Shown: piece after piece, positions 1 through 53,279 of the stretch
Layout of the letters: the number at the start of each line of letters is the position of its first letter
Numbering within the stretch: the first letter of the stretch is position 1
Assembly (NCBI GenBank): GCA_944323995.1
Contig: CALUUN010000009.1
Coordinates: 1 to 53,279 of the forward strand
Direction: 5' to 3'
Source of the DNA: Candidatus Gastranaerophilales bacterium
Lineage (GTDB): Bacteria; Cyanobacteriota; Vampirovibrionia; Gastranaerophilales; Gastranaerophilaceae
Length of the DNA: 53,279 nucleotides
Notes under the pieces: model-generated
Seen by the model: the letters and a program-made list of their open reading frames with translations, nothing else
What the model was told of the DNA's origin: nothing
Databases searched by the model: none
Position numbers and translations under genes: made by a program

Positions 1-518
1 ATCTAAACGTAGCAAGTTTAGGCGGCAGCAACTGTGCAATAGAACTAAGTGACGGAACATGCTTCACAGCACCGTTCATACCAACAGCACATGTTTGGAA
101 TGGTTGTGACACAAACGGAACAACAAGTGACCCTGATGACTTAGCATTTATGAGTAAATATAGCCTTCAATATTGCTTGGCATCAAGCGATGGACCAAAT
201 GACTACTGGGCAGGTGCAGTAAAAGCATGTAAAGATATGGGTTCATCACTACCCAGTCAGGAACAGTTAGACCAACTAGCGAGAGACTTGTACCCGGGCA
301 CAGAAATAACAACAGGAACAAGCAAAGGACAAAGAGCTAACGACCTTGCAGTATCAATGGGCTTTATCTCCTCTCCCGGCAATGCGTTTTGGCTGTGGTC
401 GAGTGAGGAGTACAGCAAGAACGACGCGTACAACCGCTACTTCTTCTCCATGAGCACGTACCGGTCCAGCTACTACCGCTACAGCAGCAACACTCAGGCG
501 GTGTGCTTAGCGGAATAG
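1..518 (+). CDS. Diversified prepilin-like protein, copy 1 (3' part only)
   Basis: The gene enters from the left edge in frame (first full codon at 3) and ends at 518, leaving 171 visible residues. These match the C-terminal half of the complete paralogue at 29672-30739: a SLGGSNCAIELSDGTCFTAP block, then a lectin-like block (DYWAGAVKAC, DMGSSLPS, NDLAVSMGF, WLWSSEEYSK) and the ending QAVCLAE. The layout resembles C-type-lectin/FGE-like ligand domains used as DGR targets. The N-terminal prepilin leader lies outside the window and is inferred from the paralogues. The last 41 codons are GC-rich, and 27 of the 28 codons from 411 to 494 end in G or C, unlike the AT-rich sequence before them. The likely role is a surface or pilus-tip adhesin with a mutable binding face; the ligand is unknown. 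Confidence 0.85.
   Translation, partial: LNVASLGGSNCAIELSDGTCFTAPFIPTAHVWNGCDTNGTTSDPDDLAFMSKYSLQYCLASSDGPNDYWAGAVKACKDMGSSLPSQEQLDQLARDLYPGTEITTGTSKGQRANDLAVSMGFISSPGNAFWLWSSEEYSKNDAYNRYFFSMSTYRSSYYRYSSNTQAVCLAE
396..518 (+). other. DGR-type variable region, copy 1
   Basis: This stretch covers the last 41 codons of the gene, starting at the Trp codon of WSSEE. Compared with 30617-30739 and 51906-52028, variable bases lie at codon positions 1 and 2 of 19 codons between 411 and 494, while third bases stay fixed there. Invariant codons contain few or no mutable adenines, and a constant 24-base end at 495-518 fits an initiation-of-mutagenic-homing site. The 5' edge is uncertain because some differences begin near 375. 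Confidence 0.85.
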
Positions 519-544
519 AACAGTTGTTGTCAAGACGCAACAAT

Positions 545-645
545 AGCCTCTCCCCTTGTGGGAGAGGATTTCATGCACATCATTGCAACAACAATGCGAT
601 TACTACGTCGAATGCTGTGCATTCTCTTTGTAATGACAACAAACG
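545..645. repeat. Interspersed palindromic repeats after copy 1
   Basis: Two repeat pieces are visible. Bases 545-567 hold AGCCTCTCCCCTTG followed by GGGAGAGG, an 8-bp hairpin identical to the left end of the element at 30824. Bases about 586-645 (CAATGCGATTACTACG, then a GTAATGACA end) match the reverse complement of the repeat at 53039-53105. Neither has a protein-coding appearance. They resemble REP/MITE-type non-autonomous repeats. Confidence 0.6.
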
Positions 646-681
646 GCAATTTAGTATAACAAGCATTCTTAAATATTATGC

Positions 682-687
682 TATAAT
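682..687 (+). promoter_or_regulatory. Extended -10 of a leaderless gene
   Basis: TGC-TATAAT ends 6 nt before the ATG at 694, so transcription should begin at or next to the start codon. There is no Shine-Dalgarno sequence. Confidence 0.6.
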
Positions 688-693
688 GGTTTT

Positions 694-1173
694 ATGAAAA
701 AAGAATGGATTAAGGCGATAATTATTCTTCCGTTTAATGTTCTGGTGACAATACCGGTTTTAATATTGTATTTTTCGGGATACAGATATGTTTACAACAA
801 TTTATACTTAATTATTTTAGGGTGTCTGCTTTTAATTTTCGGGCTGCGGCTCGGGGTATTAACAATGATTTTATTCAACAATACCGGCAAAGGCACGGCG
901 GCACCATGGGCACCTCCGGAATATCTTGTTATCAAAGGTCCCTATAAATATGTGCGAAATCCCATGATAACAGCGGTTTTGTCAGTTTTGCTGGCCGAAA
1001 GTCTTTTGCTTAATTCACCGGAAATTTTCTGTTGGTTTGTTTTGTTTTTTGTTATAAATTCCATTTATTTTCCTTTGTTTGAAGAAAAACAATTGAAAGA
1101 ACGCTTCGGGGAAGAATATCTGGAGTATATGAAAAAAGTTCCGCGGTGGATTCCTAAATTTACACGGAAATAA
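694..1173 (+). CDS. Isoprenylcysteine methyltransferase-like membrane protein
   Basis: This 159-residue integral membrane protein has hydrophobic segments at about 8-28, 36-60 and 92-125. The motif GPYKYVRNP (residues 82-90) and the C-terminal EEKQLKERFGEEYLEYMKKVPRW pattern are typical of the ICMT/PEMT family of small S-adenosylmethionine-dependent methyltransferases (pattern shown here in pieces: EEKQLKERF, EYLEYMKKVPRW). The methyl acceptor cannot be read from sequence; bacterial members methylate lipids, isoprenoids or other small hydrophobic substrates. The start is set by a -10 box 6 nt upstream, implying a leaderless mRNA. It converges on the RNase P RNA gene, whose terminator lies between them. 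Confidence 0.75.
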   Translation: MKKEWIKAIIILPFNVLVTIPVLILYFSGYRYVYNNLYLIILGCLLLIFGLRLGVLTMILFNNTGKGTAAPWAPPEYLVIKGPYKYVRNPMITAVLSVLLAESLLLNSPEIFCWFVLFFVINSIYFPLFEEKQLKERFGEEYLEYMKKVPRWIPKFTRK

Positions 1174-1210
1174 ATATACGCGATTATGTAATATTTTTGT
1201 GCTATACACC

Positions 1211-1242
1211 AAAAAGAGCACCTTTTTCGGGCACTCTTTTTT
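1211..1242 (-). terminator. Terminator of rnpB
   Basis: On the minus strand AAAGAGTGCC and GGTGCTCTTT form a stem with two G-U pairs around a CGAAAAA loop, followed by a T run. On the plus strand the same positions give C-A mismatches, so it serves mainly the minus-strand RNase P RNA. Confidence 0.75.
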
Positions 1243-1247
1243 AAAAT

Positions 1248-1648
1248 AAAGCAGTTCATAAGCCGTGTTCTGTTTCTAGATAATCATCTGTCTGGGATTG
1301 CGGTTACCCGCAAACTCTAGCGATATTTCCGAAGTGGGCGGACAGCCTTTATAACCTTCGTGTCTATCTTGCATTCGGCCGGGGGTTGCCTAGCCAATAC
1401 CTTCCGGTATTGCTGGTGATGCTCTTAACTCACCGTTGCACCATCGCCTGTGATTTTTTCAAATCCATCGGCAGTCTTGCGTGACTCCGTCTGCCAAATT
1501 AATGACTGTTCGCTTGCGCTCACAACGGTTCACGTCTGCATTTCTGTGGTCCTTTCCACCGGTTCACACCGTCCGGACTTTCTCCGGCGGCCTGTCCTTG
1601 AATGCACGGACTTTCCTCACATTTCTGCGCGATTATCCGGCTGCTTTA
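1248..1648 (-). ncRNA. rnpB: RNase P RNA, class A
   Basis: This is the catalytic RNA of RNase P, which removes 5' leaders from pre-tRNAs. Read on the minus strand it has the conserved 5' core GAGGAAAGTCCGTGC and the conserved 3' part ACAGAACACGGCTTATG. The ends pair through P1 (AAAGCAG at the 5' side with CTGCTTT at the 3' side). The length of about 400 nt fits bacterial class A. A promoter lies just upstream and a terminator just downstream. Exact ends are taken from the P1 pairing. Confidence 0.93.
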
Positions 1649-1656
1649 TAAACCAT

Positions 1657-1687
1657 ATTATAATACAAAAATCCTAATCGCGGTCAA
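1657..1687 (-). promoter_or_regulatory. rnpB promoter
   Basis: On the minus strand a -35 TTGACC (1682-1687) and a -10 TATAAT (1657-1662) are separated by 19 bp, about 9 nt before the predicted RNA 5' end. The -35 lies inside the 3' end of the upstream prepilin gene. Confidence 0.65.
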
Positions 1688-2297
1688 CCAGTGATGAACT
1701 TACCTGCAGTGCTTCTTTTACCCATGGCTGTTCGTCGGGGATTTCAATTCCGCCGTCGGTTTTTACGGTCATGCTGAATTTATCAAAGTCTTTTTCTCTG
1801 TTTTTGCAGTCATCATCGGCAGTGGTATCTCCCTGCCGGCAGTTGGGCTCTTTATCAGCGTTTACGTCTACATATATCACGTAATCCGTTCCTGATGTGC
1901 CGATTGTCCACAAAATTCCGTCGGCTGTTTTAAATGTTCTGCAATTAGTTAAACTTTCGCCGTTACAGCCGGTTGTAATATCTCCGTCTATATTCAATTG
2001 TGCGGCAAAAAGCTCCTGAAATTTTGTCGTTCCGCCGTATGTTTCGCCGCGGAAGGTTACCGTATCCGTGTTGTCAAAACCGACGGTTTCCACACCGGCT
2101 GTGTTTACCGAAGGATAAAGGTCAGGATCATTAATCAAATCGCTCACAAGATTTGCCGTCGTATAGTATGCACGTTTTATCATTATTTTTTTCTGACTGG
2201 GCATTGTTGATACTATCGCCGGAAGTACGGTTACACACAACACTCCGAGTACCGTCAATGCTATCATTACTTCTGATAATGTGAATCCTTTTTTCAT
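1674..2297 (-). CDS. Type II/IV prepilin-like protein A
   Basis: This 207-residue protein has a class III leader (MKKGFTLSEV, cleavage expected after Gly4, Glu+5 present) followed by a hydrophobic helix to about residue 28. The remainder is an extracellular pseudopilin-like domain with Cys pairs and a Ca-binding-like DVNADKEPNC stretch. It is 11 bp from a paralogue at 2308-2976 with the same ending pattern (DVN-D-PNC, then a KDFDKF-type block), so the two are a tandem duplication and probably an operon. It lacks the lectin-like variable C-terminus of the diversified copies. A role as a minor pilin or pseudopilin is likely; the ligand or system is not determined. Confidence 0.8.
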   Translation of the reverse strand: MKKGFTLSEVMIALTVLGVLCVTVLPAIVSTMPSQKKIMIKRAYYTTANLVSDLINDPDLYPSVNTAGVETVGFDNTDTVTFRGETYGGTTKFQELFAAQLNIDGDITTGCNGESLTNCRTFKTADGILWTIGTSGTDYVIYVDVNADKEPNCRQGDTTADDDCKNREKDFDKFSMTVKTDGGIEIPDEQPWVKEALQVSSSLVDRD

Positions 2298-2307
2298 TTC
2301 TGTCCCC

Positions 2308-2976
2308 TTATTTTAATGACGAATTTGCCTGTATTGCGTCTTTCGCCCACTCATCCTGTGAATTTATTTTTACTGTTCCGTCCGCAAAAAGTTCTATTCT
2401 GAATTGATCAAAGTTATCGTCTTTGTCTTTGCATTCTGTTGTATTGCTTCCCTGATAACAGTTCGGATCTCTGTCACCGTTTACGTCAACCCCGATTAAT
2501 ATGCTGTCGGTGTAACTGCCTTTGGTAAAGGTGTCTTTCGGAAAAACCCAGACAATTCCGTCGTTTGTTTCAAATACAAAACACGAACTTCCCGTACCCA
2601 GACAGTTTGCGGTACCGGATTTTGAATAGTCGCTGTTTGTTTTTAAAGTATTTTCGTCAGGGATTCTGCCTTTTGCAAGCGTTAATTGCGCCGAGAAAAG
2701 ATACGGAAGTTTTGAGTTTGATGTCCCGCAGTCAAAGCCCAGATAGCCGTCAGTATTATTATCGGGACAAATTCCGTAATACACGGGGTAATGCTCCGAA
2801 TCGTTTATCAACTCTTTTGTCACATTCGTGAAAATATTATACGCCTTTTTCATCATCAGTTTGTTCTGATTAGGTGTTGTACCCGCTATCATAGGCAAAA
2901 TAAGAGCGCATAATATCCCCAAAACCCCGATGGCTATAAGAAGTTCCGATAAGGTAAAGCCTTTGAATCTTTTCAT
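2308..2976 (-). CDS. Type II/IV prepilin-like protein B
   Basis: This 222-residue prepilin has the leader MKRFKGFTLSELLIA, with cleavage expected after Gly6 and Glu at +5, then a membrane helix to about residue 30. The exported part contains FETNDGIVWVFP and GVDVNGDRDPNC, which match equivalent blocks of its neighbour at 1674. The ribosome binding site AGAAAGG lies upstream of the ATG. It is first in a two-gene unit that runs into rnpB. The pair may form part of a pilus or secretion pseudopilus. No assembly ATPase, platform protein or peptidase is visible here, so those must be encoded elsewhere. Confidence 0.8.
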   Translation of the reverse strand: MKRFKGFTLSELLIAIGVLGILCALILPMIAGTTPNQNKLMMKKAYNIFTNVTKELINDSEHYPVYYGICPDNNTDGYLGFDCGTSNSKLPYLFSAQLTLAKGRIPDENTLKTNSDYSKSGTANCLGTGSSCFVFETNDGIVWVFPKDTFTKGSYTDSILIGVDVNGDRDPNCYQGSNTTECKDKDDNFDQFRIELFADGTVKINSQDEWAKDAIQANSSLK

Positions 2977-3155
2977 CTAATCGCCTTTCTCTATTTCTAT
3001 AATAACATATCCGGTTGTCTTTTTCAAGAAAAGTGATATAATTCTTGTGAGAGCTATGTAAAAATTTTTTTACATAATAGCAAATTAGTTTATTTAGTGG
3101 AGTTAAAATCATATCAGATTAGCTATAATCTAATAAACACAAAGGGTATAAAATT

Positions 3156-3521
3156 ATGGTCGATAACAGATCAGCAGGATTTTTCGGAATCGGCGGCGCG
3201 TTTAATTTTAAAAGCGGCGATATTTCCGGTACTGCTGCCCGAACACAGGATGATAAAATGGGCCAGGGCGGTGAATATTTCGCACAGCAAAAACGCGAAG
3301 ATGATGAACCCGCTCAGGAAAACAAATATATGGATCAAAGCGCTGTGTTGCGCGCTACCCTCAATTCGCTTGCAATGATGAATGTTGCAAACGTTATTAA
3401 TGCAAAGAAAAAAAAGATTACCCTCAATGATAAGTCCAAAGAGGATATTGATGAAAAAATGAAAAAAATTGAGGAATCTTTAACAATTAACGCTAACGAA
3501 GATGACGAAGATTTTTATTAA
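3156..3521 (+). CDS. Hypothetical protein, acidic C-terminus
   Basis: This 121-residue soluble protein is not a family I recognise. It starts with MVDNRSAGFFGIGGAFNF, has a middle segment predicted helical (about 60-85) with a KKKK patch, and ends in a strongly acidic tail (NANEDDEDFY). The start is supported by AAAGGG 7-8 nt upstream. Its stop overlaps the stop of the convergent gene at 3518 by 4 bp, which suggests compact packing. No signal peptide or membrane segment is visible. Confidence 0.65.
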   Translation: MVDNRSAGFFGIGGAFNFKSGDISGTAARTQDDKMGQGGEYFAQQKREDDEPAQENKYMDQSAVLRATLNSLAMMNVANVINAKKKKITLNDKSKEDIDEKMKKIEESLTINANEDDEDFY

Positions 3522-4015
3522 CCGAAAATGTTAATGTCTTCGCGTTTTTCTTCTTTTTTGTGTCCGTTAGCTAAAAGTTCACCGTGATAGAAAGGATTTG
3601 AACCTTTTTTGTCTTTTGCGGTGCTGAAACTTACAATAGAATTGAATTTCGGTGCTTCGGCAGCTTTTTGTACATCCGCGCCTTCGTATACTGAAAATGC
3701 GATTTTGCCTTCAACATTTTTCTGTACGTTTTGTGCCGCCTGTGAATTTAAAAATTTGATTGAGTCTAAAACATTCTGATTGAGCTGAATCTGCATACCT
3801 GAATTGTTCATTGCAACCTGACGTGCAGTTGCTGAATCAACTCTGCCCTGATATAAGTCCAAACCTAAATCCGCAGCTTTGAAAGCTGTGCGTACAGAAC
3901 CGGTTTGAGCATTCATTGCTTTTGCCTGTGCTCTTTTTAAAATCTCAGCGGATACTTCCTTCAAAATAGAAGTATCAATGCCGGTTCTGAAATTTTGTGT
4001 TACGTTAAGACCCAT
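3518..4015 (-). CDS. Hypothetical protein
   Basis: This is a 165-residue protein beginning MGLNVTQNFRTGIDTS. I chose this start over one 36 codons upstream because AAAGGG sits 8 nt before it and the upstream extension is Lys/Tyr-rich and unlike the rest. The body is mainly helical, rich in Gln, Asn and Ala (NNSGMQIQLNQNVLDSIKFL), with no transmembrane segment. I do not recognise the family. It converges with 3156-3521. Confidence 0.6.
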   Translation of the reverse strand: MGLNVTQNFRTGIDTSILKEVSAEILKRAQAKAMNAQTGSVRTAFKAADLGLDLYQGRVDSATARQVAMNNSGMQIQLNQNVLDSIKFLNSQAAQNVQKNVEGKIAFSVYEGADVQKAAEAPKFNSIVSFSTAKDKKGSNPFYHGELLANGHKKEEKREDINIFG

Positions 4016-4181
4016 CAGTTTTATCCCTTTTGTTCCCTTATATCTGTTAAATCGGCATATTCCGGTATAAACTTTAGGATTTAAAAGAGTTTTGTTACAA
4101 TACTTAACAAAGGCTGAAATCATGGCAATAATTGCACTTTAACTTGTGTTTATATATATAAGAACAAAACGCGAGGTATTT

Positions 4182-4625
4182 ATGTCATATTGGTGCGGAT
4201 ATAATCCGGGATTTACGAATACGGTTACCGGAATACAGGCGGGACTTGCAGGCCTTAACGGTATTGTGGACTATCTTAACGCAAGAAATAACGGTGCAAA
4301 TGTCGGGCAGGCAGTTTCTTACGGTGTAAGTTCGACCGCTGCAGGCGTTACCAATGCATTGATAGGCAATGCCATTGATAAAACCACGCATACATATCTC
4401 GGTTCAACAATGAACAGCGTTATGAATACATTTACCGGCGGAAATCCGTTTGCGGCATCAATCGGAATGACAGGCGCAGCACTTGCAACATCTTCTATGT
4501 TTATGCCGGCTGTTCCTGTGTTCGGGCCTTTCGGATTTTATTCGGCCTGGTCGTCACCAATGATGTTTACCTCACCTATGATGATGGGAATGCCTGCTTT
4601 TGGCGGGTTCTGCTGCCGGTGTTAA
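4182..4625 (+). CDS. Hypothetical Gly/Ala-rich hydrophobic protein
   Basis: This 147-residue protein starts MSYWCGYNPGF, with GCGAGG upstream. It has Gly/Ala-rich hydrophobic helices (IQAGLAGLNGIVDYL, AAGVTNALIG, GMTGAALATSSMFM), a Met/Pro/Phe-rich end and a terminal FCCRC. Such glycine-zipper-rich small proteins may insert in membranes. Class II bacteriocin-like or membrane-associated roles are possible, but there is no export gene or immunity gene beside it. The 3' end overlaps the convergent binding-protein gene by 50 bp. Function unknown. Confidence 0.6.
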   Translation: MSYWCGYNPGFTNTVTGIQAGLAGLNGIVDYLNARNNGANVGQAVSYGVSSTAAGVTNALIGNAIDKTTHTYLGSTMNSVMNTFTGGNPFAASIGMTGAALATSSMFMPAVPVFGPFGFYSAWSSPMMFTSPMMMGMPAFGGFCCRC

Positions 4626-5841
4626 GAAGTTTCCAATCTTTCGAAACCCTGTCAAGTATTGGCGGGGTTTCGTCTTTATCAAGCAAAATTTCCTGAACCG
4701 CTGAATTTATCAGGGTGTTTATTTCTTTTTGATTACGCTCAAACTTGAGTGCGGGCTCTATTTTATTAAGCTGTTTTGCACTTATCACACGGGCTTTTGA
4801 CATAAGATCATCTTGTGTATATTTTGTATAAAAATCGTTTTTAAGCGCGGTTTTGTTTACTGCGATTACGTTGGTAAGTCTTGCAAGTTCAAGCTGATTT
4901 TTTTCGTTAGTGAGGAAAAGAGCAAATTTCAAGGCTGATTCTTTATGTTTTGCTCTGAGCGGGATTACAAAATTCATTAAAGAAAAATCATATTGTCCCA
5001 AATCTCCGGTTAATTGCGGAGCTACATCAGTTTTTGCGTAAGTTGACGGTGCATTTTCCTTAATCATATTCAAAAAGTTTGCACCGGCTTGAAACAGAAC
5101 TATATTTTCAGACATGTATTTTTCAAGCGCTTCTCTGTGTGTCTGTGTGATTGATTCTTTCGGAATCAAATCGTTTGTGTATAAATTTTTGAAAAAATTG
5201 AAAACTCCGGCGGATTTTTGTGAATTTACGGTATCTGCCGAATTTACGCCGTACTTATTCAGGATTTTAAGCATTGTATCATTTTCCGAAATATTCGGAA
5301 GCCAGATGTAAGCATTTGTTTTTGCTTTAATTTGCGGCGCGGTTTCTCCCATCTGAGAGTATGTCGCAGGAACTTTTACACCGGATTTTTCAATCAAATC
5401 TTTGTTATAAATTGTGACTGCAGATGTTGCATACCACGGCAGCGAATAAATTTTTCCGTTGTATTTTAAAGATTCAATTATTTCAGGCAGAAATTGAGAG
5501 GTGTTTTCGTTTGAAATTTCATAAAGTGCGCCTTTTTGCGCTAAAAGTGCCGAAAAATCGGGATTCAGGTTTATTAAATCCGGCGGGGTATCGCTTAAAA
5601 CAGAGGCCAGCGTTCTTTTTTCGCCTTCCGAAAAAGGTACGTCAATCCAGTGTATTTTGATTCCGGGATTTTGTGCCTCAAATTCTTCTATTACACCCGT
5701 CATATAATCCGAAAAGTCGCTCATCTGCAATGTCCAGAAAACAACCCGGTCAGAATTGCCGTGTGAATCTGAAAGTATAAATTTCCAGCATAAAACCGGT
5801 ACAAAAATTATTAATAATAAAACTAAAAATTTTTTAACCAT
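4576..5841 (-). CDS. ABC transporter extracellular solute-binding protein, family 1
   Basis: This 421-residue protein has an N-terminal signal/anchor (MVKKFLVLLLIIFVPVLCW) and then the sugar-binding-protein fold. Recognisable blocks are VVFWTLQM, VIEEFEAQNPGIKIHWIDVPF, DTPPDLINLNPDFSALLAQKG and LPWYATSAVTIYNKDLIEKSG, typical of the UgpB/MalE-type family that binds sugars or glycerol phosphate derivatives. No permease or ATPase genes flank it, so it is an orphan that must work with a transporter elsewhere. A TATAAT ends 7 nt before the ATG, suggesting a leaderless mRNA. The substrate cannot be assigned. Confidence 0.85.
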   Translation of the reverse strand: MVKKFLVLLLIIFVPVLCWKFILSDSHGNSDRVVFWTLQMSDFSDYMTGVIEEFEAQNPGIKIHWIDVPFSEGEKRTLASVLSDTPPDLINLNPDFSALLAQKGALYEISNENTSQFLPEIIESLKYNGKIYSLPWYATSAVTIYNKDLIEKSGVKVPATYSQMGETAPQIKAKTNAYIWLPNISENDTMLKILNKYGVNSADTVNSQKSAGVFNFFKNLYTNDLIPKESITQTHREALEKYMSENIVLFQAGANFLNMIKENAPSTYAKTDVAPQLTGDLGQYDFSLMNFVIPLRAKHKESALKFALFLTNEKNQLELARLTNVIAVNKTALKNDFYTKYTQDDLMSKARVISAKQLNKIEPALKFERNQKEINTLINSAVQEILLDKDETPPILDRVSKDWKLLNTGSRTRQKQAFPSS

Positions 5842-5848
5842 TTTCTTA

Positions 5849-5854
5849 ATTATA
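5849..5854 (-). promoter_or_regulatory. -10 box of leaderless binding-protein gene
   Basis: TATAAT on the minus strand ends 7 nt before the ATG at 5841, and no Shine-Dalgarno sequence lies between them. Confidence 0.55.
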
Positions 5855-5992
5855 CTTTAAAATCAAACTTGTTTCAAGTTATGTCAAAGACCTGACAAAC
5901 TTCGCAGGATATGACTCATTTCAATAAATCCGGACGGCTAAAGAGATATATGAGTTTTTTAAGAGTTTTTCGCAACTATTCGGTTTACATGT

Positions 5993-5998
5993 TATAAT
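5993..5998 (+). promoter_or_regulatory. Extended -10 of leaderless rarA
   Basis: TGT-TATAAT ends 6 nt before the rarA ATG at 6005, so the message would start at the start codon. Confidence 0.6.
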
Positions 5999-6004
5999 CT
6001 GGTT

Positions 6005-7234
6005 ATGGATTTGTTTACCGAACTTGAAAACCAAAATAAGCAGGTGCCGCTGGCAGAAATTTTGCGGCCGAAAACTCTTGAAGACTTTTTGGGGCAGAGT
6101 AATGTTGTTGCGCCAAACAGTCCTATTTTGAATTTATTAAAAACAAACAGGCTGTTTTCTTTGATTTTCTGGGGAACTCCGGGGTGCGGAAAGACCACTC
6201 TTGCAAGGCTTATTGCAACAAAAACAAACGCAAATTTTATTGAAATTTCGGCCGTAACATCAGGCGTCAAAGATATTAAAGATGCCGTGGAAAGCGCAAA
6301 ACAGTCTTTAAGAGCCGGAGTTAAGACAATTCTTTTTATTGACGAAATCCACAGATATTCAAAAACCCAGCAGGATGCTCTATTGCCGCATCTTGAAAAC
6401 GGTACGCTTTTTTTGATTGGTTCTACAACCGAAAACCCTTCGTTTCAGGTTATTCCGGCACTTTTGTCAAGAGTTCAGGTAATAAGGTTAAACTCAATTG
6501 ATGATAAGAGCATGGAAAGCATTATAAAACGCGGTTTTGCATATCTTGCAAAGAATTATCTTCCTATGGATTGCGAATCCGGTGCCATTGATTTTATTGT
6601 AAATCTTGCCCGCGGGGACGCGAGGTATGCACTCAATGTGGTTGAAAACGCATATTTTGCAAGCGATTTGAAAGACGGACGCAGAAATCTTACGGTTAAA
6701 ATTATTGAAAGTATCTGCCAGAAACGCAACACAAGGTATTCGCAGCAGGAACATTATGACTGCGCATCGGCTTTTCAAAAGAGTTTGCGCGGAAGCGACC
6801 CTGACGCTGCGGTTTATTACCTTGCCAAAATGATTGCGGCAGGCGAAGATCCAAGATTTATTGCAAGAAGATTAATTGTCTGTGCGGCAGAAGATGTCGG
6901 ACTTGCAGACCCTGCGGCGCTTAATGTTGCCGTAAGCGCTTACAAAGCGGTTGAGCTTCTCGGGCTGCCCGAGGGGAGGATTCCGCTTGCTGAAGCGGTT
7001 ATTTACGTAGCGCGCGCCAAAAAATCCAATGAAGCTGCCTGCGCAATTGATTATGCGCTTCAGGATATTGAAAGCGGAAAAGATTTTCCGCCCCCGATGC
7101 ATTTGAGAGATGCTCATTACAAAGATGCCCAAAAATACGGTTTCGGAGTCGGTTATATTTATTCGCACGACGCGCCCGATGTTTATCAACAGTTTTTGCC
7201 TGATGAATTAAAAGACAGAAAATACACGCGGTAA
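6005..7234 (+). CDS. rarA: Replication-associated recombination protein A (AAA+ ATPase)
   Basis: RarA/MgsA is a clamp-loader-like AAA+ ATPase acting at stalled replication forks. The 409-residue protein has the usual length and order: PLAEILRPKTLEDFLGQ at the N-terminus, Walker A GTPGCGKTT (57-65), Walker B ILFIDEIHR (110-117), and sensor 1 LIGSTTENPSF. The C-terminal part has the family block AAEDVGLADPAAL and an ending with KYGFGVGYIYSHD. A TATAAT box just upstream sets the start. The next gene is 51 bp downstream with its own ribosome binding site. Confidence 0.96.
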   Translation: MDLFTELENQNKQVPLAEILRPKTLEDFLGQSNVVAPNSPILNLLKTNRLFSLIFWGTPGCGKTTLARLIATKTNANFIEISAVTSGVKDIKDAVESAKQSLRAGVKTILFIDEIHRYSKTQQDALLPHLENGTLFLIGSTTENPSFQVIPALLSRVQVIRLNSIDDKSMESIIKRGFAYLAKNYLPMDCESGAIDFIVNLARGDARYALNVVENAYFASDLKDGRRNLTVKIIESICQKRNTRYSQQEHYDCASAFQKSLRGSDPDAAVYYLAKMIAAGEDPRFIARRLIVCAAEDVGLADPAALNVAVSAYKAVELLGLPEGRIPLAEAVIYVARAKKSNEAACAIDYALQDIESGKDFPPPMHLRDAHYKDAQKYGFGVGYIYSHDAPDVYQQFLPDELKDRKYTR

Positions 7235-7285
7235 CTATTTGCCAAAAGACTGACTATCTGCTAAGATATTCATAAGGGGTGTATT

Positions 7286-8824
7286 ATGATTAAAAAAATT
7301 TTTATAGCAGTTTCAGCTTTATTGTTAAGTTTTTCTCAAACATTTGCGCAGGATGCCTGGGTGAATGATTTAAGAACACTGTTTTTGTCAAACGGTGCGA
7401 TAATTTATGAAATAAATCTCAGAACTTTTGCCGCACAGGATGTTAATAAAGACGGTATTATTGATCCGTCTGACGGTGAAGAAAGCGGCAATTTTTTAAA
7501 TGCTGTTTCCAGATTGGATGAAATCCGCGGACTCGGCATAAACACCCTTCATATCATGCCTGTTATGGCAACAGGTAAAACAAAAGCCCTCGGGACAGCA
7601 GGGTCTTTGTATGCTGCCGCAAGTTTTAATGAATTAAACCCACAGCTTAAAAGCGAGCGTTCTGCACTCAGCGTTGAAGAACAGGCAATAAAATTTATCA
7701 ACGAAGCGCACAAACGCGGGATAAGAATTATGATAGATTTGCCTGCATGCGGCGCTTACGATTTATATTTAAAACGTCCGGAACTGTTTATAAAAGATTC
7801 ATCAGGCCAGCCTGTTATGCCTGCTGATTGGACTGATGTAAGACTTTTGAATGCGGGAACCGAAGACAAAATAAACCCCGATGTTTACAATTTGTACCGC
7901 GAATTTGTGGACTATGTAATGAAACTCGGTGCGGACGGTATAAGAGCCGATGTGGCAACTTCCAAACCGGCAAGTTTCTGGAAAGAATTAATTTCTTATT
8001 CAAGGAAAAAAGATCCGGAATTTATGTGGCTTGCGGAGGCATCGGATTCCTGGACTGAAGCGGTTTCGCCTCAGGCTGTGTTTACGCCCTATGACAAACT
8101 TCTGGAGGCCGGTTTTGACGGCTTTTACGCAAGTTATTTTAAAATGAAAGACTGGCGCAAGGCTTCTGAACTTATGGAACATGTTAAGTTTACAAATTCT
8201 TTAAAAACCGCTTTTTCAGAACCTAAAGCAGTTATAGGAAGTTTTACGACACATGACGAATTGAGTCCGGTTTTGATTAACGGTGAACAATACAGTGATA
8301 CCATTTTGTGGCTTAATTCAACACTTCCGGTCAACGCTTACTACGTAGACGGCTTCCCGACCGGTGATAATTACATTTATCTGTGGGCGAACAAAAAGGC
8401 AAGAAAAACATCAACCGATGATGACTATTATTTTGTTCACAGAGGCCAGATTGATATTTTTAATTTTTCACGCCAGCCCGGCGGAAGAGATTTGTTCCTA
8501 AAGAATGATTTTGCCCGCGCAAACGGATTCAGGGCTTTTATTGCGCCTATCCTTGCAAACGGAAAATATAAACAATTAAAAACTTCAAATCCGTACGTTT
8601 TTGCCTACGGTTTAAGTTATAACAAGACAACAGTGCTTGTTTTCGGCAATATGAACTTCAAAAGTTTCAGCGAAGCGTCGGTTAAAGTTCCGCGTTATGA
8701 CAGTAATCTGCTGACTATTCCAATCCAGATAGACAAAGCGCCGGTTTCCGAAAACGGAAACTTTAAAGTAAACCTTTATCCGGGAGAAGTTCAAGTTTTG
8801 CTTGTTAATGATTTTGAGCTTTAA
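7286..8824 (+). CDS. Secreted GH13 alpha-amylase-family glycoside hydrolase
   Basis: This 512-residue enzyme has a signal peptide (1-21, cut after TFA) and a (beta/alpha)8 GH13 domain. Visible landmarks are YEINLRTFA (strand 1), GINTLHIMPV, GIRIMIDLPA, GADGIRADVA with the nucleophile Asp222, FMWLAEASD with acid/base Glu251, and TTHDELS with Asp324. An unusual insert DVNKDGIIDPSDG (52-64) resembles an EF-hand/dockerin calcium loop. It should act in the periplasm or outside on alpha-glucans or related oligosaccharides. AAGGGG lies 8 nt before the ATG. The 3' end overlaps the convergent acsC-like gene by 20 bp. Confidence 0.88.
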   Translation: MIKKIFIAVSALLLSFSQTFAQDAWVNDLRTLFLSNGAIIYEINLRTFAAQDVNKDGIIDPSDGEESGNFLNAVSRLDEIRGLGINTLHIMPVMATGKTKALGTAGSLYAAASFNELNPQLKSERSALSVEEQAIKFINEAHKRGIRIMIDLPACGAYDLYLKRPELFIKDSSGQPVMPADWTDVRLLNAGTEDKINPDVYNLYREFVDYVMKLGADGIRADVATSKPASFWKELISYSRKKDPEFMWLAEASDSWTEAVSPQAVFTPYDKLLEAGFDGFYASYFKMKDWRKASELMEHVKFTNSLKTAFSEPKAVIGSFTTHDELSPVLINGEQYSDTILWLNSTLPVNAYYVDGFPTGDNYIYLWANKKARKTSTDDDYYFVHRGQIDIFNFSRQPGGRDLFLKNDFARANGFRAFIAPILANGKYKQLKTSNPYVFAYGLSYNKTTVLVFGNMNFKSFSEASVKVPRYDSNLLTIPIQIDKAPVSENGNFKVNLYPGEVQVLLVNDFEL

Positions 8825-9950
8825 GATTATTGACAAAATCGGCAATAGCGTAAGCCTCAATCGTTCCCACAACTATTTCAAATTCGGGAAGAACATCTTC
8901 AAGTTCCTCTTTCATGTGGGCAAGAAGGCCGGGAATTATTATCCTTCGGGTTTTAACTCTGTTTGTAAAATCAAATTTTTTCAGAGTTTTGGCAACCATT
9001 TGCGCCGTGAATTTTTCGGCTGACCAGGCGGTTAAAACACTCATACCGTCAGCCGGCGTTACAATCAGATAAGACGGTACGCTCAAGTTTTCCAGCTCGT
9101 TTGCAACCGCAAAAAATGTCAGAGCAAAATTCGTTGTCATAAAAACAATTGAATTTTCATCAGGGTTGTTAAATTCATAAATCTTTGCCTCAACCTGCAG
9201 CGGTTTTTCCGGGTCAGTAAAAATATTCTGGCGAAGTGTCATAAGCGTTGCAAAAAGACTTTCGTCAAAATCTTCAAAAATAAGCATGTTTGCATATTTG
9301 CACAGATAATATCCCGCACGCGCGCACAGTTCAAATTTATCAATTCCGGATTTGAAATATACGCAGACCGGATCTGAATATTTTTCGTCGCGGTCGATTA
9401 TCGCTTTTGTTCTTGTTTCAATAAGTTTTTTTGACGTTTTTCCGAAATTTTCGTCATTGATTATTTTAAGTGAGAGTTTTTGGAAATCTTTTTCGTCGAT
9501 ATAAACCGTTTCGTCGCAAAGGTTTTTGATTTTTTGTTTCCCGCCGTTTCTGATTATTACAAGGTCGACTCTCATTTTTTCATTAACACGGTTGATTTCA
9601 AAGTCTTTTATCCGCTTTAATTTTTGCTGAAAGTCAGGTGCTTCACAGTCAAGAATTACGGCCATTACAGTTCTGTTTATAAAAGTTTTCTGGTGGCGGT
9701 AGAGGACATTTTCACCGCCGATTTTCAGTCCGTCTATTTTAACCGTTTTTTGCGGAGCTTTCATATTCCGGACGCATAACTTTTTTAAATCTTCGGGCAT
9801 GTACTTGCAGCGGTCATAGCTTACCTGTTTCTGGGCAAGTTTTATTGCAAAAGCCATACACGTCGGACATCCGCACTCTTTACAGTTGGTATGCTCGGCT
9901 TTTTTTGCACCAGGAAGATATTTAAAAATCTGCAGACCGGACAAATTCAT
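8805..9950 (-). CDS. Corrinoid iron-sulphur protein large-subunit-like (AcsC/CdhE family)
   Basis: This 381-residue protein resembles the gamma subunit of CO dehydrogenase/acetyl-CoA synthase. It starts with the [4Fe-4S] site C23-x2-C26-x4-C31-x16-C48, followed by VKIDGLKIGGENVLYRHQKTF, a family-typical stretch, and a TIM-barrel-like region ending in a probable corrinoid-binding segment. It is shorter than the usual 440-450 residues. It overlaps the acsD-like gene by 4 bp (ATGA), as in true AcsCD pairs. No acsA, acsB or acsE is visible here, so acetyl-CoA synthesis is not implied. A methyl-carrier role, for example for methionine synthesis, is possible. Confidence 0.78.
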   Translation of the reverse strand: MNLSGLQIFKYLPGAKKAEHTNCKECGCPTCMAFAIKLAQKQVSYDRCKYMPEDLKKLCVRNMKAPQKTVKIDGLKIGGENVLYRHQKTFINRTVMAVILDCEAPDFQQKLKRIKDFEINRVNEKMRVDLVIIRNGGKQKIKNLCDETVYIDEKDFQKLSLKIINDENFGKTSKKLIETRTKAIIDRDEKYSDPVCVYFKSGIDKFELCARAGYYLCKYANMLIFEDFDESLFATLMTLRQNIFTDPEKPLQVEAKIYEFNNPDENSIVFMTTNFALTFFAVANELENLSVPSYLIVTPADGMSVLTAWSAEKFTAQMVAKTLKKFDFTNRVKTRRIIIPGLLAHMKEELEDVLPEFEIVVGTIEAYAIADFVNNLKAQNH

Positions 9951-10672
9951 TGTTCAAGCCCTTTCATTATTTTTATATTTTCCGGATTGTACAAAACGAT
10001 TATATCCGCTCCGGCAGCCTTTACGGCGGCCGCGGAGGCAAGTTCAAACATTCTTGCGCGGGTTTTTAAATCTCCCCAGCTTTTTGAAAAAGTATCCGAT
10101 TTTGCTTCTTTTGTTTTAAGACTTTCGTATGCAACAAAGCTGATTAAGGGCATATTAAGATACTCATCATCCTCGAGTTTGATTTTTTCCATTATGCTGT
10201 AACCGTATTCAAACCCGTAACCGAGCCCTCCGATATCGGTATCAATTATTATTTTGTCAAGCGGAAGCCCCATATCCGACGCCAGAATGTTTAATTCTTT
10301 GCAAAGGTTTATGTCAATCGGACTTTTTAAAACAAGTCGGTGTCCGCCTTTTATTACGGCAGGAACAATGTCTTTGTAGGTGTTTTCGTTTGCCGGAGAA
10401 ATAATGCATTCTCTGTCCAAAACACTCATAAGTTCCGGCAGAAGTTCTCTGTCAATATTGTCATTATTTGCTCCGTTTATCATAAGCGGGGCGGTTATCC
10501 GGGGCAAAAGCGATTTCAAAATATTTTTTGCCTCCGGAATTTCTGCCGTATCTTGAGCATTAAACTTCAGGCTTAAAATATCATAACCCTGCTGCTTTTG
10601 AAAATCAGGTTTTGAATTACTAAATACCGGTATTTCAAGCGCATAAAGGCTTTTATGAATTTTGTCTGTCAC
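9947..10672 (-). CDS. Corrinoid iron-sulphur protein small-subunit-like (AcsD/CdhD family)
   Basis: This 241-residue protein resembles the delta subunit of acetyl-CoA decarbonylase/synthase, a TIM-barrel partner of AcsC. Matching stretches are [40 protein letters not shown] and [11 protein letters not shown]-like text near the C-terminus ([13 protein letters not shown]). True AcsD proteins run about 310 residues, so this is a reduced version. It overlaps ftsH upstream by 20 bp and acsC-like downstream by 4 bp, indicating one transcript. The pair conservation supports a heterodimer. The enzyme that methylates it is not in the window. Confidence 0.72.
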
Positions 10673-12536
10673 TTTCCACTTTTTCCATTAATTCAACAAA
10701 ACGTTTTTCGTCAATAGTTTCTTCTTCCAACAGTGTCCTTGAAATGTATTCAAGCATATCTCTGTTTTCACAGAGAAGTTTTTTGGCGATTTCATAACGT
10801 TCGTCAACAATCTTTTTGACTTCTTTATCAATTTCTGCTGCGATTTCTTCCGAGAAATCTCTGGTATGCCCGAAATCACGTCCCATAAACACGTGTTCTT
10901 CACTTTTTCCGTATTGCAGGTTGCCCATTTTTTCGGACATACCGTAAGTCGTTACCATATTACGCGCAAGTGAAGTCACTTTTTCAAGATCATTTGAAGC
11001 ACCTGTTGTGATGGAATCTTTTCCGTAAACTATTTCTTCGGCCACTCTGCCGCCTAATGTCATTGTAATACGGTCAAGCAGCTGGGATTTTTTCATTGTT
11101 AAATGATCTTTTTCCGGCAAAGTCATTGTAACCCCGAGCGCCATTCCGCGCGGAATTATTGAAACTTTATGCAAAGGATCGGTATTTTTCAGCAATTTTG
11201 CAAGCAGAGCATGGCCGACTTCGTGGTAGGCCGTGTTTTCTTTTTCTTCATCCGAAATTATGCGGCTTTTCTTTTCAGGGCCTGCCATAACTTTGTCAAT
11301 TGCTTCTTCAAGATTTTCCATATTGATTTCTTTTTGATCATGACGCGCCGCAAGAAGTGCAGCTTCGTTTAAAAGGTTCTGCAAATCAGCTCCGGTAAAG
11401 CCCGGGGTGCGTTTTGCAAGAACTTTTAATTCAACGTCATGAGCTAGCGGTTTGTTTTTTGCATGAACCTGCAAAATCTGTTCTCTGCCCAAAATATCCG
11501 GTCTGTTTATTACAATTTGTCTGTCAAAACGTCCCGGTCTTAAAAGCGCGTTATCAAGAATGTCCGGTCTGTTTGTTGCGGCAATTACAATGATATTTAC
11601 ATTTTCATCAAACCCGTCCATTTCAACAAGCAGCTGGTTCAGAGTCTGTTCGCGTTCATCGTGTCCGCCGCCCAATCCTGCACCGCGCTGGCGTCCGACA
11701 GCATCAATTTCATCAATAAAGATTATGCAGGGCTGGTGTTTTTTGGCCTGTTCAAAAAGGTCTCTCACACGGCTTGCACCGACACCGACAAACATTTCCA
11801 CGAAATCGGAACCGCTGATTGAGAAAAACGGAACGCCCGCTTCACCCGCAACTGCTTTTGCCATTAAGGTTTTACCTGTTCCGGGTGCGCCGACTAAAAG
11901 AACGCCTTTCGGAATCTTTGCCCCTAATTTAATATATTTTTCGCCGTGTTTTAAAAAGTCCACGATTTCTTCAAGTTCTTTCTTTTCTTCGTCAATGCCC
12001 GCAACATCTTTGAAAGTTGTTTTTACTTTGCTGTCAAGCATCATTTTTGCTTTGCTTTTGCCAAAAGACATTGCCTGTGAACCGCCTGCCTGAATACTTT
12101 TTGCCATAACAACAAGAAATACTATAAACAAAAGCGGTAAAAGCAATGTACCCAAAATTCCGAAAAGCTGCGAGGATTCAGCGGGTTTTTTGACTTCTAT
12201 TTCAACATCCGCAGCCTCAAGTTTTTTCATCAAATCCGGATCGTTAGGCGTCAAAACTTTATACTGTACCTGCGGAACCTTCTTTTCAACCATTCCGAAA
12301 GGACTTTGCTCGGTTATTGTTTTATCCGCAGACGGCTGCTGCACCGGTATCGCAATCAAATAATCGTCAGCTTTTTCAACTTTTTTGAACTCTTTGTTTG
12401 CAAGTTTTTCAACAAAGTTTGAATAAGAAAGCTCGGTCGTGCTTGTCGCAGGCCCCGCCATAAATACGGACGAAACAAACACCAGTACGACAATTGCCAA
12501 TACTATATACATACCTGCAGATTGATTTTTATTCAT
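10653..12536 (-). CDS. ftsH: ATP-dependent zinc metalloprotease FtsH
   Basis: FtsH is a membrane AAA+ protease that degrades misfolded and regulatory membrane proteins. The 627 residues contain a first membrane helix (about 8-28), a periplasmic domain, a second helix (126-146), Walker A GAPGTGKT (216-223), Walker B IIFIDEID, the second region of homology TNRPDILD...RPGRFDR, and the zinc site HEVGH (438-442). The start has GAGAGG about 9 nt upstream. It heads a minus-strand unit with the acsD- and acsC-like genes, and a terminator at 12601-12628 separates it from the exbD genes upstream. Confidence 0.97.
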
Positions 12537-12600
12537 TTAATTAACCTCTCAATAATAAAATCCTTTTTTATTATAGCGCAAAAAACTTAAAATGTATAGA

Positions 12601-12628
12601 AAAAAGTCGGGTAAACGCCCGACTTTTT
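12601..12628 (-). terminator. Terminator after the exb/tol cluster
   Basis: AAAAAGTCGGG and CCCGACTTTTT pair around a 6-nt loop, and the minus-strand transcript ends in a T run. The hairpin overlaps the stop codon of the last exbD-like gene. Confidence 0.85.
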
Positions 12629-13019
12629 AAACTTGCGAAACCGAAATACTCGTTATACCGGAATTTCTTGCGTTATCCATCAATTTTACGACCGCGCCGT
12701 GGGTGGCATTGCCGTCTGACTCTATCATCAAACCGTCAGGATAATCCTTTGCAAGCTGTTTCAATGTTGTTTCAAGGCTGTCGGAAGATATTTCTTCTCC
12801 GTCAATATAATACCTGTCATCAGCACTTACGGCAACGGTTAAAATTTTGGTTTCATCATCTTTTATTTGTTCTTGATCAACCATCTCAGGAACGGTAAGG
12901 TTCAAACCCTGTTGATCCAGTAACGGCGCCACAACCATCATAATGATTAAAAGCACCAGAAAGATATCCGTAAGCGGTGTTATGTTTATTTCATTGAATG
13001 TATCGCGATTTCTGGACAT
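12627..13019 (-). CDS. ExbD/TolR family biopolymer transport protein (second copy)
   Basis: This 130-residue inner-membrane protein has the ExbD/TolR pattern: a short cytoplasmic N-terminus, INITPLTDIFLVLLIIMMV with the conserved membrane Asp18, then a periplasmic domain (LTVPEM..., YYIDGEEI). With ExbB/TolQ it converts proton motive force into mechanical work on a TonB/TolA-like partner. It follows another ExbD-like gene by 3 bp. The two differ in their periplasmic parts, so they may form mixed dimers or serve different partners. AGAGGG precedes the ATG. Confidence 0.92.
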   Translation of the reverse strand: MSRNRDTFNEINITPLTDIFLVLLIIMMVVAPLLDQQGLNLTVPEMVDQEQIKDDETKILTVAVSADDRYYIDGEEISSDSLETTLKQLAKDYPDGLMIESDGNATHGAVVKLMDNARNSGITSISVSQV

Positions 13020-13022
13020 TTA

Positions 13023-13472
13023 TTACCCTCTGATTTCATTTTCTTCTTTAAGTTGTTTTTGTTCTTTTTTGCTTAACGGTTCGCCTGCGACTATGAGTTT
13101 TTTATATTCCGCGTCCTGTGCAGCGTTCATAACTTTCATAATCTCCGAACTTTTTACCTTGGAATCGGCTTTTACGACAACTTCCGGTTTTTCAAGCATA
13201 TCGCGTATTGCAACCAGTTCCGGAACAAGTTCGTCAGATGTGATTTGTTTACCGTTTATGAACATCAAACCTTCTTTTGTAATTGCAATTTCAGCTTTAT
13301 TTTGCTCAATGGCAATGCCGCTGTTGATTTCCGGCACCGTAATATTATTGTCTACCGATTGGAAGGTCGGCGCTATTACCATCATAATGATTAAAAGCAC
13401 CAGAAAGATATCCGTAAGCGGTGTTATATTTATTTCAGTAAAAAGTTTACCTTTTTTTGTATTCATTGCCAT
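13023..13472 (-). CDS. ExbD/TolR family biopolymer transport protein (first copy)
   Basis: This 149-residue ExbD/TolR-like protein has the membrane segment INITPLTDIFLVLLIIMMV with Asp21 and a longer periplasmic domain with NITVPEIN and GLMFINGKQI. The end is Lys/Glu-rich and charged (SKKEQKQLKEENEIRG). It lies between the ExbB-like gene (15 bp upstream) and a second ExbD-like gene (3 bp downstream), consistent with one operon. The identical membrane motif in both copies contrasts with divergent periplasmic parts. Confidence 0.92.
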   Translation of the reverse strand: MAMNTKKGKLFTEINITPLTDIFLVLLIIMMVIAPTFQSVDNNITVPEINSGIAIEQNKAEIAITKEGLMFINGKQITSDELVPELVAIRDMLEKPEVVVKADSKVKSSEIMKVMNAAQDAEYKKLIVAGEPLSKKEQKQLKEENEIRG

Positions 13473-13487
13473 TTTAAAAATTCCTCA

Positions 13488-14135
13488 TTACACAGCGTTA
13501 GAAGTCGGTGATGTAATCGTTGTTTCATCTTCAGAATCAACAAAACTCAAGAAGAGAAGTTTGATTAACTGGAAGTCATCTTCATAGCGTTTAACGATTG
13601 ATTGGAAAGAGTTGTAGAAAATAACCGCAACAATCGCAACGCCAAGACCGAAGGCTGTAGCAATCAATGCCGAACCGATACCCATTGCAACGGCTGCCGA
13701 CTGGTTGCCCTGTACCGCTAAATCCTGAAACGTGTAAAGGATTCTTACAACCGTTCCGAACAAACCTAAAAACGGAGCAACACCGCCGATTGTACCGAGA
13801 ATTGTAAGGTGGCTTTCAAGTTTTCTTGTTGCAAGAGCCGCAGCAATATCAAATGATCTTGAAAAACCGTTTCTCTGTTCTGAGAAAATTCTCACAGCCT
13901 CTTCGGTAACTTCACCGATTATGCCTCCGCATTGAATTGCAAGGCTCTGTGCGCCCTGAAGGTTTTCTTTTGCAAGTTCTTTTTGTAATTTAGGGATGAA
14001 AAGAACAACGTCCCTTTTGTTTCTTTTGTAAAAAGAAAATCTGTTGATAACAACTGCCACAACCAGTATTGAGCAGATTAAAATCGGCAGTAATACCGGC
14101 CAGTCGAGTTTGATTGAGTGTAATAGTAAGTCCAT
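13488..14135 (-). CDS. ExbB/TolQ/MotA-type proton channel protein
   Basis: This 215-residue protein has three membrane segments: near the N-terminus (about 14-32), and two in the conserved core around ILGTIGGVAPFLGLFGTVVRILYTF and the VAMGIGSALIATAFGLGVAIVAVIFYNSF region (each motif here in pieces: APFLGLFGTV and AMGIGSALIATAFGLGVAI). These are signatures of the ExbB/TolQ stator family. It sits between the TonB-like gene and two ExbD-like genes, giving a complete energised envelope motor. ExbB for TonB and TolQ for Tol-Pal cannot be told apart from this sequence. Confidence 0.92.
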   Translation of the reverse strand: MDLLLHSIKLDWPVLLPILICSILVVAVVINRFSFYKRNKRDVVLFIPKLQKELAKENLQGAQSLAIQCGGIIGEVTEEAVRIFSEQRNGFSRSFDIAAALATRKLESHLTILGTIGGVAPFLGLFGTVVRILYTFQDLAVQGNQSAAVAMGIGSALIATAFGLGVAIVAVIFYNSFQSIVKRYEDDFQLIKLLFLSFVDSEDETTITSPTSNAV

Positions 14136-14156
14136 AGTTTTATCCTCTTTTTCTTC

Positions 14157-15296
14157 TTAGTTATATCCTGATGCTCCGAATACGTTGTAGTCAAACGTAA
14201 ACTGAATATCAATACTTGACGCTTTATATTCTGCCGGAAGCGGTCTGAAAGGCGCGGTCAGCTGAACCGCATTGATTGCCGCTTTGTCGGCGTTAGGTAA
14301 TCCTGATGATTTGAAAACACGGCAGGAAAGCAGTCTTCCGTCTTTTGCAATTTTAAACAACAGAACCACGCGTTTGCTTTCATTACCTTTTGGCGGATCC
14401 CAGTTCATTTTAATTCTTCTCTGTAATTCTCTCATATAAGGGCCGAAATCCGGTTCTCTTATTGCATCAATACCCGGTGCACCGCCTCCGCCGCCGGGGT
14501 TGCCGATATTGCCCGTACCTGAACTTCCTCCGCCGCCTTTAGCAAGACGTGTTCCGGAGCCTCCGCCGGTAGGTGCAAGTGAAGGTGCCGGAGCGTAGCT
14601 TCCGCCGCCGCCTGAACTCGATTTTCCGGTACTGCTTATCGGGCCTGTTGCATAGCTGCCTGATTTTGTTCCGCCTGACGGAACAGGAACTTTAAATGCT
14701 GATGACGGTTTTTGTGCAACTTTCGGGGTCATCGGCGGTTTTATAGACGGACGAGCCGTAGGCGGCTGAGGTTTTGCCTGCTGGGGCGCCGGTTTTGGTG
14801 CCGGCTGGGCTGTTTGAACAGGTTTTTCCACCGGCTGCTGCACGGCCTTTGGCTGCCGGGCCGGTTTTTGAACCGGTTTTCGGGCAGGAGTGCTTGCGGC
14901 CTGTGCCGGCTGTGACTTTGAAGGTGACGGCGACGGCATCGAAACTTTACGCGTCGGATCGTTTATTCCGCCTGTTCTTGAATTTATGTCCGCACGATAG
15001 GGTGTGTTTTTATTCAAAGGTTCGGCTTCTTTATCTACAAGTACAAATTCAATGTCGTTCATCTTTGGTTTCGGACGTTCAAACAGAGCTAAATGTATCC
15101 CGAATAATGCAAGAATAACAAACACAAGCCATCCGGCAAGCAGTGCTGACGGGTGCAGCAGTGTAGAGATAAGAATGGATTTTTTAAGTGTAAGTTCATC
15201 CTTGTCCTCTCTCAAAACTGCCGGCGTCGTGTATGCGTTATCGTTTTGCTCTTCTTCCTCTATTAAATTGTCCGTGTACTTTCCTAAGATAGACAT
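14157..15296 (-). CDS. TonB/TolA-like energy transducer
   Basis: This 379-residue protein has a cytoplasmic N-terminus, one membrane anchor (about 50-72), a long Pro/Ala/Lys-rich spacer (about 115-210), a Gly/Ser-rich stretch (about 215-275) and a C-terminal TonB/TolA domain. The last part has YMRELQRRIKMNWDPPKG, VVLLFKIAKDGRLLSCRVFKSSG and AFRPLP-like text (APFRPLPAEYK), typical of TonB/TolA C-termini. The Gly-rich linker is longer than usual. It leads the exb cluster and has AAAGGA just before the ATG. It probably spans the periplasm to reach an outer-membrane partner. Confidence 0.88.
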   Translation of the reverse strand: MSILGKYTDNLIEEEEQNDNAYTTPAVLREDKDELTLKKSILISTLLHPSALLAGWLVFVILALFGIHLALFERPKPKMNDIEFVLVDKEAEPLNKNTPYRADINSRTGGINDPTRKVSMPSPSPSKSQPAQAASTPARKPVQKPARQPKAVQQPVEKPVQTAQPAPKPAPQQAKPQPPTARPSIKPPMTPKVAQKPSSAFKVPVPSGGTKSGSYATGPISSTGKSSSGGGGSYAPAPSLAPTGGGSGTRLAKGGGGSSGTGNIGNPGGGGGAPGIDAIREPDFGPYMRELQRRIKMNWDPPKGNESKRVVLLFKIAKDGRLLSCRVFKSSGLPNADKAAINAVQLTAPFRPLPAEYKASSIDIQFTFDYNVFGASGYN

Positions 15297-15359
15297 TTTT
15301 TCCTTTTGACTTTCAAATAATTTTATTCCGAATCCATAATAAAATTATTGCCTGATTTA

Positions 15360-16106
15360 CTAATAATTTGATTGATTTAAAGCAGGGTTTACGGTAATCG
15401 GTTGTGTAAGAACAAGATCTATGGACGCGTTAGCTGGGATTTCAACGTCGTTTCCTTTATCCCAGATAGACTTGATAAGTCCGCCGCCTGCACCTACAGC
15501 CGTACCGAGAGCGGCACCTTTACCCACACTGCCGCCTGCAAGTGCGCCGAATACAACACCTGACAAGGCTCCGCCGGCTGAGCCGACTACTAAATCTTTT
15601 GTATATTCTTTTGTTACGTCAAGTTTTGTTCCGCCTATCAAGACACCTGTGTTATCTTCGGTTTTTATAACTGCGGAAATAGGAATCTGAATTCCGTAAG
15701 GTGTTGTGATTTGGGTAAATCTGACTAAAAGTTTGCCGTTCATACTTCCGTGTTTTGCTTTAGATACTTCAAGAACGGTGCCTGAAACAGAGCTTCCCGC
15801 AGGCGCGATTAAATTATTTCCGTAATAAAAATCAGAACCCAGTGCTACGGTTACATTCTGACCCAGCGTTAAATTCTGCGAACTTAACGGTGTTGTAACA
15901 ACGGTTTTAAACTGCTGTCCCGCAGGAACGGTTACAACGCTGCCTCTTAAGGTTCCGTTGTTGTAGTTATAGTTATTTTGCTGATAGTAATTCGGTTGAT
16001 AAAGAGGTGCAGGCGTATTTTGCGTATAGTTATAGTTGCTGTCGGCAAAGGCTGCAGCTCCGGTTATAAGCAAAGTTGCTAACAATAGATTCATTTTTTT
16101 AAACAT
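15360..16106 (-). CDS. Exported protein with VirB10/TrbI-like beta fold and glycine zipper
   Basis: This 248-residue protein has a signal peptide (about 1-21, AAAFA), an Asn/Tyr/Gln-rich segment (22-50), and a domain with LIAPAGSSVSGTVLEV, GKLLVRFTQITTPYG and IPISAV. This pattern resembles the C-terminal beta domain of TrbI/VirB10. It is followed by a glycine-zipper region (GGALSGVVFGALAGGSVGKG). No conjugation genes are present, so the fold may serve a general envelope role. The gene at 16157 shares the same PKGTEFFGYV-type block. It lies just upstream of the Tol/Exb-like cluster. GGGGAAG precedes the ATG. Confidence 0.6.
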   Translation of the reverse strand: MFKKMNLLLATLLITGAAAFADSNYNYTQNTPAPLYQPNYYQQNNYNYNNGTLRGSVVTVPAGQQFKTVVTTPLSSQNLTLGQNVTVALGSDFYYGNNLIAPAGSSVSGTVLEVSKAKHGSMNGKLLVRFTQITTPYGIQIPISAVIKTEDNTGVLIGGTKLDVTKEYTKDLVVGSAGGALSGVVFGALAGGSVGKGAALGTAVGAGGGLIKSIWDKGNDVEIPANASIDLVLTQPITVNPALNQSNY

Positions 16107-16156
16107 ATTCTTCCCCTTTCTTTATTTAAACATTTTATTTTAATATATCAATATTG

Positions 16157-16765
16157 TCAATTTGTTAAGGTATGTGTAATCCATGCCGGAGCGGTCAGGA
16201 TTATTAAGCCTTCTTCACCGGCATTAACTTTTGTATGCTGTCCCATCATACGTTTTGCACCGGGTCTTATTTGAAGTGTCGGGCCGCGTCTTGTCCAGAA
16301 TCTTCCTTGGAATTTTTGCTGAAAATGCGGGACTTTTACGTATTCCGCAGGCGGTGTAAGCCCGCCGCCTATTATATTATCATTTGAGGTATAGATGTAG
16401 CCTTTTATCGGGATTTCAAACGTATCAGACAAAATCATTTTGTTAATTCTTATTTTCATTGAAGAATGTGTGCCGACAACAGGTTCGTGAATATCTTCAA
16501 CATAGCCGAAAAATTCCGTACCCTTCGGAATTATATTTGTTTCGTGCAGAAAAAGGTCGTTTGTAGAGATAAATTTTACTTTATAACCTTCCGGACAGTA
16601 TTCCGTTGAGATATCCTGCGTGTTCAAAATAGGGATAAAAGTTCCGGTCGGAAGTTCAATCCCGTCGTAATCTCTCATGGGCAGTTGAATATTGTCCAGC
16701 TCCTCGCCATAAGTAAACAAGGCTGTCATCAATAATAAAAATACGGTCGCAAGGAGTTTTTTCAT
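16157..16765 (-). CDS. Exported hypothetical protein related to 15360-16106
   Basis: This 202-residue protein has a signal peptide (about 1-20, LFTYGEE) and a beta-rich domain with IELPTGTFIPILNTQDIST, IIPKGTEFFGYVEDI, SSMKIRINKMIL and FEIPIKGYIYT. The order (entry block, stable pG-V block, small core, IP-I/KG block) parallels the neighbour at 15360. The two are likely members of one envelope protein family. A TGT-TATAAT box ends 7 nt before the ATG, suggesting a leaderless mRNA that may run on into 15360. Function unknown. Confidence 0.6.
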   Translation of the reverse strand: MKKLLATVFLLLMTALFTYGEELDNIQLPMRDYDGIELPTGTFIPILNTQDISTEYCPEGYKVKFISTNDLFLHETNIIPKGTEFFGYVEDIHEPVVGTHSSMKIRINKMILSDTFEIPIKGYIYTSNDNIIGGGLTPPAEYVKVPHFQQKFQGRFWTRRGPTLQIRPGAKRMMGQHTKVNAGEEGLIILTAPAWITHTLTN

Positions 16766-16772
16766 AATTTTA

Positions 16773-16778
16773 ATTATA
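16773..16778 (-). promoter_or_regulatory. Extended -10 of leaderless gene 16157-16765
   Basis: TGT-TATAAT on the minus strand ends 7 nt before the ATG at 16765. No Shine-Dalgarno sequence is present. Confidence 0.6.
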
Positions 16779-16802
16779 ACATTTTTTTTAAAAATATCAA
16801 TA

Positions 16803-17786
16803 TTACTTTTTAATCGGCAGATAAGACTGCGGATATGAGTAATCTTCTTTAAACCCCAGATGTCTGTACATCTTAAGCGCCTGAAAATTGTTTGTTTCGG
16901 TACAGGTGTTAATTTCGGTTATCGGACGTTCCGCATTTTCAACCCAGCTGATAATTTTGTCCATTGAATGTTTGAGCATCATTTTTGAAAGCCCTCTGCC
17001 CTGATGTTCTTTTTTAATGGCTACAATCGGAATATTAACTATCTGTCCGCCGGTCAGGTTCATAAAACAAAATCCCACCGGATTGTTGTCGCACATCAGA
17101 ATGCTCGTTGCTTCGGGCAAAAATTCGGCATAAACATTTTTGATAATTTTTGTAAGAATATCATAAGTACCTTCAAGAGTTTGAAATCTCGGGTCAAACA
17201 GCGCATCCGCACTGGTTTCAAAGGCTTCTTGAACAATGTGTATTGCCTCGTCAAAATATTTTTCGTTCCACGGAATAACACTGTAACATGACGGAAGATT
17301 TCTCAACTGAGTCATTTTCAAAATTTCTATTGAATTTGTTCCGCTCATCAAAAACCGCAAAACCGCAATCCCGATAAATTTGAATCCGAAACGTGCAATT
17401 TCGCCGATTAAAGTTTTTTGTGCGCCGAGCATAGGGTAGCAGACAACTTTATCTCTGCGTTCTTTTTGCGTTTCGTTCAAAAATTCTTCAAGCAGATATT
17501 TGCTCCGGACAAGGAAATTTTCCATATTGAGCGAATGTATAATATTAAGTTCAACAGCTTCCGAAATCATTGTCGTATAAACCAGAAATGCTGTCGGAAT
17601 CCCGTCTTCGCGTAAAATTATGCATTTTATAAGCTCTTTTTTAACCGAATCAATAAAATCTTCAAAAGTCAACGGCTCCAATTCAAAATTATAATCGGTT
17701 GTCGCACGGGTTCTAAAATCTTCGTAAACAGGTTCAAACCCTTTGTAATCTTCTTCGGATAACAGTTTTGCAAAAAACTCGGTCAT
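16803..17786 (-). CDS. GNAT-family N-acetyltransferase
   Basis: This 327-residue protein has a C-terminal GNAT domain (about 185-327). Its acetyl-CoA loop is KKEHQGRGLSKMMLKHSM, preceded by GQIVNIPIVAIKKE and followed by NNFQALKMYRHLGFKEDY. The first half (about 1-160) may be a second, degenerate GNAT fold, since it has LREDGIPTAFLVYTT and FGFKFIGI. The substrate (amine, peptide or small molecule) cannot be read. It starts 9 bp beyond ribBA on the same strand, with GAGG before its ATG. Confidence 0.82.
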   Translation of the reverse strand: MTEFFAKLLSEEDYKGFEPVYEDFRTRATTDYNFELEPLTFEDFIDSVKKELIKCIILREDGIPTAFLVYTTMISEAVELNIIHSLNMENFLVRSKYLLEEFLNETQKERRDKVVCYPMLGAQKTLIGEIARFGFKFIGIAVLRFLMSGTNSIEILKMTQLRNLPSCYSVIPWNEKYFDEAIHIVQEAFETSADALFDPRFQTLEGTYDILTKIIKNVYAEFLPEATSILMCDNNPVGFCFMNLTGGQIVNIPIVAIKKEHQGRGLSKMMLKHSMDKIISWVENAERPITEINTCTETNNFQALKMYRHLGFKEDYSYPQSYLPIKK

Positions 17787-17795
17787 ACTCTTCCT

Positions 17796-19004
17796 CTACA
17801 GCATATGATGCATTTTATCTTTTTTGGTTTCCATATAGCGTTTGTTATATTTGTTTATTTCCGGTGTCAATTTTATAATTTCATTGACATTAAGTCCATA
17901 GCCCTTGAGAGCTATAATTTTTTTCGGGTTGTTGGTTATAAGGTTAAAAGTATTGAAGCCGAGATCGAGAATAATTTGCGCCCCGTCGCCGTAGTTGCGC
18001 AAATCGGACTTAAACCCGAGGGAATGGTTTGCCTCGACTGTATCCTGACCGCATTCCTGCAGCTTGTATGCTTTAATCTTATTTACAAGTCCTATACCCC
18101 TGCCTTCGTGGCCTCTCATATAGATTACAGCACCTTTGCCGTAATCGTTGATATAACTCATTGCGCCGTGTAATTGCGAATTGCAGTCGCATTTCAGGCT
18201 GTGGAAAATATCGCCCGTCAGGCATTCGCTGTGAACTCTTATTGCCGGAATTTTATCGCTGCCGTCATCTTTCACGAGTGCGGCATATTCCATGCCTGTA
18301 AGATTATTTCTGTAGCCGTAAATCATAAATTCGCCGTACTGTGTGGGCAAAAAGGCCTCGGCTTCGCGGGTTACTATCCTTTCTGTTTTTAATCTGTATG
18401 CAATAAGTTCCGCAACAGATATAAATTTAATTCCGTGTTTATCGGCGAATTTTCTCAAATCATCACGGCGCATCATATGTCCGTCTGAGTCCATAATTTC
18501 GCACATGGGGCCTGCAAGAGTATGTCCGCAGAGCCTTGCAAGGTCAACAACGGCTTCGGTGTGCCCGGTTCTTTCCAGAACTCCGCCGCAGCGCGCAACA
18601 CACGGGAACAAATGCCCCGGACGTCTTAAATCCGACGGAACAGCATCAGGCGCAAGCGCTACTTCTATTGTTTTTGCTCTGTCAAATGCCGAAATTCCGG
18701 TTGTGACGCCGTATTTTTCGGCTGCGTCAATACTTACCGTAAAGGCGGTTTTCATCCGTTCGCTGTTTTGTTCGACCATTTGCGGCAAATCAAGTTTGTC
18801 CGCAATCTCGGGCGAAATTGCAAGACAAATAAGCCCTCTTGCTTCATTTGCCATAAAGTTTATGATTTCGGGTGTAACCATTTGCCCCGAACATATCAAA
18901 TCGCCTTCGTTTTCGCGATCCTCATCATCGGCCACAATAAGCATTCTGCCTGCTTTGAAATCTTTTATTGCTTCTTCTATACCGTCGAATTTAAAATTAT
19001 CCAT
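17796..19004 (-). CDS. ribBA: Bifunctional DHBP synthase / GTP cyclohydrolase II
   Basis: This fusion makes both riboflavin precursors: 3,4-dihydroxy-2-butanone 4-phosphate from ribulose 5-phosphate, and the pyrimidine precursor from GTP. The N-terminal domain (about 1-205) has DDEDRENEGDLI and the RTGHTEAVVDLARL active-site block. The C-terminal domain (about 206-402) has the zinc cysteines in HSECLTGDIFHSLKCDC and GHEGRGIGL. 402 residues is the normal length. It follows ribE by 1 bp, so the two are co-transcribed. A 6,7-dimethyl-8-ribityllumazine synthase and RibD are not in the window. Confidence 0.96.
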   Translation of the reverse strand: MDNFKFDGIEEAIKDFKAGRMLIVADDEDRENEGDLICSGQMVTPEIINFMANEARGLICLAISPEIADKLDLPQMVEQNSERMKTAFTVSIDAAEKYGVTTGISAFDRAKTIEVALAPDAVPSDLRRPGHLFPCVARCGGVLERTGHTEAVVDLARLCGHTLAGPMCEIMDSDGHMMRRDDLRKFADKHGIKFISVAELIAYRLKTERIVTREAEAFLPTQYGEFMIYGYRNNLTGMEYAALVKDDGSDKIPAIRVHSECLTGDIFHSLKCDCNSQLHGAMSYINDYGKGAVIYMRGHEGRGIGLVNKIKAYKLQECGQDTVEANHSLGFKSDLRNYGDGAQIILDLGFNTFNLITNNPKKIIALKGYGLNVNEIIKLTPEINKYNKRYMETKKDKMHHML

Positions 19005-19005
19005 A

Positions 19006-19599
19006 TTACATAAACCCGTTTTCTAAAAGAAAATTTTCATCAATCTTATTATGTTCCGTTGATAAAAATTTTTCAACATATCTGCCAAGAATATCGGTTT
19101 CAATATTCACGCTGTCGCCTGTACGTAAATATTTAAGATTGGTATTTTCAAGTGTATGAGGGATAACTGCGGCTGAAAAAATATTTCCGTCGAGTTTGGA
19201 AACTGTCAGACTCACACCGTTTACGGTAATTGAACCTTTATATACTATATATTTGCTGTCAGGAACTTCAAATCTCATATCTCCCAGATATTTCGCGGTC
19301 ATATCAATATGCCCCTGAACAATATGTCCGCCCATACGTGTTGAAGGTGTAAGGGCGCGTTCAAGATTAACCGCATCACCTGTTTTCATGGATTTGAAGT
19401 TTGTCACTGCAAAAGTTTCCGCACTAACATCTGCCGAAAAGCTGTCCTGAAACAGTTTTGTAACAGTCTGGCAGCAGCCGTTAATCGCAATGCTGTCGCC
19501 GGGTTTGGTATTTTCCAGAACTTTTTTGCATTGAACCGTTATGACCGAACCGTTAATACTTTTTAATATCCCTGTTTCTTCTACTATGCCGGTAAACAT
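19006..19599 (-). CDS. ribE: Riboflavin synthase alpha chain
   Basis: Riboflavin synthase joins two lumazine molecules to form riboflavin. The 197-residue protein has two lumazine-binding repeats, beginning MFTGIVEETG and GGHIVQGHIDMTA, with INGCCQTV in the first and VNGVSLTV in the second. I start it at MFTGIVEE, not at a Met six codons earlier, because a TGC-TACAAT -10 box ends 6 nt before this ATG and the family starts here. No FMN riboswitch is visible, which fits a leaderless message. ribBA follows directly. Confidence 0.95.
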   Translation of the reverse strand: MFTGIVEETGILKSINGSVITVQCKKVLENTKPGDSIAINGCCQTVTKLFQDSFSADVSAETFAVTNFKSMKTGDAVNLERALTPSTRMGGHIVQGHIDMTAKYLGDMRFEVPDSKYIVYKGSITVNGVSLTVSKLDGNIFSAAVIPHTLENTNLKYLRTGDSVNIETDILGRYVEKFLSTEHNKIDENFLLENGFM

Positions 19600-19605
19600 A
19601 TTTTT

Positions 19606-19611
19606 ATTGTA
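19606..19611 (-). promoter_or_regulatory. Extended -10 of leaderless ribE
   Basis: TGC-TACAAT on the minus strand ends 6 nt before the ribE ATG at 19599, which decides the start. Confidence 0.6.
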
Positions 19612-19679
19612 GCACAAAGTTATAAATAAGTAAGATTATTTTTGCCTTATTAACTTATTCACATATAACCTTTTTATGT

Positions 19680-19685
19680 TATTCT
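19680..19685 (+). promoter_or_regulatory. Extended -10 of the peptide-binding-protein gene
   Basis: TGT-TATTCT ends 6 nt before the ATG at 19692. The box is weaker than the consensus but keeps the same spacing as other leaderless genes here. Confidence 0.5.
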
Positions 19686-19691
19686 GAAAAT

Positions 19692-21530
19692 ATGCGAAGG
19701 GTTATATATGTTATCTTAATTTCGGTACTGATTCTGGGTCTTGCAAAAGCCTGTATAAGACGTGATATTCCGGAATCGGCAGCAGTGCGGAACAATATTC
19801 GGGCCGAAAAAGAAATTACATTTCCGGCTGACAGAAAAAATGTTACCGTAAACGGAATTGATTATCTTGAATCGCAGGCTCCCATAGGAACATTCGGCGG
19901 AACCTTTACCGCTTCAACAATCGGCGAAGGCCCTAAAACTTTTAATCCGTTTAATTCCAAAGACAATATTTCAACCGCGCTGTCAGAAATTATGTATGAC
20001 GGACTTTTGACAACACATCCTGTGACAGGTCAGCCAATCCCCAAACTTGCAAAATCTTTTTCTGTTTCCGATGACGGAAAAGAATACACAATAAACCTCC
20101 GTCACGGCGTCAAATGGTCTGACGGCAAACCGATTACCGCTGACGATGTTGTTTTTACCTGGCGTGATATAATTCTTGCCGGACTGGGCAATACATCAAT
20201 AAGAGATTCAATAATTGTTGACGGCAAGCTCCCGACCGTTCATAAAATTGATGATTATACGGTTAAATTTGTTACGCCCGAGCCTTTTGCACCGTTTATA
20301 AGAATGCTTTCATCTCCGATTGCGCCGAAACATGTTTTTGAACCGGCGGTAAAAAAAGGCAGCCGCTACTTTGACACCTTCCTTTCAACAAACACAAAAC
20401 CGCAGGACTTTGTAATTTCCGGAGCGTTCAAAATAAAAGAATACGTTCCGGCTCAAAGGGTGGTTTATGAACGTAATCCCAATTACTACATGATAAATAA
20501 AAACGGTGAAAAACTTCCTTATCTTGACAAACTTGTATATCTGATTGTGGGCGATCTTAATAACGAAGTTTTGAAATTCGAGGCAAAAGAGCTTGACATA
20601 ATAAATCTTCAAGGTTCAAAAGTTGCACGCTACAAAGCTATGGAGCCGCATTCTGATTTTACGATTTATAATCTCGGGCCAAATACCGGCACCATATATC
20701 TTTCGATGAATCTCAACAACCGCAAAAACGATAAAGGAAATTTTTATGTCGATCCGAAAAAACAGGCCTGGTTTAATGATGTGAATTTTCGCAAAGCCGT
20801 TGATTATGCAATTGACCGCAAAAATATTGTTTTGAATATCGCAAACGGAATCGGCGAGCCGCTTTTTACCGCTGAAAGCCTTAATTCGATTTTTTTGAAT
20901 AAAAATTTGAAGCCTTATGACAAAGATTTAAATAAGTCGCGTGAGCTTTTAAAAAAATCGGGTTTTCATTTGGATAAGCAGGGCAAATTATACGACAAAT
21001 TCAATAACCGCGTTGAATTTGACCTGCTTACAAATGCCGGAAACACGGAGCGTGAAGCCATCGGGGTAATGATTAAACAGGATCTGGAAGATTTGGGAAT
21101 GAAAGTAAATTTTAAACCGATTGAGTTTAATTCGCTTGTTAATAAACTTGTAAATACACTTGATTGGGATATGGTTCTGATGGGATTTACAGGCTCGCCT
21201 CTTGAACCTAACGGCGGAAAAAACGTTATGATGTCGGACGGAACGCTTCACGTTTACAATATGAGGCCGGAAAAAGATAAAAATTCACCGCGTTATGACT
21301 TTGAAAAAAAGATTGATGAATTGTTCATAAAAGGCGCGCTTGCAACAAAGTTTGAGGACAGAAAAAAATACTACGACGAATATCAGAAAATAATTTATGA
21401 TGAAAAGCCGTTTATTTACATTTATTCGCCGACAGTAATCGTTGCAATCCGCAACAAGTTCAAAAACGTGTTTCCGACATCTCTCGGAGGCGCAACGTAC
21501 AATATAGAAGAAATTTATACGGGAGAGTAA
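19692..21530 (+). CDS. Oligopeptide ABC transporter substrate-binding protein (family 5)
   Basis: This 612-residue protein belongs to the OppA/DppA family. It starts with a signal/anchor (MRRVIYVILISVLILGLAKAC), where Cys21 may be lipidated although the lipobox is imperfect. It then has ALSEIMYDGLLTTHPVTGQPIPKLAKSF (early lobe), YTINLRHGVKWSDGKPITADDVVFTWRD, and WFNDVNFRKAVDYAIDRKNIV, all family signatures. Two permease genes follow directly. No ATPase gene is in the window, so the OppD/OppF partners lie elsewhere. The ligand may be a peptide, but nickel or sugars are possible in this family. Confidence 0.92.
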   Translation: MRRVIYVILISVLILGLAKACIRRDIPESAAVRNNIRAEKEITFPADRKNVTVNGIDYLESQAPIGTFGGTFTASTIGEGPKTFNPFNSKDNISTALSEIMYDGLLTTHPVTGQPIPKLAKSFSVSDDGKEYTINLRHGVKWSDGKPITADDVVFTWRDIILAGLGNTSIRDSIIVDGKLPTVHKIDDYTVKFVTPEPFAPFIRMLSSPIAPKHVFEPAVKKGSRYFDTFLSTNTKPQDFVISGAFKIKEYVPAQRVVYERNPNYYMINKNGEKLPYLDKLVYLIVGDLNNEVLKFEAKELDIINLQGSKVARYKAMEPHSDFTIYNLGPNTGTIYLSMNLNNRKNDKGNFYVDPKKQAWFNDVNFRKAVDYAIDRKNIVLNIANGIGEPLFTAESLNSIFLNKNLKPYDKDLNKSRELLKKSGFHLDKQGKLYDKFNNRVEFDLLTNAGNTEREAIGVMIKQDLEDLGMKVNFKPIEFNSLVNKLVNTLDWDMVLMGFTGSPLEPNGGKNVMMSDGTLHVYNMRPEKDKNSPRYDFEKKIDELFIKGALATKFEDRKKYYDEYQKIIYDEKPFIYIYSPTVIVAIRNKFKNVFPTSLGGATYNIEEIYTGE

Positions 21531-22502
21531 GTGGATATCATAAAATACATATTGAAAAGAATAATCCAAACCATACCGCTTTTGATAATAGTGTCGTTAA
21601 TCAGCTTTTTTATAATAAGGCTGTCGCCGGTTGACCCGCTGGCCGAATTGCGGCTTAATCCTTCAGTATCACAGGAGACTCTTGAAAGAGAAGCTCAAAG
21701 GCTCGGGCTGGATAAACCGGTTATAGTTCAATACGGCAAATGGGCAAAATCATTTATAAAAGGTGATTTAGGGATAACTTCAAACGGCGAGCAGGTAAGC
21801 GCCAAATTAAAGGAAAGAATTCCGAATACGCTTTTGTTGACAGTTGTGGTTATATTTTTAACATGGGTTTGCGGAATTCCGCTGGGAATTTTGGCCGCTT
21901 TAAAATGGAAAACACCGTTTGACAGAATTTTAACGGTTTTGACAAGTATCGGAATGGCGATACCGTCATTTTTCTTTGCGGTTTTGCTTTTGATTTTTGC
22001 GGTGAGAACCGGCTGGTTTCCGGTCGGCGGTCTGACAGGTGCAAACTTTGCCGATATGGGGTTATTTTCTCAAATCAAAGATATAGCGCATCATTTATTT
22101 TTGCCTGTGGTTGTTTTATTTACGCTTTCGCTTGCGGGTTTGCAGCGCCAGATGCGGGCAAATATGCTTGACGTTCTGGACAGCGATTATGTGAAATTTG
22201 CGCGTGCCAAGGGTTTGAGTGAAAATCAGGTTATATATAAACATGCATTGAGAAATGCGGTTAATCCTTTGATTACCCTTCTGGGATTTGAATTTGCAGG
22301 TTTGTTGAGCGGAGCGGCTCTGACCGAATATGTTTTCCAGTATCCGGGACTGGGCAGACTTATTCTGGAAGCGGTTTTGAAATCAGATATAAATCTTGTT
22401 ATGGCTTCGTTAATGATGGGGGCAATTATGCTTGTTGCAGGCAATTTAATTGCTGATATTTTGCTTATCATTACCGATCCGAGGATTAGGGTGAAATCAT
22501 GA
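21531..22502 (+). CDS. Oligopeptide ABC transporter permease (OppB/DppB type)
   Basis: This 323-residue permease has the N-terminal helix YILKRIIQTIPLLIIVSLISF-type segment, the VQYGKWAKSFIKGDLG motif of OppB, five more membrane helices, and the EAA cytoplasmic loop ARAKGLSENQVIYKHALRNA. It begins with GTG one base after the binding-protein stop, following GGGAGAG, and overlaps the next permease by 4 bp. It forms the channel half with the OppC-type protein. Confidence 0.94.
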   Translation: MDIIKYILKRIIQTIPLLIIVSLISFFIIRLSPVDPLAELRLNPSVSQETLEREAQRLGLDKPVIVQYGKWAKSFIKGDLGITSNGEQVSAKLKERIPNTLLLTVVVIFLTWVCGIPLGILAALKWKTPFDRILTVLTSIGMAIPSFFFAVLLLIFAVRTGWFPVGGLTGANFADMGLFSQIKDIAHHLFLPVVVLFTLSLAGLQRQMRANMLDVLDSDYVKFARAKGLSENQVIYKHALRNAVNPLITLLGFEFAGLLSGAALTEYVFQYPGLGRLILEAVLKSDINLVMASLMMGAIMLVAGNLIADILLIITDPRIRVKS

Positions 22503-23563
22503 AAGAAGTAATAAAAGAACTGTTAAAAGACAAATTCGCAAAAGTTGCCCTGATTGTTCTCGGGATAATTTATCTTTCGCTTTTCTTTGCTGATTTTTTG
22601 GCACCTTATACAAAAGATTTTTCCGACAGATCAATGGCTTATGTTCCCCCGTCTAAAATTTTTACCATAGATGAAAACGGCAAGTTTTCAAGGCCGTATA
22701 CATACAATTATGTGAGAGAATTTAATCAAAACACGCTTGAGATGACGTATAAACTTGACAGGTCGCAGAAATATTACCTGAAATTTTTCTCAAAAGGACA
22801 GCCGTACAAATTTCTCGGAATAATTCCGATGAAGCGTCATCTGGTTACCGTGGAGCCTGAAGGAAGGCTGTTTTTGCTCGGTACTGACATCAACGGACGC
22901 GATGTATTTTCAAGACTGCTTTTCGGCGGAAGAATTTCTATGACAATAGGGTTTCTGGCATTGTTTGTGCTTTTCCCGATAGGGCTTTTGTACGGAGGAA
23001 TTTCGGGATATTTCGGCGGAAAAATCGACACTGTTATGATGAGATTTGCCGAAGCGGTTATGTCAATTCCGAGTTTTTATCTGCTGATAATTCTGGCGTC
23101 AATTCTGCCTTCGGGTATGACAAGCATACAAAGATTTATATTGATTGTAGTAATTCTTGCGCTTATCGGCTGGGCCGGTTTTGCGCGTGTTGTACGCGGC
23201 ATGGTTTTGTCAATAAAGAACAGAGAATTTGTTCAGGCGGCAAAATCAATCGGGCAGTCGCGGGCGGGAATAATAATAAAACACATACTGCCGCAGACAA
23301 CAAGTTTTGTAATTGTTGCGATGACTTTGTCGGTTCCTTCATATATTCTGTCGGAATCCGGCTTGAGTTTTTTGGGATTGGGAATTCAGCAGCCCGATGC
23401 AAGCTGGGGGAATATGCTAAAAGAAGCACAGGAGTTTACGAATATAATTTACAGACCGTGGCTTTTGACACCGGGATTTTTAATTTTTGTTGCGGTATTG
23501 GCATTTAACCTTATAGGTGATACAATAAGGGACGTATTGGATCCGAAAAGCAGGGTAAGATAA
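22499..23563 (+). CDS. Oligopeptide ABC transporter permease (OppC/DppC type)
   Basis: This 354-residue permease has an N-terminal helix, a large periplasmic insert (about 35-115, MAYVPPSKIFTIDENGKF onward) that is longer than in most OppC proteins, then LLGTDINGRDVFSRLLFGGR-type text (LGTDINGRDVFSRLLFGGR). The EAA loop is QAAKSIGQSRAGIIIKHILP. The ATG overlaps the upstream gene's stop. This pairs with the OppB-type protein. The insert could contact the binding protein. Confidence 0.93.
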   Translation: MKEVIKELLKDKFAKVALIVLGIIYLSLFFADFLAPYTKDFSDRSMAYVPPSKIFTIDENGKFSRPYTYNYVREFNQNTLEMTYKLDRSQKYYLKFFSKGQPYKFLGIIPMKRHLVTVEPEGRLFLLGTDINGRDVFSRLLFGGRISMTIGFLALFVLFPIGLLYGGISGYFGGKIDTVMMRFAEAVMSIPSFYLLIILASILPSGMTSIQRFILIVVILALIGWAGFARVVRGMVLSIKNREFVQAAKSIGQSRAGIIIKHILPQTTSFVIVAMTLSVPSYILSESGLSFLGLGIQQPDASWGNMLKEAQEFTNIIYRPWLLTPGFLIFVAVLAFNLIGDTIRDVLDPKSRVR

Positions 23564-24277
23564 ATGGAAGCATCAGGAATTTTTGATTTAACAATAATTA
23601 TAAGAGTAATTTCGGCACTTTTATTAGGGTTCGCAGTCGGGCTTGAACGTGAAATGACAAACAAATACGCAGGCTTGAGAACAAATATTTTAGTATGCCT
23701 CGGCGCGTGCGTATTTACTATAATCTCAATTTACGGATTTCCTGCAATCACGGTAACTTCCGTTGAGCTTGGAACCCGTGATACGGCGCGTGTTGCGGCA
23801 CAGGTTGTAACGGGTATAGGTTTTATCGGCGGCGGAACCGTTTTAAGACACGGGGCAACCGTTTTCGGGCTGACAACTGCCGCAACTTTATTTATGTCTG
23901 CCGCAATCGGTATGGCGTGCGGTGCCGGAATGTATGATCTGGCAATTGTTGCAACAATTGTTTCAATTATTACGCTTGTGTCGGTGAGATTTTTCGAAAA
24001 AAATGTACTCACATCAAGCACAAAGAATTTTAAAAGATTAAAAATTTCTTTGAACTGCCTTAACTCAAATTCTAACGAAATTTATGATCACATCGTGGAT
24101 AAATTCCCGAATTTGAAAGAGATAAGCAAAAAACAGAATAAATCGGAAGAAAATATGACAAAAATTGTTGTAATAACCGATGTTACATGCAGAAAACCGA
24201 TACAGACACTGTATAAAGAGTTTCAAAAGTTTGAAGGGATTGAATCCGTGTCCGTTCAGGAATTTTGTGAGGGATAA
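23564..24277 (+). CDS. MgtC/SapB family membrane protein
   Basis: This 237-residue protein has the MgtC N-terminal membrane domain: VISALLLGFAVGLEREMTNKYAG, RTNILVCLGACVFTIIS, ARVAAQVVTGIGFIGGGTVL and LTTAATLFMSAAIGMACG. The soluble C-terminal part (about 145-237) resembles an ACT-like regulatory domain. MgtC proteins influence magnesium or potassium homeostasis and F-ATPase activity, but the role here is not known. The ATG follows the OppC stop with no gap, so it is co-transcribed with the importer. Confidence 0.93.
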   Translation: MEASGIFDLTIIIRVISALLLGFAVGLEREMTNKYAGLRTNILVCLGACVFTIISIYGFPAITVTSVELGTRDTARVAAQVVTGIGFIGGGTVLRHGATVFGLTTAATLFMSAAIGMACGAGMYDLAIVATIVSIITLVSVRFFEKNVLTSSTKNFKRLKISLNCLNSNSNEIYDHIVDKFPNLKEISKKQNKSEENMTKIVVITDVTCRKPIQTLYKEFQKFEGIESVSVQEFCEG

Positions 24278-24325
24278 ATTTGATTATTCCGCATATTTCT
24301 GCTAGTATCAGGGAGGAGGAAAAAC

Positions 24326-25075
24326 ATGTCAGGACACTCAAAATGGTCAACCATTAAACATAAAAAAGCAAAAGTGGATTCGCAGCGCGCAGTTGTGTTT
24401 CAAAAATATTCAAGAGAACTTATAGTATCTGCAAGACTCGGCGGCCCGGATCCTGCCGGAAATTTCCGGTTAAGGACAGCGATAGAAAAAGCCAAAGCGG
24501 CGGGTTTGCCGAATGACAATATTAAACGCGCGATTGAAAAAGGTGCCGGAACCTCGGGTGCCGAAAACTATGAAGAATTAACTTATGAAGGATACGCACC
24601 GGGCGGTGTTGCAGTTGTAATTGAGGCAATGACAGATAACCGCAACAGAACAGCCGGTGATATCAGAAGCTATTTTACAAAATTCGGAGGAAGTTTGGGC
24701 GCAACCGGTTGCGTCGGCTGGATGTTCGACCAGAAAGGATCAATTTCTTTCGACAAATCGGTTGACTATGAAAAACTTTTTGAAGCCGCAATTTCGCTTG
24801 ATGCGGAAGATATTCTGGATGAAGAAGATGAGTATAAAGTTATAACTCCGGTTGAAAACTTTCAAAAAATAGTTGAAGGACTTGAAGCGGAAGGCTTTAA
24901 AAGCACAACTGCGGAACTTACAAGAATACCGCAGAATACCGTCGAAGTAACCGATGAAAATACGGCATCACAGATTATGAAACTTCTTGAGCGGATTGAA
25001 GAACATGACGATGTCCAAAATGTCTACGCAAACTTTGACATTCCGGATGAAATTCTGCAAAAAATTGAAGGATAA
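24326..25075 (+). CDS. yebC: YebC/PmpR family translation or transcription regulator
   Basis: YebC proteins are about 245 residues; this one is 249. It starts MSGHSKWSTIKHKKA, a family fingerprint, followed by RLRTAIEKAKAAGLPNDNIKRAI, and YEGYAPGGVAVVIEAMTDNRNRTA. Members act as transcriptional regulators or help ribosomes through proline-rich stretches (TACO1-like). It has GGAGGA 9 nt before the ATG. The diguanylate cyclase gene follows with no gap. Confidence 0.95.
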   Translation: MSGHSKWSTIKHKKAKVDSQRAVVFQKYSRELIVSARLGGPDPAGNFRLRTAIEKAKAAGLPNDNIKRAIEKGAGTSGAENYEELTYEGYAPGGVAVVIEAMTDNRNRTAGDIRSYFTKFGGSLGATGCVGWMFDQKGSISFDKSVDYEKLFEAAISLDAEDILDEEDEYKVITPVENFQKIVEGLEAEGFKSTTAELTRIPQNTVEVTDENTASQIMKLLERIEEHDDVQNVYANFDIPDEILQKIEG

Positions 25076-26287
25076 ATGTTAGAAAAAATCAAAAAACTTT
25101 CCAGACTTTTGAATGAAAGTTACAGCGAAAAATCCGTTGTGGCGTCTGTCGGGGAGTTTTTTGACGAAAACTTCGGCGCAAAAGAGTTTAATGTAATCTT
25201 AAAAGAAGATTACGCGGGTGAAAAGCCGCATTTTCCGCTGTATAAACATAATAAAATTATCGGGTATATCGAATTTTCAAACACTTCTCCGGAACTTGAA
25301 AAATTCCTTGATACCGCGATTTATCTGATATCTTTAAAAATTCAAAACATTGTGCTTTCCGAAAAAATGCAAAAAAGCATTGATTTTCAAAACGCAATGA
25401 AAAATATTGCAAAAATCATTGAAACCCAGTACGAATTAAATTATATAATCCCTTTGATGGGTGAAATGATTGATAAATTTATTCAGAACCATCTTATATA
25501 TATATTTATAAAAGTAAATAATAAATATAAACTTATGTGGCCTTCGGCATGCAGCGATTCAAAAGTTTTCGACATAATAAACGCGGAACCGTTAAAAAGA
25601 GTTACCACGGAAGACACCGGAGTTTTTCCGCTCATCAGTGAAAACAAACTGCTTGGATATATTGTTACAAAAAATCTTGATACAAAATTAAATCTTAAAG
25701 AAATTGAATATCTTGACGAGCTTACTCATCAGTCCGCAACAACGATAAACAGAGCAAACGTTTACGCGGAAATTTTAAAACACGCAACGCTTGATGCTCT
25801 CACGGGTTTTTATAACAGAAGGCAGCTGGAAGAACGTATAAAACAGGAAATTGCAAGTTCAAAACGTCAAAAGACGCCGCTTTGTGCGATTATGACCGAT
25901 ATAGATTTTTTCAAAAACGTTAACGACACATACGGGCATGCCGCGGGAGATAATGTATTGAAAGCGGTTTCAAAGGTTATGCGTTCACAGCTCAGGGAAT
26001 ACGATATCGCAGGACGTTACGGCGGAGAAGAGTTTGCAATCCTTCTTCCTTTCACAAAAGCAGCAGAAGCGCAGATGGTTGCGGAACGTTTGCGGCATGC
26101 CGTTGAAAATAAAGCTGTTAATATTTCAAAAAACGATTCTGACAAAAAAGAAATTCATGTTACGGTAAGTTTGGGCGTGTATGAATTTAAACACACTGAC
26201 AGCGAAGAAGATTTATTGAAAAACGCGGATAAAGCGTTATACAAAGCAAAAGAAACAGGAAGAAACAGGGTGGTTATATATGAATAA
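25076..26287 (+). CDS. GAF-like sensor diguanylate cyclase
   Basis: This 403-residue protein has a divergent GAF-like sensor region (about 100-230) and a C-terminal GGDEF domain. It has DALTGFYNRRQLEE (240-253), MTDIDFFKNVNDTYGHAAGD, and the active site GGEEF (316-320). An inhibitory RxxD site (R307-D310) precedes the active site by five residues, so product inhibition by c-di-GMP is expected. It makes c-di-GMP in the cytoplasm; no EAL partner is in the window. It overlaps tsaE by 8 bp. Confidence 0.92.
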   Translation: MLEKIKKLSRLLNESYSEKSVVASVGEFFDENFGAKEFNVILKEDYAGEKPHFPLYKHNKIIGYIEFSNTSPELEKFLDTAIYLISLKIQNIVLSEKMQKSIDFQNAMKNIAKIIETQYELNYIIPLMGEMIDKFIQNHLIYIFIKVNNKYKLMWPSACSDSKVFDIINAEPLKRVTTEDTGVFPLISENKLLGYIVTKNLDTKLNLKEIEYLDELTHQSATTINRANVYAEILKHATLDALTGFYNRRQLEERIKQEIASSKRQKTPLCAIMTDIDFFKNVNDTYGHAAGDNVLKAVSKVMRSQLREYDIAGRYGGEEFAILLPFTKAAEAQMVAERLRHAVENKAVNISKNDSDKKEIHVTVSLGVYEFKHTDSEEDLLKNADKALYKAKETGRNRVVIYE

Positions 26288-26753
26288 CAGATACGAAAAA
26301 ATTTGTCATAATCTTGACGAAACAAAAGAACTGGCGCAAAAATTTGCAAAATTAATAGAAAAAAAAGGGTGCTTTGTGAGTCTTTACGGTGAAATCGGTG
26401 CCGGCAAAACCGCATTTGTAAAACTTGCGGCAGATGCACTCGGAGTGAGAGAAAAAGTAACAAGTCCGAGTTTTGTTATCTTAAATGAATACCATACGGC
26501 AAAAATTCCGGTGTATCATTTTGATTTATACAGGCTGGAAAATGAAGGCGTCAGAACAATTCTCGACGAATTAAGAGAGTATTCGGAAGGCCGTCAGGCA
26601 ACTTTTGTTGAATGGGCGGAGTTTTCACAGGATGAAATTCCGTTCAACCATATAAAAATAAATGTAACATATGATGAAGATGAATCGAGAAAATATTCCT
26701 TTGAAGCCTTCGGTCATGATAATATAGAATTGTTAGGGGATTTGAGTAAGTGA
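26280..26753 (+). CDS. tsaE: tRNA t6A biosynthesis ATPase TsaE
   Basis: TsaE is the ATPase of the bacterial complex that adds threonylcarbamoyl to A37 of ANN-decoding tRNAs. The 157-residue protein has Walker A GEIGAGKT (37-44), VTSPSFVILNEY, VYHFDLYRLEN and FVEWAEF, which are family motifs. It overlaps the cyclase gene upstream by 8 bp and tsaB downstream by 4 bp, so translation is probably coupled. TsaD and TsaC are not in the window. Confidence 0.95.
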   Translation: MNNRYEKICHNLDETKELAQKFAKLIEKKGCFVSLYGEIGAGKTAFVKLAADALGVREKVTSPSFVILNEYHTAKIPVYHFDLYRLENEGVRTILDELREYSEGRQATFVEWAEFSQDEIPFNHIKINVTYDEDESRKYSFEAFGHDNIELLGDLSK

Positions 26754-27367
26754 AACTTTTAGTATTTGATACCTGTTTAGACAAAATGTATGTTGTTTTA
26801 AGAACTGAAGATAAGATTTTGTCGTCAAAAGTTGTTGAAAATACTGAAAGCAAATATCATTCGGCATTTTTAATTTCTACAATAAGAGAGGTTCTGACAA
26901 ATAACGATACAAGACCCGAAGATCTTGATGCAATCGGAATAAATATCGGCCCCGGAAGTTTCACCGGAATAAGAGCCTGCACAACGGTTGCCAGAGTTAT
27001 GGCGCAGCAGCTGAATTTAAAAGCGGCCGGTGTATCTTCACTGGAAATCCTTTCAAAAACAGGCGGTGAAAATCCGCTGGTGGCGCTTGATGCCAGAAAA
27101 AATAAAGCCTACCTTTATTATGATAATGAAATAAAAGGCGCTGTTGATCTGGAGGAAGTAAAAGAAATCATTTCAAAAGGGAATTATGACGTAATTACTG
27201 ATGACAGATTACAACCGGTTCTGGGCGGCAAATCATATCAGGCGGGAGATTATCCTCTCGGAGAGATTTTGTCGGATCTTGTGCTGGAAAAGTTAAAGAA
27301 CAAAAGCGGAAACTGGGCGGAATTGATGCCTCTGTACATCCAGCCTCCGCCGGTTTGTCAAAAATGA
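26750..27367 (+). CDS. tsaB: tRNA t6A biosynthesis protein TsaB
   Basis: TsaB is the non-catalytic partner that holds TsaD in the t6A complex. The 205-residue protein begins with GTG (KLLVFDTC), has YHSAFLISTIREVL, LDAIGINIGPGSFTGIRA (the ASKHA-like loop) and ALDARKNKAYLY. It is a little shorter than usual, with a brief C-terminus (YIQPPPVCQK). It overlaps tsaE by 4 bp. Confidence 0.93.
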   Translation: MKLLVFDTCLDKMYVVLRTEDKILSSKVVENTESKYHSAFLISTIREVLTNNDTRPEDLDAIGINIGPGSFTGIRACTTVARVMAQQLNLKAAGVSSLEILSKTGGENPLVALDARKNKAYLYYDNEIKGAVDLEEVKEIISKGNYDVITDDRLQPVLGGKSYQAGDYPLGEILSDLVLEKLKNKSGNWAELMPLYIQPPPVCQK

Positions 27368-27429
27368 TGTTGTCAGTTACGTTTTGTTACGGGACTGGCA
27401 ATTTTTTTATTCAGGGGAGTTAAAAGAAT

Positions 27430-28860
27430 ATGAGAATTTTACCGGTAAATTTATTTAGCATACAAAGGACAGAGAATAATCAGTATGATTATTCTCCTAA
27501 TAAGTATCTTATTAGGAAGCCTTCTTTTGACACGGTAAGTTTCAGCGGAAAATCCGCCATGACCGTAAAAGATTTCAAAAAACTCGGCAGATACATGACC
27601 TGTCTTTATTCCGGTGAAAAAATGCTCTCAAGCGACCAGCTGACAAAAATGAAAAAGCGGGGATTTTTTCAAGGCCCGATAAGCGAAGTTGTAAGAAAGC
27701 TGCAGCCTTACAAAAACAAATACCTTGAACCTGTCGAAAAAGAAGTTTTTGAACGAATAGAAAGAGCCTCAAAAGTAACTCCCGATATTGATCTTCCCCA
27801 GCTTTTCAAAACATGGTACACAATGACGCGATCAAACTTCAGAAAAACTCAAAAACCGAAATTTGATGCGATAAAAACACTCGGCGCACAGCTTCCGGAA
27901 GAATATATCCAGCCGTTTTTCAAATTCATGGAAACAGTTGACAAAAAACTTTATGATGAACCCGTCAAACAGGAGTTCAGCCTCAAAGAATTTACATATA
28001 AAATAACCAAAATTACCGACAGAATGTCCGATAACAACCTGAAAAACCGCATGCAAAAACTGCTTGAACTTTTGCATAACGAAAATCTGGTTTCAGGCAA
28101 AAAACCGCTCACTTCATCTTTTGTCAAACAGGTTTTTGATTTTAAAAACGTCAAAGTACCGGGCAGAAAATCAGCATACTACGAAAAGAATTACAAACAC
28201 TACGAAACCGAAAAAGACGCGGTGCGCATTGCAATAATTGATAAAATGCGAACTATTGCCGGCATGAAAGGGTATAAAAAGCTGGAAAAATTATGCCGTG
28301 AAAACATAGGCATGATAGAAGGTATTCCGGTTCACGTGCCGTTCAGTAACAAAGCATTTGTGTACGATCTGGACAAATTGCTGGAAAACATGCCCGATAA
28401 AGAACTCAAACAAAAAATGCTTGATGTAGCGATGAACCTTCCGACATCATCCAGAAGCGCAGACGCGTTAATATTGAAATTCAGGGATTCGGATCCGAAC
28501 ATTATCGGTGACAGATTGTTTAACCCGTCGCTTGTGTCACTTGAGCATTTGCGCCCGCAATCCGAAGGCGGCACCACAACAATTGCCAACTGTGCATTAG
28601 CCAAAAGACAGATAAATTCGGACAGACTAAGCAAACCGCTCTGGCTTGTGCTTTTGGATTATCCACTCAGAAACCAGCAAAAATACGTCAACAACCTTAT
28701 CAAACTCGTTGAAAGGCACAAAATCCACTACGAAGACGCGCTTGCACAGATTTTGACAATAGAAAGAGAAGGCCATATAAAACTCGACAAATCAAAACTC
28801 CGCAAAGTCGAAGATCCGCTTATGGAAAAATTAAAAGAGAAATTCATGGTAAAAGCCTAA
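27430..28860 (+). CDS. Large hypothetical protein with HNH-nuclease-like motif
   Basis: This 476-residue protein has a short Tyr/Asn-rich start, a FDTVSFSGK motif (about 34-42), a long Lys-rich helical body (about 45-350), and near the C-terminus SLEHLRPQSEGGTTTIANC (about 376-394). This resembles the core of HNH nucleases (the catalytic His, the P-x-x-x-GG and the Asn), but zinc-knuckle cysteines are missing. The start has GGGG-AGTT upstream (CAGGGGAGTT). No signal peptide is seen. A nuclease role is possible, but no immunity or secretion gene lies beside it. I cannot name the family. Confidence 0.6.
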   Translation: MRILPVNLFSIQRTENNQYDYSPNKYLIRKPSFDTVSFSGKSAMTVKDFKKLGRYMTCLYSGEKMLSSDQLTKMKKRGFFQGPISEVVRKLQPYKNKYLEPVEKEVFERIERASKVTPDIDLPQLFKTWYTMTRSNFRKTQKPKFDAIKTLGAQLPEEYIQPFFKFMETVDKKLYDEPVKQEFSLKEFTYKITKITDRMSDNNLKNRMQKLLELLHNENLVSGKKPLTSSFVKQVFDFKNVKVPGRKSAYYEKNYKHYETEKDAVRIAIIDKMRTIAGMKGYKKLEKLCRENIGMIEGIPVHVPFSNKAFVYDLDKLLENMPDKELKQKMLDVAMNLPTSSRSADALILKFRDSDPNIIGDRLFNPSLVSLEHLRPQSEGGTTTIANCALAKRQINSDRLSKPLWLVLLDYPLRNQQKYVNNLIKLVERHKIHYEDALAQILTIEREGHIKLDKSKLRKVEDPLMEKLKEKFMVKA

Positions 28861-28963
28861 AGATTAACAAATGTAAATTTTTCTTGCTTTTTTATAAAAA
28901 TCATTAAATTTTTACAGGAAGGTTTCCGATTATTCATGTGTACACAGAATAGGGAATAGTCTC

Positions 28964-29251
28964 ATGGCAGAAGCAGGATTTTCATTTAACAGACCATATA
29001 AACCGTTCGGATTGAACGTAAAAGTACCGGAAAGAACACTAAAACAGGCCGGAGAAACGTTAGGCAACCTTGCAAAAGGGCCGGCTGACCCGCTTTTCAA
29101 ATTTTTGGAAGAAAACGAACAGGTGTTCAACGGCGATTTGAACTTCCAGATAAACCGCATAAGCGCCCAGAGTTTTACCATAGGTTCGGCAATGCGTATG
29201 GAAGACGAAAAGATGAACGGAATGCCGCCGTCGTTTGATATGCATTTTTAA
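28964..29251 (+). CDS. Small hypothetical protein
   Basis: This 95-residue protein begins MAEAGFSFNRPYKPFGLNV and has a basic, Gly/Pro-containing first half, then FLEENEQVFNGDLNFQINRISAQSF and a Met-rich end (MRMEDEKMNGMPPSFDMHF). I do not recognise it. A terminator hairpin follows at 29271. The start ATG has GGGAATAG upstream, only a weak ribosome binding site. Confidence 0.5.
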   Translation: MAEAGFSFNRPYKPFGLNVKVPERTLKQAGETLGNLAKGPADPLFKFLEENEQVFNGDLNFQINRISAQSFTIGSAMRMEDEKMNGMPPSFDMHF

Positions 29252-29270
29252 TATAGTCTACATAAGATAG

Positions 29271-29293
29271 AAAGGCCCGACGAGGGCCTTTTT
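29271..29293. terminator. Bidirectional terminator between convergent genes
   Basis: AAAGGCCC and GGGCCTTT pair around GACGA, followed by T runs on both strands. It separates the small gene ending at 29251 from the XRE gene ending at 29292. Confidence 0.85.
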
Positions 29294-29567
29294 AGTAGTG
29301 TTCTTCTTCAAATATTTTAAAATCCTCGGGGATGATTTTTTCAATATGCGAAAATAATTCCGACATCGACCACCCGAACCCTTCCGCTATCTTTTTTAGG
29401 GTAACAAGCTGAGCCTCGTTGTCGCCCTTTTCAATGCGCGAAAGTGTGGAACGCGGAACATCATTTTCATAAGCAAATAAACAAAGACTTTTTTGTGTAA
29501 ATTCTTTGCGCAGTTGCCTGATGGCATTGCCTACAATTTTACAATAATTTTGTTCCCGTTCATTCAT
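29292..29567 (-). CDS. XRE-family helix-turn-helix regulator
   Basis: This 91-residue DNA-binding protein has a Cro/C1-type HTH: IRQLRKEFTQKSLCLFAYENDVPRSTLSRIEKGDNEAQLVTLKKIAEGFG (shown in parts: NDVPRSTLSRIEKG, LVTLKKIAEGFG). There is no other domain. It is divergent from the diversified prepilin gene at 29672, and two similar palindromic sites lie in the 104-bp gap. It is therefore a candidate repressor of that gene and of itself. Confidence 0.85.
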   Translation of the reverse strand: MNEREQNYCKIVGNAIRQLRKEFTQKSLCLFAYENDVPRSTLSRIEKGDNEAQLVTLKKIAEGFGWSMSELFSHIEKIIPEDFKIFEEEHY

Positions 29568-29599
29568 GTAAAGAAATATACCTTTCGCTTAACATAAAT

Positions 29600-29616
29600 A
29601 TTCCATATATGGGATT
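29600..29616. promoter_or_regulatory. Operator-like palindrome 1
   Basis: ATTCCATATATGGGATT contains the palindrome CCATATATGG. It overlaps the expected -35 of the prepilin gene and the likely start of the XRE transcript (minus-strand TATAAT at 29614-29619). Confidence 0.5.
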
Positions 29617-29623
29617 ATAATGA

Positions 29624-29629
29624 TATAAT
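29624..29629 (+). promoter_or_regulatory. -10 box of the complete diversified prepilin gene
   Basis: TGA-TATAAT lies between the two operator-like sites. Transcription would start near 29636, and AAGGAG at about 29659 serves as the ribosome binding site before the ATG at 29672. This gene is therefore not leaderless. Confidence 0.55.
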
Positions 29630-29640
29630 CATTTCGGATG

Positions 29641-29657
29641 TATCCCATATATGAGAT
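29641..29657. promoter_or_regulatory. Operator-like palindrome 2
   Basis: TATCCCATATATGAGAT is, in reverse complement, nearly the same as palindrome 1 (shared core CATATATGGGAT). It lies just after the predicted transcription start, a repressor-like position. Confidence 0.5.
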
Positions 29658-29671
29658 AAAGGAGAGAAAAT

Positions 29672-30739
29672 ATGAACAAAAAAGCATTTACGTTGGCAGA
29701 GGTGCTGATAACTCTTGCAATTATAGGAATTGTCGCAGCGCTGACTATACCGACATTAATTCAGAATTATCAGGAAAGAGCATGGAACACTGCATCACAG
29801 GTGTTCCAGAGAAAACTCGGTGAAGCATTAAGAGTAATGAATGTTCAAGGAACCTTAGCAGGCTATACAACAACAGAAGCGTTTGTTGATGAATTATCTA
29901 AACATATTAAGATAACAAGAATATGCGATAACGATGATATCACAACATGCTTTTCAGATACCGTAACCTGGGGTGATGAAGAAGTTGACATGTCTAAAGT
30001 TAAAAAAGCTAAAAACTTCGGACAAAACGACTGGGATACAAATACAGTAGCAGTACAATTTGCAAACGGTGTGAACGGTGTAATAGCATACAACCCAAGT
30101 TGTACGCAGAACCAGTTCAGTAATGATGTAATAACAATAGGAGAAACCGGAATAGGTACAAACTGTCTTGCAATATTATATGATGTAGACGGATTTAAGA
30201 ACCCTAATACCAAAGATAAAGATTTAAAGAATCTAAATGTAACAAGTTTAGGGGGCAGCAACTGTGCAATAGAGTTAAGTGACGGAACATGTTTCACCGC
30301 ACCGTTCTATCCAACAGCACATGTATGGAACGGTTGTGATGCAAACGGAACAACAAGTGATCCTGATGACTTAGCATTTATGAGTGAGCACAATATTCAA
30401 TATTGCATGACATCAAGCTATGGAACAAATGATTACTGGGCAGGTGCAGTAAAAGCATGCCATGATATGGGCTCAAGTTTACCGAGTGATACAGAACTGA
30501 TGAAACTTGCAGAAGAGTTATATCAAGACACAAGCAGACCCTTCTCTGGCAATAGAGATAACGACCTTGCAGTATCAATGGGATTCATCACCTCTCCCGG
30601 CTCATCGTTTTGGGTTTGGTCCAGTGAGGAGTACAGCAAGCACTACGCGTACAACCGCTACTTCTACTCCACGAACCCGGGCCAGAGCTACTACCCCCGC
30701 AACCGCAGCATCAGTCAGGCGGTGTGCTTAGCGGAATAG
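29672..30739 (+). CDS. Diversified prepilin-like protein, copy 2 (complete)
   Basis: The 355-residue protein begins MNKKAFTLAEVLITLAII, a class III prepilin leader (Glu at the +5-type position), with a membrane helix to about residue 28. A middle domain (about 35-235) contains Cys pairs. The C-terminal C-type-lectin/FGE-like domain (about 235-355) carries DYWAGAVKAC, DMGSSLPS, NDLAVSMGF and WSSEEYSK. The last 40 residues, from Trp316, form a hypervariable face with a fixed QAVCLAE end. Residues 5-142 are identical to copy 3 despite silent DNA changes. AAGGAG lies 9 nt before the ATG. It is probably a pilus-displayed adhesin under XRE control and retargeted by a DGR; the ligand is unknown. Confidence 0.88.
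   Translation: MNKKAFTLAEVLITLAIIGIVAALTIPTLIQNYQERAWNTASQVFQRKLGEALRVMNVQGTLAGYTTTEAFVDELSKHIKITRICDNDDITTCFSDTVTWGDEEVDMSKVKKAKNFGQNDWDTNTVAVQFANGVNGVIAYNPSCTQNQFSNDVITIGETGIGTNCLAILYDVDGFKNPNTKDKDLKNLNVTSLGGSNCAIELSDGTCFTAPFYPTAHVWNGCDANGTTSDPDDLAFMSEHNIQYCMTSSYGTNDYWAGAVKACHDMGSSLPSDTELMKLAEELYQDTSRPFSGNRDNDLAVSMGFITSPGSSFWVWSSEEYSKHYAYNRYFYSTNPGQSYYPRNRSISQAVCLAE
30617..30739 (+). other. DGR-type variable region, copy 2
   Basis: These are the last 41 codons of the gene. Variable codons fall at 30632-30715 and the constant end at 30716-30739. Substitutions relative to the other two copies are at codon positions 1 and 2 in codons that would be AAC, AAG or AAT in a template. The deduced residues at variable sites are mainly Tyr, Asn, Ser, His, Arg, Pro, Gly, Gln, Thr and Ile. 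Confidence 0.88.
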
Positions 30740-30746
30740 CATGTGT

Positions 30747-30756
30747 GCCGCAAGGC
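30747..30756 (+). other. Mini-hairpin with GCAA tetraloop after the variable region
   Basis: GCC-GCAA-GGC lies 8 nt after the stop codon. The same GCC-GCAA-GGC lies after the stop of copy 3. Some DGR targets have a GNRA/GRNA-type hairpin after the variable region that helps target recognition, but here the stem is only 3-4 bp. Confidence 0.4.
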
Positions 30757-30772
30757 TCGAGAAGATATATTT

Positions 30773-30812
30773 AAAAAGCGGTATTTGTGGCATTTCACAA
30801 GTACCGCTTTTT
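30773..30812. terminator. Terminator hairpin shared by copies 2 and 3
   Basis: AAAAAGCGGTA pairs with TACCGCTTTTT, then TTGTG with CACAA, around a GCATTT loop. A matching hairpin follows copy 3 at 51832-51869. It ends in T runs in both directions. Confidence 0.8.
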
Positions 30813-30823
30813 AATAATAGCAC

Positions 30824-31047
30824 AGCCTCTCCCCTTGTGGGAGAGGCAGAATTTCAACACGAGGAACGAGTGTTAGAAATTCAGGTGAGGGGTAATTTGA
30901 GAATTTTATGCATATTTAGACCCCTCACCCGCATTTGTAGTTCACTGCGTTCACACAACTGCGGCCTCTCACCTTCACTTTGTTACGGAAGCAGGCTCAC
31001 ACAACTCGTTCCTCGTTGGTTCGCTTTGCTCCTCAAGGGGAGAGGCT
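30824..31047. repeat. MITE-like element with 14-bp terminal inverted repeats
   Basis: The 224-bp stretch begins AGCCTCTCCCCTTG and ends CAAGGGGAGAGGCT, a perfect 14-bp inverted pair. Inside, GGTGAGGGGT (30884-30893) and ACCCCTCACC (30920-30929) form another inverted pair. No ORF resembling a transposase is seen. The left end recurs at 545-567. It is a candidate non-autonomous mobile element. Confidence 0.55.
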
Positions 31048-31315
31048 ATTCTGCCGTAAAATTTGTCATGCTGAACTTGTTTCAGCATCTTGCAACCGTT
31101 ATAGAATTGTAGGTCGGATTTACTAATCCGACAACTTCTCACCGGAATTTCTAACCTATGGAAACCCGCCATATTACAGCTTAAGCCCCCCACCCCAGCC
31201 CTATCCCCTCAAAGGGAGGGGATTTCAGGCAAGTAACTAATTTTTGAGCAAAGCGATTTCTTTACCCGTTTCACTCACCTTTGTGATATAATCAAACAGG
31301 TAAGGAGTATAAAAA
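31048..31315. other. Gene-free spacer with small inverted repeats
   Basis: This spacer contains the hairpin-forming ATGCTGAACTTGTTTCAGCAT (about 31069-31089; ends ATGCTGAA and TTTCAGCAT) and GTCGGATT...AATCCGAC (about 31113-31132). It then has a C-rich stretch and the promoter region of the dehydrogenase (TATAAT about 31285-31290). I see no gene. Confidence 0.5.
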
Positions 31316-32281
31316 ATGAAGGCAGTAGTATTTGATAACGGATTAAAGTTAGTAAACGATTATAAAAAACCTGTTCCGCAAAAGGGAGAAGCACTTATCC
31401 GGGTGACTTTAGGCGGAATTTGCAACACGGATTATGAGATTACAAAAGGATATATGGGATATGCCGGTATTCTTGGGCATGAGGCAGTAGGGGTTGTGGA
31501 AGAGATTAACGATCCGGACCAATCGCTTCTGGGCAAGCGTGTTGTATCCGAGATAAGCTACGGGTGCCAAAAGCCGGATTGTCCTTATTGTGCGGAAAAA
31601 CTTTACCGTCATTGTCCTGACAGGCACACTCTCGGCATCTGGCGGAAAGACGGGTGTTTTGCGGAATATTTCACCATGCCTTTGGAGGTTTTGTTTGAAG
31701 TTCCAAACAACGTGCCTGATGAGCAGGCTGTGTTTGTGGAACCTCTGGCTGCGGCATGCGAGATTACCGAACAGCTTCATATAAAACCGTTTGAAAAAGT
31801 TGTTGTATTAGGCGACGGCAAGCTCGGGCTTATTACAGCTCTGGCTTTAAATGCTCAGAATATCGACGTGATTCTGGTCGGAAAACACAATAATAAACTT
31901 GATATAGCAAAAGCTCAAGGTGTTGAAACTTACCTGCTGCAGGATTTTGCAACAGAAAAAAAATACGATGTTGTTGTCGAGGCAACGGGTTCAATTTCAG
32001 GTTTTGAAACCGCGCTTGCTCTTACAAAACCCCGCGGAACACTTGTTTTGAAAAGCACGGTTGCAGCTTCAAAAGAATTCAATCTGGCGCCTGTGGTAAT
32101 TGATGAAATTACCGTTCTTGGCTCCCGCTGCGGTCAGTTCGGCCCTGCGCTAAGACTTTTAAAATCCGAAAAAATCGACTTTTCTCCGTTGATTTCCGCA
32201 ACATATAAGGTCGACGACGCAATTGAAGCGTTTGAAAAAAATAAGGAAAAAGATACTTTGAAAATTCTTTTGAAATTCTGA
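31316..32281 (+). CDS. Zinc-dependent medium-chain dehydrogenase
   Basis: This 321-residue protein is of the MDR/threonine-dehydrogenase-like family. The catalytic zinc ligands are Cys36, His55 and Glu56 (GHE); structural zinc cysteines are C84, C89, C92 and C100. The NAD(P) part has VVVLGDGKLGLITALAL, a Rossmann turn with an atypical GDGKLG. The likely substrate is an alcohol or polyol but is not determined. AAGGAG lies 8 nt before the ATG. It has no evident operon partner. Confidence 0.85.
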   Translation: MKAVVFDNGLKLVNDYKKPVPQKGEALIRVTLGGICNTDYEITKGYMGYAGILGHEAVGVVEEINDPDQSLLGKRVVSEISYGCQKPDCPYCAEKLYRHCPDRHTLGIWRKDGCFAEYFTMPLEVLFEVPNNVPDEQAVFVEPLAAACEITEQLHIKPFEKVVVLGDGKLGLITALALNAQNIDVILVGKHNNKLDIAKAQGVETYLLQDFATEKKYDVVVEATGSISGFETALALTKPRGTLVLKSTVAASKEFNLAPVVIDEITVLGSRCGQFGPALRLLKSEKIDFSPLISATYKVDDAIEAFEKNKEKDTLKILLKF

Positions 32282-32305
32282 TTTGCTTAAATTGAGTTTT
32301 TAGAA

Positions 32306-32311
32306 TAGAAT
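32306..32311 (+). promoter_or_regulatory. -10 box of leaderless lptF/G-like gene
   Basis: TAGAAT ends 6 nt before the ATG at 32318. No Shine-Dalgarno sequence is found. Confidence 0.5.
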
Positions 32312-32317
32312 AAAAAT

Positions 32318-33442
32318 ATGTTGGACGGTTTGATAAATAAAGTTAAGAACATAACCTTGCTGGATAAATATATCTTGAAGCAGGTTATTGAAATGTTTTT
32401 GATGGGTGTGTGCGTATTCACCTCAATTATTTTTGCCTCAGATACGTTTATCACTCTTATCAAACAGATTTCGCTGTTCGGGATTCCGTTTAAAGTTGCA
32501 TTGATGATAATTATTCTCAATCTGCCGTCGGTTGTTGTTATGACAATTCCTATGGGGGTTTTGCTTGCGACGGTTATGACGTTGAACGGATTGAGTCTGA
32601 AATCTGAAATTACCGTCATGAGAGCCTGCGGAATCGGGTTGAACAGAATTGCCAGACCTATTTTTATTTTTGCAATTGTAATGTCAGTGTTCAGTTTTAT
32701 AATCAACGAAAGCCTTGTTCCTGTTATGACAAAACAGTCAAAAGACCTTGCTCTGTGGGCACTCGGGCAAAAAAATATTCCGGACGGCAAACAGAATTTT
32801 GTTTTTAAAGAACTTGGCGAAAACGGATTTTTGAAACGATTGTTTTACGTCGGTTATTGTGAAGACAAAACGCTTTATAATATTACCGTACTTGACACTT
32901 CAAAATCCGGAACAATTCAGGTTTTACAGGCAAGACAGGGCAAAACTTCTCCTGAGGGGTGGAACTTTGAAAAGGGCGCACTTTATACTGTAGACAGTGA
33001 AGGCAAAGTTTTGAACACAACGCTTTTTGACGATTCAAAAATCAAATTCGGGCTGGATATGACCCGCGAATTAAATAAAAATGTTGCAAAAGAAATGAAT
33101 TTCCCCAAACTTGTCAAATATCTTGCAACAAACGTAATCCCGCCCGAGCAAAAAAGAGTTTTGATTATAGAACTTTTTGACAAAATAGCGCTTCCGGTTA
33201 CGACAATTGCACTTGTGCTCATCGGGGTTCCGCTTGCGATAACTCCGCCCAGAGTGCGTTATAACCGCGGATTTTTATTTAGTATTTTGATAATTTTTGT
33301 GTATTATCTTATAAGAGCACTTTCAATTTCGTTTGGCGAAAGCGGAAAACTGGAACCGTTTCTGGCTGCCTGGATGCCTAATATCGTGCTTACAATATGG
33401 GGATTGATTTTATATTACAAAAAAGTATTCACCATAGAATAA
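32318..33442 (+). CDS. LPS export permease, LptF/LptG family
   Basis: This 374-residue protein has the YjgP/YjgQ layout: N-terminal helices beginning LDKYILKQVIEMFLMGV, a helix pair around LNLPSVVVMTIPMGVLLATVMTLNGLS (IPMGVLLATV), a periplasmic beta domain (about 150-265), and three C-terminal helices with GVPLAITPPRVRYNRG. LptF/LptG with LptB extract LPS from the inner membrane. Whether this is F or G is unclear, and no partner is nearby. Its presence implies a diderm envelope. A leaderless-type promoter precedes it. Confidence 0.9.
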   Translation: MLDGLINKVKNITLLDKYILKQVIEMFLMGVCVFTSIIFASDTFITLIKQISLFGIPFKVALMIIILNLPSVVVMTIPMGVLLATVMTLNGLSLKSEITVMRACGIGLNRIARPIFIFAIVMSVFSFIINESLVPVMTKQSKDLALWALGQKNIPDGKQNFVFKELGENGFLKRLFYVGYCEDKTLYNITVLDTSKSGTIQVLQARQGKTSPEGWNFEKGALYTVDSEGKVLNTTLFDDSKIKFGLDMTRELNKNVAKEMNFPKLVKYLATNVIPPEQKRVLIIELFDKIALPVTTIALVLIGVPLAITPPRVRYNRGFLFSILIIFVYYLIRALSISFGESGKLEPFLAAWMPNIVLTIWGLILYYKKVFTIE

Positions 33443-33482
33443 GTTCCTCTTTTTGCAGGTGAAAATTTTATTTTTTTTGTCT

Positions 33483-33488
33483 TAAAAT
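33483..33488 (+). promoter_or_regulatory. -10 box of leaderless gene 33495-34157
   Basis: TAAAAT ends 6 nt before the ATG at 33495, with no Shine-Dalgarno sequence. Confidence 0.5.
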
Positions 33489-33494
33489 GGTTAT

Positions 33495-34157
33495 ATGGAA
33501 AGAAACGACAATTTCTTTAACGTAAGTCCGGTGCAGTCGGTTAAGCAAAATCCGTTTACGGGTGCAAACAATTTGACCGACGAGCCCAAATCCGCCGTGT
33601 CAAATCCGGTGCATAACCGGCTTAACGGTTATGATTCGACTATCTTGAACGACAAAACGCTTCCGCAGGGTGATACCGAAAAACTGCAGCTTGAATACAA
33701 AATTTCCGAAAAACAAAAGGCACTGACTGATATTAACGGAAAAATTAAAAACGCGGAACTTTACGGAACCCAGAACGAAGTTTTGAGCCTGCGCGTTCGT
33801 AAACAGCGGCTGGAACAGGAATTGTTTGAACTTAACCGTGAATTTGCCAAATCAAAAAAAGGCATAAGAACCTTGACCGGCGAGGTTATTGAACTTCCGT
33901 GGATAAGAAAAGCGCAGACATTTTTGTCGCGAAATGTGCTTGCAAAAGTTTCTAAAAAATTCAATTCAATAGTGTTTCTGGGAGATTCGCTTGAAAAACT
34001 TTCCGCAATAAACAAAAGCGTGGATGCGCTTGTTGAAATGCGGGTTCCGTACGGCGAAAAAAATGACAATTACGAAAAACTTACCGACTATCTTTATCAG
34101 GCAAACCGGCTCCATTCGCAAATTTCACAGACGCTCGGCAACATGAAACAGAAATAG
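33495..34157 (+). CDS. Hypothetical coiled-coil protein
   Basis: This 220-residue protein has a low-complexity Asn/Pro-rich start (MERNDNFFNVSPVQSVKQNPF) and a long helix with Lys/Glu/Leu heptads (about 60-120: KLQLEYKISEKQKALTDINGKI and further) likely to form a coiled coil. A second helical part follows to the end (KLTDYLYQANRLHSQISQTLG). No signal peptide or membrane helix is seen. I do not recognise the family. Confidence 0.6.
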   Translation: MERNDNFFNVSPVQSVKQNPFTGANNLTDEPKSAVSNPVHNRLNGYDSTILNDKTLPQGDTEKLQLEYKISEKQKALTDINGKIKNAELYGTQNEVLSLRVRKQRLEQELFELNREFAKSKKGIRTLTGEVIELPWIRKAQTFLSRNVLAKVSKKFNSIVFLGDSLEKLSAINKSVDALVEMRVPYGEKNDNYEKLTDYLYQANRLHSQISQTLGNMKQK

Positions 34158-34216
34158 GCATTTACAAGCGCTTATTTTTGTCATACAATTTTCTCATAAA
34201 GTTTTAAGGAGAAAAT

Positions 34217-35680
34217 ATGAACGAGCTTTTAAAAAAATCGGCAGCCGAACAAAGCAAAGCATTGAAAAATAAAGAAGTTTCCGCCGTTGAATTGACAAAT
34301 GCGGCGTTTGAAAGAATAGCGGAAGTTGACGACAAACTCGGTGCGTTCAATTCATTGACGCGCGAAACCGCACTTGAAACCGCTAAAAAAGTTGATGAAA
34401 AAATAGCAAAAGGTGAAGAATTACCCCTTCTGGCAGGTGTTCCGCTTGCCTTGAAAGATAATATGAACCTTATAGGTTCAAAAACAACCGCGTCAAGCAA
34501 AATTCTTGAGAATTTTGTATCGCCTTTCAACGCAACAATAACCGAAAAACTTCTTCATAATCTGGTTCCGATTTTGGGAAAAGCAAACTTAGATGAATTT
34601 GCTATGGGTTCTTCAAACGAAAACTCCGCATTCAAAAAAGTTCATAACCCCTGGGATTTGAAAAAAGTTCCGGGCGGCTCCTCGGGCGGTTCTGCAGCAA
34701 GTGTTGCAGCGTGTGAGGTTACGCTTTCACTCGGTTCGGATACCGGCGGTTCAATCCGTCTGCCGGCGTCTTTTTGCGGAATTGTGGGGATGAAACCGAC
34801 TTACGGCCGTGTTTCCAGATACGGTTTGATTGCGTTTGCGTCGTCTTTAGACCAGATAGGCCCGTTTGCAAGAACGGTTGAAGATGCCGCTAACCTGCTT
34901 GAAGTTATTGCAGGGCATGACCCGAAAGATTCAACTTCATTAAACCTGCCCGTTGAACATTATGCAGACAGTCTGAACAATGATATTAAAGGTTTAAAAG
35001 TAGGCGTTATAAAAGAACTTATGTCGGAAGGTTTGTCCGAAGATGTTCAAAAGGCTATGCAGGCTGCCGTTGAATGTTACAAAAAATTGGGCGCTGAAAT
35101 TGTCGAAATTTCCCTGCCGAATTTGAAACACTCTATCGGAATTTATTATATCCTTGCAACGGCTGAATGTTCTTCAAACCTTGCAAGATTTGACGGCGTA
35201 AGATACGGTTACAGAACACCTGATGCAAAAAATCTTATGGAAATGTATACCAGAACCCGTGCCGAAGGTTTCGGCCCCGAAGTTAAACGCCGTATAATGC
35301 TCGGAACTTATGCATTGAGTTCCGGCTATTATGATGCTTATTACAAAAAAGCCCAGCAAATGAGAGCACTCGTAACCCAAGATTTTATTGAAGCGTTCAA
35401 AAAAGCGGATATACTGATTTCTCCGACATGCCCGAACACCGCATTTGAACTCGGTGCAAAATCCAACGACCCGCTGGCAATGTATTTGACCGATATTGCA
35501 ACAATCAGTGCAAACCTTGCAGGGATTCCGGGTATGAGCGTTCCGGCAGGATTCGACAAAGACGGCATGCCAATCGGCTTGCAAATCCTTGCACCTCAAT
35601 TGCAGGAAGCAAAATTGTTCAATGCCGCTCACAAGTTTGAACGTGCAAATAATTACTATACAAAACTGGCAAATATTTAA
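34217..35680 (+). CDS. gatA: Glutamyl-tRNA(Gln)/aspartyl-tRNA(Asn) amidotransferase subunit A
   Basis: GatA supplies ammonia from glutamine for the GatCAB complex, which converts Glu-tRNA(Gln) to Gln-tRNA(Gln). The 487-residue protein has the amidase-signature triad Lys80, Ser155 and Ser179 (LALKDN, PGGSSGGSA, SDTGGSIRLP), and family blocks GMKPTYGRVSRYGLIAFASS and LDQIGP. The size is normal. AAGGAG is 7 nt before the ATG. gatB and gatC are not in the window; hepT lies 12 bp downstream. Confidence 0.97.
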   Translation: MNELLKKSAAEQSKALKNKEVSAVELTNAAFERIAEVDDKLGAFNSLTRETALETAKKVDEKIAKGEELPLLAGVPLALKDNMNLIGSKTTASSKILENFVSPFNATITEKLLHNLVPILGKANLDEFAMGSSNENSAFKKVHNPWDLKKVPGGSSGGSAASVAACEVTLSLGSDTGGSIRLPASFCGIVGMKPTYGRVSRYGLIAFASSLDQIGPFARTVEDAANLLEVIAGHDPKDSTSLNLPVEHYADSLNNDIKGLKVGVIKELMSEGLSEDVQKAMQAAVECYKKLGAEIVEISLPNLKHSIGIYYILATAECSSNLARFDGVRYGYRTPDAKNLMEMYTRTRAEGFGPEVKRRIMLGTYALSSGYYDAYYKKAQQMRALVTQDFIEAFKKADILISPTCPNTAFELGAKSNDPLAMYLTDIATISANLAGIPGMSVPAGFDKDGMPIGLQILAPQLQEAKLFNAAHKFERANNYYTKLANI

Positions 35681-35692
35681 CGGAGTCTTTAT

Positions 35693-36106
35693 ATGACAAT
35701 CAATACGGAATATCTTGAAAGGTGTATTGAAACTCTTGAAAAATCATACGAACTTATAAAAAAATCAGAAGAAGGTTCAATTGATTACGAAATATACAGA
35801 AACGCGCTTGTGAAAGGTTTTGAAATAACTCTGGAACAGAGCGGAAAACTGTTGAGAAAAAGACTCGCACCGTTTTTTGCAAGCAAAAAAGCGGTTGATA
35901 CGTTAGTGTTTAAGGATTTGTTCAGACATGCCCTCAAGCACTCGCTTTTGAATGAAGATGAAGTAAACCGCTGGATGAAATACCGGGATAATCGTAACAA
36001 CACCGCACATGATTACGGCAAGGCTTTTGCGGAAGAAACATTATCGCTTATGGATAATTTTTTACAAGACGTATATCACCTGAAAGATATTATAAATAAT
36101 GGCTGA
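35693..36106 (+). CDS. hepT: HepT-like HEPN ribonuclease toxin (type VII toxin-antitoxin)
   Basis: This 137-residue helical protein belongs to the HI0074/HEPN family. Its active-site motif RX4HXY is R101-NNTA-H106-D-Y108 in the sequence YRDNRNNTAHDYG. In characterised systems HepT cleaves RNA and is inactivated by MntA-mediated AMPylation of the Tyr in this motif. It overlaps mntA by 8 bp. The pair sits directly after gatA, so it may share that transcript. HepT proteins were earlier called nucleotidyltransferase substrate-binding proteins. Confidence 0.85.
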   Translation: MTINTEYLERCIETLEKSYELIKKSEEGSIDYEIYRNALVKGFEITLEQSGKLLRKRLAPFFASKKAVDTLVFKDLFRHALKHSLLNEDEVNRWMKYRDNRNNTAHDYGKAFAEETLSLMDNFLQDVYHLKDIINNG

Positions 36107-36401
36107 ATTGTTTATTAAACCGGAATATTTAAAAATGCTTACCGACATATTTGATTCCTATTGTCCGAATGCTGTAATCTGGGCTTACGGAAGCAGACTA
36201 AAAGGCGATGCGCACGAAGGCAGCGACCTTGACCTTGTAGTGAAAGATTTTAACTCAAAAGATGCAGGACTTTTTGAGTTGAGAGAATTAATATCGGAAA
36301 GTAATGTGCCGTTTCTTGTTGATATAAACGAATTTGACAGGTTGCCCGAGTCTTTTAAAGACGAAATTAAAAAAGAATATGTTGTAATCTACGGCAAATA
36401 A
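36099..36401 (+). CDS. mntA: MntA-like minimal nucleotidyltransferase antitoxin
   Basis: This 100-residue protein has the minimal nucleotidyltransferase motif GSX10DXD (G31-S32, D43, D45 in WAYGSRLKGDAHEGSDLDLV). A third acidic residue is probably in FLVDINEFD. Such proteins AMPylate their cognate HepT. The ATG lies inside the end of hepT (8-bp overlap), implying translational coupling. It is of the usual size. Confidence 0.86.
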   Translation: MAELFIKPEYLKMLTDIFDSYCPNAVIWAYGSRLKGDAHEGSDLDLVVKDFNSKDAGLFELRELISESNVPFLVDINEFDRLPESFKDEIKKEYVVIYGK

Positions 36402-36440
36402 ATCTATTATTTATACGATTGATTTTTAAAGAAAAACTAT

Positions 36441-36446
36441 TAAAAT
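36441..36446 (+). promoter_or_regulatory. -10 box of leaderless gene 36453-37016
   Basis: TAAAAT ends 6 nt before the ATG at 36453. An AAGG lies only 2 nt before the ATG, too close to serve as a ribosome binding site. Confidence 0.5.
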
Positions 36447-36452
36447 AAGGTT

Positions 36453-37016
36453 ATGAAGAAAATTTTTGTAACCTTATTTTTAATATTATTTGCTTCCGCC
36501 GTAATGGCCCAAGATGTCGACTACGAACAAATATACCGCGATTTGCCCTTGCCGACGCATGAATACGTTCACGGCATAGATCCCGGGGAATTTTATGACA
36601 TGAAAGATACTTCCTGGTCGCCTTATCCGCTGTTCAGGCTCACCGGGCCGCTGTTTTTCAAAACAATTACAATAGAGCCGGGTTATTATCTTTTGACACC
36701 GAGAGAACACGAAGGCAAATGGTATATGCTCTTTAAGGTTCAGGGAAAAATCAAGTACATAATCCCTGTCTATGAAAGAGATATTACACCGGAATTTTTC
36801 TACGATGAAAACCTGCCGAAACCCAAATTAACCTGGTCGCAGAGAGTTCATATTAAGTTTTTGGATTTTGTCGGCAAACATTTCCAAAATTCAAAACGCA
36901 AACCCGCCCCGCAAACTTATCTTGAAGCAACCGACCTTGATAATAACTTTTTGTCGCTTGTTGTATACTGGGGTGCGCACAGATACTATATGATCTTCAG
37001 AACGGTTTCTTTGTAA
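36453..37016 (+). CDS. Exported hypothetical protein
   Basis: This 187-residue protein has a signal peptide (1-19, cut after AVMA; MKKIFVTLFLILFASAVMAQ) and an aromatic-rich beta-type domain with FRLTGPLFFKTITIEPGYYLL, TPREHEGKWYMLFKVQGKIKYIIPVYE and a YLEATDLDNNFLSLVVYW-like end. It probably resides in the periplasm or envelope. I do not recognise the family. It has its own -10 box and no obvious operon partner. Confidence 0.65.
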   Translation: MKKIFVTLFLILFASAVMAQDVDYEQIYRDLPLPTHEYVHGIDPGEFYDMKDTSWSPYPLFRLTGPLFFKTITIEPGYYLLTPREHEGKWYMLFKVQGKIKYIIPVYERDITPEFFYDENLPKPKLTWSQRVHIKFLDFVGKHFQNSKRKPAPQTYLEATDLDNNFLSLVVYWGAHRYYMIFRTVSL

Positions 37017-37155
37017 GATTAATTTATTATTCCTATTTCATGGCTTTGTATTTGCCCGTTAGTATGAATTTGACATAGGTAATTTCAGCAAGATAGAAAG
37101 AAGTATTAACAGCTGCAGTCTTATTACGGCATAAAAATTGTCAGAGGACGCCGGT
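37017..37155. other. Short intergenic stretch
   Basis: TTGACA at 37070-37075 could be a -35 box for the short ORF or RNA downstream, but no convincing -10 lies 17 bp on. Otherwise I see nothing. Confidence 0.3.
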
Positions 37156-37227
37156 ATGAAGTTGTGCAAATTTGCGAAATCACTTGAAGAAAAACTCGGC
37201 GGTAATTTTAAATTGATTGATGAATAA
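37156..37227 (+). CDS. Possible 23-residue small protein
   Basis: The ORF reads MKLCKFAKSLEEKLGGNFKLI plus DE. It has AGAGGA about 9 nt before the ATG and ends in a strong terminator. A short cytoplasmic protein with an amphipathic helix is possible. It may instead be part of a non-coding transcript. Without homologues its reality is uncertain. Confidence 0.35.
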   Translation: MKLCKFAKSLEEKLGGNFKLIDE

Positions 37228-37253
37228 AGGCTAAACGTTGTTGTTTAGCCTTT
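37226..37253. terminator. Terminator near 37240
   Basis: AAAGGCTAAAC and GTTTAGCCTTT pair around GTTGTT. It can end transcripts from the plus strand (short ORF) and from the minus strand (gene 37259-37633). Confidence 0.8.
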
Positions 37254-37258
37254 ATCGT

Positions 37259-37633
37259 TTATTCTTCATCATCGTCGGAATCTTCGGTTTTAATTTTATC
37301 CACAACCATTTTGGCCATTTCTTTTGCAATTAGGTGCTGGGTAGCCTCAGGGCAGTTTTGAAGCATGTTCATGGCTGTTCTTAAGGTTGTATCAATATCG
37401 TACCAGCGGCCTTTTCTGTTGTCGTCAAGACCTGAACCTACCGCGTTAATAATGTCCTCAACCGCTTCGTATTTTTCTTCTTCAATGTTGTGTTCAATAA
37501 TAATTTTGATTAAATTCAAAGCAATTCTGATTTGTGTCTGATCGTCGCTGTGTTCAAGCGTGCGTACCGCCTGCGATAACACAGGGTCTTTGTCATACCA
37601 GCGTCTTTGTTGATTACTGTACTCTTCTTTCAT
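37259..37633 (-). CDS. RWYD-repeat protein 1
   Basis: This 124-residue protein holds two copies of a motif: RRWYDKDPVLSQAVRTLE (about 10-27) and GRWYDIDTTLRTAMNML (about 76-92). Each is followed by a helix, and the tail is acidic (KTEDSDDDEE). A paralogue with the same two-motif layout is at 49990-50331. The family is not one I can name. The repeats suggest a small domain of about 60 residues. The gene begins 13 bp beyond fixX on the same strand, so it may end that operon. Confidence 0.7.
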   Translation of the reverse strand: MKEEYSNQQRRWYDKDPVLSQAVRTLEHSDDQTQIRIALNLIKIIIEHNIEEEKYEAVEDIINAVGSGLDDNRKGRWYDIDTTLRTAMNMLQNCPEATQHLIAKEMAKMVVDKIKTEDSDDDEE

Positions 37634-37646
37634 TTCCGCATCTCCT

Positions 37647-37937
37647 TTATCCTAATTTGAACGTAACTCCTTTTGTGCCTTTCGGGTATTCCCATTTGAG
37701 AGTATGCTTTGTGCAGGCAATTCTGCAGGCACCGCATTCAAGACAGTTCTCAAAATTTACAATGAGCTTTTGATGAACCTCATCCCACTCATAAACATTG
37801 GCGGGACAAACAAATGTGCAGGTTCTGTTTTCGCAGGTTTTGCAGGCCTCGTTATCCGGAACCAAATGGGAAACTTTATCAGGTGTGTATTTTACCGTAA
37901 ATAATTTGTCTTCTAGTACCATTTCAGGATACTCCAT
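37647..37937 (-). CDS. fixX: Ferredoxin-like protein FixX
   Basis: This 96-residue protein is a FixX-type ferredoxin. It has CKTCENRTCTFVCP and NCLECGACRIACT cysteine clusters, and an ending GTKGVTFKLG typical of FixX. FixX is the electron-transfer partner of FixC. It overlaps fixC by 25 bp, as expected for a translationally coupled pair. Confidence 0.9.
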   Translation of the reverse strand: MEYPEMVLEDKLFTVKYTPDKVSHLVPDNEACKTCENRTCTFVCPANVYEWDEVHQKLIVNFENCLECGACRIACTKHTLKWEYPKGTKGVTFKLG

Positions 37938-39220
37938 AAAAGTTTTATGCCGTGCAGAACATCACTTACGATATTAGCAAATTTTCTCTCTTTTACAAAG
38001 GTTTTTACAAAATCGTAATATTTTTTGCGCTTCGGAATACTGTCGACAGACGTAAACATTTTGAAAAATGCATTAATCGTTCTTAAATAATAATCAAGAA
38101 ATGCATCGCTTTTTTTATGCGCAATGTCCATTAAATCTTTGTAAGTATTCAAATCTTTCATTACAAAAGAATTTTTAAGTTTTTCTTCGTAAGTGTAAAG
38201 CGATTTTGCGGAAAAATCATTTTTATTTAACGCTTCAATTGCGGTTTCGCCGGCCAATTTTCCGCTTATCATGGCAAGGTTGGTGCCTTCCCAGTGAAGA
38301 TTATTCACAAGCATTGCTGCGTCACCTGCTATCATAACCCCGTTTGATGAAAGTTTCGGGATTTTTTTATAGCCGCCCTCCGGAATCAAATGCGCCGAAT
38401 ATTCCTCAAGAACACCGTCTTTTATTAAAGGCGCGATTGTCGGATGAGTTTTTAAATTTTCCAACAAATCATACGGTCTTATACCGCGTTCAACAAGTTC
38501 GTTCAAGGTTATTCCGAGGCCGATTGTAACTGAATTTTGGTTTGTATACATAAATGCAAGCCCGAGCATCCCGAGCATAGGCCCGCCGAAAATCTCATAA
38601 ATACAGCCTTCATCGTCTGAAATATTAAATCTGTCGTTAATTTTTTCTTTATCAAGTTTTATAACCTCTTTAACGCTCAGGGCAACATCTTTCGGCTGAA
38701 TATCTTCTCTGAGACCGATTTGTTTTGCAAGCAGAGAATTGACCCCGTCCGCCAGAACCACAATATCCGCATAATAATCTTCCAGCTCTGTTTTGACTCC
38801 GACAACTTTGCCGTTATCTGTCAAAAGTTCCCGCACTACTGTTTTTTCAACAAGGTATACGCCTGATTTTTTTGCCTGTTCCGCCATCCAGCGGTCAAAT
38901 TTGCCGCGGATAACCGTATAGCTTCCGGCGGTTTCTGTTTTATTTTTATACGAAATAACGGTTGAATCATTTTCACCGAGAATTGCGAATTTGTGTTCAA
39001 CATTGCGTCTTTCAAGCGGGGCTGCGGTTTCAAAATCCGGAAAAATTTCCTTTGTCGGCTGTGTGTAAATTGCGCCGCCGAATACATTTTTACTGCCCGC
39101 AAAACTTCCGCGTTCAATTAATACAACCTTTTTGCCGGCTCTTGCAATCGTGATTGCGCAGGCAATCCCCGCAGGCCCTGCTCCGACAACTATTACGTCT
39201 GTTTTATTACTCTCTGCCAT
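37913..39220 (-). CDS. fixC: Electron-transfer flavoprotein-quinone oxidoreductase-like FixC
   Basis: This 435-residue FAD protein has a GxGxxG dinucleotide motif at its N-terminus (DVIVVGAGPAGIACAI), a FGGAIYTQP-like block, and a second FAD-binding region (GVMIAGDAAMLVNNLHWEG). It resembles FixC of nitrogen-fixing and bifurcating systems. I set the start at MAESNKTD because a TATAAT box ends 6 nt before this ATG. It pairs with fixX; no fixA or fixB is in the window. The system may carry electrons from another flavoprotein to quinone or ferredoxin. Confidence 0.9.
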   Translation of the reverse strand: MAESNKTDVIVVGAGPAGIACAITIARAGKKVVLIERGSFAGSKNVFGGAIYTQPTKEIFPDFETAAPLERRNVEHKFAILGENDSTVISYKNKTETAGSYTVIRGKFDRWMAEQAKKSGVYLVEKTVVRELLTDNGKVVGVKTELEDYYADIVVLADGVNSLLAKQIGLREDIQPKDVALSVKEVIKLDKEKINDRFNISDDEGCIYEIFGGPMLGMLGLAFMYTNQNSVTIGLGITLNELVERGIRPYDLLENLKTHPTIAPLIKDGVLEEYSAHLIPEGGYKKIPKLSSNGVMIAGDAAMLVNNLHWEGTNLAMISGKLAGETAIEALNKNDFSAKSLYTYEEKLKNSFVMKDLNTYKDLMDIAHKKSDAFLDYYLRTINAFFKMFTSVDSIPKRKKYYDFVKTFVKERKFANIVSDVLHGIKLLWSILKWY

Positions 39221-39226
39221 TCTAAT

Positions 39227-39232
39227 ATTATA
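39227..39232 (-). promoter_or_regulatory. -10 box of leaderless fixC
   Basis: TATAAT on the minus strand ends 6 nt before the ATG at 39220, which decides the start. Confidence 0.55.
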
Positions 39233-39251
39233 CACTAAATTTTATTCGTTG

Positions 39252-39257
39252 TAAAAT
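39252..39257 (+). promoter_or_regulatory. -10 box of leaderless rsmD
   Basis: TAAAAT ends 7 nt before the ATG at 39265, with no Shine-Dalgarno sequence. It is divergent from the fixC promoter. Confidence 0.5.
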
Positions 39258-39264
39258 AGTTAAT

Positions 39265-39780
39265 ATGATTATAACCGCAGGAAAATATAAGGGACAGAAA
39301 ATTACCGCACCGGATGAGAACATTACCCGCCCGACTCTATCTAAAGTGAGAATGAGCGTTTTTAATACTTTGCAGGCTTTGATTGATTTTGAGGGGAAAA
39401 GTTTTCTTGACATGTACGCAGGTTCCGGAATTATGGGGCTTGAGGCAATTTCCAGAGGGTTTAAATCCGCTCTTGCCATAGAAAAGAATCCTAAAGCCGC
39501 GGCCATCGTAAAAAATAATTTCAAAAAATTCCCTGATGCCCCTTCGCTGTTCGTCGGTGACAGCCTTAAAATTGTTCAAAGATTTAATGAAAAATTCGAC
39601 GTAATTTATATTGATCCGCCTTATTTTTCTGAAATTTACGAAAAAAGCCTTGATGCAGTGAAAAATATCGCGTCAAATATTGTAATACTCGAACATGCCG
39701 GAAAAGTCGATGTTTCCGGTTTTAATCCGATTAAACAGAAAAAATACGGCGATAAATTCATAACATTTTTATCCGTATAA
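39265..39780 (+). CDS. rsmD: 16S rRNA m2G966 methyltransferase RsmD
   Basis: RsmD methylates G966 of 16S rRNA. The 171-residue protein has GKYKGQKITAP, RPTLSKVRMSVFNTLQ, the SAM-binding motif LDMYAGSGIMGLEAISRG and the catalytic DPPY in IYIDPPYF. Length and motif order match the family. It is divergent from fixC and converges on the HU gene through a shared terminator. Confidence 0.93.
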   Translation: MIITAGKYKGQKITAPDENITRPTLSKVRMSVFNTLQALIDFEGKSFLDMYAGSGIMGLEAISRGFKSALAIEKNPKAAAIVKNNFKKFPDAPSLFVGDSLKIVQRFNEKFDVIYIDPPYFSEIYEKSLDAVKNIASNIVILEHAGKVDVSGFNPIKQKKYGDKFITFLSV

Positions 39781-39810
39781 AAAAACACCTGCCGTCAGAC
39801 AGGTGTTTTT
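39781..39810. terminator. Bidirectional terminator between rsmD and HU
   Basis: AAAAACACCTG and CAGGTGTTTTT pair around an 8-nt loop, with T runs on both strands. Confidence 0.88.
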
Positions 39811-39828
39811 CAAAATTCCTTAAAAGAA

Positions 39829-40101
39829 CTATTTTACTAATTCTTTGAATTTTTTGCCTGCAGAGAATGCAGGAACTGTTTTAGCAGCAATTTTCAATAC
39901 TGCACCAGTTTGCGGGTTTCTGCCGGTTCTGGCAGCTCTTTTGCGCGGTTCAAAAGTACCGAAGCCTACCAAAGTTACTTTTTTGCCTTTAGCAACTGTT
40001 TTTTGGATAGTTTCTAAAGTAGCTGCAATAACATCAGCAGATGCTTTTTGTGAAACTTTTGCTTTTTTTGATACTTCTTTTACTAATTCTTCTTTGTTCA
40101 T
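39829..40101 (-). CDS. hup: HU family DNA-binding protein
   Basis: HU is a small histone-like protein that bends DNA. The 90-residue protein starts MNKEELVKEVSKKAKVSQKA and has VTLVGFGTFEPRKRAARTGRNP, the DNA-binding beta arm. I chose this ATG because AGGAGG lies 7 nt upstream and the extension upstream is not HU-like. A TGT-TATAAT -10 box (40183-40188) suggests a 5' leader of about 75 nt, unlike the many leaderless genes here. Confidence 0.95.
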   Translation of the reverse strand: MNKEELVKEVSKKAKVSQKASADVIAATLETIQKTVAKGKKVTLVGFGTFEPRKRAARTGRNPQTGAVLKIAAKTVPAFSAGKKFKELVK

Positions 40102-40306
40102 TACGAACCTCCTTCTTCCTTTTCGCCTACGGTAAAAAGAAACCATTTTCTCTCCGCATGCTCGTGTATCTCGACAAAACTTATTATAACACTTTTTTTG
40201 GTTTTGGCAAGCCCTTTTTCAAATTTTTTTTAAATATATTGTGCTTATGCGCCTTAATATGGTGCCAAAACCCGCACAGGGCAAGCGTTTTTGCCGCCAA
40301 AAACTT

Positions 40307-41179
40307 TTAATGATAGTATTCGGGATTTATACGGGCAAACTTAACATTTTTGTAAAAATATTGTAAAATTTGGTATGCATTATAGCCCTGTTTTGCAAGA
40401 TTATTGGCGCCATGCTGTGACATGCCGACTCCATGTCCGTTTTTCTTTACATTATCGTCATAAGACGGAACCGAACGTATAAACGGCAAATCGCTTCCCC
40501 ATGCTGCGGATGCGTTTATTGTCTGACCGCCTGCAGAAGCTGAATAGTATGCGGGGATAATTTTTAAATCATATATTAATACAATTCCTTTTGTTTCATC
40601 GACAATACCGTTTGTTTTTGCGGTTTCTGCCGAGGCTCCGCCGTAAACTTGATCTTCGGTTGTATCGTTTAAATCGTATCCGAATTTGGCGCGTTTGCCG
40701 AGATTTGCCAGTGCAAAACTTCTTGCCGCAACCGCTTGCGCTTTAAGGGCTTCGGGTTCCCATCCCGACGGCATCTCGGACGGCAAAACACCTTTTATGT
40801 AATCTTCTATATTAACGTCATTTATTACGGTTAATCTGCCGTCTTTGTTCTGTATCATAAGGTTTCCGCGGTACCATTTGTTTTTGACGCTTACAAACCC
40901 TTGCTGTTCGGTTTTTAAAACCACGTTATCGCTGTCGATTTTGTAATATTTCCCGTTATATTTTATTGCAATTTTATTTCTGTAAGGCCGGACTTCATAA
41001 CCCTTCATTGCTTCAAGCGCACAAACACTTCTGTTTGTGTTTGCATCAATTATAACAGCGCTTGTACTTGCGCCGACGCCTATTTCTTTTACGGCTGTTT
41101 GAAGCCCTATTTTTATGGCATAAGACGGCGCAAACAGATTTATTATAAATACCGCAAGTATTATCAAAATCTTTTTCAT
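40307..41179 (-). CDS. SpoIID/LytB-domain protein
   Basis: This 290-residue exported protein has a signal peptide (1-21, SYA) and a SpoIID/LytB domain. Signatures are EDYIKGVLPSEMPSGWEPEALKAQAVAARSF-type text (DYIKGVLPSEMP, LKAQAVAARSFAL), YYSASAGGQT and GHGVGMSQHGA. SpoIID-type proteins are lytic transglycosylases acting on peptidoglycan. Despite the name this does not imply sporulation; cyanobacterial-type bacteria have them too. A TGA-TATAAT box ends 6 nt before the ATG. Confidence 0.9.
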   Translation of the reverse strand: MKKILIILAVFIINLFAPSYAIKIGLQTAVKEIGVGASTSAVIIDANTNRSVCALEAMKGYEVRPYRNKIAIKYNGKYYKIDSDNVVLKTEQQGFVSVKNKWYRGNLMIQNKDGRLTVINDVNIEDYIKGVLPSEMPSGWEPEALKAQAVAARSFALANLGKRAKFGYDLNDTTEDQVYGGASAETAKTNGIVDETKGIVLIYDLKIIPAYYSASAGGQTINASAAWGSDLPFIRSVPSYDDNVKKNGHGVGMSQHGANNLAKQGYNAYQILQYFYKNVKFARINPEYYH

Positions 41180-41185
41180 ACAGCC

Positions 41186-41191
41186 ATTATA
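41186..41191 (-). promoter_or_regulatory. Extended -10 of leaderless SpoIID-like gene
   Basis: TGA-TATAAT on the minus strand ends 6 nt before the ATG at 41179. Confidence 0.6.
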
Positions 41192-41213
41192 TCATATTTA
41201 AGCGATATAATGC

Positions 41214-41768
41214 TTAGGCTGTTTGGTCGATTTTTCCGTTTCTGAAATCCCAGTTTACCTTTACCTGCTTTGAAAGGTCTTTTCCGAGAACTTCTCCGAG
41301 AGAATATGACGACATTGATGCGGCGACAAACAGAAGTCCTTTTACAATTGCACTCATTTTTTTGTTAAGCGGAAGTTTTTCGACAATTTTCGGAAGTATT
41401 TTCTTTGCAATACCTTCTCCCGCAAACATTGTCGATAAAGCCGCAACCTCATTTATTGCCGCAGTTGTTTTATCATCCGCCATTGCAACCTTAAGCCCGC
41501 CCGATACACATATCAAAGGGTTAACGTTTTTCGTCGCCCAGTTTACGCCTTTTACCGCATAATTTACCGCTTTGTTTTTATCAGCCCACTTGTTGAATAT
41601 ACTTGCGGTTGCTTCGGCACCTTTTGCAATGGCTTTATTATATTTTGCTACTTCGTTCATTACATTAATACTTTGCGCAGCCGCAACCGGAGCCCTGCCG
41701 ATTTCGCCGTTCTGGGTCTTGTCAACGTTTCTGCATGCAAATATTAATGATGAAACTGCATTTGACAT
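41214..41768 (-). CDS. Hypothetical protein with C-terminal hydrophobic helices
   Basis: This 184-residue protein begins MSNAVSSLIFACRNVDK; a Met four codons earlier is also possible. The middle (about 30-80) is Lys/Ala-rich and helical (AKYNKAIAKGAEATASIFNKWADK), followed by a hydrophobic region with VNPLICVSGGLKVAMADD, and another near the end (AIVKGLLFVAASMSSYSLGEVLG). It may be membrane-associated. I do not recognise the family. Confidence 0.55.
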   Translation of the reverse strand: MSNAVSSLIFACRNVDKTQNGEIGRAPVAAAQSINVMNEVAKYNKAIAKGAEATASIFNKWADKNKAVNYAVKGVNWATKNVNPLICVSGGLKVAMADDKTTAAINEVAALSTMFAGEGIAKKILPKIVEKLPLNKKMSAIVKGLLFVAASMSSYSLGEVLGKDLSKQVKVNWDFRNGKIDQTA

Positions 41769-41855
41769 AATTATACACACCTGACACTATACACATTTAT
41801 ATAAAGTGTTTTTTTAAGTGAAAATTGCGTTTTGTATAAAAATGTTTACATTTGT

Positions 41856-41956
41856 AATAAAAATGAGCCTGTAAATCAGGCTCCATGTTAAAAAATAGGA
41901 GGCGGGTCAAAAATGACCCGTATGAAAAATTTGTTTCACTTGGTCTATAAAGACGT
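41856..41956 (-). ncRNA. Candidate small regulatory RNA with C-rich motif
   Basis: A promoter with extended -10 (TGA-TAGAAT, 41963-41968) and a -35 TTGCAT 17 bp upstream (41986-41991) starts a minus-strand transcript. It holds a perfect 7-bp hairpin (CGGGTCA-TTTT-TGACCCG, 41903-41920), the unpaired CCTCCT (41897-41902), and a terminator hairpin (GAGCCTG-ATTTA-CAGGCTC, 41865-41883) followed by a T-rich run. This layout (two hairpins with a CCUCC loop between) resembles antisense sRNAs that pair with ribosome binding sites. On the plus strand the same AGGAGG could serve a 32-codon ORF (41913-42011), so both options remain open. Confidence 0.45.
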
Positions 41957-42122
41957 GATTACATTCTATCACAAACAATATTTCCATGCAAATAAAAAGA
42001 CTATTTTTTAAGATAAATTAAGCTGTATATCCCTAAATGCCTGTTTAATTTATATTACTTTTGAATATCTTGCACAAATCGCTTTTTTCTTTTATAATTG
42101 AGTAACGAAAAGGAGAATGAAA

Positions 42123-42371
42123 ATGGCACAGCAGTTTAATCCTCAAAACGTTAAGACAAGAACATCGGTTCTGGTTTTTATTAAAGGTTCTGCGGCACCT
42201 TTAGTTTTGTACGTTGAAAATCCTCAGGATTTGTACGCAGAGTTATCGCAGGCAATGAAGTCATCAACGGCGGTTTATATTGAAAAAGAAACCTCAGGCC
42301 CGTTGAAAAAAGTCTGCTTTATCTCAAATCAGATAGCGGCGCTTGCAATGCAAGAGGAGCAATATGTCTAA
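42123..42371 (+). CDS. Small hypothetical protein
   Basis: This 82-residue protein starts at MAQQFNPQNVKTRTSVLVF; AAGGAG lies 8 nt before this ATG, while an earlier ATG two codons upstream would be too close to it. It has an alpha/beta-like pattern (VLVFIKGSAAPLVLYVEN, SSTAVYIEKETSGPLKKVCFI). It overlaps yceD by 8 bp and begins the lipid/ribosome operon. I do not recognise its function; its shape would suit a nucleic-acid or ligand-binding fold, which is only a guess. Confidence 0.6.
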   Translation: MAQQFNPQNVKTRTSVLVFIKGSAAPLVLYVENPQDLYAELSQAMKSSTAVYIEKETSGPLKKVCFISNQIAALAMQEEQYV

Positions 42372-42867
42372 TGTTATCTCCGTCGAAGATCTGGAAAATT
42401 CCAAAAACAAAACAATCACTGTAAAAACAGAAGAAAATATCGACGGTATTAACGCTTTGACTCCGATCAGGGCGGATTTAACGTTCAGGTCGCTGGGTGA
42501 TTTTATAGAAGTCAGCGGGAATGTTAAGGGAATTGTTAAGCTGGAATGCGATTTATGTTTGAAAGAATTTGAATACAAACTTGATTTCGACATAGATGAA
42601 CTTTACGCAAAACACGCTCTGATAGAGGCTCCGGACGAATCGGGACAGGAATTTGAAATCAAAGACGGACAGTTTGTTACCGATTTGAACGGCTCAGATG
42701 AGATTGATATTTATGACTTATTGTATCAATCTGTAATATTAAATTTACCAAATAAGAAAGTTTGTGGTATAAATTGTAATGGAGAGGATAAATTTTCTAA
42801 AGAAGAAGAAATGTCCGATCCGAGAATGGATGTCTTCAAAAATATCAAAATTGAAGATAATAAGTAG
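42364..42867 (+). CDS. yceD: YceD/DUF177 family protein
   Basis: This 167-residue protein has the DUF177 pattern: VKLECDLCLKEFEY (the conserved C-x2-C), then a region ending in YDLLYQSVILNLPNKKVC, and NCNGEDKFSKEE. YceD is linked to ribosome/rRNA maturation and is commonly encoded just before rpmF, as here. GAGGAG precedes the ATG; I used the ATG that follows it rather than one seven codons earlier. Confidence 0.88.
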   Translation: MSNVISVEDLENSKNKTITVKTEENIDGINALTPIRADLTFRSLGDFIEVSGNVKGIVKLECDLCLKEFEYKLDFDIDELYAKHALIEAPDESGQEFEIKDGQFVTDLNGSDEIDIYDLLYQSVILNLPNKKVCGINCNGEDKFSKEEEMSDPRMDVFKNIKIEDNK

Positions 42868-42903
42868 AAATATAAGTAGTAAAAATAAAAAAAGGAAAGA
42901 AAA

Positions 42904-43269
42904 ATGGCAGTACCAAAGAAAAGAACAGGACATTCCGCACAGGGACACAGAAGAAGCAATTGGAAAGCTACCAAACCGGAAACTACCAAATGCCCGAATT
43001 GCGGTGAAACAAAATTAGCACATACAGTTTGTACGGCATGCGGCTACTACAAAGGAAAAGCCGTAAGTATTAAATCACCCGATTACGTAGAAACTGTTGT
43101 CGAAAAGAAAAAACCTGCTAAAAAAGCATCAAAAAAAGCAGTAAAAGAAGAAACTAAAGCTGAAGAAAAAGTTTTGGAAGCTGAAGAAACAAAAGTTGTC
43201 GAAGCTGAAGAAGCAAAAGCTGAAGTTGTCGATGAAGAAAAAGTAATCGAAGAAAAAGAATCTGAGTAG
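42904..43269 (+). CDS. rpmF: 50S ribosomal protein L32 with long acidic C-terminal extension
   Basis: The first 57 residues are L32 (MAVPKKRTGHSAQGHRRSNW, zinc cysteines C30, C33, C43 and C46). A further 64-residue tail is unusual: a Lys-rich part (VEKKKPAKKASKKAVKEE) then repeated Glu/Val/Ala-rich units (EETKVVEAEEAKAEVVDEE). Most L32 proteins end near residue 60. The gene follows yceD and precedes plsX as usual. GGAAAG is upstream of the ATG. Confidence 0.92.
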   Translation: MAVPKKRTGHSAQGHRRSNWKATKPETTKCPNCGETKLAHTVCTACGYYKGKAVSIKSPDYVETVVEKKKPAKKASKKAVKEETKAEEKVLEAEETKVVEAEEAKAEVVDEEKVIEEKESE

Positions 43270-43270
43270 A

Positions 43271-43299
43271 GAATATTCCCTGATATTCAGGGAATATTC
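43271..43299. promoter_or_regulatory. 29-bp perfect palindrome between rpmF and plsX
   Basis: GAATATTCCCTGA and TCAGGGAATATTC flank a 3-bp TAT spacer, a perfect inverted repeat. There is no T run after it, so it is not a simple terminator. It sits 2 bp after the rpmF stop and 27 bp before the plsX ATG. It may be an operator (lipid-synthesis regulators act on plsX operons in other bacteria) or an RNA hairpin for mRNA processing. Confidence 0.5.
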
Positions 43300-43325
43300 C
43301 GGGAGTAGAACTTAGGAGAGGGAAA

Positions 43326-44381
43326 ATGACAAGAATAGCTATAGATGCAATGGGCGGTGATCATGCTCCGCAAGAGATTGTAGCCGGTGCTGTATGGGCG
43401 GCACAGGAATACGGTGTGGCACTTGAATTGGTCGGCAAGCAAGATCGCATTGAGCAAGAGCTTGACAAAATTTCCCACGAAGGCTTTTATTCGGATTGCG
43501 GAAAAGCCGGCAAACAGCATCGTATAAAAATTGACACTTCTAAGTTGGATATAAAAATTACCCACGCGTCAGAAATTATAGAAATGGGTGAAGCTCCGGG
43601 ACAGGCTATCAGAAAGAAGAAAAAATCTTCCATAGTTCTTGCCGTGGACGCAGTTGCTGCAGGAAGCTCCGATGCCGTTGTGGCTGCAGGTTCTACCGGA
43701 GCTGCCATGGCGTCAAGTCTTTTCGGACTCGGAAGAATCCCGGGTATTGACAGGCCTGCAATTGCAGTTACGCTGCCGACAATTAAAAGACCTATTGTTG
43801 TTATTGATGCCGGTGCTAACAGTAATTGTACCCCTGAAATGCTTTATCAGTTTGCGGTTATGGGCGCAACTTTTTCAAAAAACGTTCTCGGTATTGAACA
43901 CCCGCGTGTCGGAGTTTTGAATATCGGTGAAGAAGCCGGCAAGGGTAATGAGCTTGCCCAGCATACATATAAGCTGCTTGAAGAACATCAGGAAAAATTA
44001 AATTTTGTCGGAAACATTGAAGGCAAAGAAATATTCCTGAGCGTTTGTGATGTTGTTGTTTGTGACGGTTTTGTCGGAAATGTTGCATTAAAAGTTACCG
44101 AAGGCACATCTCAGATGCTTTTCAGAATGCTTAAGCAGGAATTCAAAGCTGATTTTCTGGGCAAAGTTATCGGGCTTCTTGCAAAACCGTTTATGAAGAG
44201 AATTTACACAAAAATAAACTACGAAGAATTCGGCGGAGCACTTCTTCTCGGAGTAAAAGGCATTACGGTTATTTCTCACGGAAGAAGTAAAGCCTACGCT
44301 ATTAAAAATGCCGTCAGAGTTGCTAAAGAAGCTGTTGAAACCGGCGTAAACGAAAAAATTGCTAAGTTTTATGAGGAATAA
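43326..44381 (+). CDS. plsX: Phosphate acyltransferase PlsX
   Basis: PlsX makes acyl phosphate from acyl-ACP for phospholipid synthesis. The 351-residue protein has the family start TRIAIDAMGGDHAPQEIVAG, AGSSDAVVAAGSTGAAMA, GVLNIGEEAGKGNELA and CDGFVGNVALKVTEG. It is of normal length. The ATG follows AGGAGAGGG. It is followed by fabH after 3 bp. Confidence 0.96.
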   Translation: MTRIAIDAMGGDHAPQEIVAGAVWAAQEYGVALELVGKQDRIEQELDKISHEGFYSDCGKAGKQHRIKIDTSKLDIKITHASEIIEMGEAPGQAIRKKKKSSIVLAVDAVAAGSSDAVVAAGSTGAAMASSLFGLGRIPGIDRPAIAVTLPTIKRPIVVIDAGANSNCTPEMLYQFAVMGATFSKNVLGIEHPRVGVLNIGEEAGKGNELAQHTYKLLEEHQEKLNFVGNIEGKEIFLSVCDVVVCDGFVGNVALKVTEGTSQMLFRMLKQEFKADFLGKVIGLLAKPFMKRIYTKINYEEFGGALLLGVKGITVISHGRSKAYAIKNAVRVAKEAVETGVNEKIAKFYEE

Positions 44382-44384
44382 ATA

Positions 44385-45401
44385 ATGACAAATAATTATA
44401 TACCCGTCAGAATTGCTGGCGTAGGATACAGTTTACCGGAAGCGGTTATTACGAACGACGATTTGACAAAATTGTATGAAACATCGGACGAATGGATTTA
44501 TTCACGAACAGGAATAAAAGAAAGACGTCTGGTTTCCGGTGATGAAGACGCTATTGATTTAGGACTTGAAGCTGCCAAAAAAGCGCTCGACAAATCCGGT
44601 ATAAAACCTGAAGAGTTGGATTTGATTATTGCAGCGTCGTCTGCACCTCCGCAGCTTTACCCTGCAATTGCATGCCATATTCAATCAAGATTGGGTATTG
44701 AAACCGATATTCCGGCGTTTGATATCACGGCAGCATGCTCGGGGCTTATTTACGGAATGCAGGTTGCAAAAGGTTTTATTAATTCAGGTATTTATAAAAA
44801 TGTTCTGATTGTTGCAACGGACAACAATTCAAGATATCTGGACTGGTCTGACAGAGGAACATCAATTCTTTTCGGCGACGGTGCGGGTGCAATGGTTATG
44901 ACCGCGTCTGACGACGGACTGGATGATATTCTTTCAATTGATATTAAAGCAAAAGGTTCAATCGGTGAACTCATTTATAAAGACAATGTCGGCCAAAATT
45001 GTCCGCTTGTTGCTCCGTGTACTGAAAAAGACGGTTTTATTCATATGAACGGAAAAGAAGTTTACAAATTTGTTGTAAAAATTCTTCCGCCTTATATTGA
45101 AGAAATTATTGAAAAATCAGGACTTAAAGCAGAGGAAGTTGATTATCTGATACCTCATCAGGCAAATTTGAGAATAATTCAGGCTGTTCAGGAAAGACTG
45201 GGATATTCAGATGATAAAGTTATCACAAATATTAAATACTACGGCAATACATCGGCTGCATCGGTTCCCATAGCGCTTGCAGAAGGCGTCGAAAAGGGGA
45301 ACGTAATACTCGGCAGAGATAAAACAGCTATCCTGTGCGGATTCGGTGCCGGTATGACCTGGGGCGCAGCTATTGTAAGACTTCGTGAAGGTATTTGTTA
45401 G
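44385..45401 (+). CDS. fabH: Beta-ketoacyl-ACP synthase III
   Basis: FabH starts fatty acid synthesis by condensing acetyl-CoA with malonyl-ACP. The 338-residue protein has the triad Cys118 (TAACSG), His258 (PHQANLRI) and Asn288 (GNTSAAS), and RTGIKERRLV near the N-terminus. The gene follows plsX, a common order. The terminator at 45425 ends the operon. Confidence 0.97.
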   Translation: MTNNYIPVRIAGVGYSLPEAVITNDDLTKLYETSDEWIYSRTGIKERRLVSGDEDAIDLGLEAAKKALDKSGIKPEELDLIIAASSAPPQLYPAIACHIQSRLGIETDIPAFDITAACSGLIYGMQVAKGFINSGIYKNVLIVATDNNSRYLDWSDRGTSILFGDGAGAMVMTASDDGLDDILSIDIKAKGSIGELIYKDNVGQNCPLVAPCTEKDGFIHMNGKEVYKFVVKILPPYIEEIIEKSGLKAEEVDYLIPHQANLRIIQAVQERLGYSDDKVITNIKYYGNTSAASVPIALAEGVEKGNVILGRDKTAILCGFGAGMTWGAAIVRLREGIC

Positions 45402-45424
45402 TTTTATTAAAAAAAAGAATTTAA

Positions 45425-45450
45425 AAAAAGCACCCGAAAGGGTGCTTTTT
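45425..45450. terminator. Bidirectional terminator after fabH
   Basis: AAAAAGCACCC and GGGTGCTTTTT pair around GAAA. It separates fabH from the convergent PpiC-type gene. Confidence 0.9.
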
Positions 45451-45467
45451 CTTATTTAATCAGCTTT

Positions 45468-46610
45468 TTACTTTTTATCTGCGGGTGCTTCTGTTTTAGT
45501 TTTAGCACTTTCCACCTGCTGTTTAACTTCTTTTTGCAATTTGTCTTGAATTGTCTTAGGATCGTATTCTGAATTTACGTATTCAATTTTAGCGTTTTTC
45601 TTCAAGGATTCAGTCAAATCATCAAGAAGTTTAAGTTGTTTTTGATTTGTCAGGTAATTTTTGATATCCGCTTTTGCTTTTTCAAACGGCTGCTGGCCGG
45701 CTTCCATTCTGTCTGTTACAAGAATAATGTGGTAGCCGAACTGCGATTTAACAACAGGTGACACTGTGTTCGGACGCTGTGCAAATGCTGCTTTTGAAAA
45801 TTCCGGAACCATTTCTTCTTTTGCAAAGAAACCTAAATCTCCGCCTTTGACCGCTGTTGTTGTATCGTCTGAATTTTCTTTTGCAAGTCTTGCAAAACTG
45901 TCTATATCATTTTTTACTTCGTTATAAAGTTTGTCGGCTTTTGCTTTTCTTGCGTTAAGTTCTTCGTTTACCTTTGCGTTAATTTCATTTACTGCAAGGT
46001 CTTTGTTTGCAGCATCGGATCTGATAATTTCTTCAATTTCATCAGGGTCTGCCGCAATCAAAATGTGAGAAGCTCTGACTTTTTCCGGATATTTGAATCT
46101 GTCAATGTTATCTTTGTAAAATTTCTGTGCTTCCGCGTCAGATACATCGCTGCTGCCTAATTGTTCGGCAAGTTTTTTCATTTTAACTTCTTCTTCCAAA
46201 TCTTTTTTGAATTGGGAAGCTGTCATGCCGTTTTGTTTCAAAATCAAATCAAGCTGTTCTTTTGAACCTACTTTGTCAATAATTTCTTTTACGGCCTGAT
46301 TTACATCGTCTTTTGTAACTTTGATACCGCGTTTTGCCAGTTCTTCGTCAAGAAGTGCTTTGATAATTAATTCATTAGTTACTCTCTCTTTAATCATTAA
46401 ATACATAAATCCGTTCGGATTTTCTTTGATTTTAATACCCATTCTGGCAAAAACCGAGTTGTCGGCCTGTTTGTCAAAGGCTTTATCAAACTGTGCCTGT
46501 GTAATTACTTTGTCGTTAACTTTAATAATTGCCTGCTGTGATTTCAGACCGCAGCCTGCAAACAACACGGCTGAAATCGCAAGTGTTGTCAGTAATTTTT
46601 TTCCCTTCAT
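45468..46610 (-). CDS. PpiC-type peptidyl-prolyl isomerase lipoprotein (SurA/PrsA-like)
   Basis: This 380-residue lipoprotein has a lipobox (AVLFAGC, Cys20). The N-terminal SurA-like helical domain (about 25-155) has VNDKVITQAQFDKAF, and a parvulin domain (about 178-310) has VRASHILIAADP, GGDLGFFAKEEMVPEFSKAAF and SQFGYHIILV. The tail is Lys/Gln-rich. A long insertion (190-245) lies within the parvulin domain. It should fold exported proteins at the inner membrane. GGAG is 8 nt before the ATG. Confidence 0.92.
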   Translation of the reverse strand: MKGKKLLTTLAISAVLFAGCGLKSQQAIIKVNDKVITQAQFDKAFDKQADNSVFARMGIKIKENPNGFMYLMIKERVTNELIIKALLDEELAKRGIKVTKDDVNQAVKEIIDKVGSKEQLDLILKQNGMTASQFKKDLEEEVKMKKLAEQLGSSDVSDAEAQKFYKDNIDRFKYPEKVRASHILIAADPDEIEEIIRSDAANKDLAVNEINAKVNEELNARKAKADKLYNEVKNDIDSFARLAKENSDDTTTAVKGGDLGFFAKEEMVPEFSKAAFAQRPNTVSPVVKSQFGYHIILVTDRMEAGQQPFEKAKADIKNYLTNQKQLKLLDDLTESLKKNAKIEYVNSEYDPKTIQDKLQKEVKQQVESAKTKTEAPADKK

Positions 46611-46627
46611 ATAATGTCTCTCCTTAT

Positions 46628-49600
46628 TTAATATTCATGACTGACTTTATACATATAATAAAACAAATCGGTCAAAATGTTAAATACTTCATCAAAGTTC
46701 ATATATGAATTATTTAACAAAATTATTGAATTACCTTCTAAGCAAGACTTTGGAGCGATAGTGAATTTGATTTTTTTAAGAATATTCCCCGGCAAAGCTC
46801 TTTGTATAAGGTTCCATTCGGGCTGTGTATAGGGAGTATAAATTCTTATATTTTCGGGAGTTTCACGGATTAAAGATATTTTCACGTCAGTAGCCGCAAG
46901 TCTTATTTTGATAAGTTTTATTAAATTTTCAACGCTTTCGGGAGGTTTGGCAAATCGGTCTTTCCATTCCTCAGTTATATAATCCAATTCAAGTCTGGAT
47001 TTTACATCCGCCAGACGTTTGTATTCTATCATCTTTTGTTCGGCGGAACCGACCCAGTCATCCGGAATAAACGCGGTGACGTTAATATCGACAATAGCGG
47101 GTTCTGTTTTTTCAACGTGTTCGCCTTGAAGTTCTTTTACGGTTTCTTCAAGGAGCTGACAGTATGTATCAAATCCGACATTAATCATGTGCCCGTGCTG
47201 CTTTGTTCCGAGGATATTTCCGACGCCGCGGATTTCAACATCTCTCAGGGCTATCTGGTAACCGCTTCCGAGCGTTGTAAATTCTTTGATTGCCTTTAAC
47301 CTGTGGACGGCATCTTTTGAAAGTTCTTTACTTTTCCGGTAAAAACAGTAACAGTATGCCTGTCTTTGCGAACGTCCGACGCGGCCTCTCAATTGATACA
47401 GCTGTGCAAGCCCGAATCTGTCGGCATCATGAATAATCATTGTGTTTGCGTTCGGGATGTCAATACCGTTTTCAATAATTGTTGTTGCCAGAAGAACATC
47501 GTATTCATGGTTTGCAAAAGCTATTATGACTTCTTCAAGCTGTTTTTCGTCCATCCGGCCGTGGCCGACTGCAATTCTTGCGTTGGGAACAAGTTTTTGA
47601 AGATGGTATTTAAACTCTTCAATTGTTTCTACGCGGTTGTAGAGATAAAAAACCTGACCTTCGCGGTCGAGTTCATGGATTATGGCGTTTTTGACCATAT
47701 TTTCATTCCATTCACCGACATAGGTTTTAATCGGAAGTCTGTTTTTCGGGGGAGTATTGATTACGGACATATCTTTAATCCCGGAAAGCGACATATAAAG
47801 AGTTCTCGGAATAGGGGTTGCGGACATTGTAATTATGTCGATATTTTCACGTAACTGTTTAAGTTTTTCTTTATGTCTTACGCCGAATCTGTGTTCCTCA
47901 TCAATTACCAGAAGCCCGAGATCTTTGAACACAATTCCGTCCTGCAAAAGTCTGTGGGTGCCGATTACAACATCACACGTACCTGCTGCAAGATTTTTTA
48001 TTGTTTGTTTTTGTTCTTTTTGACTTCTAAAGCGTGACATCAATTCCACCTGAACTCCGAAGGGCTTAAATCGTTCGGAAATTGTTTGAAAATGCTGCAG
48101 TGCAAGAATTGTTGTCGGAACAACAACCGCTGCCTGCTTGCCGGAGGTTACCGCTTTAAAAATCGCCCGCATTGCAACTTCTGTTTTGCCGAACCCGACG
48201 TCGCCGCAGATAAGTCTGTCCATAGGCTGATCGCTTTCCATATCGGCTTTGACTTCATTTATTGCACGCATTTGATCAGGTGTTTCCACAAACTCAAATG
48301 CCTCTTCCATTTCGACCTGCCAGGTTGTATCTTGAAGGAACTGAATACCCTTTTGCATTTTTCGTTTTGCATAAAGCCTCAAAAGGTCATACGCAACCGC
48401 TTCGACTTCTTTTTTAACGCGTGATTTTGTATTTTCCCAATCTTTGCCGCCCATTCTGGAAAGTTTTGGTTTAATATTGCCTGAGCCGCGGTATCTTACG
48501 AGCATATTTATTTGTTCGGCCGGAATATGGAGCCTGTCTTTTGCGGCGTATTCAATTGTCAGGTAATCTTTCAGCTGGCCGTCGATTTCCTGCTGGGTAA
48601 GGCCTCTGTAAATCCCGACACCGTGGATTGTATGGACTACGTATTCACCTTCCTGAATATCGTTAATATTTTCGATATATTCGGGTTTTTCTTTATAATA
48701 CGTGCGTTTTGAGGCGGTAATTTCTTTTGAGCGTTTGTTAAAAAGCTCGCGGTCTGTCATTACGATTGTTTTGCAATCTTCAAGAATTGAGCCCTGACAG
48801 GCGAGGCTTTCGGTATATTCGATATTGAAAATTTCACGTTCCGAAAGGATTTGTTTGACGCGTTCAGGGTAATCGGTTGCGATAATTATTTTGTAACCGC
48901 TTTCGTTAAATTCATCAGAGCGTTCTTTTATAAAATCGGCAATTGAATCAAGGTTAGCCTCAAAATTTTGCAGCGGCTGTGCGTTAAATTCAATAATATC
49001 ATCCATCTCGCCGTCAATGAAATTATTCAGACCGATTTTTACAAAATAGGATGTTTTTCTTAAAAAATCGTCAAAATCAAAGTGGTTTTTATCTTTTAAC
49101 GGTTTTAAAAGTTCCAGTTTTAAATTTTCATCCAGCTGTTTTTGCAGATTATCTGACACAAATTCATATTTTGAATAGATTTCTGATGTTTCGTCAAATA
49201 TAATAATATAGTCTTTAAAATAATCAAGAACTCCGACGAGCCTGTCGTTGAAATAACTTTGATAAACCTCTATCCCTTCAAAATACCCTTCATCTTCCGG
49301 ATTAAGCCGGGGGCTGTTTTCGTCAAGTACGAATTTATATACCGGAAGGATTTCGGTTTCTTTTGTCTTTTCAATTGATTTTTGGGTTTCGTTGTTAAAA
49401 TATCTTATGTCAACGACTTCATCGCCCCACAACTCAATTCTGACGGGGTTGTCGTTCAAAGAAAAAATATCCGCGATATCGCCTCTTATACTGAATTCAC
49501 CGGCGTCACTCACCATAGTTGCGCGCTTGTAGCCGAGGTTTACAAGTTTTTGGCTGAGTGCTTTTAAATCCAGTTCATCTCCGACTTTTATTTTAAACCC

Positions 49601-49990
49601 GTATTTTTCAAAAAAATCTTCATCGGGGAACTTTTCAAGAAGCGTTTTTACGGGGCAAATAACAAGATCGGGTTTTGAGCGCAGAATTTTTACCTGCTCA
49701 AAATATTCATAAAGGTTTGGCGAAACTCCCTCGTACATTGAAATATTTTGAAAAGGAAGCAGAGCCGCATTAATATCAAACCCTTTTTTAAAATCATTCT
49801 GGAATTTCAGGGCGCTTTGTTCGGTTGAGGTTACGAGGAGGATTTTCTTTTTTGAATATTCTCTTGCGTTTTTGACAAGCAGAAGCCTCAAAAGGGATGT
49901 CAGACCGGTTACGGCAAAAGACCATGATTTTTTGACATAATCTCTGTACTCTAAAAAATTTTCACTTGATAAACAATCTATATTAAGCAT
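46628..49990 (-). CDS. mfd: Transcription-repair coupling factor Mfd
   Basis: Mfd removes stalled RNA polymerase and recruits UvrA. The 1120-residue protein has the UvrB-like N-terminus, the CarD-like RNA polymerase interaction domain (EYVVHTIHGVGIYRGL), RecG-like helicase domains with Walker A GDVGFGKTEVA and Walker B VIDEEHRFGV, ATPIPRTLYMSLSGI, and the C-terminal TRCF domain. It abuts the RWYD-repeat gene (one-base overlap), so translation may be coupled. There is no clear Shine-Dalgarno sequence. Confidence 0.97.
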   Translation of the reverse strand: MLNIDCLSSENFLEYRDYVKKSWSFAVTGLTSLLRLLLVKNAREYSKKKILLVTSTEQSALKFQNDFKKGFDINAALLPFQNISMYEGVSPNLYEYFEQVKILRSKPDLVICPVKTLLEKFPDEDFFEKYGFKIKVGDELDLKALSQKLVNLGYKRATMVSDAGEFSIRGDIADIFSLNDNPVRIELWGDEVVDIRYFNNETQKSIEKTKETEILPVYKFVLDENSPRLNPEDEGYFEGIEVYQSYFNDRLVGVLDYFKDYIIIFDETSEIYSKYEFVSDNLQKQLDENLKLELLKPLKDKNHFDFDDFLRKTSYFVKIGLNNFIDGEMDDIIEFNAQPLQNFEANLDSIADFIKERSDEFNESGYKIIIATDYPERVKQILSEREIFNIEYTESLACQGSILEDCKTIVMTDRELFNKRSKEITASKRTYYKEKPEYIENINDIQEGEYVVHTIHGVGIYRGLTQQEIDGQLKDYLTIEYAAKDRLHIPAEQINMLVRYRGSGNIKPKLSRMGGKDWENTKSRVKKEVEAVAYDLLRLYAKRKMQKGIQFLQDTTWQVEMEEAFEFVETPDQMRAINEVKADMESDQPMDRLICGDVGFGKTEVAMRAIFKAVTSGKQAAVVVPTTILALQHFQTISERFKPFGVQVELMSRFRSQKEQKQTIKNLAAGTCDVVIGTHRLLQDGIVFKDLGLLVIDEEHRFGVRHKEKLKQLRENIDIITMSATPIPRTLYMSLSGIKDMSVINTPPKNRLPIKTYVGEWNENMVKNAIIHELDREGQVFYLYNRVETIEEFKYHLQKLVPNARIAVGHGRMDEKQLEEVIIAFANHEYDVLLATTIIENGIDIPNANTMIIHDADRFGLAQLYQLRGRVGRSQRQAYCYCFYRKSKELSKDAVHRLKAIKEFTTLGSGYQIALRDVEIRGVGNILGTKQHGHMINVGFDTYCQLLEETVKELQGEHVEKTEPAIVDINVTAFIPDDWVGSAEQKMIEYKRLADVKSRLELDYITEEWKDRFAKPPESVENLIKLIKIRLAATDVKISLIRETPENIRIYTPYTQPEWNLIQRALPGNILKKIKFTIAPKSCLEGNSIILLNNSYMNFDEVFNILTDLFYYMYKVSHEY

Positions 49991-50331
49991 TATTGTTGCG
50001 GAGCATTGGGGCTCTTATAGTCAATGCCCATTTCCTTAAGCGTTTTAATAAAATTCTGGGCGCAGATTTTTTGAGCTTCCGGCGGCACAATTCTCAAAAT
50101 TTCAACCGTTCTTGAGATAACGGGATCTTTGTCATACCAGCGGTTGTTTGCGTTTACGGGTTTTACCATTGCATAAAATTTGTCAATCGTTTCTTTGGAA
50201 ACTTTTTCCTCTATTTTTTGCAGAAAAATCTCCGCCTGAGCTCTCAATTCGGTTTGGTAGTTTCTCAAAAGCTCAATTACTTCTAATAATAACGGGTCAT
50301 GATCATACCAGCGTTTATATGTAGGACTCAT
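49990..50331 (-). CDS. RWYD-repeat protein 2
   Basis: This 113-residue protein begins MSPTYKRWYDHDPLLLEVIELL and has a second motif NRWYDKDPVISRTVEIL (about 64-80), matching those of 37259-37633. I chose this start because GGAGG lies about 9 nt upstream and the upstream extension is basic. It overlaps murA by 17 bp and mfd by one base, so it is translated with both. It is probably a small soluble helical protein. The role is not known. Confidence 0.7.
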   Translation of the reverse strand: MSPTYKRWYDHDPLLLEVIELLRNYQTELRAQAEIFLQKIEEKVSKETIDKFYAMVKPVNANNRWYDKDPVISRTVEILRIVPPEAQKICAQNFIKTLKEMGIDYKSPNAPQQ

Positions 50332-51637
50332 TTCGTATTTCCTCCGTAAGCTCAACAGGAGATATTATTTCATCTTTTCTCTCTATTTTGCCTCCTAACA
50401 ATCTTATCTTATTTTCGAAATTTTCGTATCCTCTATCTATATGATGTAGTTTTTCGATAACGGAATTTCCTTCAGCCATTAATGCTGCAACAACCAGAGA
50501 GGCGCCCGCGCGCAAATCGCTTGCGGTAAGTGTTGCACCGGTTAGTTTTTTAACCCCTTTAATTATTGCGTGGTTTCTGTCCTGATGAATATCGGCGCCC
50601 ATTTTTCTGAGTTCGGGAACCTGCATAAATCTGTTTTCGTAAAGACTTTCGGTAATAATTCCGACACCGTTTGCGGTTGTCAAAAGTGTCATTGCCATTG
50701 ACTGCAAATCAGTCGGGAAACCCGGATAAGGCTGGGTTACAAAGTTTATTGAATTAAGTCTGTTTTTGTTTGCCACCTCAATTGATGTGGGGTCAACAAG
50801 TTTTATATTGGCGCCCATTTTTAACAATTTATCGGTAAAGAAAGACAAATGCGCCGGATAAATATTTCTTATAACCGCTTTGCCTTTAGTTCCGACAATT
50901 GCGGCCATAAACGTACCTGCTTCAATTCTGTCCGGAATCGTGGTGTATTCAATCGGGTGTAAATCCTCCTGCTTAACTCCGTTAATAACGATTTCCGATG
51001 TTCCGGCTCCTATAATATCCGCTCCCATTGCGTTCAAAAAGTTTGCCAGATCAACGATTTCGGGTTCTTGCGCAGCGTTTTGAATTCTGGTTGAACCGTC
51101 AGCAAGAACCCCTGCCAGCATAAGGTTTTCTGTTGCTCCGACAGAGGGAAGGTCAAGGCAGATTTCAGCACCCGTTAACTTGCTTGCTTTAGCATGAACA
51201 TAGCCGTTTTCTATCTTTAATTTTGCCCCGAGAGATTCAAGCCCTTTGATGTGAAAATCCACGCGTCTTTCGCCGATAGCACAGCCTCCGGGAAGCGCTA
51301 CTATTGCCTCTTTACATCTTGAAACGAGTGCTCCCAGAACATTGAAAGATGCACGCATTTTGCTTACAAGCTCGTATTTTGCGGTAATATTCGTAATTTC
51401 TGTTGCATCAATTGTTAAAGATTTTTCTTCTTTGTCGTATGAAGTCTTAACTCCTAAACTGTTGATAACTTGCAGCATGATTTCAACATCTGTCAAATCA
51501 GGTACGTTATAAATCTTTGATGCGCCTTTTGCAAGAAGCGACGCCGCCATAAGTTTCAACACCGAGTTTTTGGCTCCGCCGATTAAAACCTCACCCTTTA
51601 AAGGTGTTCCGCCTTTTATATAAAATTTTTCAACCAA
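50315..51637 (-). CDS. murA: UDP-N-acetylglucosamine 1-carboxyvinyltransferase
   Basis: MurA catalyses the first step of peptidoglycan synthesis. The 440-residue protein begins with TTG (VEKFYIKGGTPLKGE), preceded by GAGGAAAG. It has the Lys-Asn pair K23-N24 (GAKNSVL), the fosfomycin-sensitive Cys119 in LPGGCAIGERRVDFH, and GFPTDLQSMAMTLLT near the C-terminus. A Cys at this position predicts fosfomycin sensitivity of this enzyme, as an inference. It overlaps the RWYD-repeat gene by 17 bp. Confidence 0.96.
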   Translation of the reverse strand: MVEKFYIKGGTPLKGEVLIGGAKNSVLKLMAASLLAKGASKIYNVPDLTDVEIMLQVINSLGVKTSYDKEEKSLTIDATEITNITAKYELVSKMRASFNVLGALVSRCKEAIVALPGGCAIGERRVDFHIKGLESLGAKLKIENGYVHAKASKLTGAEICLDLPSVGATENLMLAGVLADGSTRIQNAAQEPEIVDLANFLNAMGADIIGAGTSEIVINGVKQEDLHPIEYTTIPDRIEAGTFMAAIVGTKGKAVIRNIYPAHLSFFTDKLLKMGANIKLVDPTSIEVANKNRLNSINFVTQPYPGFPTDLQSMAMTLLTTANGVGIITESLYENRFMQVPELRKMGADIHQDRNHAIIKGVKKLTGATLTASDLRAGASLVVAALMAEGNSVIEKLHHIDRGYENFENKIRLLGGKIERKDEIISPVELTEEIRNESYI

Positions 51638-51831
51638 TTATCTTTCCTCAAAGTCTGTTCTTATCTAATAAAATAATAATACAACGACAACGTTTCGGTG
51701 TAAATATTTTAAAATATGTAAAGATAAAAGTGAACCCGGTACGGTGCACTGCCGAAAATCCTCCTCGCAATGACATGACGCAATTGACCAATGCCCAATA
51801 TGATGTCATGCCTCTGGCACCTATGATATAC
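51638..51831. other. Spacer between murA and copy 3, with a repeat fragment
   Basis: This stretch holds a fragment of the CTCCTCGCAATGACA repeat (about 51768-51782) and no gene-like sequence. It ends at the terminator hairpin of copy 3. Confidence 0.4.
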
Positions 51832-51869
51832 AAAAAGCGGTACTTGTGAAATGTCACAAATACCGCCTT
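51832..51869. terminator. Terminator hairpin shared by copies 2 and 3
   Basis: AAGCGGTA pairs with TACCGCCTT-type sequence and TTGTG with CACAA around a 6-nt loop. It matches the hairpin at 30773-30812 and lies 37 bp after the stop codon on the minus strand. The mini-hairpin AGCC-GCAA-GGCT (about 51887-51898) lies between them. Confidence 0.7.
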
Positions 51870-51886
51870 ATTAAATATATCTTTTA

Positions 51887-51898
51887 CAGCCTTGCGGC
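51887..51898 (-). other. Mini-hairpin with GCAA tetraloop after copy 3
   Basis: On the minus strand AGCC-GCAA-GGCT follows the stop codon by 7 nt, with a 4-bp stem. The same loop follows copy 2. It may be part of the DGR target site or a shared transcript end. Confidence 0.4.
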
Positions 51899-51905
51899 TT
51901 TCATA

Positions 51906-52028
51906 CTATTCCGCTAAGCACACTGCCTGAAAGTGGCTGTAGTAGCGGTAGTTGTGGTACCAGTACGTGGTCGTGGAGTAGAAGTGGCGGCCGTACGCGG
52001 CGTACTTGCTGTCCTCCTCACTCGACCA
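51906..52028 (-). other. DGR-type variable region, copy 3
   Basis: These are the last 41 codons on the minus strand, with variable codons at 51930-52013 and the constant end at 51906-51929. Codons differ from copies 1 and 2 almost only at first and second positions. One third-position change is in the constant end (GCG to GCA), possibly drift after the last homing event. Confidence 0.85.
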
Positions 52029-53213
52029 CAGCCATAACGAGTCGCTGGGAGAGGAGATAAATCCCATTGATACTGCAAGGTCATTATCTCTGTTTGCATA
52101 TTCATAGGACGTAGTTGCGCCTGATATTGGTGCGTCATATAATTCGTTTGCTAACGCTGTTAACTGTTCCTGACTCGGTAATGATGATCCCATATCTTTA
52201 CATGTTTTTACTGCACCTGCCCAGTAGTCATTTTTGCCATAGGGTGAATACATGCAATATTGAAGACCATATTTACTCATAAATGCTAAGTCATCAGGAT
52301 CACTTGTTGTTCCGTTTGTGTCACAAGCATTCCAAACATGTGGTGTTGGTATAAAAGGTGCAGTGAAACATGTTCCGTCTGATAGTTCTATTGCACAGTT
52401 GCTGCCCCCTAAACTTGCTACGTTTAGTCCTCTTAAATCTTTTTGCTGGGTATTAGGGTTCTTGAATCCGTCTACGTCATACAGTATTGCAAGACAGGTT
52501 GTGCCTATGCCGGTTTCGCCTACTGTTATTACATCATTGCTGAATTGGTTCTGTCTGCAATCGGGATTGTATGCTATTACACCATTCACTCCGTTTGCAA
52601 ACTGTACTGCTACCGTGTTTGTATCCCAGTCGTTTTGTCCGAAGTTTTTAGCTTTTTTAACTTTAGACATATCAACTTCTTCATCACCCCAGGTTACGGT
52701 ATCAGAAAAGCATGTTGTGATATCATCGTTATCGCATATTCTTGTTATCTTAATATGTTTAGATAATTCATCTACAAATGCTTCTGTTGTTGTATAACCT
52801 GCCAAGGTTCCTTGGACATTCATTACCCTTAATGCTTCACCGAGTTTTCTCTGGAATACTTGTGATGCAGTGTTCCATGCTCTTTCTTGATAATTCTGAA
52901 TTAATGTCGGGATTGTCAGTGCTGCAACAATACCGATTATTGCAAGAGTGATTAATACTTCCGCAAGAGTAAAGGCTGCCTTTTTGCGCTTACTGTCACA
53001 TTTTATCGGTTTTGCGATTGCGACGTCGCTTCGCTCCTCGCAATGACAGGACGTGCTGTCATTACGAGCAGACGCAGTCTGCGTAGTAATCGCATTGTCG
53101 CTGCAATTTACTAATCCCGCAAATGCACTCTGCGCGGTGCTTTTGCTTATCGCTTTACTCCTAAATACCCCGAAACCCGCACGGTGAGAGCTTAAAGAAG
53201 TACCCCCCCCCAT
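51906..53213 (-). CDS. Diversified prepilin-like protein, copy 3 (unusual 5' end)
   Basis: The frame is open from an ATG at 53213 to 51906 (435 codons). Residues matching copy 2 begin only at about residue 79 (KKAAFTLAEVLITLAII), so the prepilin leader sits behind 78 residues of repeat-derived sequence including SCHCEERSDVAIAK. No ATG lies near the usual leader start. From AFTLAEV through VIAYNP (138 residues) it is identical to copy 2; then the lectin-like domain and a variable C-terminus (Trp396 onward) follow. Either the leader is long, an unusual start is used, or the copy is silent. The G9 tract next to the ATG makes phase variation possible. Confidence 0.65.
   Translation of the reverse strand: MGGGTSLSSHRAGFGVFRSKAISKSTAQSAFAGLVNCSDNAITTQTASARNDSTSCHCEERSDVAIAKPIKCDSKRKKAAFTLAEVLITLAIIGIVAALTIPTLIQNYQERAWNTASQVFQRKLGEALRVMNVQGTLAGYTTTEAFVDELSKHIKITRICDNDDITTCFSDTVTWGDEEVDMSKVKKAKNFGQNDWDTNTVAVQFANGVNGVIAYNPDCRQNQFSNDVITVGETGIGTTCLAILYDVDGFKNPNTQQKDLRGLNVASLGGSNCAIELSDGTCFTAPFIPTPHVWNACDTNGTTSDPDDLAFMSKYGLQYCMYSPYGKNDYWAGAVKTCKDMGSSLPSQEQLTALANELYDAPISGATTSYEYANRDNDLAVSMGFISSPSDSLWLWSSEEDSKYAAYGRHFYSTTTYWYHNYRYYSHFQAVCLAE
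53021..53105. repeat. REP-like palindromic repeat in the 5' part of copy 3
   Basis: It contains AATGACAG...CTGTCATT (53042-53063), GCAGAC-GCA-GTCTGC (53068-53082) and CTTCGCTCCTCGCAATGAC. Its reverse complement translates to CHCEERSDVAI, a well-known sign of a repeat read as protein. Related pieces occur at about 586-645 and 51768-51782. Confidence 0.7.
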
Positions 53214-53239
53214 TTAGGCTGAAATCCACTATTCATCAT
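53192..53239 (-). CDS. Short ORF across a G9 tract upstream of copy 3
   Basis: On the minus strand ATG at 53239 (with AAAGGGG 8 nt upstream) opens MMNSGFQPKWGGVLL and stops. The codons TGG GGG GGG G span a run of nine Gs. One extra G would shift this start into the copy 3 frame (WGGGTSLSS...). It looks like a broken 5' end or a phase switch, or a homopolymer read error. Confidence 0.4.
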   Translation of the reverse strand: MMNSGFQPKWGGVLL

Positions 53240-53279
53240 GCTTTTAGCCCCTTTCGTTGTTCTTGTGTCGCTCTACACT

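Follow-up and report, generated by a model that had tools for sequence, protein, structure and literature searches.

The window, 53,279 nucleotides long, corresponds to contig C9 in a genome of 1.75 Mb (G000) and carries three copies of one gene family, all of which we assign to the targets of a diversity-generating retroelement (DGR). Copy 1 lies at 3 to 518 on the plus strand, with its 5' part lost at the contig start and 171 codons remaining, and its variable region (VR), the in-frame C-terminal end of the gene, was placed at 384 to 510 by alignment to the template repeat TR1, to which it is homologous and from which it differs by mutated adenines. Copy 2 (29672 to 30739, plus strand) encodes 355 amino acids, with a prepilin N-terminus (N_methyl / IV_pilin_GFxxxE) and a C-terminal domain modelled as a C-type lectin fold, shares 71-73% identity with copy 1, and has its VR at 30606 to 30731 on the same strand by TR1 alignment. 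Copy 3 lies on the minus strand as an open frame of 435 codons (51906 to 53213), where the prepilin motif begins only at about codon 79 and the true start is uncertain, and its VR aligns to TR1 at 51914 to 52039 (minus strand). Shortly downstream of copy 1 the minus strand carries the bacterial class A RNase P RNA (1243-1648; Rfam RF00010, 204 bits) and two adjoining pilin-like genes (1674-2297 and 2308-2976), the first with the N-terminus MKKGFTLSEVM, which by repeats fall outside the DGR family.

The sequence-only reading had drawn attention to a run of G/C-ending codons at the end of copy 1 and had described it as an inserted, template-derived block at 396 to 518. The count given there was exact: in codons 6-33 of the frame from 396, 27 of 28 codons have G or C as third base, the lone exception being ACT, and A/T-ending codons are indeed common in the upstream part of the gene (GC3 43/126 = 0.34), at which rate a plain binomial gives P = 5e-12 for 27/28. 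The sliding-window calculation that it had proposed, run in 28-codon windows, gave 7 to 14 G/C-ending codons out of 28 up to about codon 106 of the fragment, followed by a climb to 27/28, and the bias is thus confined to the gene end rather than spread over the whole gene. The island is also found in copies 2 and 3, where 38 of the 44 end codons are G/C-ending in comparison to 98/310 and 132/390 upstream, respectively, and it is therefore not peculiar to copy 1.

A search of the genome with window positions 360 to 518 returned about two dozen matching places, one of which (C19:22871-22997) is TR1, located away from the window on contig C19 (G000:C19:22870-22999), about 200 bp upstream of the reverse transcriptase gene RT1 and flanked by this DGR-type reverse transcriptase and an Avd gene. 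The sequence of TR1 (...AAGAACAACGCGTACAACCGCAACTTCAACTCCACGAACACGAACCGGAACAACAACAACCGCAACAACAGCAACAAT...) is that of a classic A-rich template repeat, with 14 AAC and only 1 AAT among its asparagine codons. In comparison to TR1, over 122 aligned bases, copy 1 is changed at 14/42 adenines and at 1/80 other bases, and 41/42 codon third bases are equal. The homology covers window positions 384 to 510 and contains a near-invariant 3' block, CAGGCGGTGTGCTTAG, immediately past the end of which the two diverge, the divergence following directly after GTGTGCTTAG. The block at 396 to 518 was thus drawn too short at its 5' end and its last positions (511-518, CGGAATAG) are not template-derived; the template origin holds, and the insertion is better replaced by overwriting of the stretch in place. 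Of the two outcomes that the sequence-only reading had named as refuting it, a bias running through the entire gene and a genome lacking a template, neither was obtained.

DGR-type reverse transcriptases are marked by [IVL]GNxxSQ in place of the QGxxxSP motif of RVT_1 proteins, along with YxDD. Both reverse transcriptases of the genome (RT1, and RT2 of a second cassette described below) scored over the cut-off for PF00078, and the motifs LPIGNLTSQ and YVDDF were read in them, which places both in the DGR type as judged from their sequences. Both Avd proteins scored over the cut-off for PF22296 (bAvd), while their best NCBIfam match, NF033474 (E=1e-19 for the Avd on the TR1 side), reached 70.8 and 49.3 bits, below the 80-bit cut-off. 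The frames of both RTs and both Avds are open, and the nearest named relatives of the RT are from Candidatus Gastranaerophilales assemblies, which makes the host most likely a member of this order. An Rfam search of the TR region matched no family.

To include copies on the minus strand and copies with codon insertions or deletions, VRs were collected by gapped alignment on both strands. The results showed 22 VRs for TR1, spread over at least 10 contigs, with changes at 404/918 adenine sites in comparison to 103/1757 non-adenine sites (odds ratio 12.6, p=3e-122). The second DGR (L029, G000:C8:53500-58771) has its own Avd and its own template, TR2, placed beyond Avd2, with the RT on the other strand, and has 10 VRs in other dispersed prepilin-like genes, with changes at 169/360 adenine and 27/920 non-adenine sites (odds ratio 29). 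Under the rule of PMC8144416 that at least 75% of mismatches lie at a template A, 18/22 TR1 VRs and 9/10 TR2 VRs pass (27/32), copy 1 having 14 of its 15 mismatches at A. The 32 VRs are a minimum, since four contigs, namely C9 (at window position 1), C16, C17, and C19, end inside family members and the copy number is thus underestimated. At the AAC sites, the TR1 VRs carry Tyr in 25%, Asn in 15%, Ser in 13%, and Gly in 10% of cases, the TR2 VRs carry Tyr in 23% and Gly in 22%, and no stop codon occurs in 381 codons. When the reverse transcriptase of Bordetella phage BPP-1 was studied in E. coli, the main products at AAC were Tyr, Ser, and Asp with Tyr favoured, and AAC and AAT had unlike error profiles even though the same amino acids can be reached from both (PMC12875486). 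Non-A changes are few in most VRs and absent (0/79) from the cassette-linked copy, but some VRs carry 5 to 18 of them (at most 18/80), and VRs with many such changes may have slipped out of template control and no longer be served.

Several individual copies deviate from the common form. A premature TAG within the VR of L004 (C11:8249) stems from a non-A change. L005 (C3:79063) has lost its central region, with 145 amino acids left, and has a fresh VR (20/42 A and 1/80 non-A sites changed), and this seemingly broken gene may still undergo rewriting. In L025 (C1:149081), L145 (C5:66880), and L146 (C6:83829), a lectin/VR-like domain lies mid-protein in a different pilin-like protein and the VRs are decayed (18/80 non-A changes in L025), which suggests transplantation of the domain away from template control.

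We compared the third-base composition of the gene ends over the whole target family, which has about 50 members in the genome. The mean GC3 of the last 44 codons was 0.83 in the 31 genes with TR1- or TR2-type ends, in comparison to 0.32 (range 0.18-0.59) at the gene end of 18 full-length paralogs with ends of neither type (p=7e-9). Among the TR1 VRs, GC3 declines with rising non-A divergence (rho -0.79). The mean pairwise identity of 21 TR1 targets was 0.91 at non-A sites and 0.47 at A sites of the VR, while for the same 21 targets it was 0.67 in the 120 nt preceding the VR and 0.78 over the upstream gene, which is the pattern predicted by repeated overwriting from one template. The bias thus belongs to the template and not to the protein region.

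In a survey of 25 DGRs, namely those of TR1 and TR2 and 23 others whose TR-VR pairs were detected de novo at RT loci of several phyla (L048-L080), AAC accounted for 0.75 of the AAY codons in the TRs and for 0.41 in the RT genes beside them (Wilcoxon p=2e-6), and GC3 was 0.77 and 0.46, respectively. The preference of TRs for AAC over AAT holds in low-GC hosts too. The preference for C over T is a general property of TRs, in agreement with the published AAC-specific errors of the reverse transcriptase (PMC12875486), and the island is accordingly a general consequence of TR design that is clearest in AT-rich hosts.

The sequence-only reading had also remarked that the 3' flank of copy 1 differs from those of copies 2 and 3, and had taken this to mean that the block retained its ending as its surroundings changed. 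The difference is real, as a downstream hairpin common to copies 2 and 3 and several other copies is absent from copy 1. However, the downstream flank of copy 1 (AACAGTTGTTGTCAAGACGCA...) recurs in near-identical form after four other family members (L012, L015, L018, and L019), and copy 1 is thus better read as belonging to a different duplication lineage. Such flank types, common to groups of copies, indicate that whole-gene duplication, along several lineages, spread the family. A search for 3' stem-loops downstream of the VRs found hairpins whose position is not conserved across copies (mean z -1.25), with no common structure, which counts against the DGR reading given below. The target frames of L006, L007, L084, L085, and L089 extend upstream into apparent translated dispersed repeats (CHCEERSDVAI..., NPLPLGEGGTQCRVR...), and the same repeat-like leader precedes L147, a non-target pilin; these dispersed repeats may have aided the spread of the genes.

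With regard to the encoded proteins, the N-terminus of copy 2 is that of a prepilin, matching PF07963 with 26.8 bits (cut-off 21.2) and TIGR02532 with 25.9 bits (cut-off 16.3). A structural model of its C-terminal 161 residues, built from a 14-sequence alignment, had a pLDDT of 83.8 and a pTM of 0.81; a model of full-length copy 2 from six sequences was set aside (mean pLDDT 44). The fold matches for this model in the PDB (VIA-align) were the C-terminal domain of Bd2740 (Z 12.1) and Legionella Lcl (Z 10.4), followed by intimin and the mannose-receptor CRD with Z near 9.5-9.9, and the VR is carried at the C-terminal end of this domain, predicted to have a C-type lectin fold. A Pfam profile search of protein P0002 matched no lectin-fold family. 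The targets are prepilin-like proteins by sequence, with a predicted lectin-fold end. The genome encodes a prepilin peptidase and several secretion/pilus ATPases; from the N-terminal motif only, we infer a placement in the pilus or at the surface. Most likely, these proteins would form a varied set of binding proteins at the cell surface or the pilus tip. No relatives of the targets were found in the viral contigs searched.

Taken together, we consider it very likely that window positions 384 to 510 are the VR of a DGR target gene, overwritten from TR1, and that this one template serves about 22 genes. By extension from the BPP-1 DGR, reverse transcription of TR1 RNA would introduce errors at adenines, and the resulting cDNA would then take the place of the matching target-gene end, with the 3' block CAGGCGGTGTGCTTAG as the probable anchor. 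As the mutable codons of TR1 are nearly all AAC, positions 1 and 2 would change while the third C would be copied unchanged; with the third base kept as C at each overwrite, the C-ending codons of TR1 would be re-imposed on an AT-rich gene, giving rise to the island. One TR1 would in this way serve about 22 scattered genes and TR2 a further 10, and the effect would be to randomise the lectin-fold C-terminal face of the prepilin-like products. Retrohoming may be active at present.

The family was clearly spread by whole-gene duplication, flanks included, and one may ask whether duplication together with recombination among paralogs, acting independently of a reverse transcriptase, could have spread a GC-rich cassette whose residues were then altered by diversifying selection. 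Such a process has no reason to change only the A of one remote sequence, as seen in copy 1 (14/42 in comparison to 1/80) and over the 22 copies (odds ratio 12.6), nor to freeze third bases while first and second bases vary, nor to leave 67% identity in the 120 nt before the VR and 91% at its non-A sites, and we regard it as very improbable. Even less credence is due to a horizontally acquired GC-rich segment or to codon usage selected locally for the protein region. The GC3 jump that would invite such an explanation, from 0.34 to about 0.95, is genuine, but the 18 untemplated full-length paralogs (mean GC3 0.32) show that the domain has no need of the bias, and the source sequence lies within the same genome.

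Template-directed overwriting could also belong to the past, the cassette and targets having been active formerly and being inactive now. Non-A changes have accumulated in several VRs (up to 18/80), and the RT has been lost patchily in relatives while the target paralogs persist, both of which fit a relic. We nevertheless hold a relic to be unlikely, since the two RT and two Avd frames are all open and most VRs show few non-A changes, with 0/79 in the cassette-linked copy and 1/80 in the window copy.

Similar arrangements were found in related genomes. Independently, genome G047, which belongs to a different genus within the family, has a single TR with 23 VRs, with changes at 441/965 A and 66/1884 non-A sites, and 19 of these VRs pass the 75% rule; another genome, G003, has 8 VRs. 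In three further loci of relatives (L050, L054, and L055), the DGR targets likewise combine a prepilin part with a lectin part; the target precedes Avd, and the TR lies beyond Avd. No TR was found beside the RTs of G006 and G014. Within the genus, RTs of the TR1/TR2-cassette kind are patchy, and the target paralog family is present in 7/7 relatives examined.

We tentatively propose, as a possibility that we hold close to evenly balanced, that this lineage of gut bacteria uses DGRs as genome-wide repertoire generators, in which one template rewrites at least 20 dispersed prepilin-lectin genes in trans, drifted copies become fixed and slowly lose their C-ending signature, duplication adds copies, and the approximately 18 untemplated paralogs are retired, selected variants. 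The retirement of these paralogs is a hypothesis, and their ends could instead stem from a template since lost. If a single TR keeps over 20 unlinked genes in line with it, DGR action in trans would not count as an oddity and would instead be a means of operating a multigene repertoire. The system would then resemble antigen-variation families, with the difference that its variation is random and newly made; the third-base composition of each copy, together with its non-A divergence, would provide a clock for the time since its last overwrite; and the way in which distant targets are retained or dropped would become testable from sequence alone.

The mechanism itself is known, and what is unusual here is the scale, with 22 (plus 10) dispersed VRs lying far above the usual number. 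In the papers compared, the highest figures are 7-8 targets per TR (PMC10743442 cites up to eight) and 15 per genome, and any priority of the present scale holds with respect to these papers. Among the papers searched, none linked DGRs to Gastranaerophilales, prepilins, or type IV pilins, and for Vampirovibrionia, Melainabacteria, and Vampirovibrio the top 12 of 77 matches included none with the DGR term. The 91 TR-VR pairs of Pseudomonas costantinii (PMC6642488) were considered as a precedent and rejected, since that paper itself notes few A-to-N changes and describes a single giant adhesin gene with 21 merged VRs. The predicted fold of the variable domain is like that of the C-terminal domains of Legionella pneumophila Lcl and Bdellovibrio Bd2740 (PDB 8q4e, 8oks), but at 12-15% identity the resemblance extends to the fold only and is no indication of a common function. 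The DGR of the Bordetella phage BPP-1, the prototype reconstituted in E. coli (PMC12875486), likewise has an RT, an Avd, an A-rich TR of mostly AAC codons, adenine-specific VR changes, a conserved 3' anchor (a probable one here), and a C-type-lectin target (by prediction here). It differs in having a single tail-tip target beside the cassette, in comparison to the scattered cellular prepilin-like targets found here, 22 of them on one TR, and in requiring a stem-loop immediately downstream of the VR, to which no match was found here. The Treponema denticola DGR (PMC4891356) likewise uses one TR and RT to serve distant surface-protein paralogs that end in a lectin fold, but its targets number no more than seven, of which some carry lipoprotein signals, in comparison to 22 (plus 10) with prepilin N-termini in the present genome. 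Thiohalocapsa PB-PSB1 (PMC10907252) likewise has several DGRs per genome and remote targets that are likely served in trans, with 15 targets of defence-sensor architectures spread over nine loci, whereas here 32 prepilin-like targets are served by two loci.

Follow-up and report, generated by a model that had tools for sequence, protein, structure and literature searches.

The best explanation of the intergenic region 29568-29671 is, with good though not decisive probability on the sequence comparisons below, that an XRE-family protein acts as an autoregulated repressor, resembling lambda CI and the controller proteins of R-M systems, which binds two operators, O1 and O2, and gates a divergent prepilin gene. 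As part of the same explanation, the pair would be one of many paralogous, one-to-one XRE/prepilin modules that are lineage-specific to Gastranaerophilaceae and that each have their own operator word. Here, the window is the whole 53,279-nucleotide stretch of DNA that was analysed.

The locus and its two putative operators

The intergenic region divides the XRE gene, on the minus strand, from the prepilin gene, on the plus strand. The features of the locus are as follows.

28964..29251, plus strand: 95-aa gene next to the XRE, conserved and without a Pfam match; marker of the orthologous locus
29292..29567, minus strand: XRE regulator gene (ORF, 91 aa); single HTH_3 domain and conserved acidic tail
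29600..29615: putative operator O1, 16-bp near-palindrome ATTCCATATATGGGAT; covers the prepilin −35, centre at the predicted XRE transcription start
29601..29606, plus strand: prepilin −35-like word TTCCAT, 17 bp from the −10 (sequence and promoter survey)
29614..29619, minus strand: predicted XRE −10, a perfect TATAAT; predicted start near 29607
29621..29629, plus strand: prepilin extended −10 TGaTATAAT, hexamer 29624-29629 (sequence and promoter survey)
29642..29657: putative operator O2, 16-bp near-palindrome ATCCCATATATGAGAT; shortly past the predicted start of prepilin transcription; ~42 bp upstream from that of the XRE
29672..30739, plus strand: prepilin gene (ORF, 355 aa), the presumed regulated cargo; PF07963, E 3.5e-6
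29677..29777: stretch that should contain the breakpoint at which the DGR prepilin joined the old XRE/prepilin locus (from the limits of similarity and collinearity)
30606..30731, plus strand: DGR variable region (VR) of the prepilin, by comparison with the C19 template

The XRE protein matched the HTH_3 domain (PF01381) with an E-value of 4.2e-7 and 30.3 bits, above the cut-off of 23. The prepilin possessed the N-terminal cleavage/methylation motif (PF07963, 26.8 bits, cut-off 21.2). Besides the prepilin, the neighbours of the XRE gene were the 95-aa gene and a 476-aa gene, the latter likewise without a Pfam match.

O1 and O2 each differed from the consensus ATCCCATATATGGGAT by one base, and their centres were 42 bp apart. 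The earlier note on this DNA had described two matched 17-bp sites in opposite orientations. Both sites are real, with a length of 16 bp rather than 17. The 12-mer CATATATGGGAT occurred exactly twice in the window, at 29604-29615 on the plus strand and at 29642-29653 on the minus strand, and the apparent orientation merely reflects which arm of the near-palindrome has the odd base. As that note had claimed, the sites flank the prepilin −10, with O1 and O2 on either side of the extended −10 element, and copy 3 of the DGR prepilin (51906-53213, minus strand) has neither of them. The claimed overlap with the likely start of the XRE gene applied to its predicted transcription start, at ~29607, on which O1 is centred; the start codon, at 29567, is clear of both sites.

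In searches allowing up to two mismatches, the 12-mer gave six matches in the window alone versus 3.09 expected and was thus not rare. At the same tolerance, O1 and O2 were the sole matches of the 16-mer in the whole 1.75-Mb genome, and nine further places matched at three mismatches. A reversed 16-mer, used as a control, had no match in the 1.75-Mb genome.

Conservation of the operators in relatives

The earlier note had also proposed that the motif be sought elsewhere in the genome and in relatives. The pair of sites is unique in the genome, and relatives have kept it next to the same XRE. G005, which belongs to the same genus, has an XRE protein with 80% identity and both operators at the same spacing. 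Candidatus Gastranaerophilales yielded 16 named loci with an orthologous XRE. Both operators, defined as lying within three mismatches of CCCATATATGGG, were kept in 14 of them; one locus has a single operator and one has none. Some of these named loci share genomes with other loci counted (e.g., L230 and G005). Measured from the XRE start codon, the operators in the orthologous loci mostly lay at ~40 and ~82 bp. A prepilin was recognised across them in 11 of the 16; on that side, three of the five others had <310 bp of contig.

The exact double-site pattern occurred in 18 of 383 family genomes, once in each, and a control pattern in none of the 383. The pattern is strict, such that the lack of a match in the other 365 genomes does not mean that the XRE is absent. 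All 18 double sites adjoined an XRE that was 66-100% identical to that of the window. A prepilin was recognised at 11 of them; the other seven comprised three contig ends, an internally shortened prepilin, a locus where a polynucleotide phosphorylase was nearby but no prepilin was detected, and two loci with a different first ORF. The sites therefore persist, across genera, beside the same XRE and a prepilin. That they are chance palindromes in AT-rich intergenic DNA, as the frequency of the 12-mer in the window might suggest, has a negligible probability because the 16-mer is unique, is conserved across genera and had no control match over 383 genomes.

Two side observations concern individual loci. 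In L260 (G304), L236 and L267, the prepilin has been shortened or lost and the XRE is kept. L244 (FR900446.1), titled Fusobacterium sp. CAG:439, has the XRE/prepilin/phosphorylase locus and groups with the Gastranaerophilales loci; its name is probably wrong.

A family of XRE/prepilin pairs

The 1.75-Mb genome contained 82 prepilin N_methyl matches, many of them 340-450 aa long, which is an unusually large repertoire. Eight of the nine XRE homologues found in this genome with the window protein were divergent from a prepilin, where ~1.4% pairing is expected at a random stranded position (binomial P 1e-14, assuming an independence that paralogues violate). A profile search gave 14 XRE matches in the same genome; the pairing figure covers nine of these. 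The profile, made from 12 XREs that were mostly prepilin-paired, matched 134 of 146 family genomes, with up to 26 matches per genome. A class-wide search gave weak matches only outside the family, spread over 13 genomes at one or two apiece.

Across the family, a divergent prepilin was present at 96 of 154 XRE loci, most at 62-146 bp from the XRE start. These loci are the best-scoring listed matches (146) plus eight from the window's own genome, and not a random sample. According to the first motif used, 58 loci had no prepilin; a looser motif gained three, and five were short of sequence. The unpaired loci were at contig ends or had decayed genes or other first ORFs.

Operator words and positions

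The subfamilies of pairs have their own palindromes, including CCCATATATGGG, TATCGCGWACGCGATA, TTCTATATATAGAA, TGTCTATATATAGACA, TGTATATATACA, TTTCC-centred ones and others. Each of two other operators that we searched for occurred at one place in the genome. Promoters of the prescribed form, a −35 word and a −10 separated by 17 bp, were found in 70 of 92 pairs, of which 35 were left after near-identical ones were dropped. In these 35 regions, the two highest well-separated peaks of dyad symmetry were at −16.5 and +24.5 from the −10, at 4.43 and 5.43 of 8 matches, respectively, versus a maximum of 3.40 in 200 shuffled sets. Lesser peaks exceeding 3.40 also occurred near the −10 itself and beside +24.5. 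The right half of O1 resembled the O2 of its own locus (5.40 of 8 versus 3.96 when permuted; 0 of 5000 permutations). Some subfamilies had one clear palindrome only.

Prepilin promoters without an XRE were considered as a clean negative control and provided a partial contrast only: a palindrome score of 7 or 8 of 8 was obtained at 9 of 23 such promoters versus 55 of 92 paired ones. The 23 came from 30 loci, with five XRE-paired and two unread loci left out.

Operator similarity correlated with XRE similarity in the recognition helix (r 0.55) and in the rest of the protein (0.54), both at 0 of 5000 permutations. The partial correlations were 0.26 (13 of 5000) for the helix and 0.24 (27 of 5000) for the rest of the protein. 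That the recognition helix alone determines specificity is unsupported, the rest of the protein correlating equally well. These coupling statistics, which do not single out the helix, would suit a reading in which another factor binds the palindromes and the XRE is a mere neighbour. We consider that reading improbable: within one XRE subfamily, the operator is constant and the prepilin varies, and an XRE adjoined every double site found (18 of 18).

Promoter layout and proposed mechanism

All transcription starts discussed here are predictions from −10 positions. O1 lies over the prepilin −35, and O2 starts a few bases past the expected prepilin start, which is near 29636. On the other strand, the predicted XRE start, near 29607, coincides with the centre of O1, and the centre of O2 is ~42 bp upstream of that start. 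Across the pairs, XRE-strand −10 candidates were concentrated 40.5-42.5 bp from the centre of O2 (9, 7 and 7 occurrences), modestly above the AT-rich background, in which other single positions reached at most 7. The word TTGCAT served as the −35 in 41 of 92 XRE/prepilin pairs. It is the reverse complement of ATG CAA, with which XRE genes of the family can start, such that the start codons and the −35 box share six bases. The mRNA of these genes may be leaderless.

In the proposed mechanism, the 91-aa XRE, probably as a dimer, would bind O1 and O2 beside its own gene. Occupation of O2, just past the prepilin start, and of O1, over the −35, would silence the prepilin, a repression that the promoter geometry makes likely. 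Likely, too, is autorepression from O1, where a bound XRE, centred on its own predicted start, would limit its own synthesis. The earlier note's suggestion that a divergent repressor switches both genes is well supported by comparison: the sites, XRE and prepilin stay together in relatives, whereas a lack of such conservation would, by that note's own criterion, have refuted it.

The converse reading, in which the XRE activates the prepilin, has a low probability. The prepilin −35 is weak (TTCCAT), and XRE-family controller proteins are able to activate, according to passages of PMC4321490. Nevertheless, the centres of O1 and O2, at ~28 and ~13 bp, respectively, lie on the downstream side of the usual activator position, and the prepilin −10 is extended and perfect.

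Repression of the prepilin would be compatible with two kinds of control of the XRE gene itself. A site ~42 bp upstream of a start is the usual place of an activating dimer, and lambda CI and the R-M controller proteins sustain their own synthesis. With O2 at about this distance upstream of where the XRE is predicted to start, activation from O2 is possible, and an XRE bound there may sustain its own synthesis, yielding a self-maintained switch. Positive feedback with two stable states is speculative, and we put its probability somewhat under one half. According to a simpler scheme, with neither positive feedback nor two states, the XRE represses both promoters by plain negative autoregulation and keeps pilin at a steady low level. 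Self-repression alone is common among small XRE proteins, O1 coincides with the predicted start of the XRE and O2 with that of the prepilin, and the subfamilies with a single clear palindrome also fit. This scheme has a nearly even chance of being correct; what speaks against it is that in many pairs O2 sits at approximately −41 relative to the predicted start of the XRE, which exceeds the needs of simple repression, and that the second site is conserved.

A changing cargo and the DGR prepilin

Prepilins beside orthologous XREs were often just 25-50% identical to one another, and among the orthologous loci only the prepilin of the window has a DGR variable region. Of the 126 positions of the VR, 20 did not match the C19 template, and 16 of these 20 were at template adenines (43 adenines in 126; P 6e-6). 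The same template fits copies 1, 2 and 3 of the window, with 14 of 15, 16 of 20 and 17 of 21 differences, respectively, at adenines. The C19 DGR cassette (G000:C19:18000-25618, L112) comprised a prepilin target, an Avd-like gene, the template repeat (L112 4873-4998) and a reverse transcriptase. The Avd-like gene scored 70.6 bits, slightly below the NCBIfam cut-off of 80.

The usual gene order in relatives was the 95-aa gene, XRE, prepilin and polynucleotide phosphorylase; within the 16 named loci, the phosphorylase was within reach in 11 and the 95-aa gene in 12. In the window's genome, the phosphorylase gene sits on another contig, and no former prepilin was found beside it (C2:198830). DNA collinearity with G005 extended from 19699 to 29777, ending within the first 106 nt of the prepilin gene, and from 29677 onwards the sequence resembled copy 3 and the C19 DGR prepilin. 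These two limits would put the breakpoint within the prepilin gene, in its conserved 5′ portion. It appears that the DGR prepilin came under the old switch through a break within the gene's first ~100 nt, and we infer that a rearrangement in this conserved 5′ end replaced the original prepilin. The DGR target is apparently a recently acquired cargo, its link to the switch being incidental.

Resemblance to the 3′ end of the VR was detected at 23 places in the genome, one of them at the C19 template and two in XRE-paired prepilins. Of the 92 XRE/prepilin pairs examined, two had a VR-like end, both in the window's own genome, the test pattern being fitted to the template of the window's own genome, such that other DGR types would escape it. 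The earlier note's link between the switch and a mutable adhesin was not conserved: in relatives, another prepilin, which lacks a DGR variable region, occupies the divergent position. A restriction of display to certain conditions, as that note proposed, is conceivable. The switch goes with prepilins generally, not with the DGR. A role of the XRE as a regulator tied to DGR targets was rejected on the 2 of 92 count, and one as a global regulator of all prepilins on the uniqueness of its operator in a genome with 82 N_methyl matches. That the XRE regulates prepilins, or DGR targets, in general is accordingly very improbable. Those 82 matches and ~22 VR-like ends could have a common regulator, but the operator occurs here only, and the two other operators are also unique.

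Other DGR-related features were observed. A second DGR-like reverse transcriptase was present at G000:C8:52000-58771 (L113), with an Avd-like ORF (5599-6027, minus strand) recognised by eye. Past the prepilin, window positions 30741-31300 contain non-coding repeats (91% over 140 bp) that also occur in the C19 DGR region. The contig starts inside one DGR prepilin copy (1-518) and ends just past another (51906-53213); the assembly breaks probably fall in DGR prepilin repeats.

Implications

More broadly, Gastranaerophilaceae might hold a library of insulated, lambda-like two-state switches, one XRE per prepilin, in which regulator and operator co-diverge and prepilin bodies are swapped under the switches by 5′-end recombination. 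We regard this wider picture as rather unlikely in full. If true, individual cells could switch each of their pilin genes on or off independently of the others and pass the setting to their descendants, and a DGR-mutable pilin could be plugged into an old switch, combining regulated display with targeted hypermutation. The locus studied here would show a hypermutable pilin brought under such a switch. The family points to a way in which these uncultured gut bacteria, relatives of cyanobacteria that carry dozens of prepilin genes, could select the pilins that they display. As a paralogous series in which the operator word varies and the promoter geometry is fixed, it is useful for reading the HTH_3 recognition code, and the pairs are a source of mutually independent switches.

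In the titles, abstracts and passages covered by the literature searches, we found no description of a lineage-specific family of one-to-one XRE/prepilin switches. Passages of PMC5877343 and PMC3874152 were consulted besides those of PMC4321490. Among DGR surveys, pilin was unmentioned in the searched passages of PMC8144416 and was mentioned once in those of PMC6642488.

Comparison with known systems

The XRE protein is predicted to fold as a five-helix HTH (pLDDT 92), with high confidence save for the tail. The HTH ends near residue 78 and is followed by a tail of ~13 residues. The acidic tail is conserved at residues 76-87, with F83 present in 18 of 19 sequences (from a 20-sequence non-redundant set). 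We saw no ligand- or signal-sensing domain in the 91 residues, so the signal, if any, would be the level of the XRE, its turnover or an unknown partner. The shared acidic tail is a candidate for a common input.

By both profile and fold, the closest solved relatives are R-M controller proteins, with C.BclI superimposing at a Z-score of 12.6 over 76 residues (rmsd 1.9). These proteins (C.BclI, C.AhdI, C.Esp1396I and the long-spacer C.Csp231I and C.EcoO109I) are likewise small, single-domain HTH_3 proteins with two palindromic operators at their own promoter. According to passages of PMC4321490, the two operators mediate activation and then repression of that promoter; the C.Csp231I sites are 15 bp long and 18 bp apart, and the EcoO109I spacer is 25 bp, an operator spacing close to that of O1 and O2. 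The geometry of the XRE locus is compatible with activation then repression of this type. The locus differs in that the regulated gene is a divergent prepilin and in that each genome has many paralogues, whose operators differ. Among the XRE neighbours examined, there was no gene for a restriction enzyme or a methyltransferase; relatives have the polynucleotide phosphorylase.

The small HTH_3 regulators SinR, HipB and RstR share the fold and gave weak profile matches, but the locus has no SinI-like partner and no adjacent toxin gene. Against NCBIfam models, the XRE scored below every cut-off, that of couple_hipB included. DGRs with pilin-like targets resemble the locus in that the prepilin VR differs from the C19 template chiefly at adenines and that an Avd-like gene and a reverse transcriptase adjoin the template. 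They differ in that the XRE is not a DGR component, and nearly all of its relatives adjoin prepilins without a VR.

The lambda CI and P22 C2 repressors act at divergent, overlapping promoters with several operators, one of them near −42 of the repressor's own promoter. The XRE differs from them in having no CI-type C-terminal oligomerisation/cleavage domain, and no phage genes were seen among the listed ORFs around it. Nevertheless, P22 C2 was among the fold matches of the XRE, and the locus shares with these repressors its divergent, overlapping predicted promoters, its several putative operators and the position of one of these near −42 of the regulator's predicted promoter.
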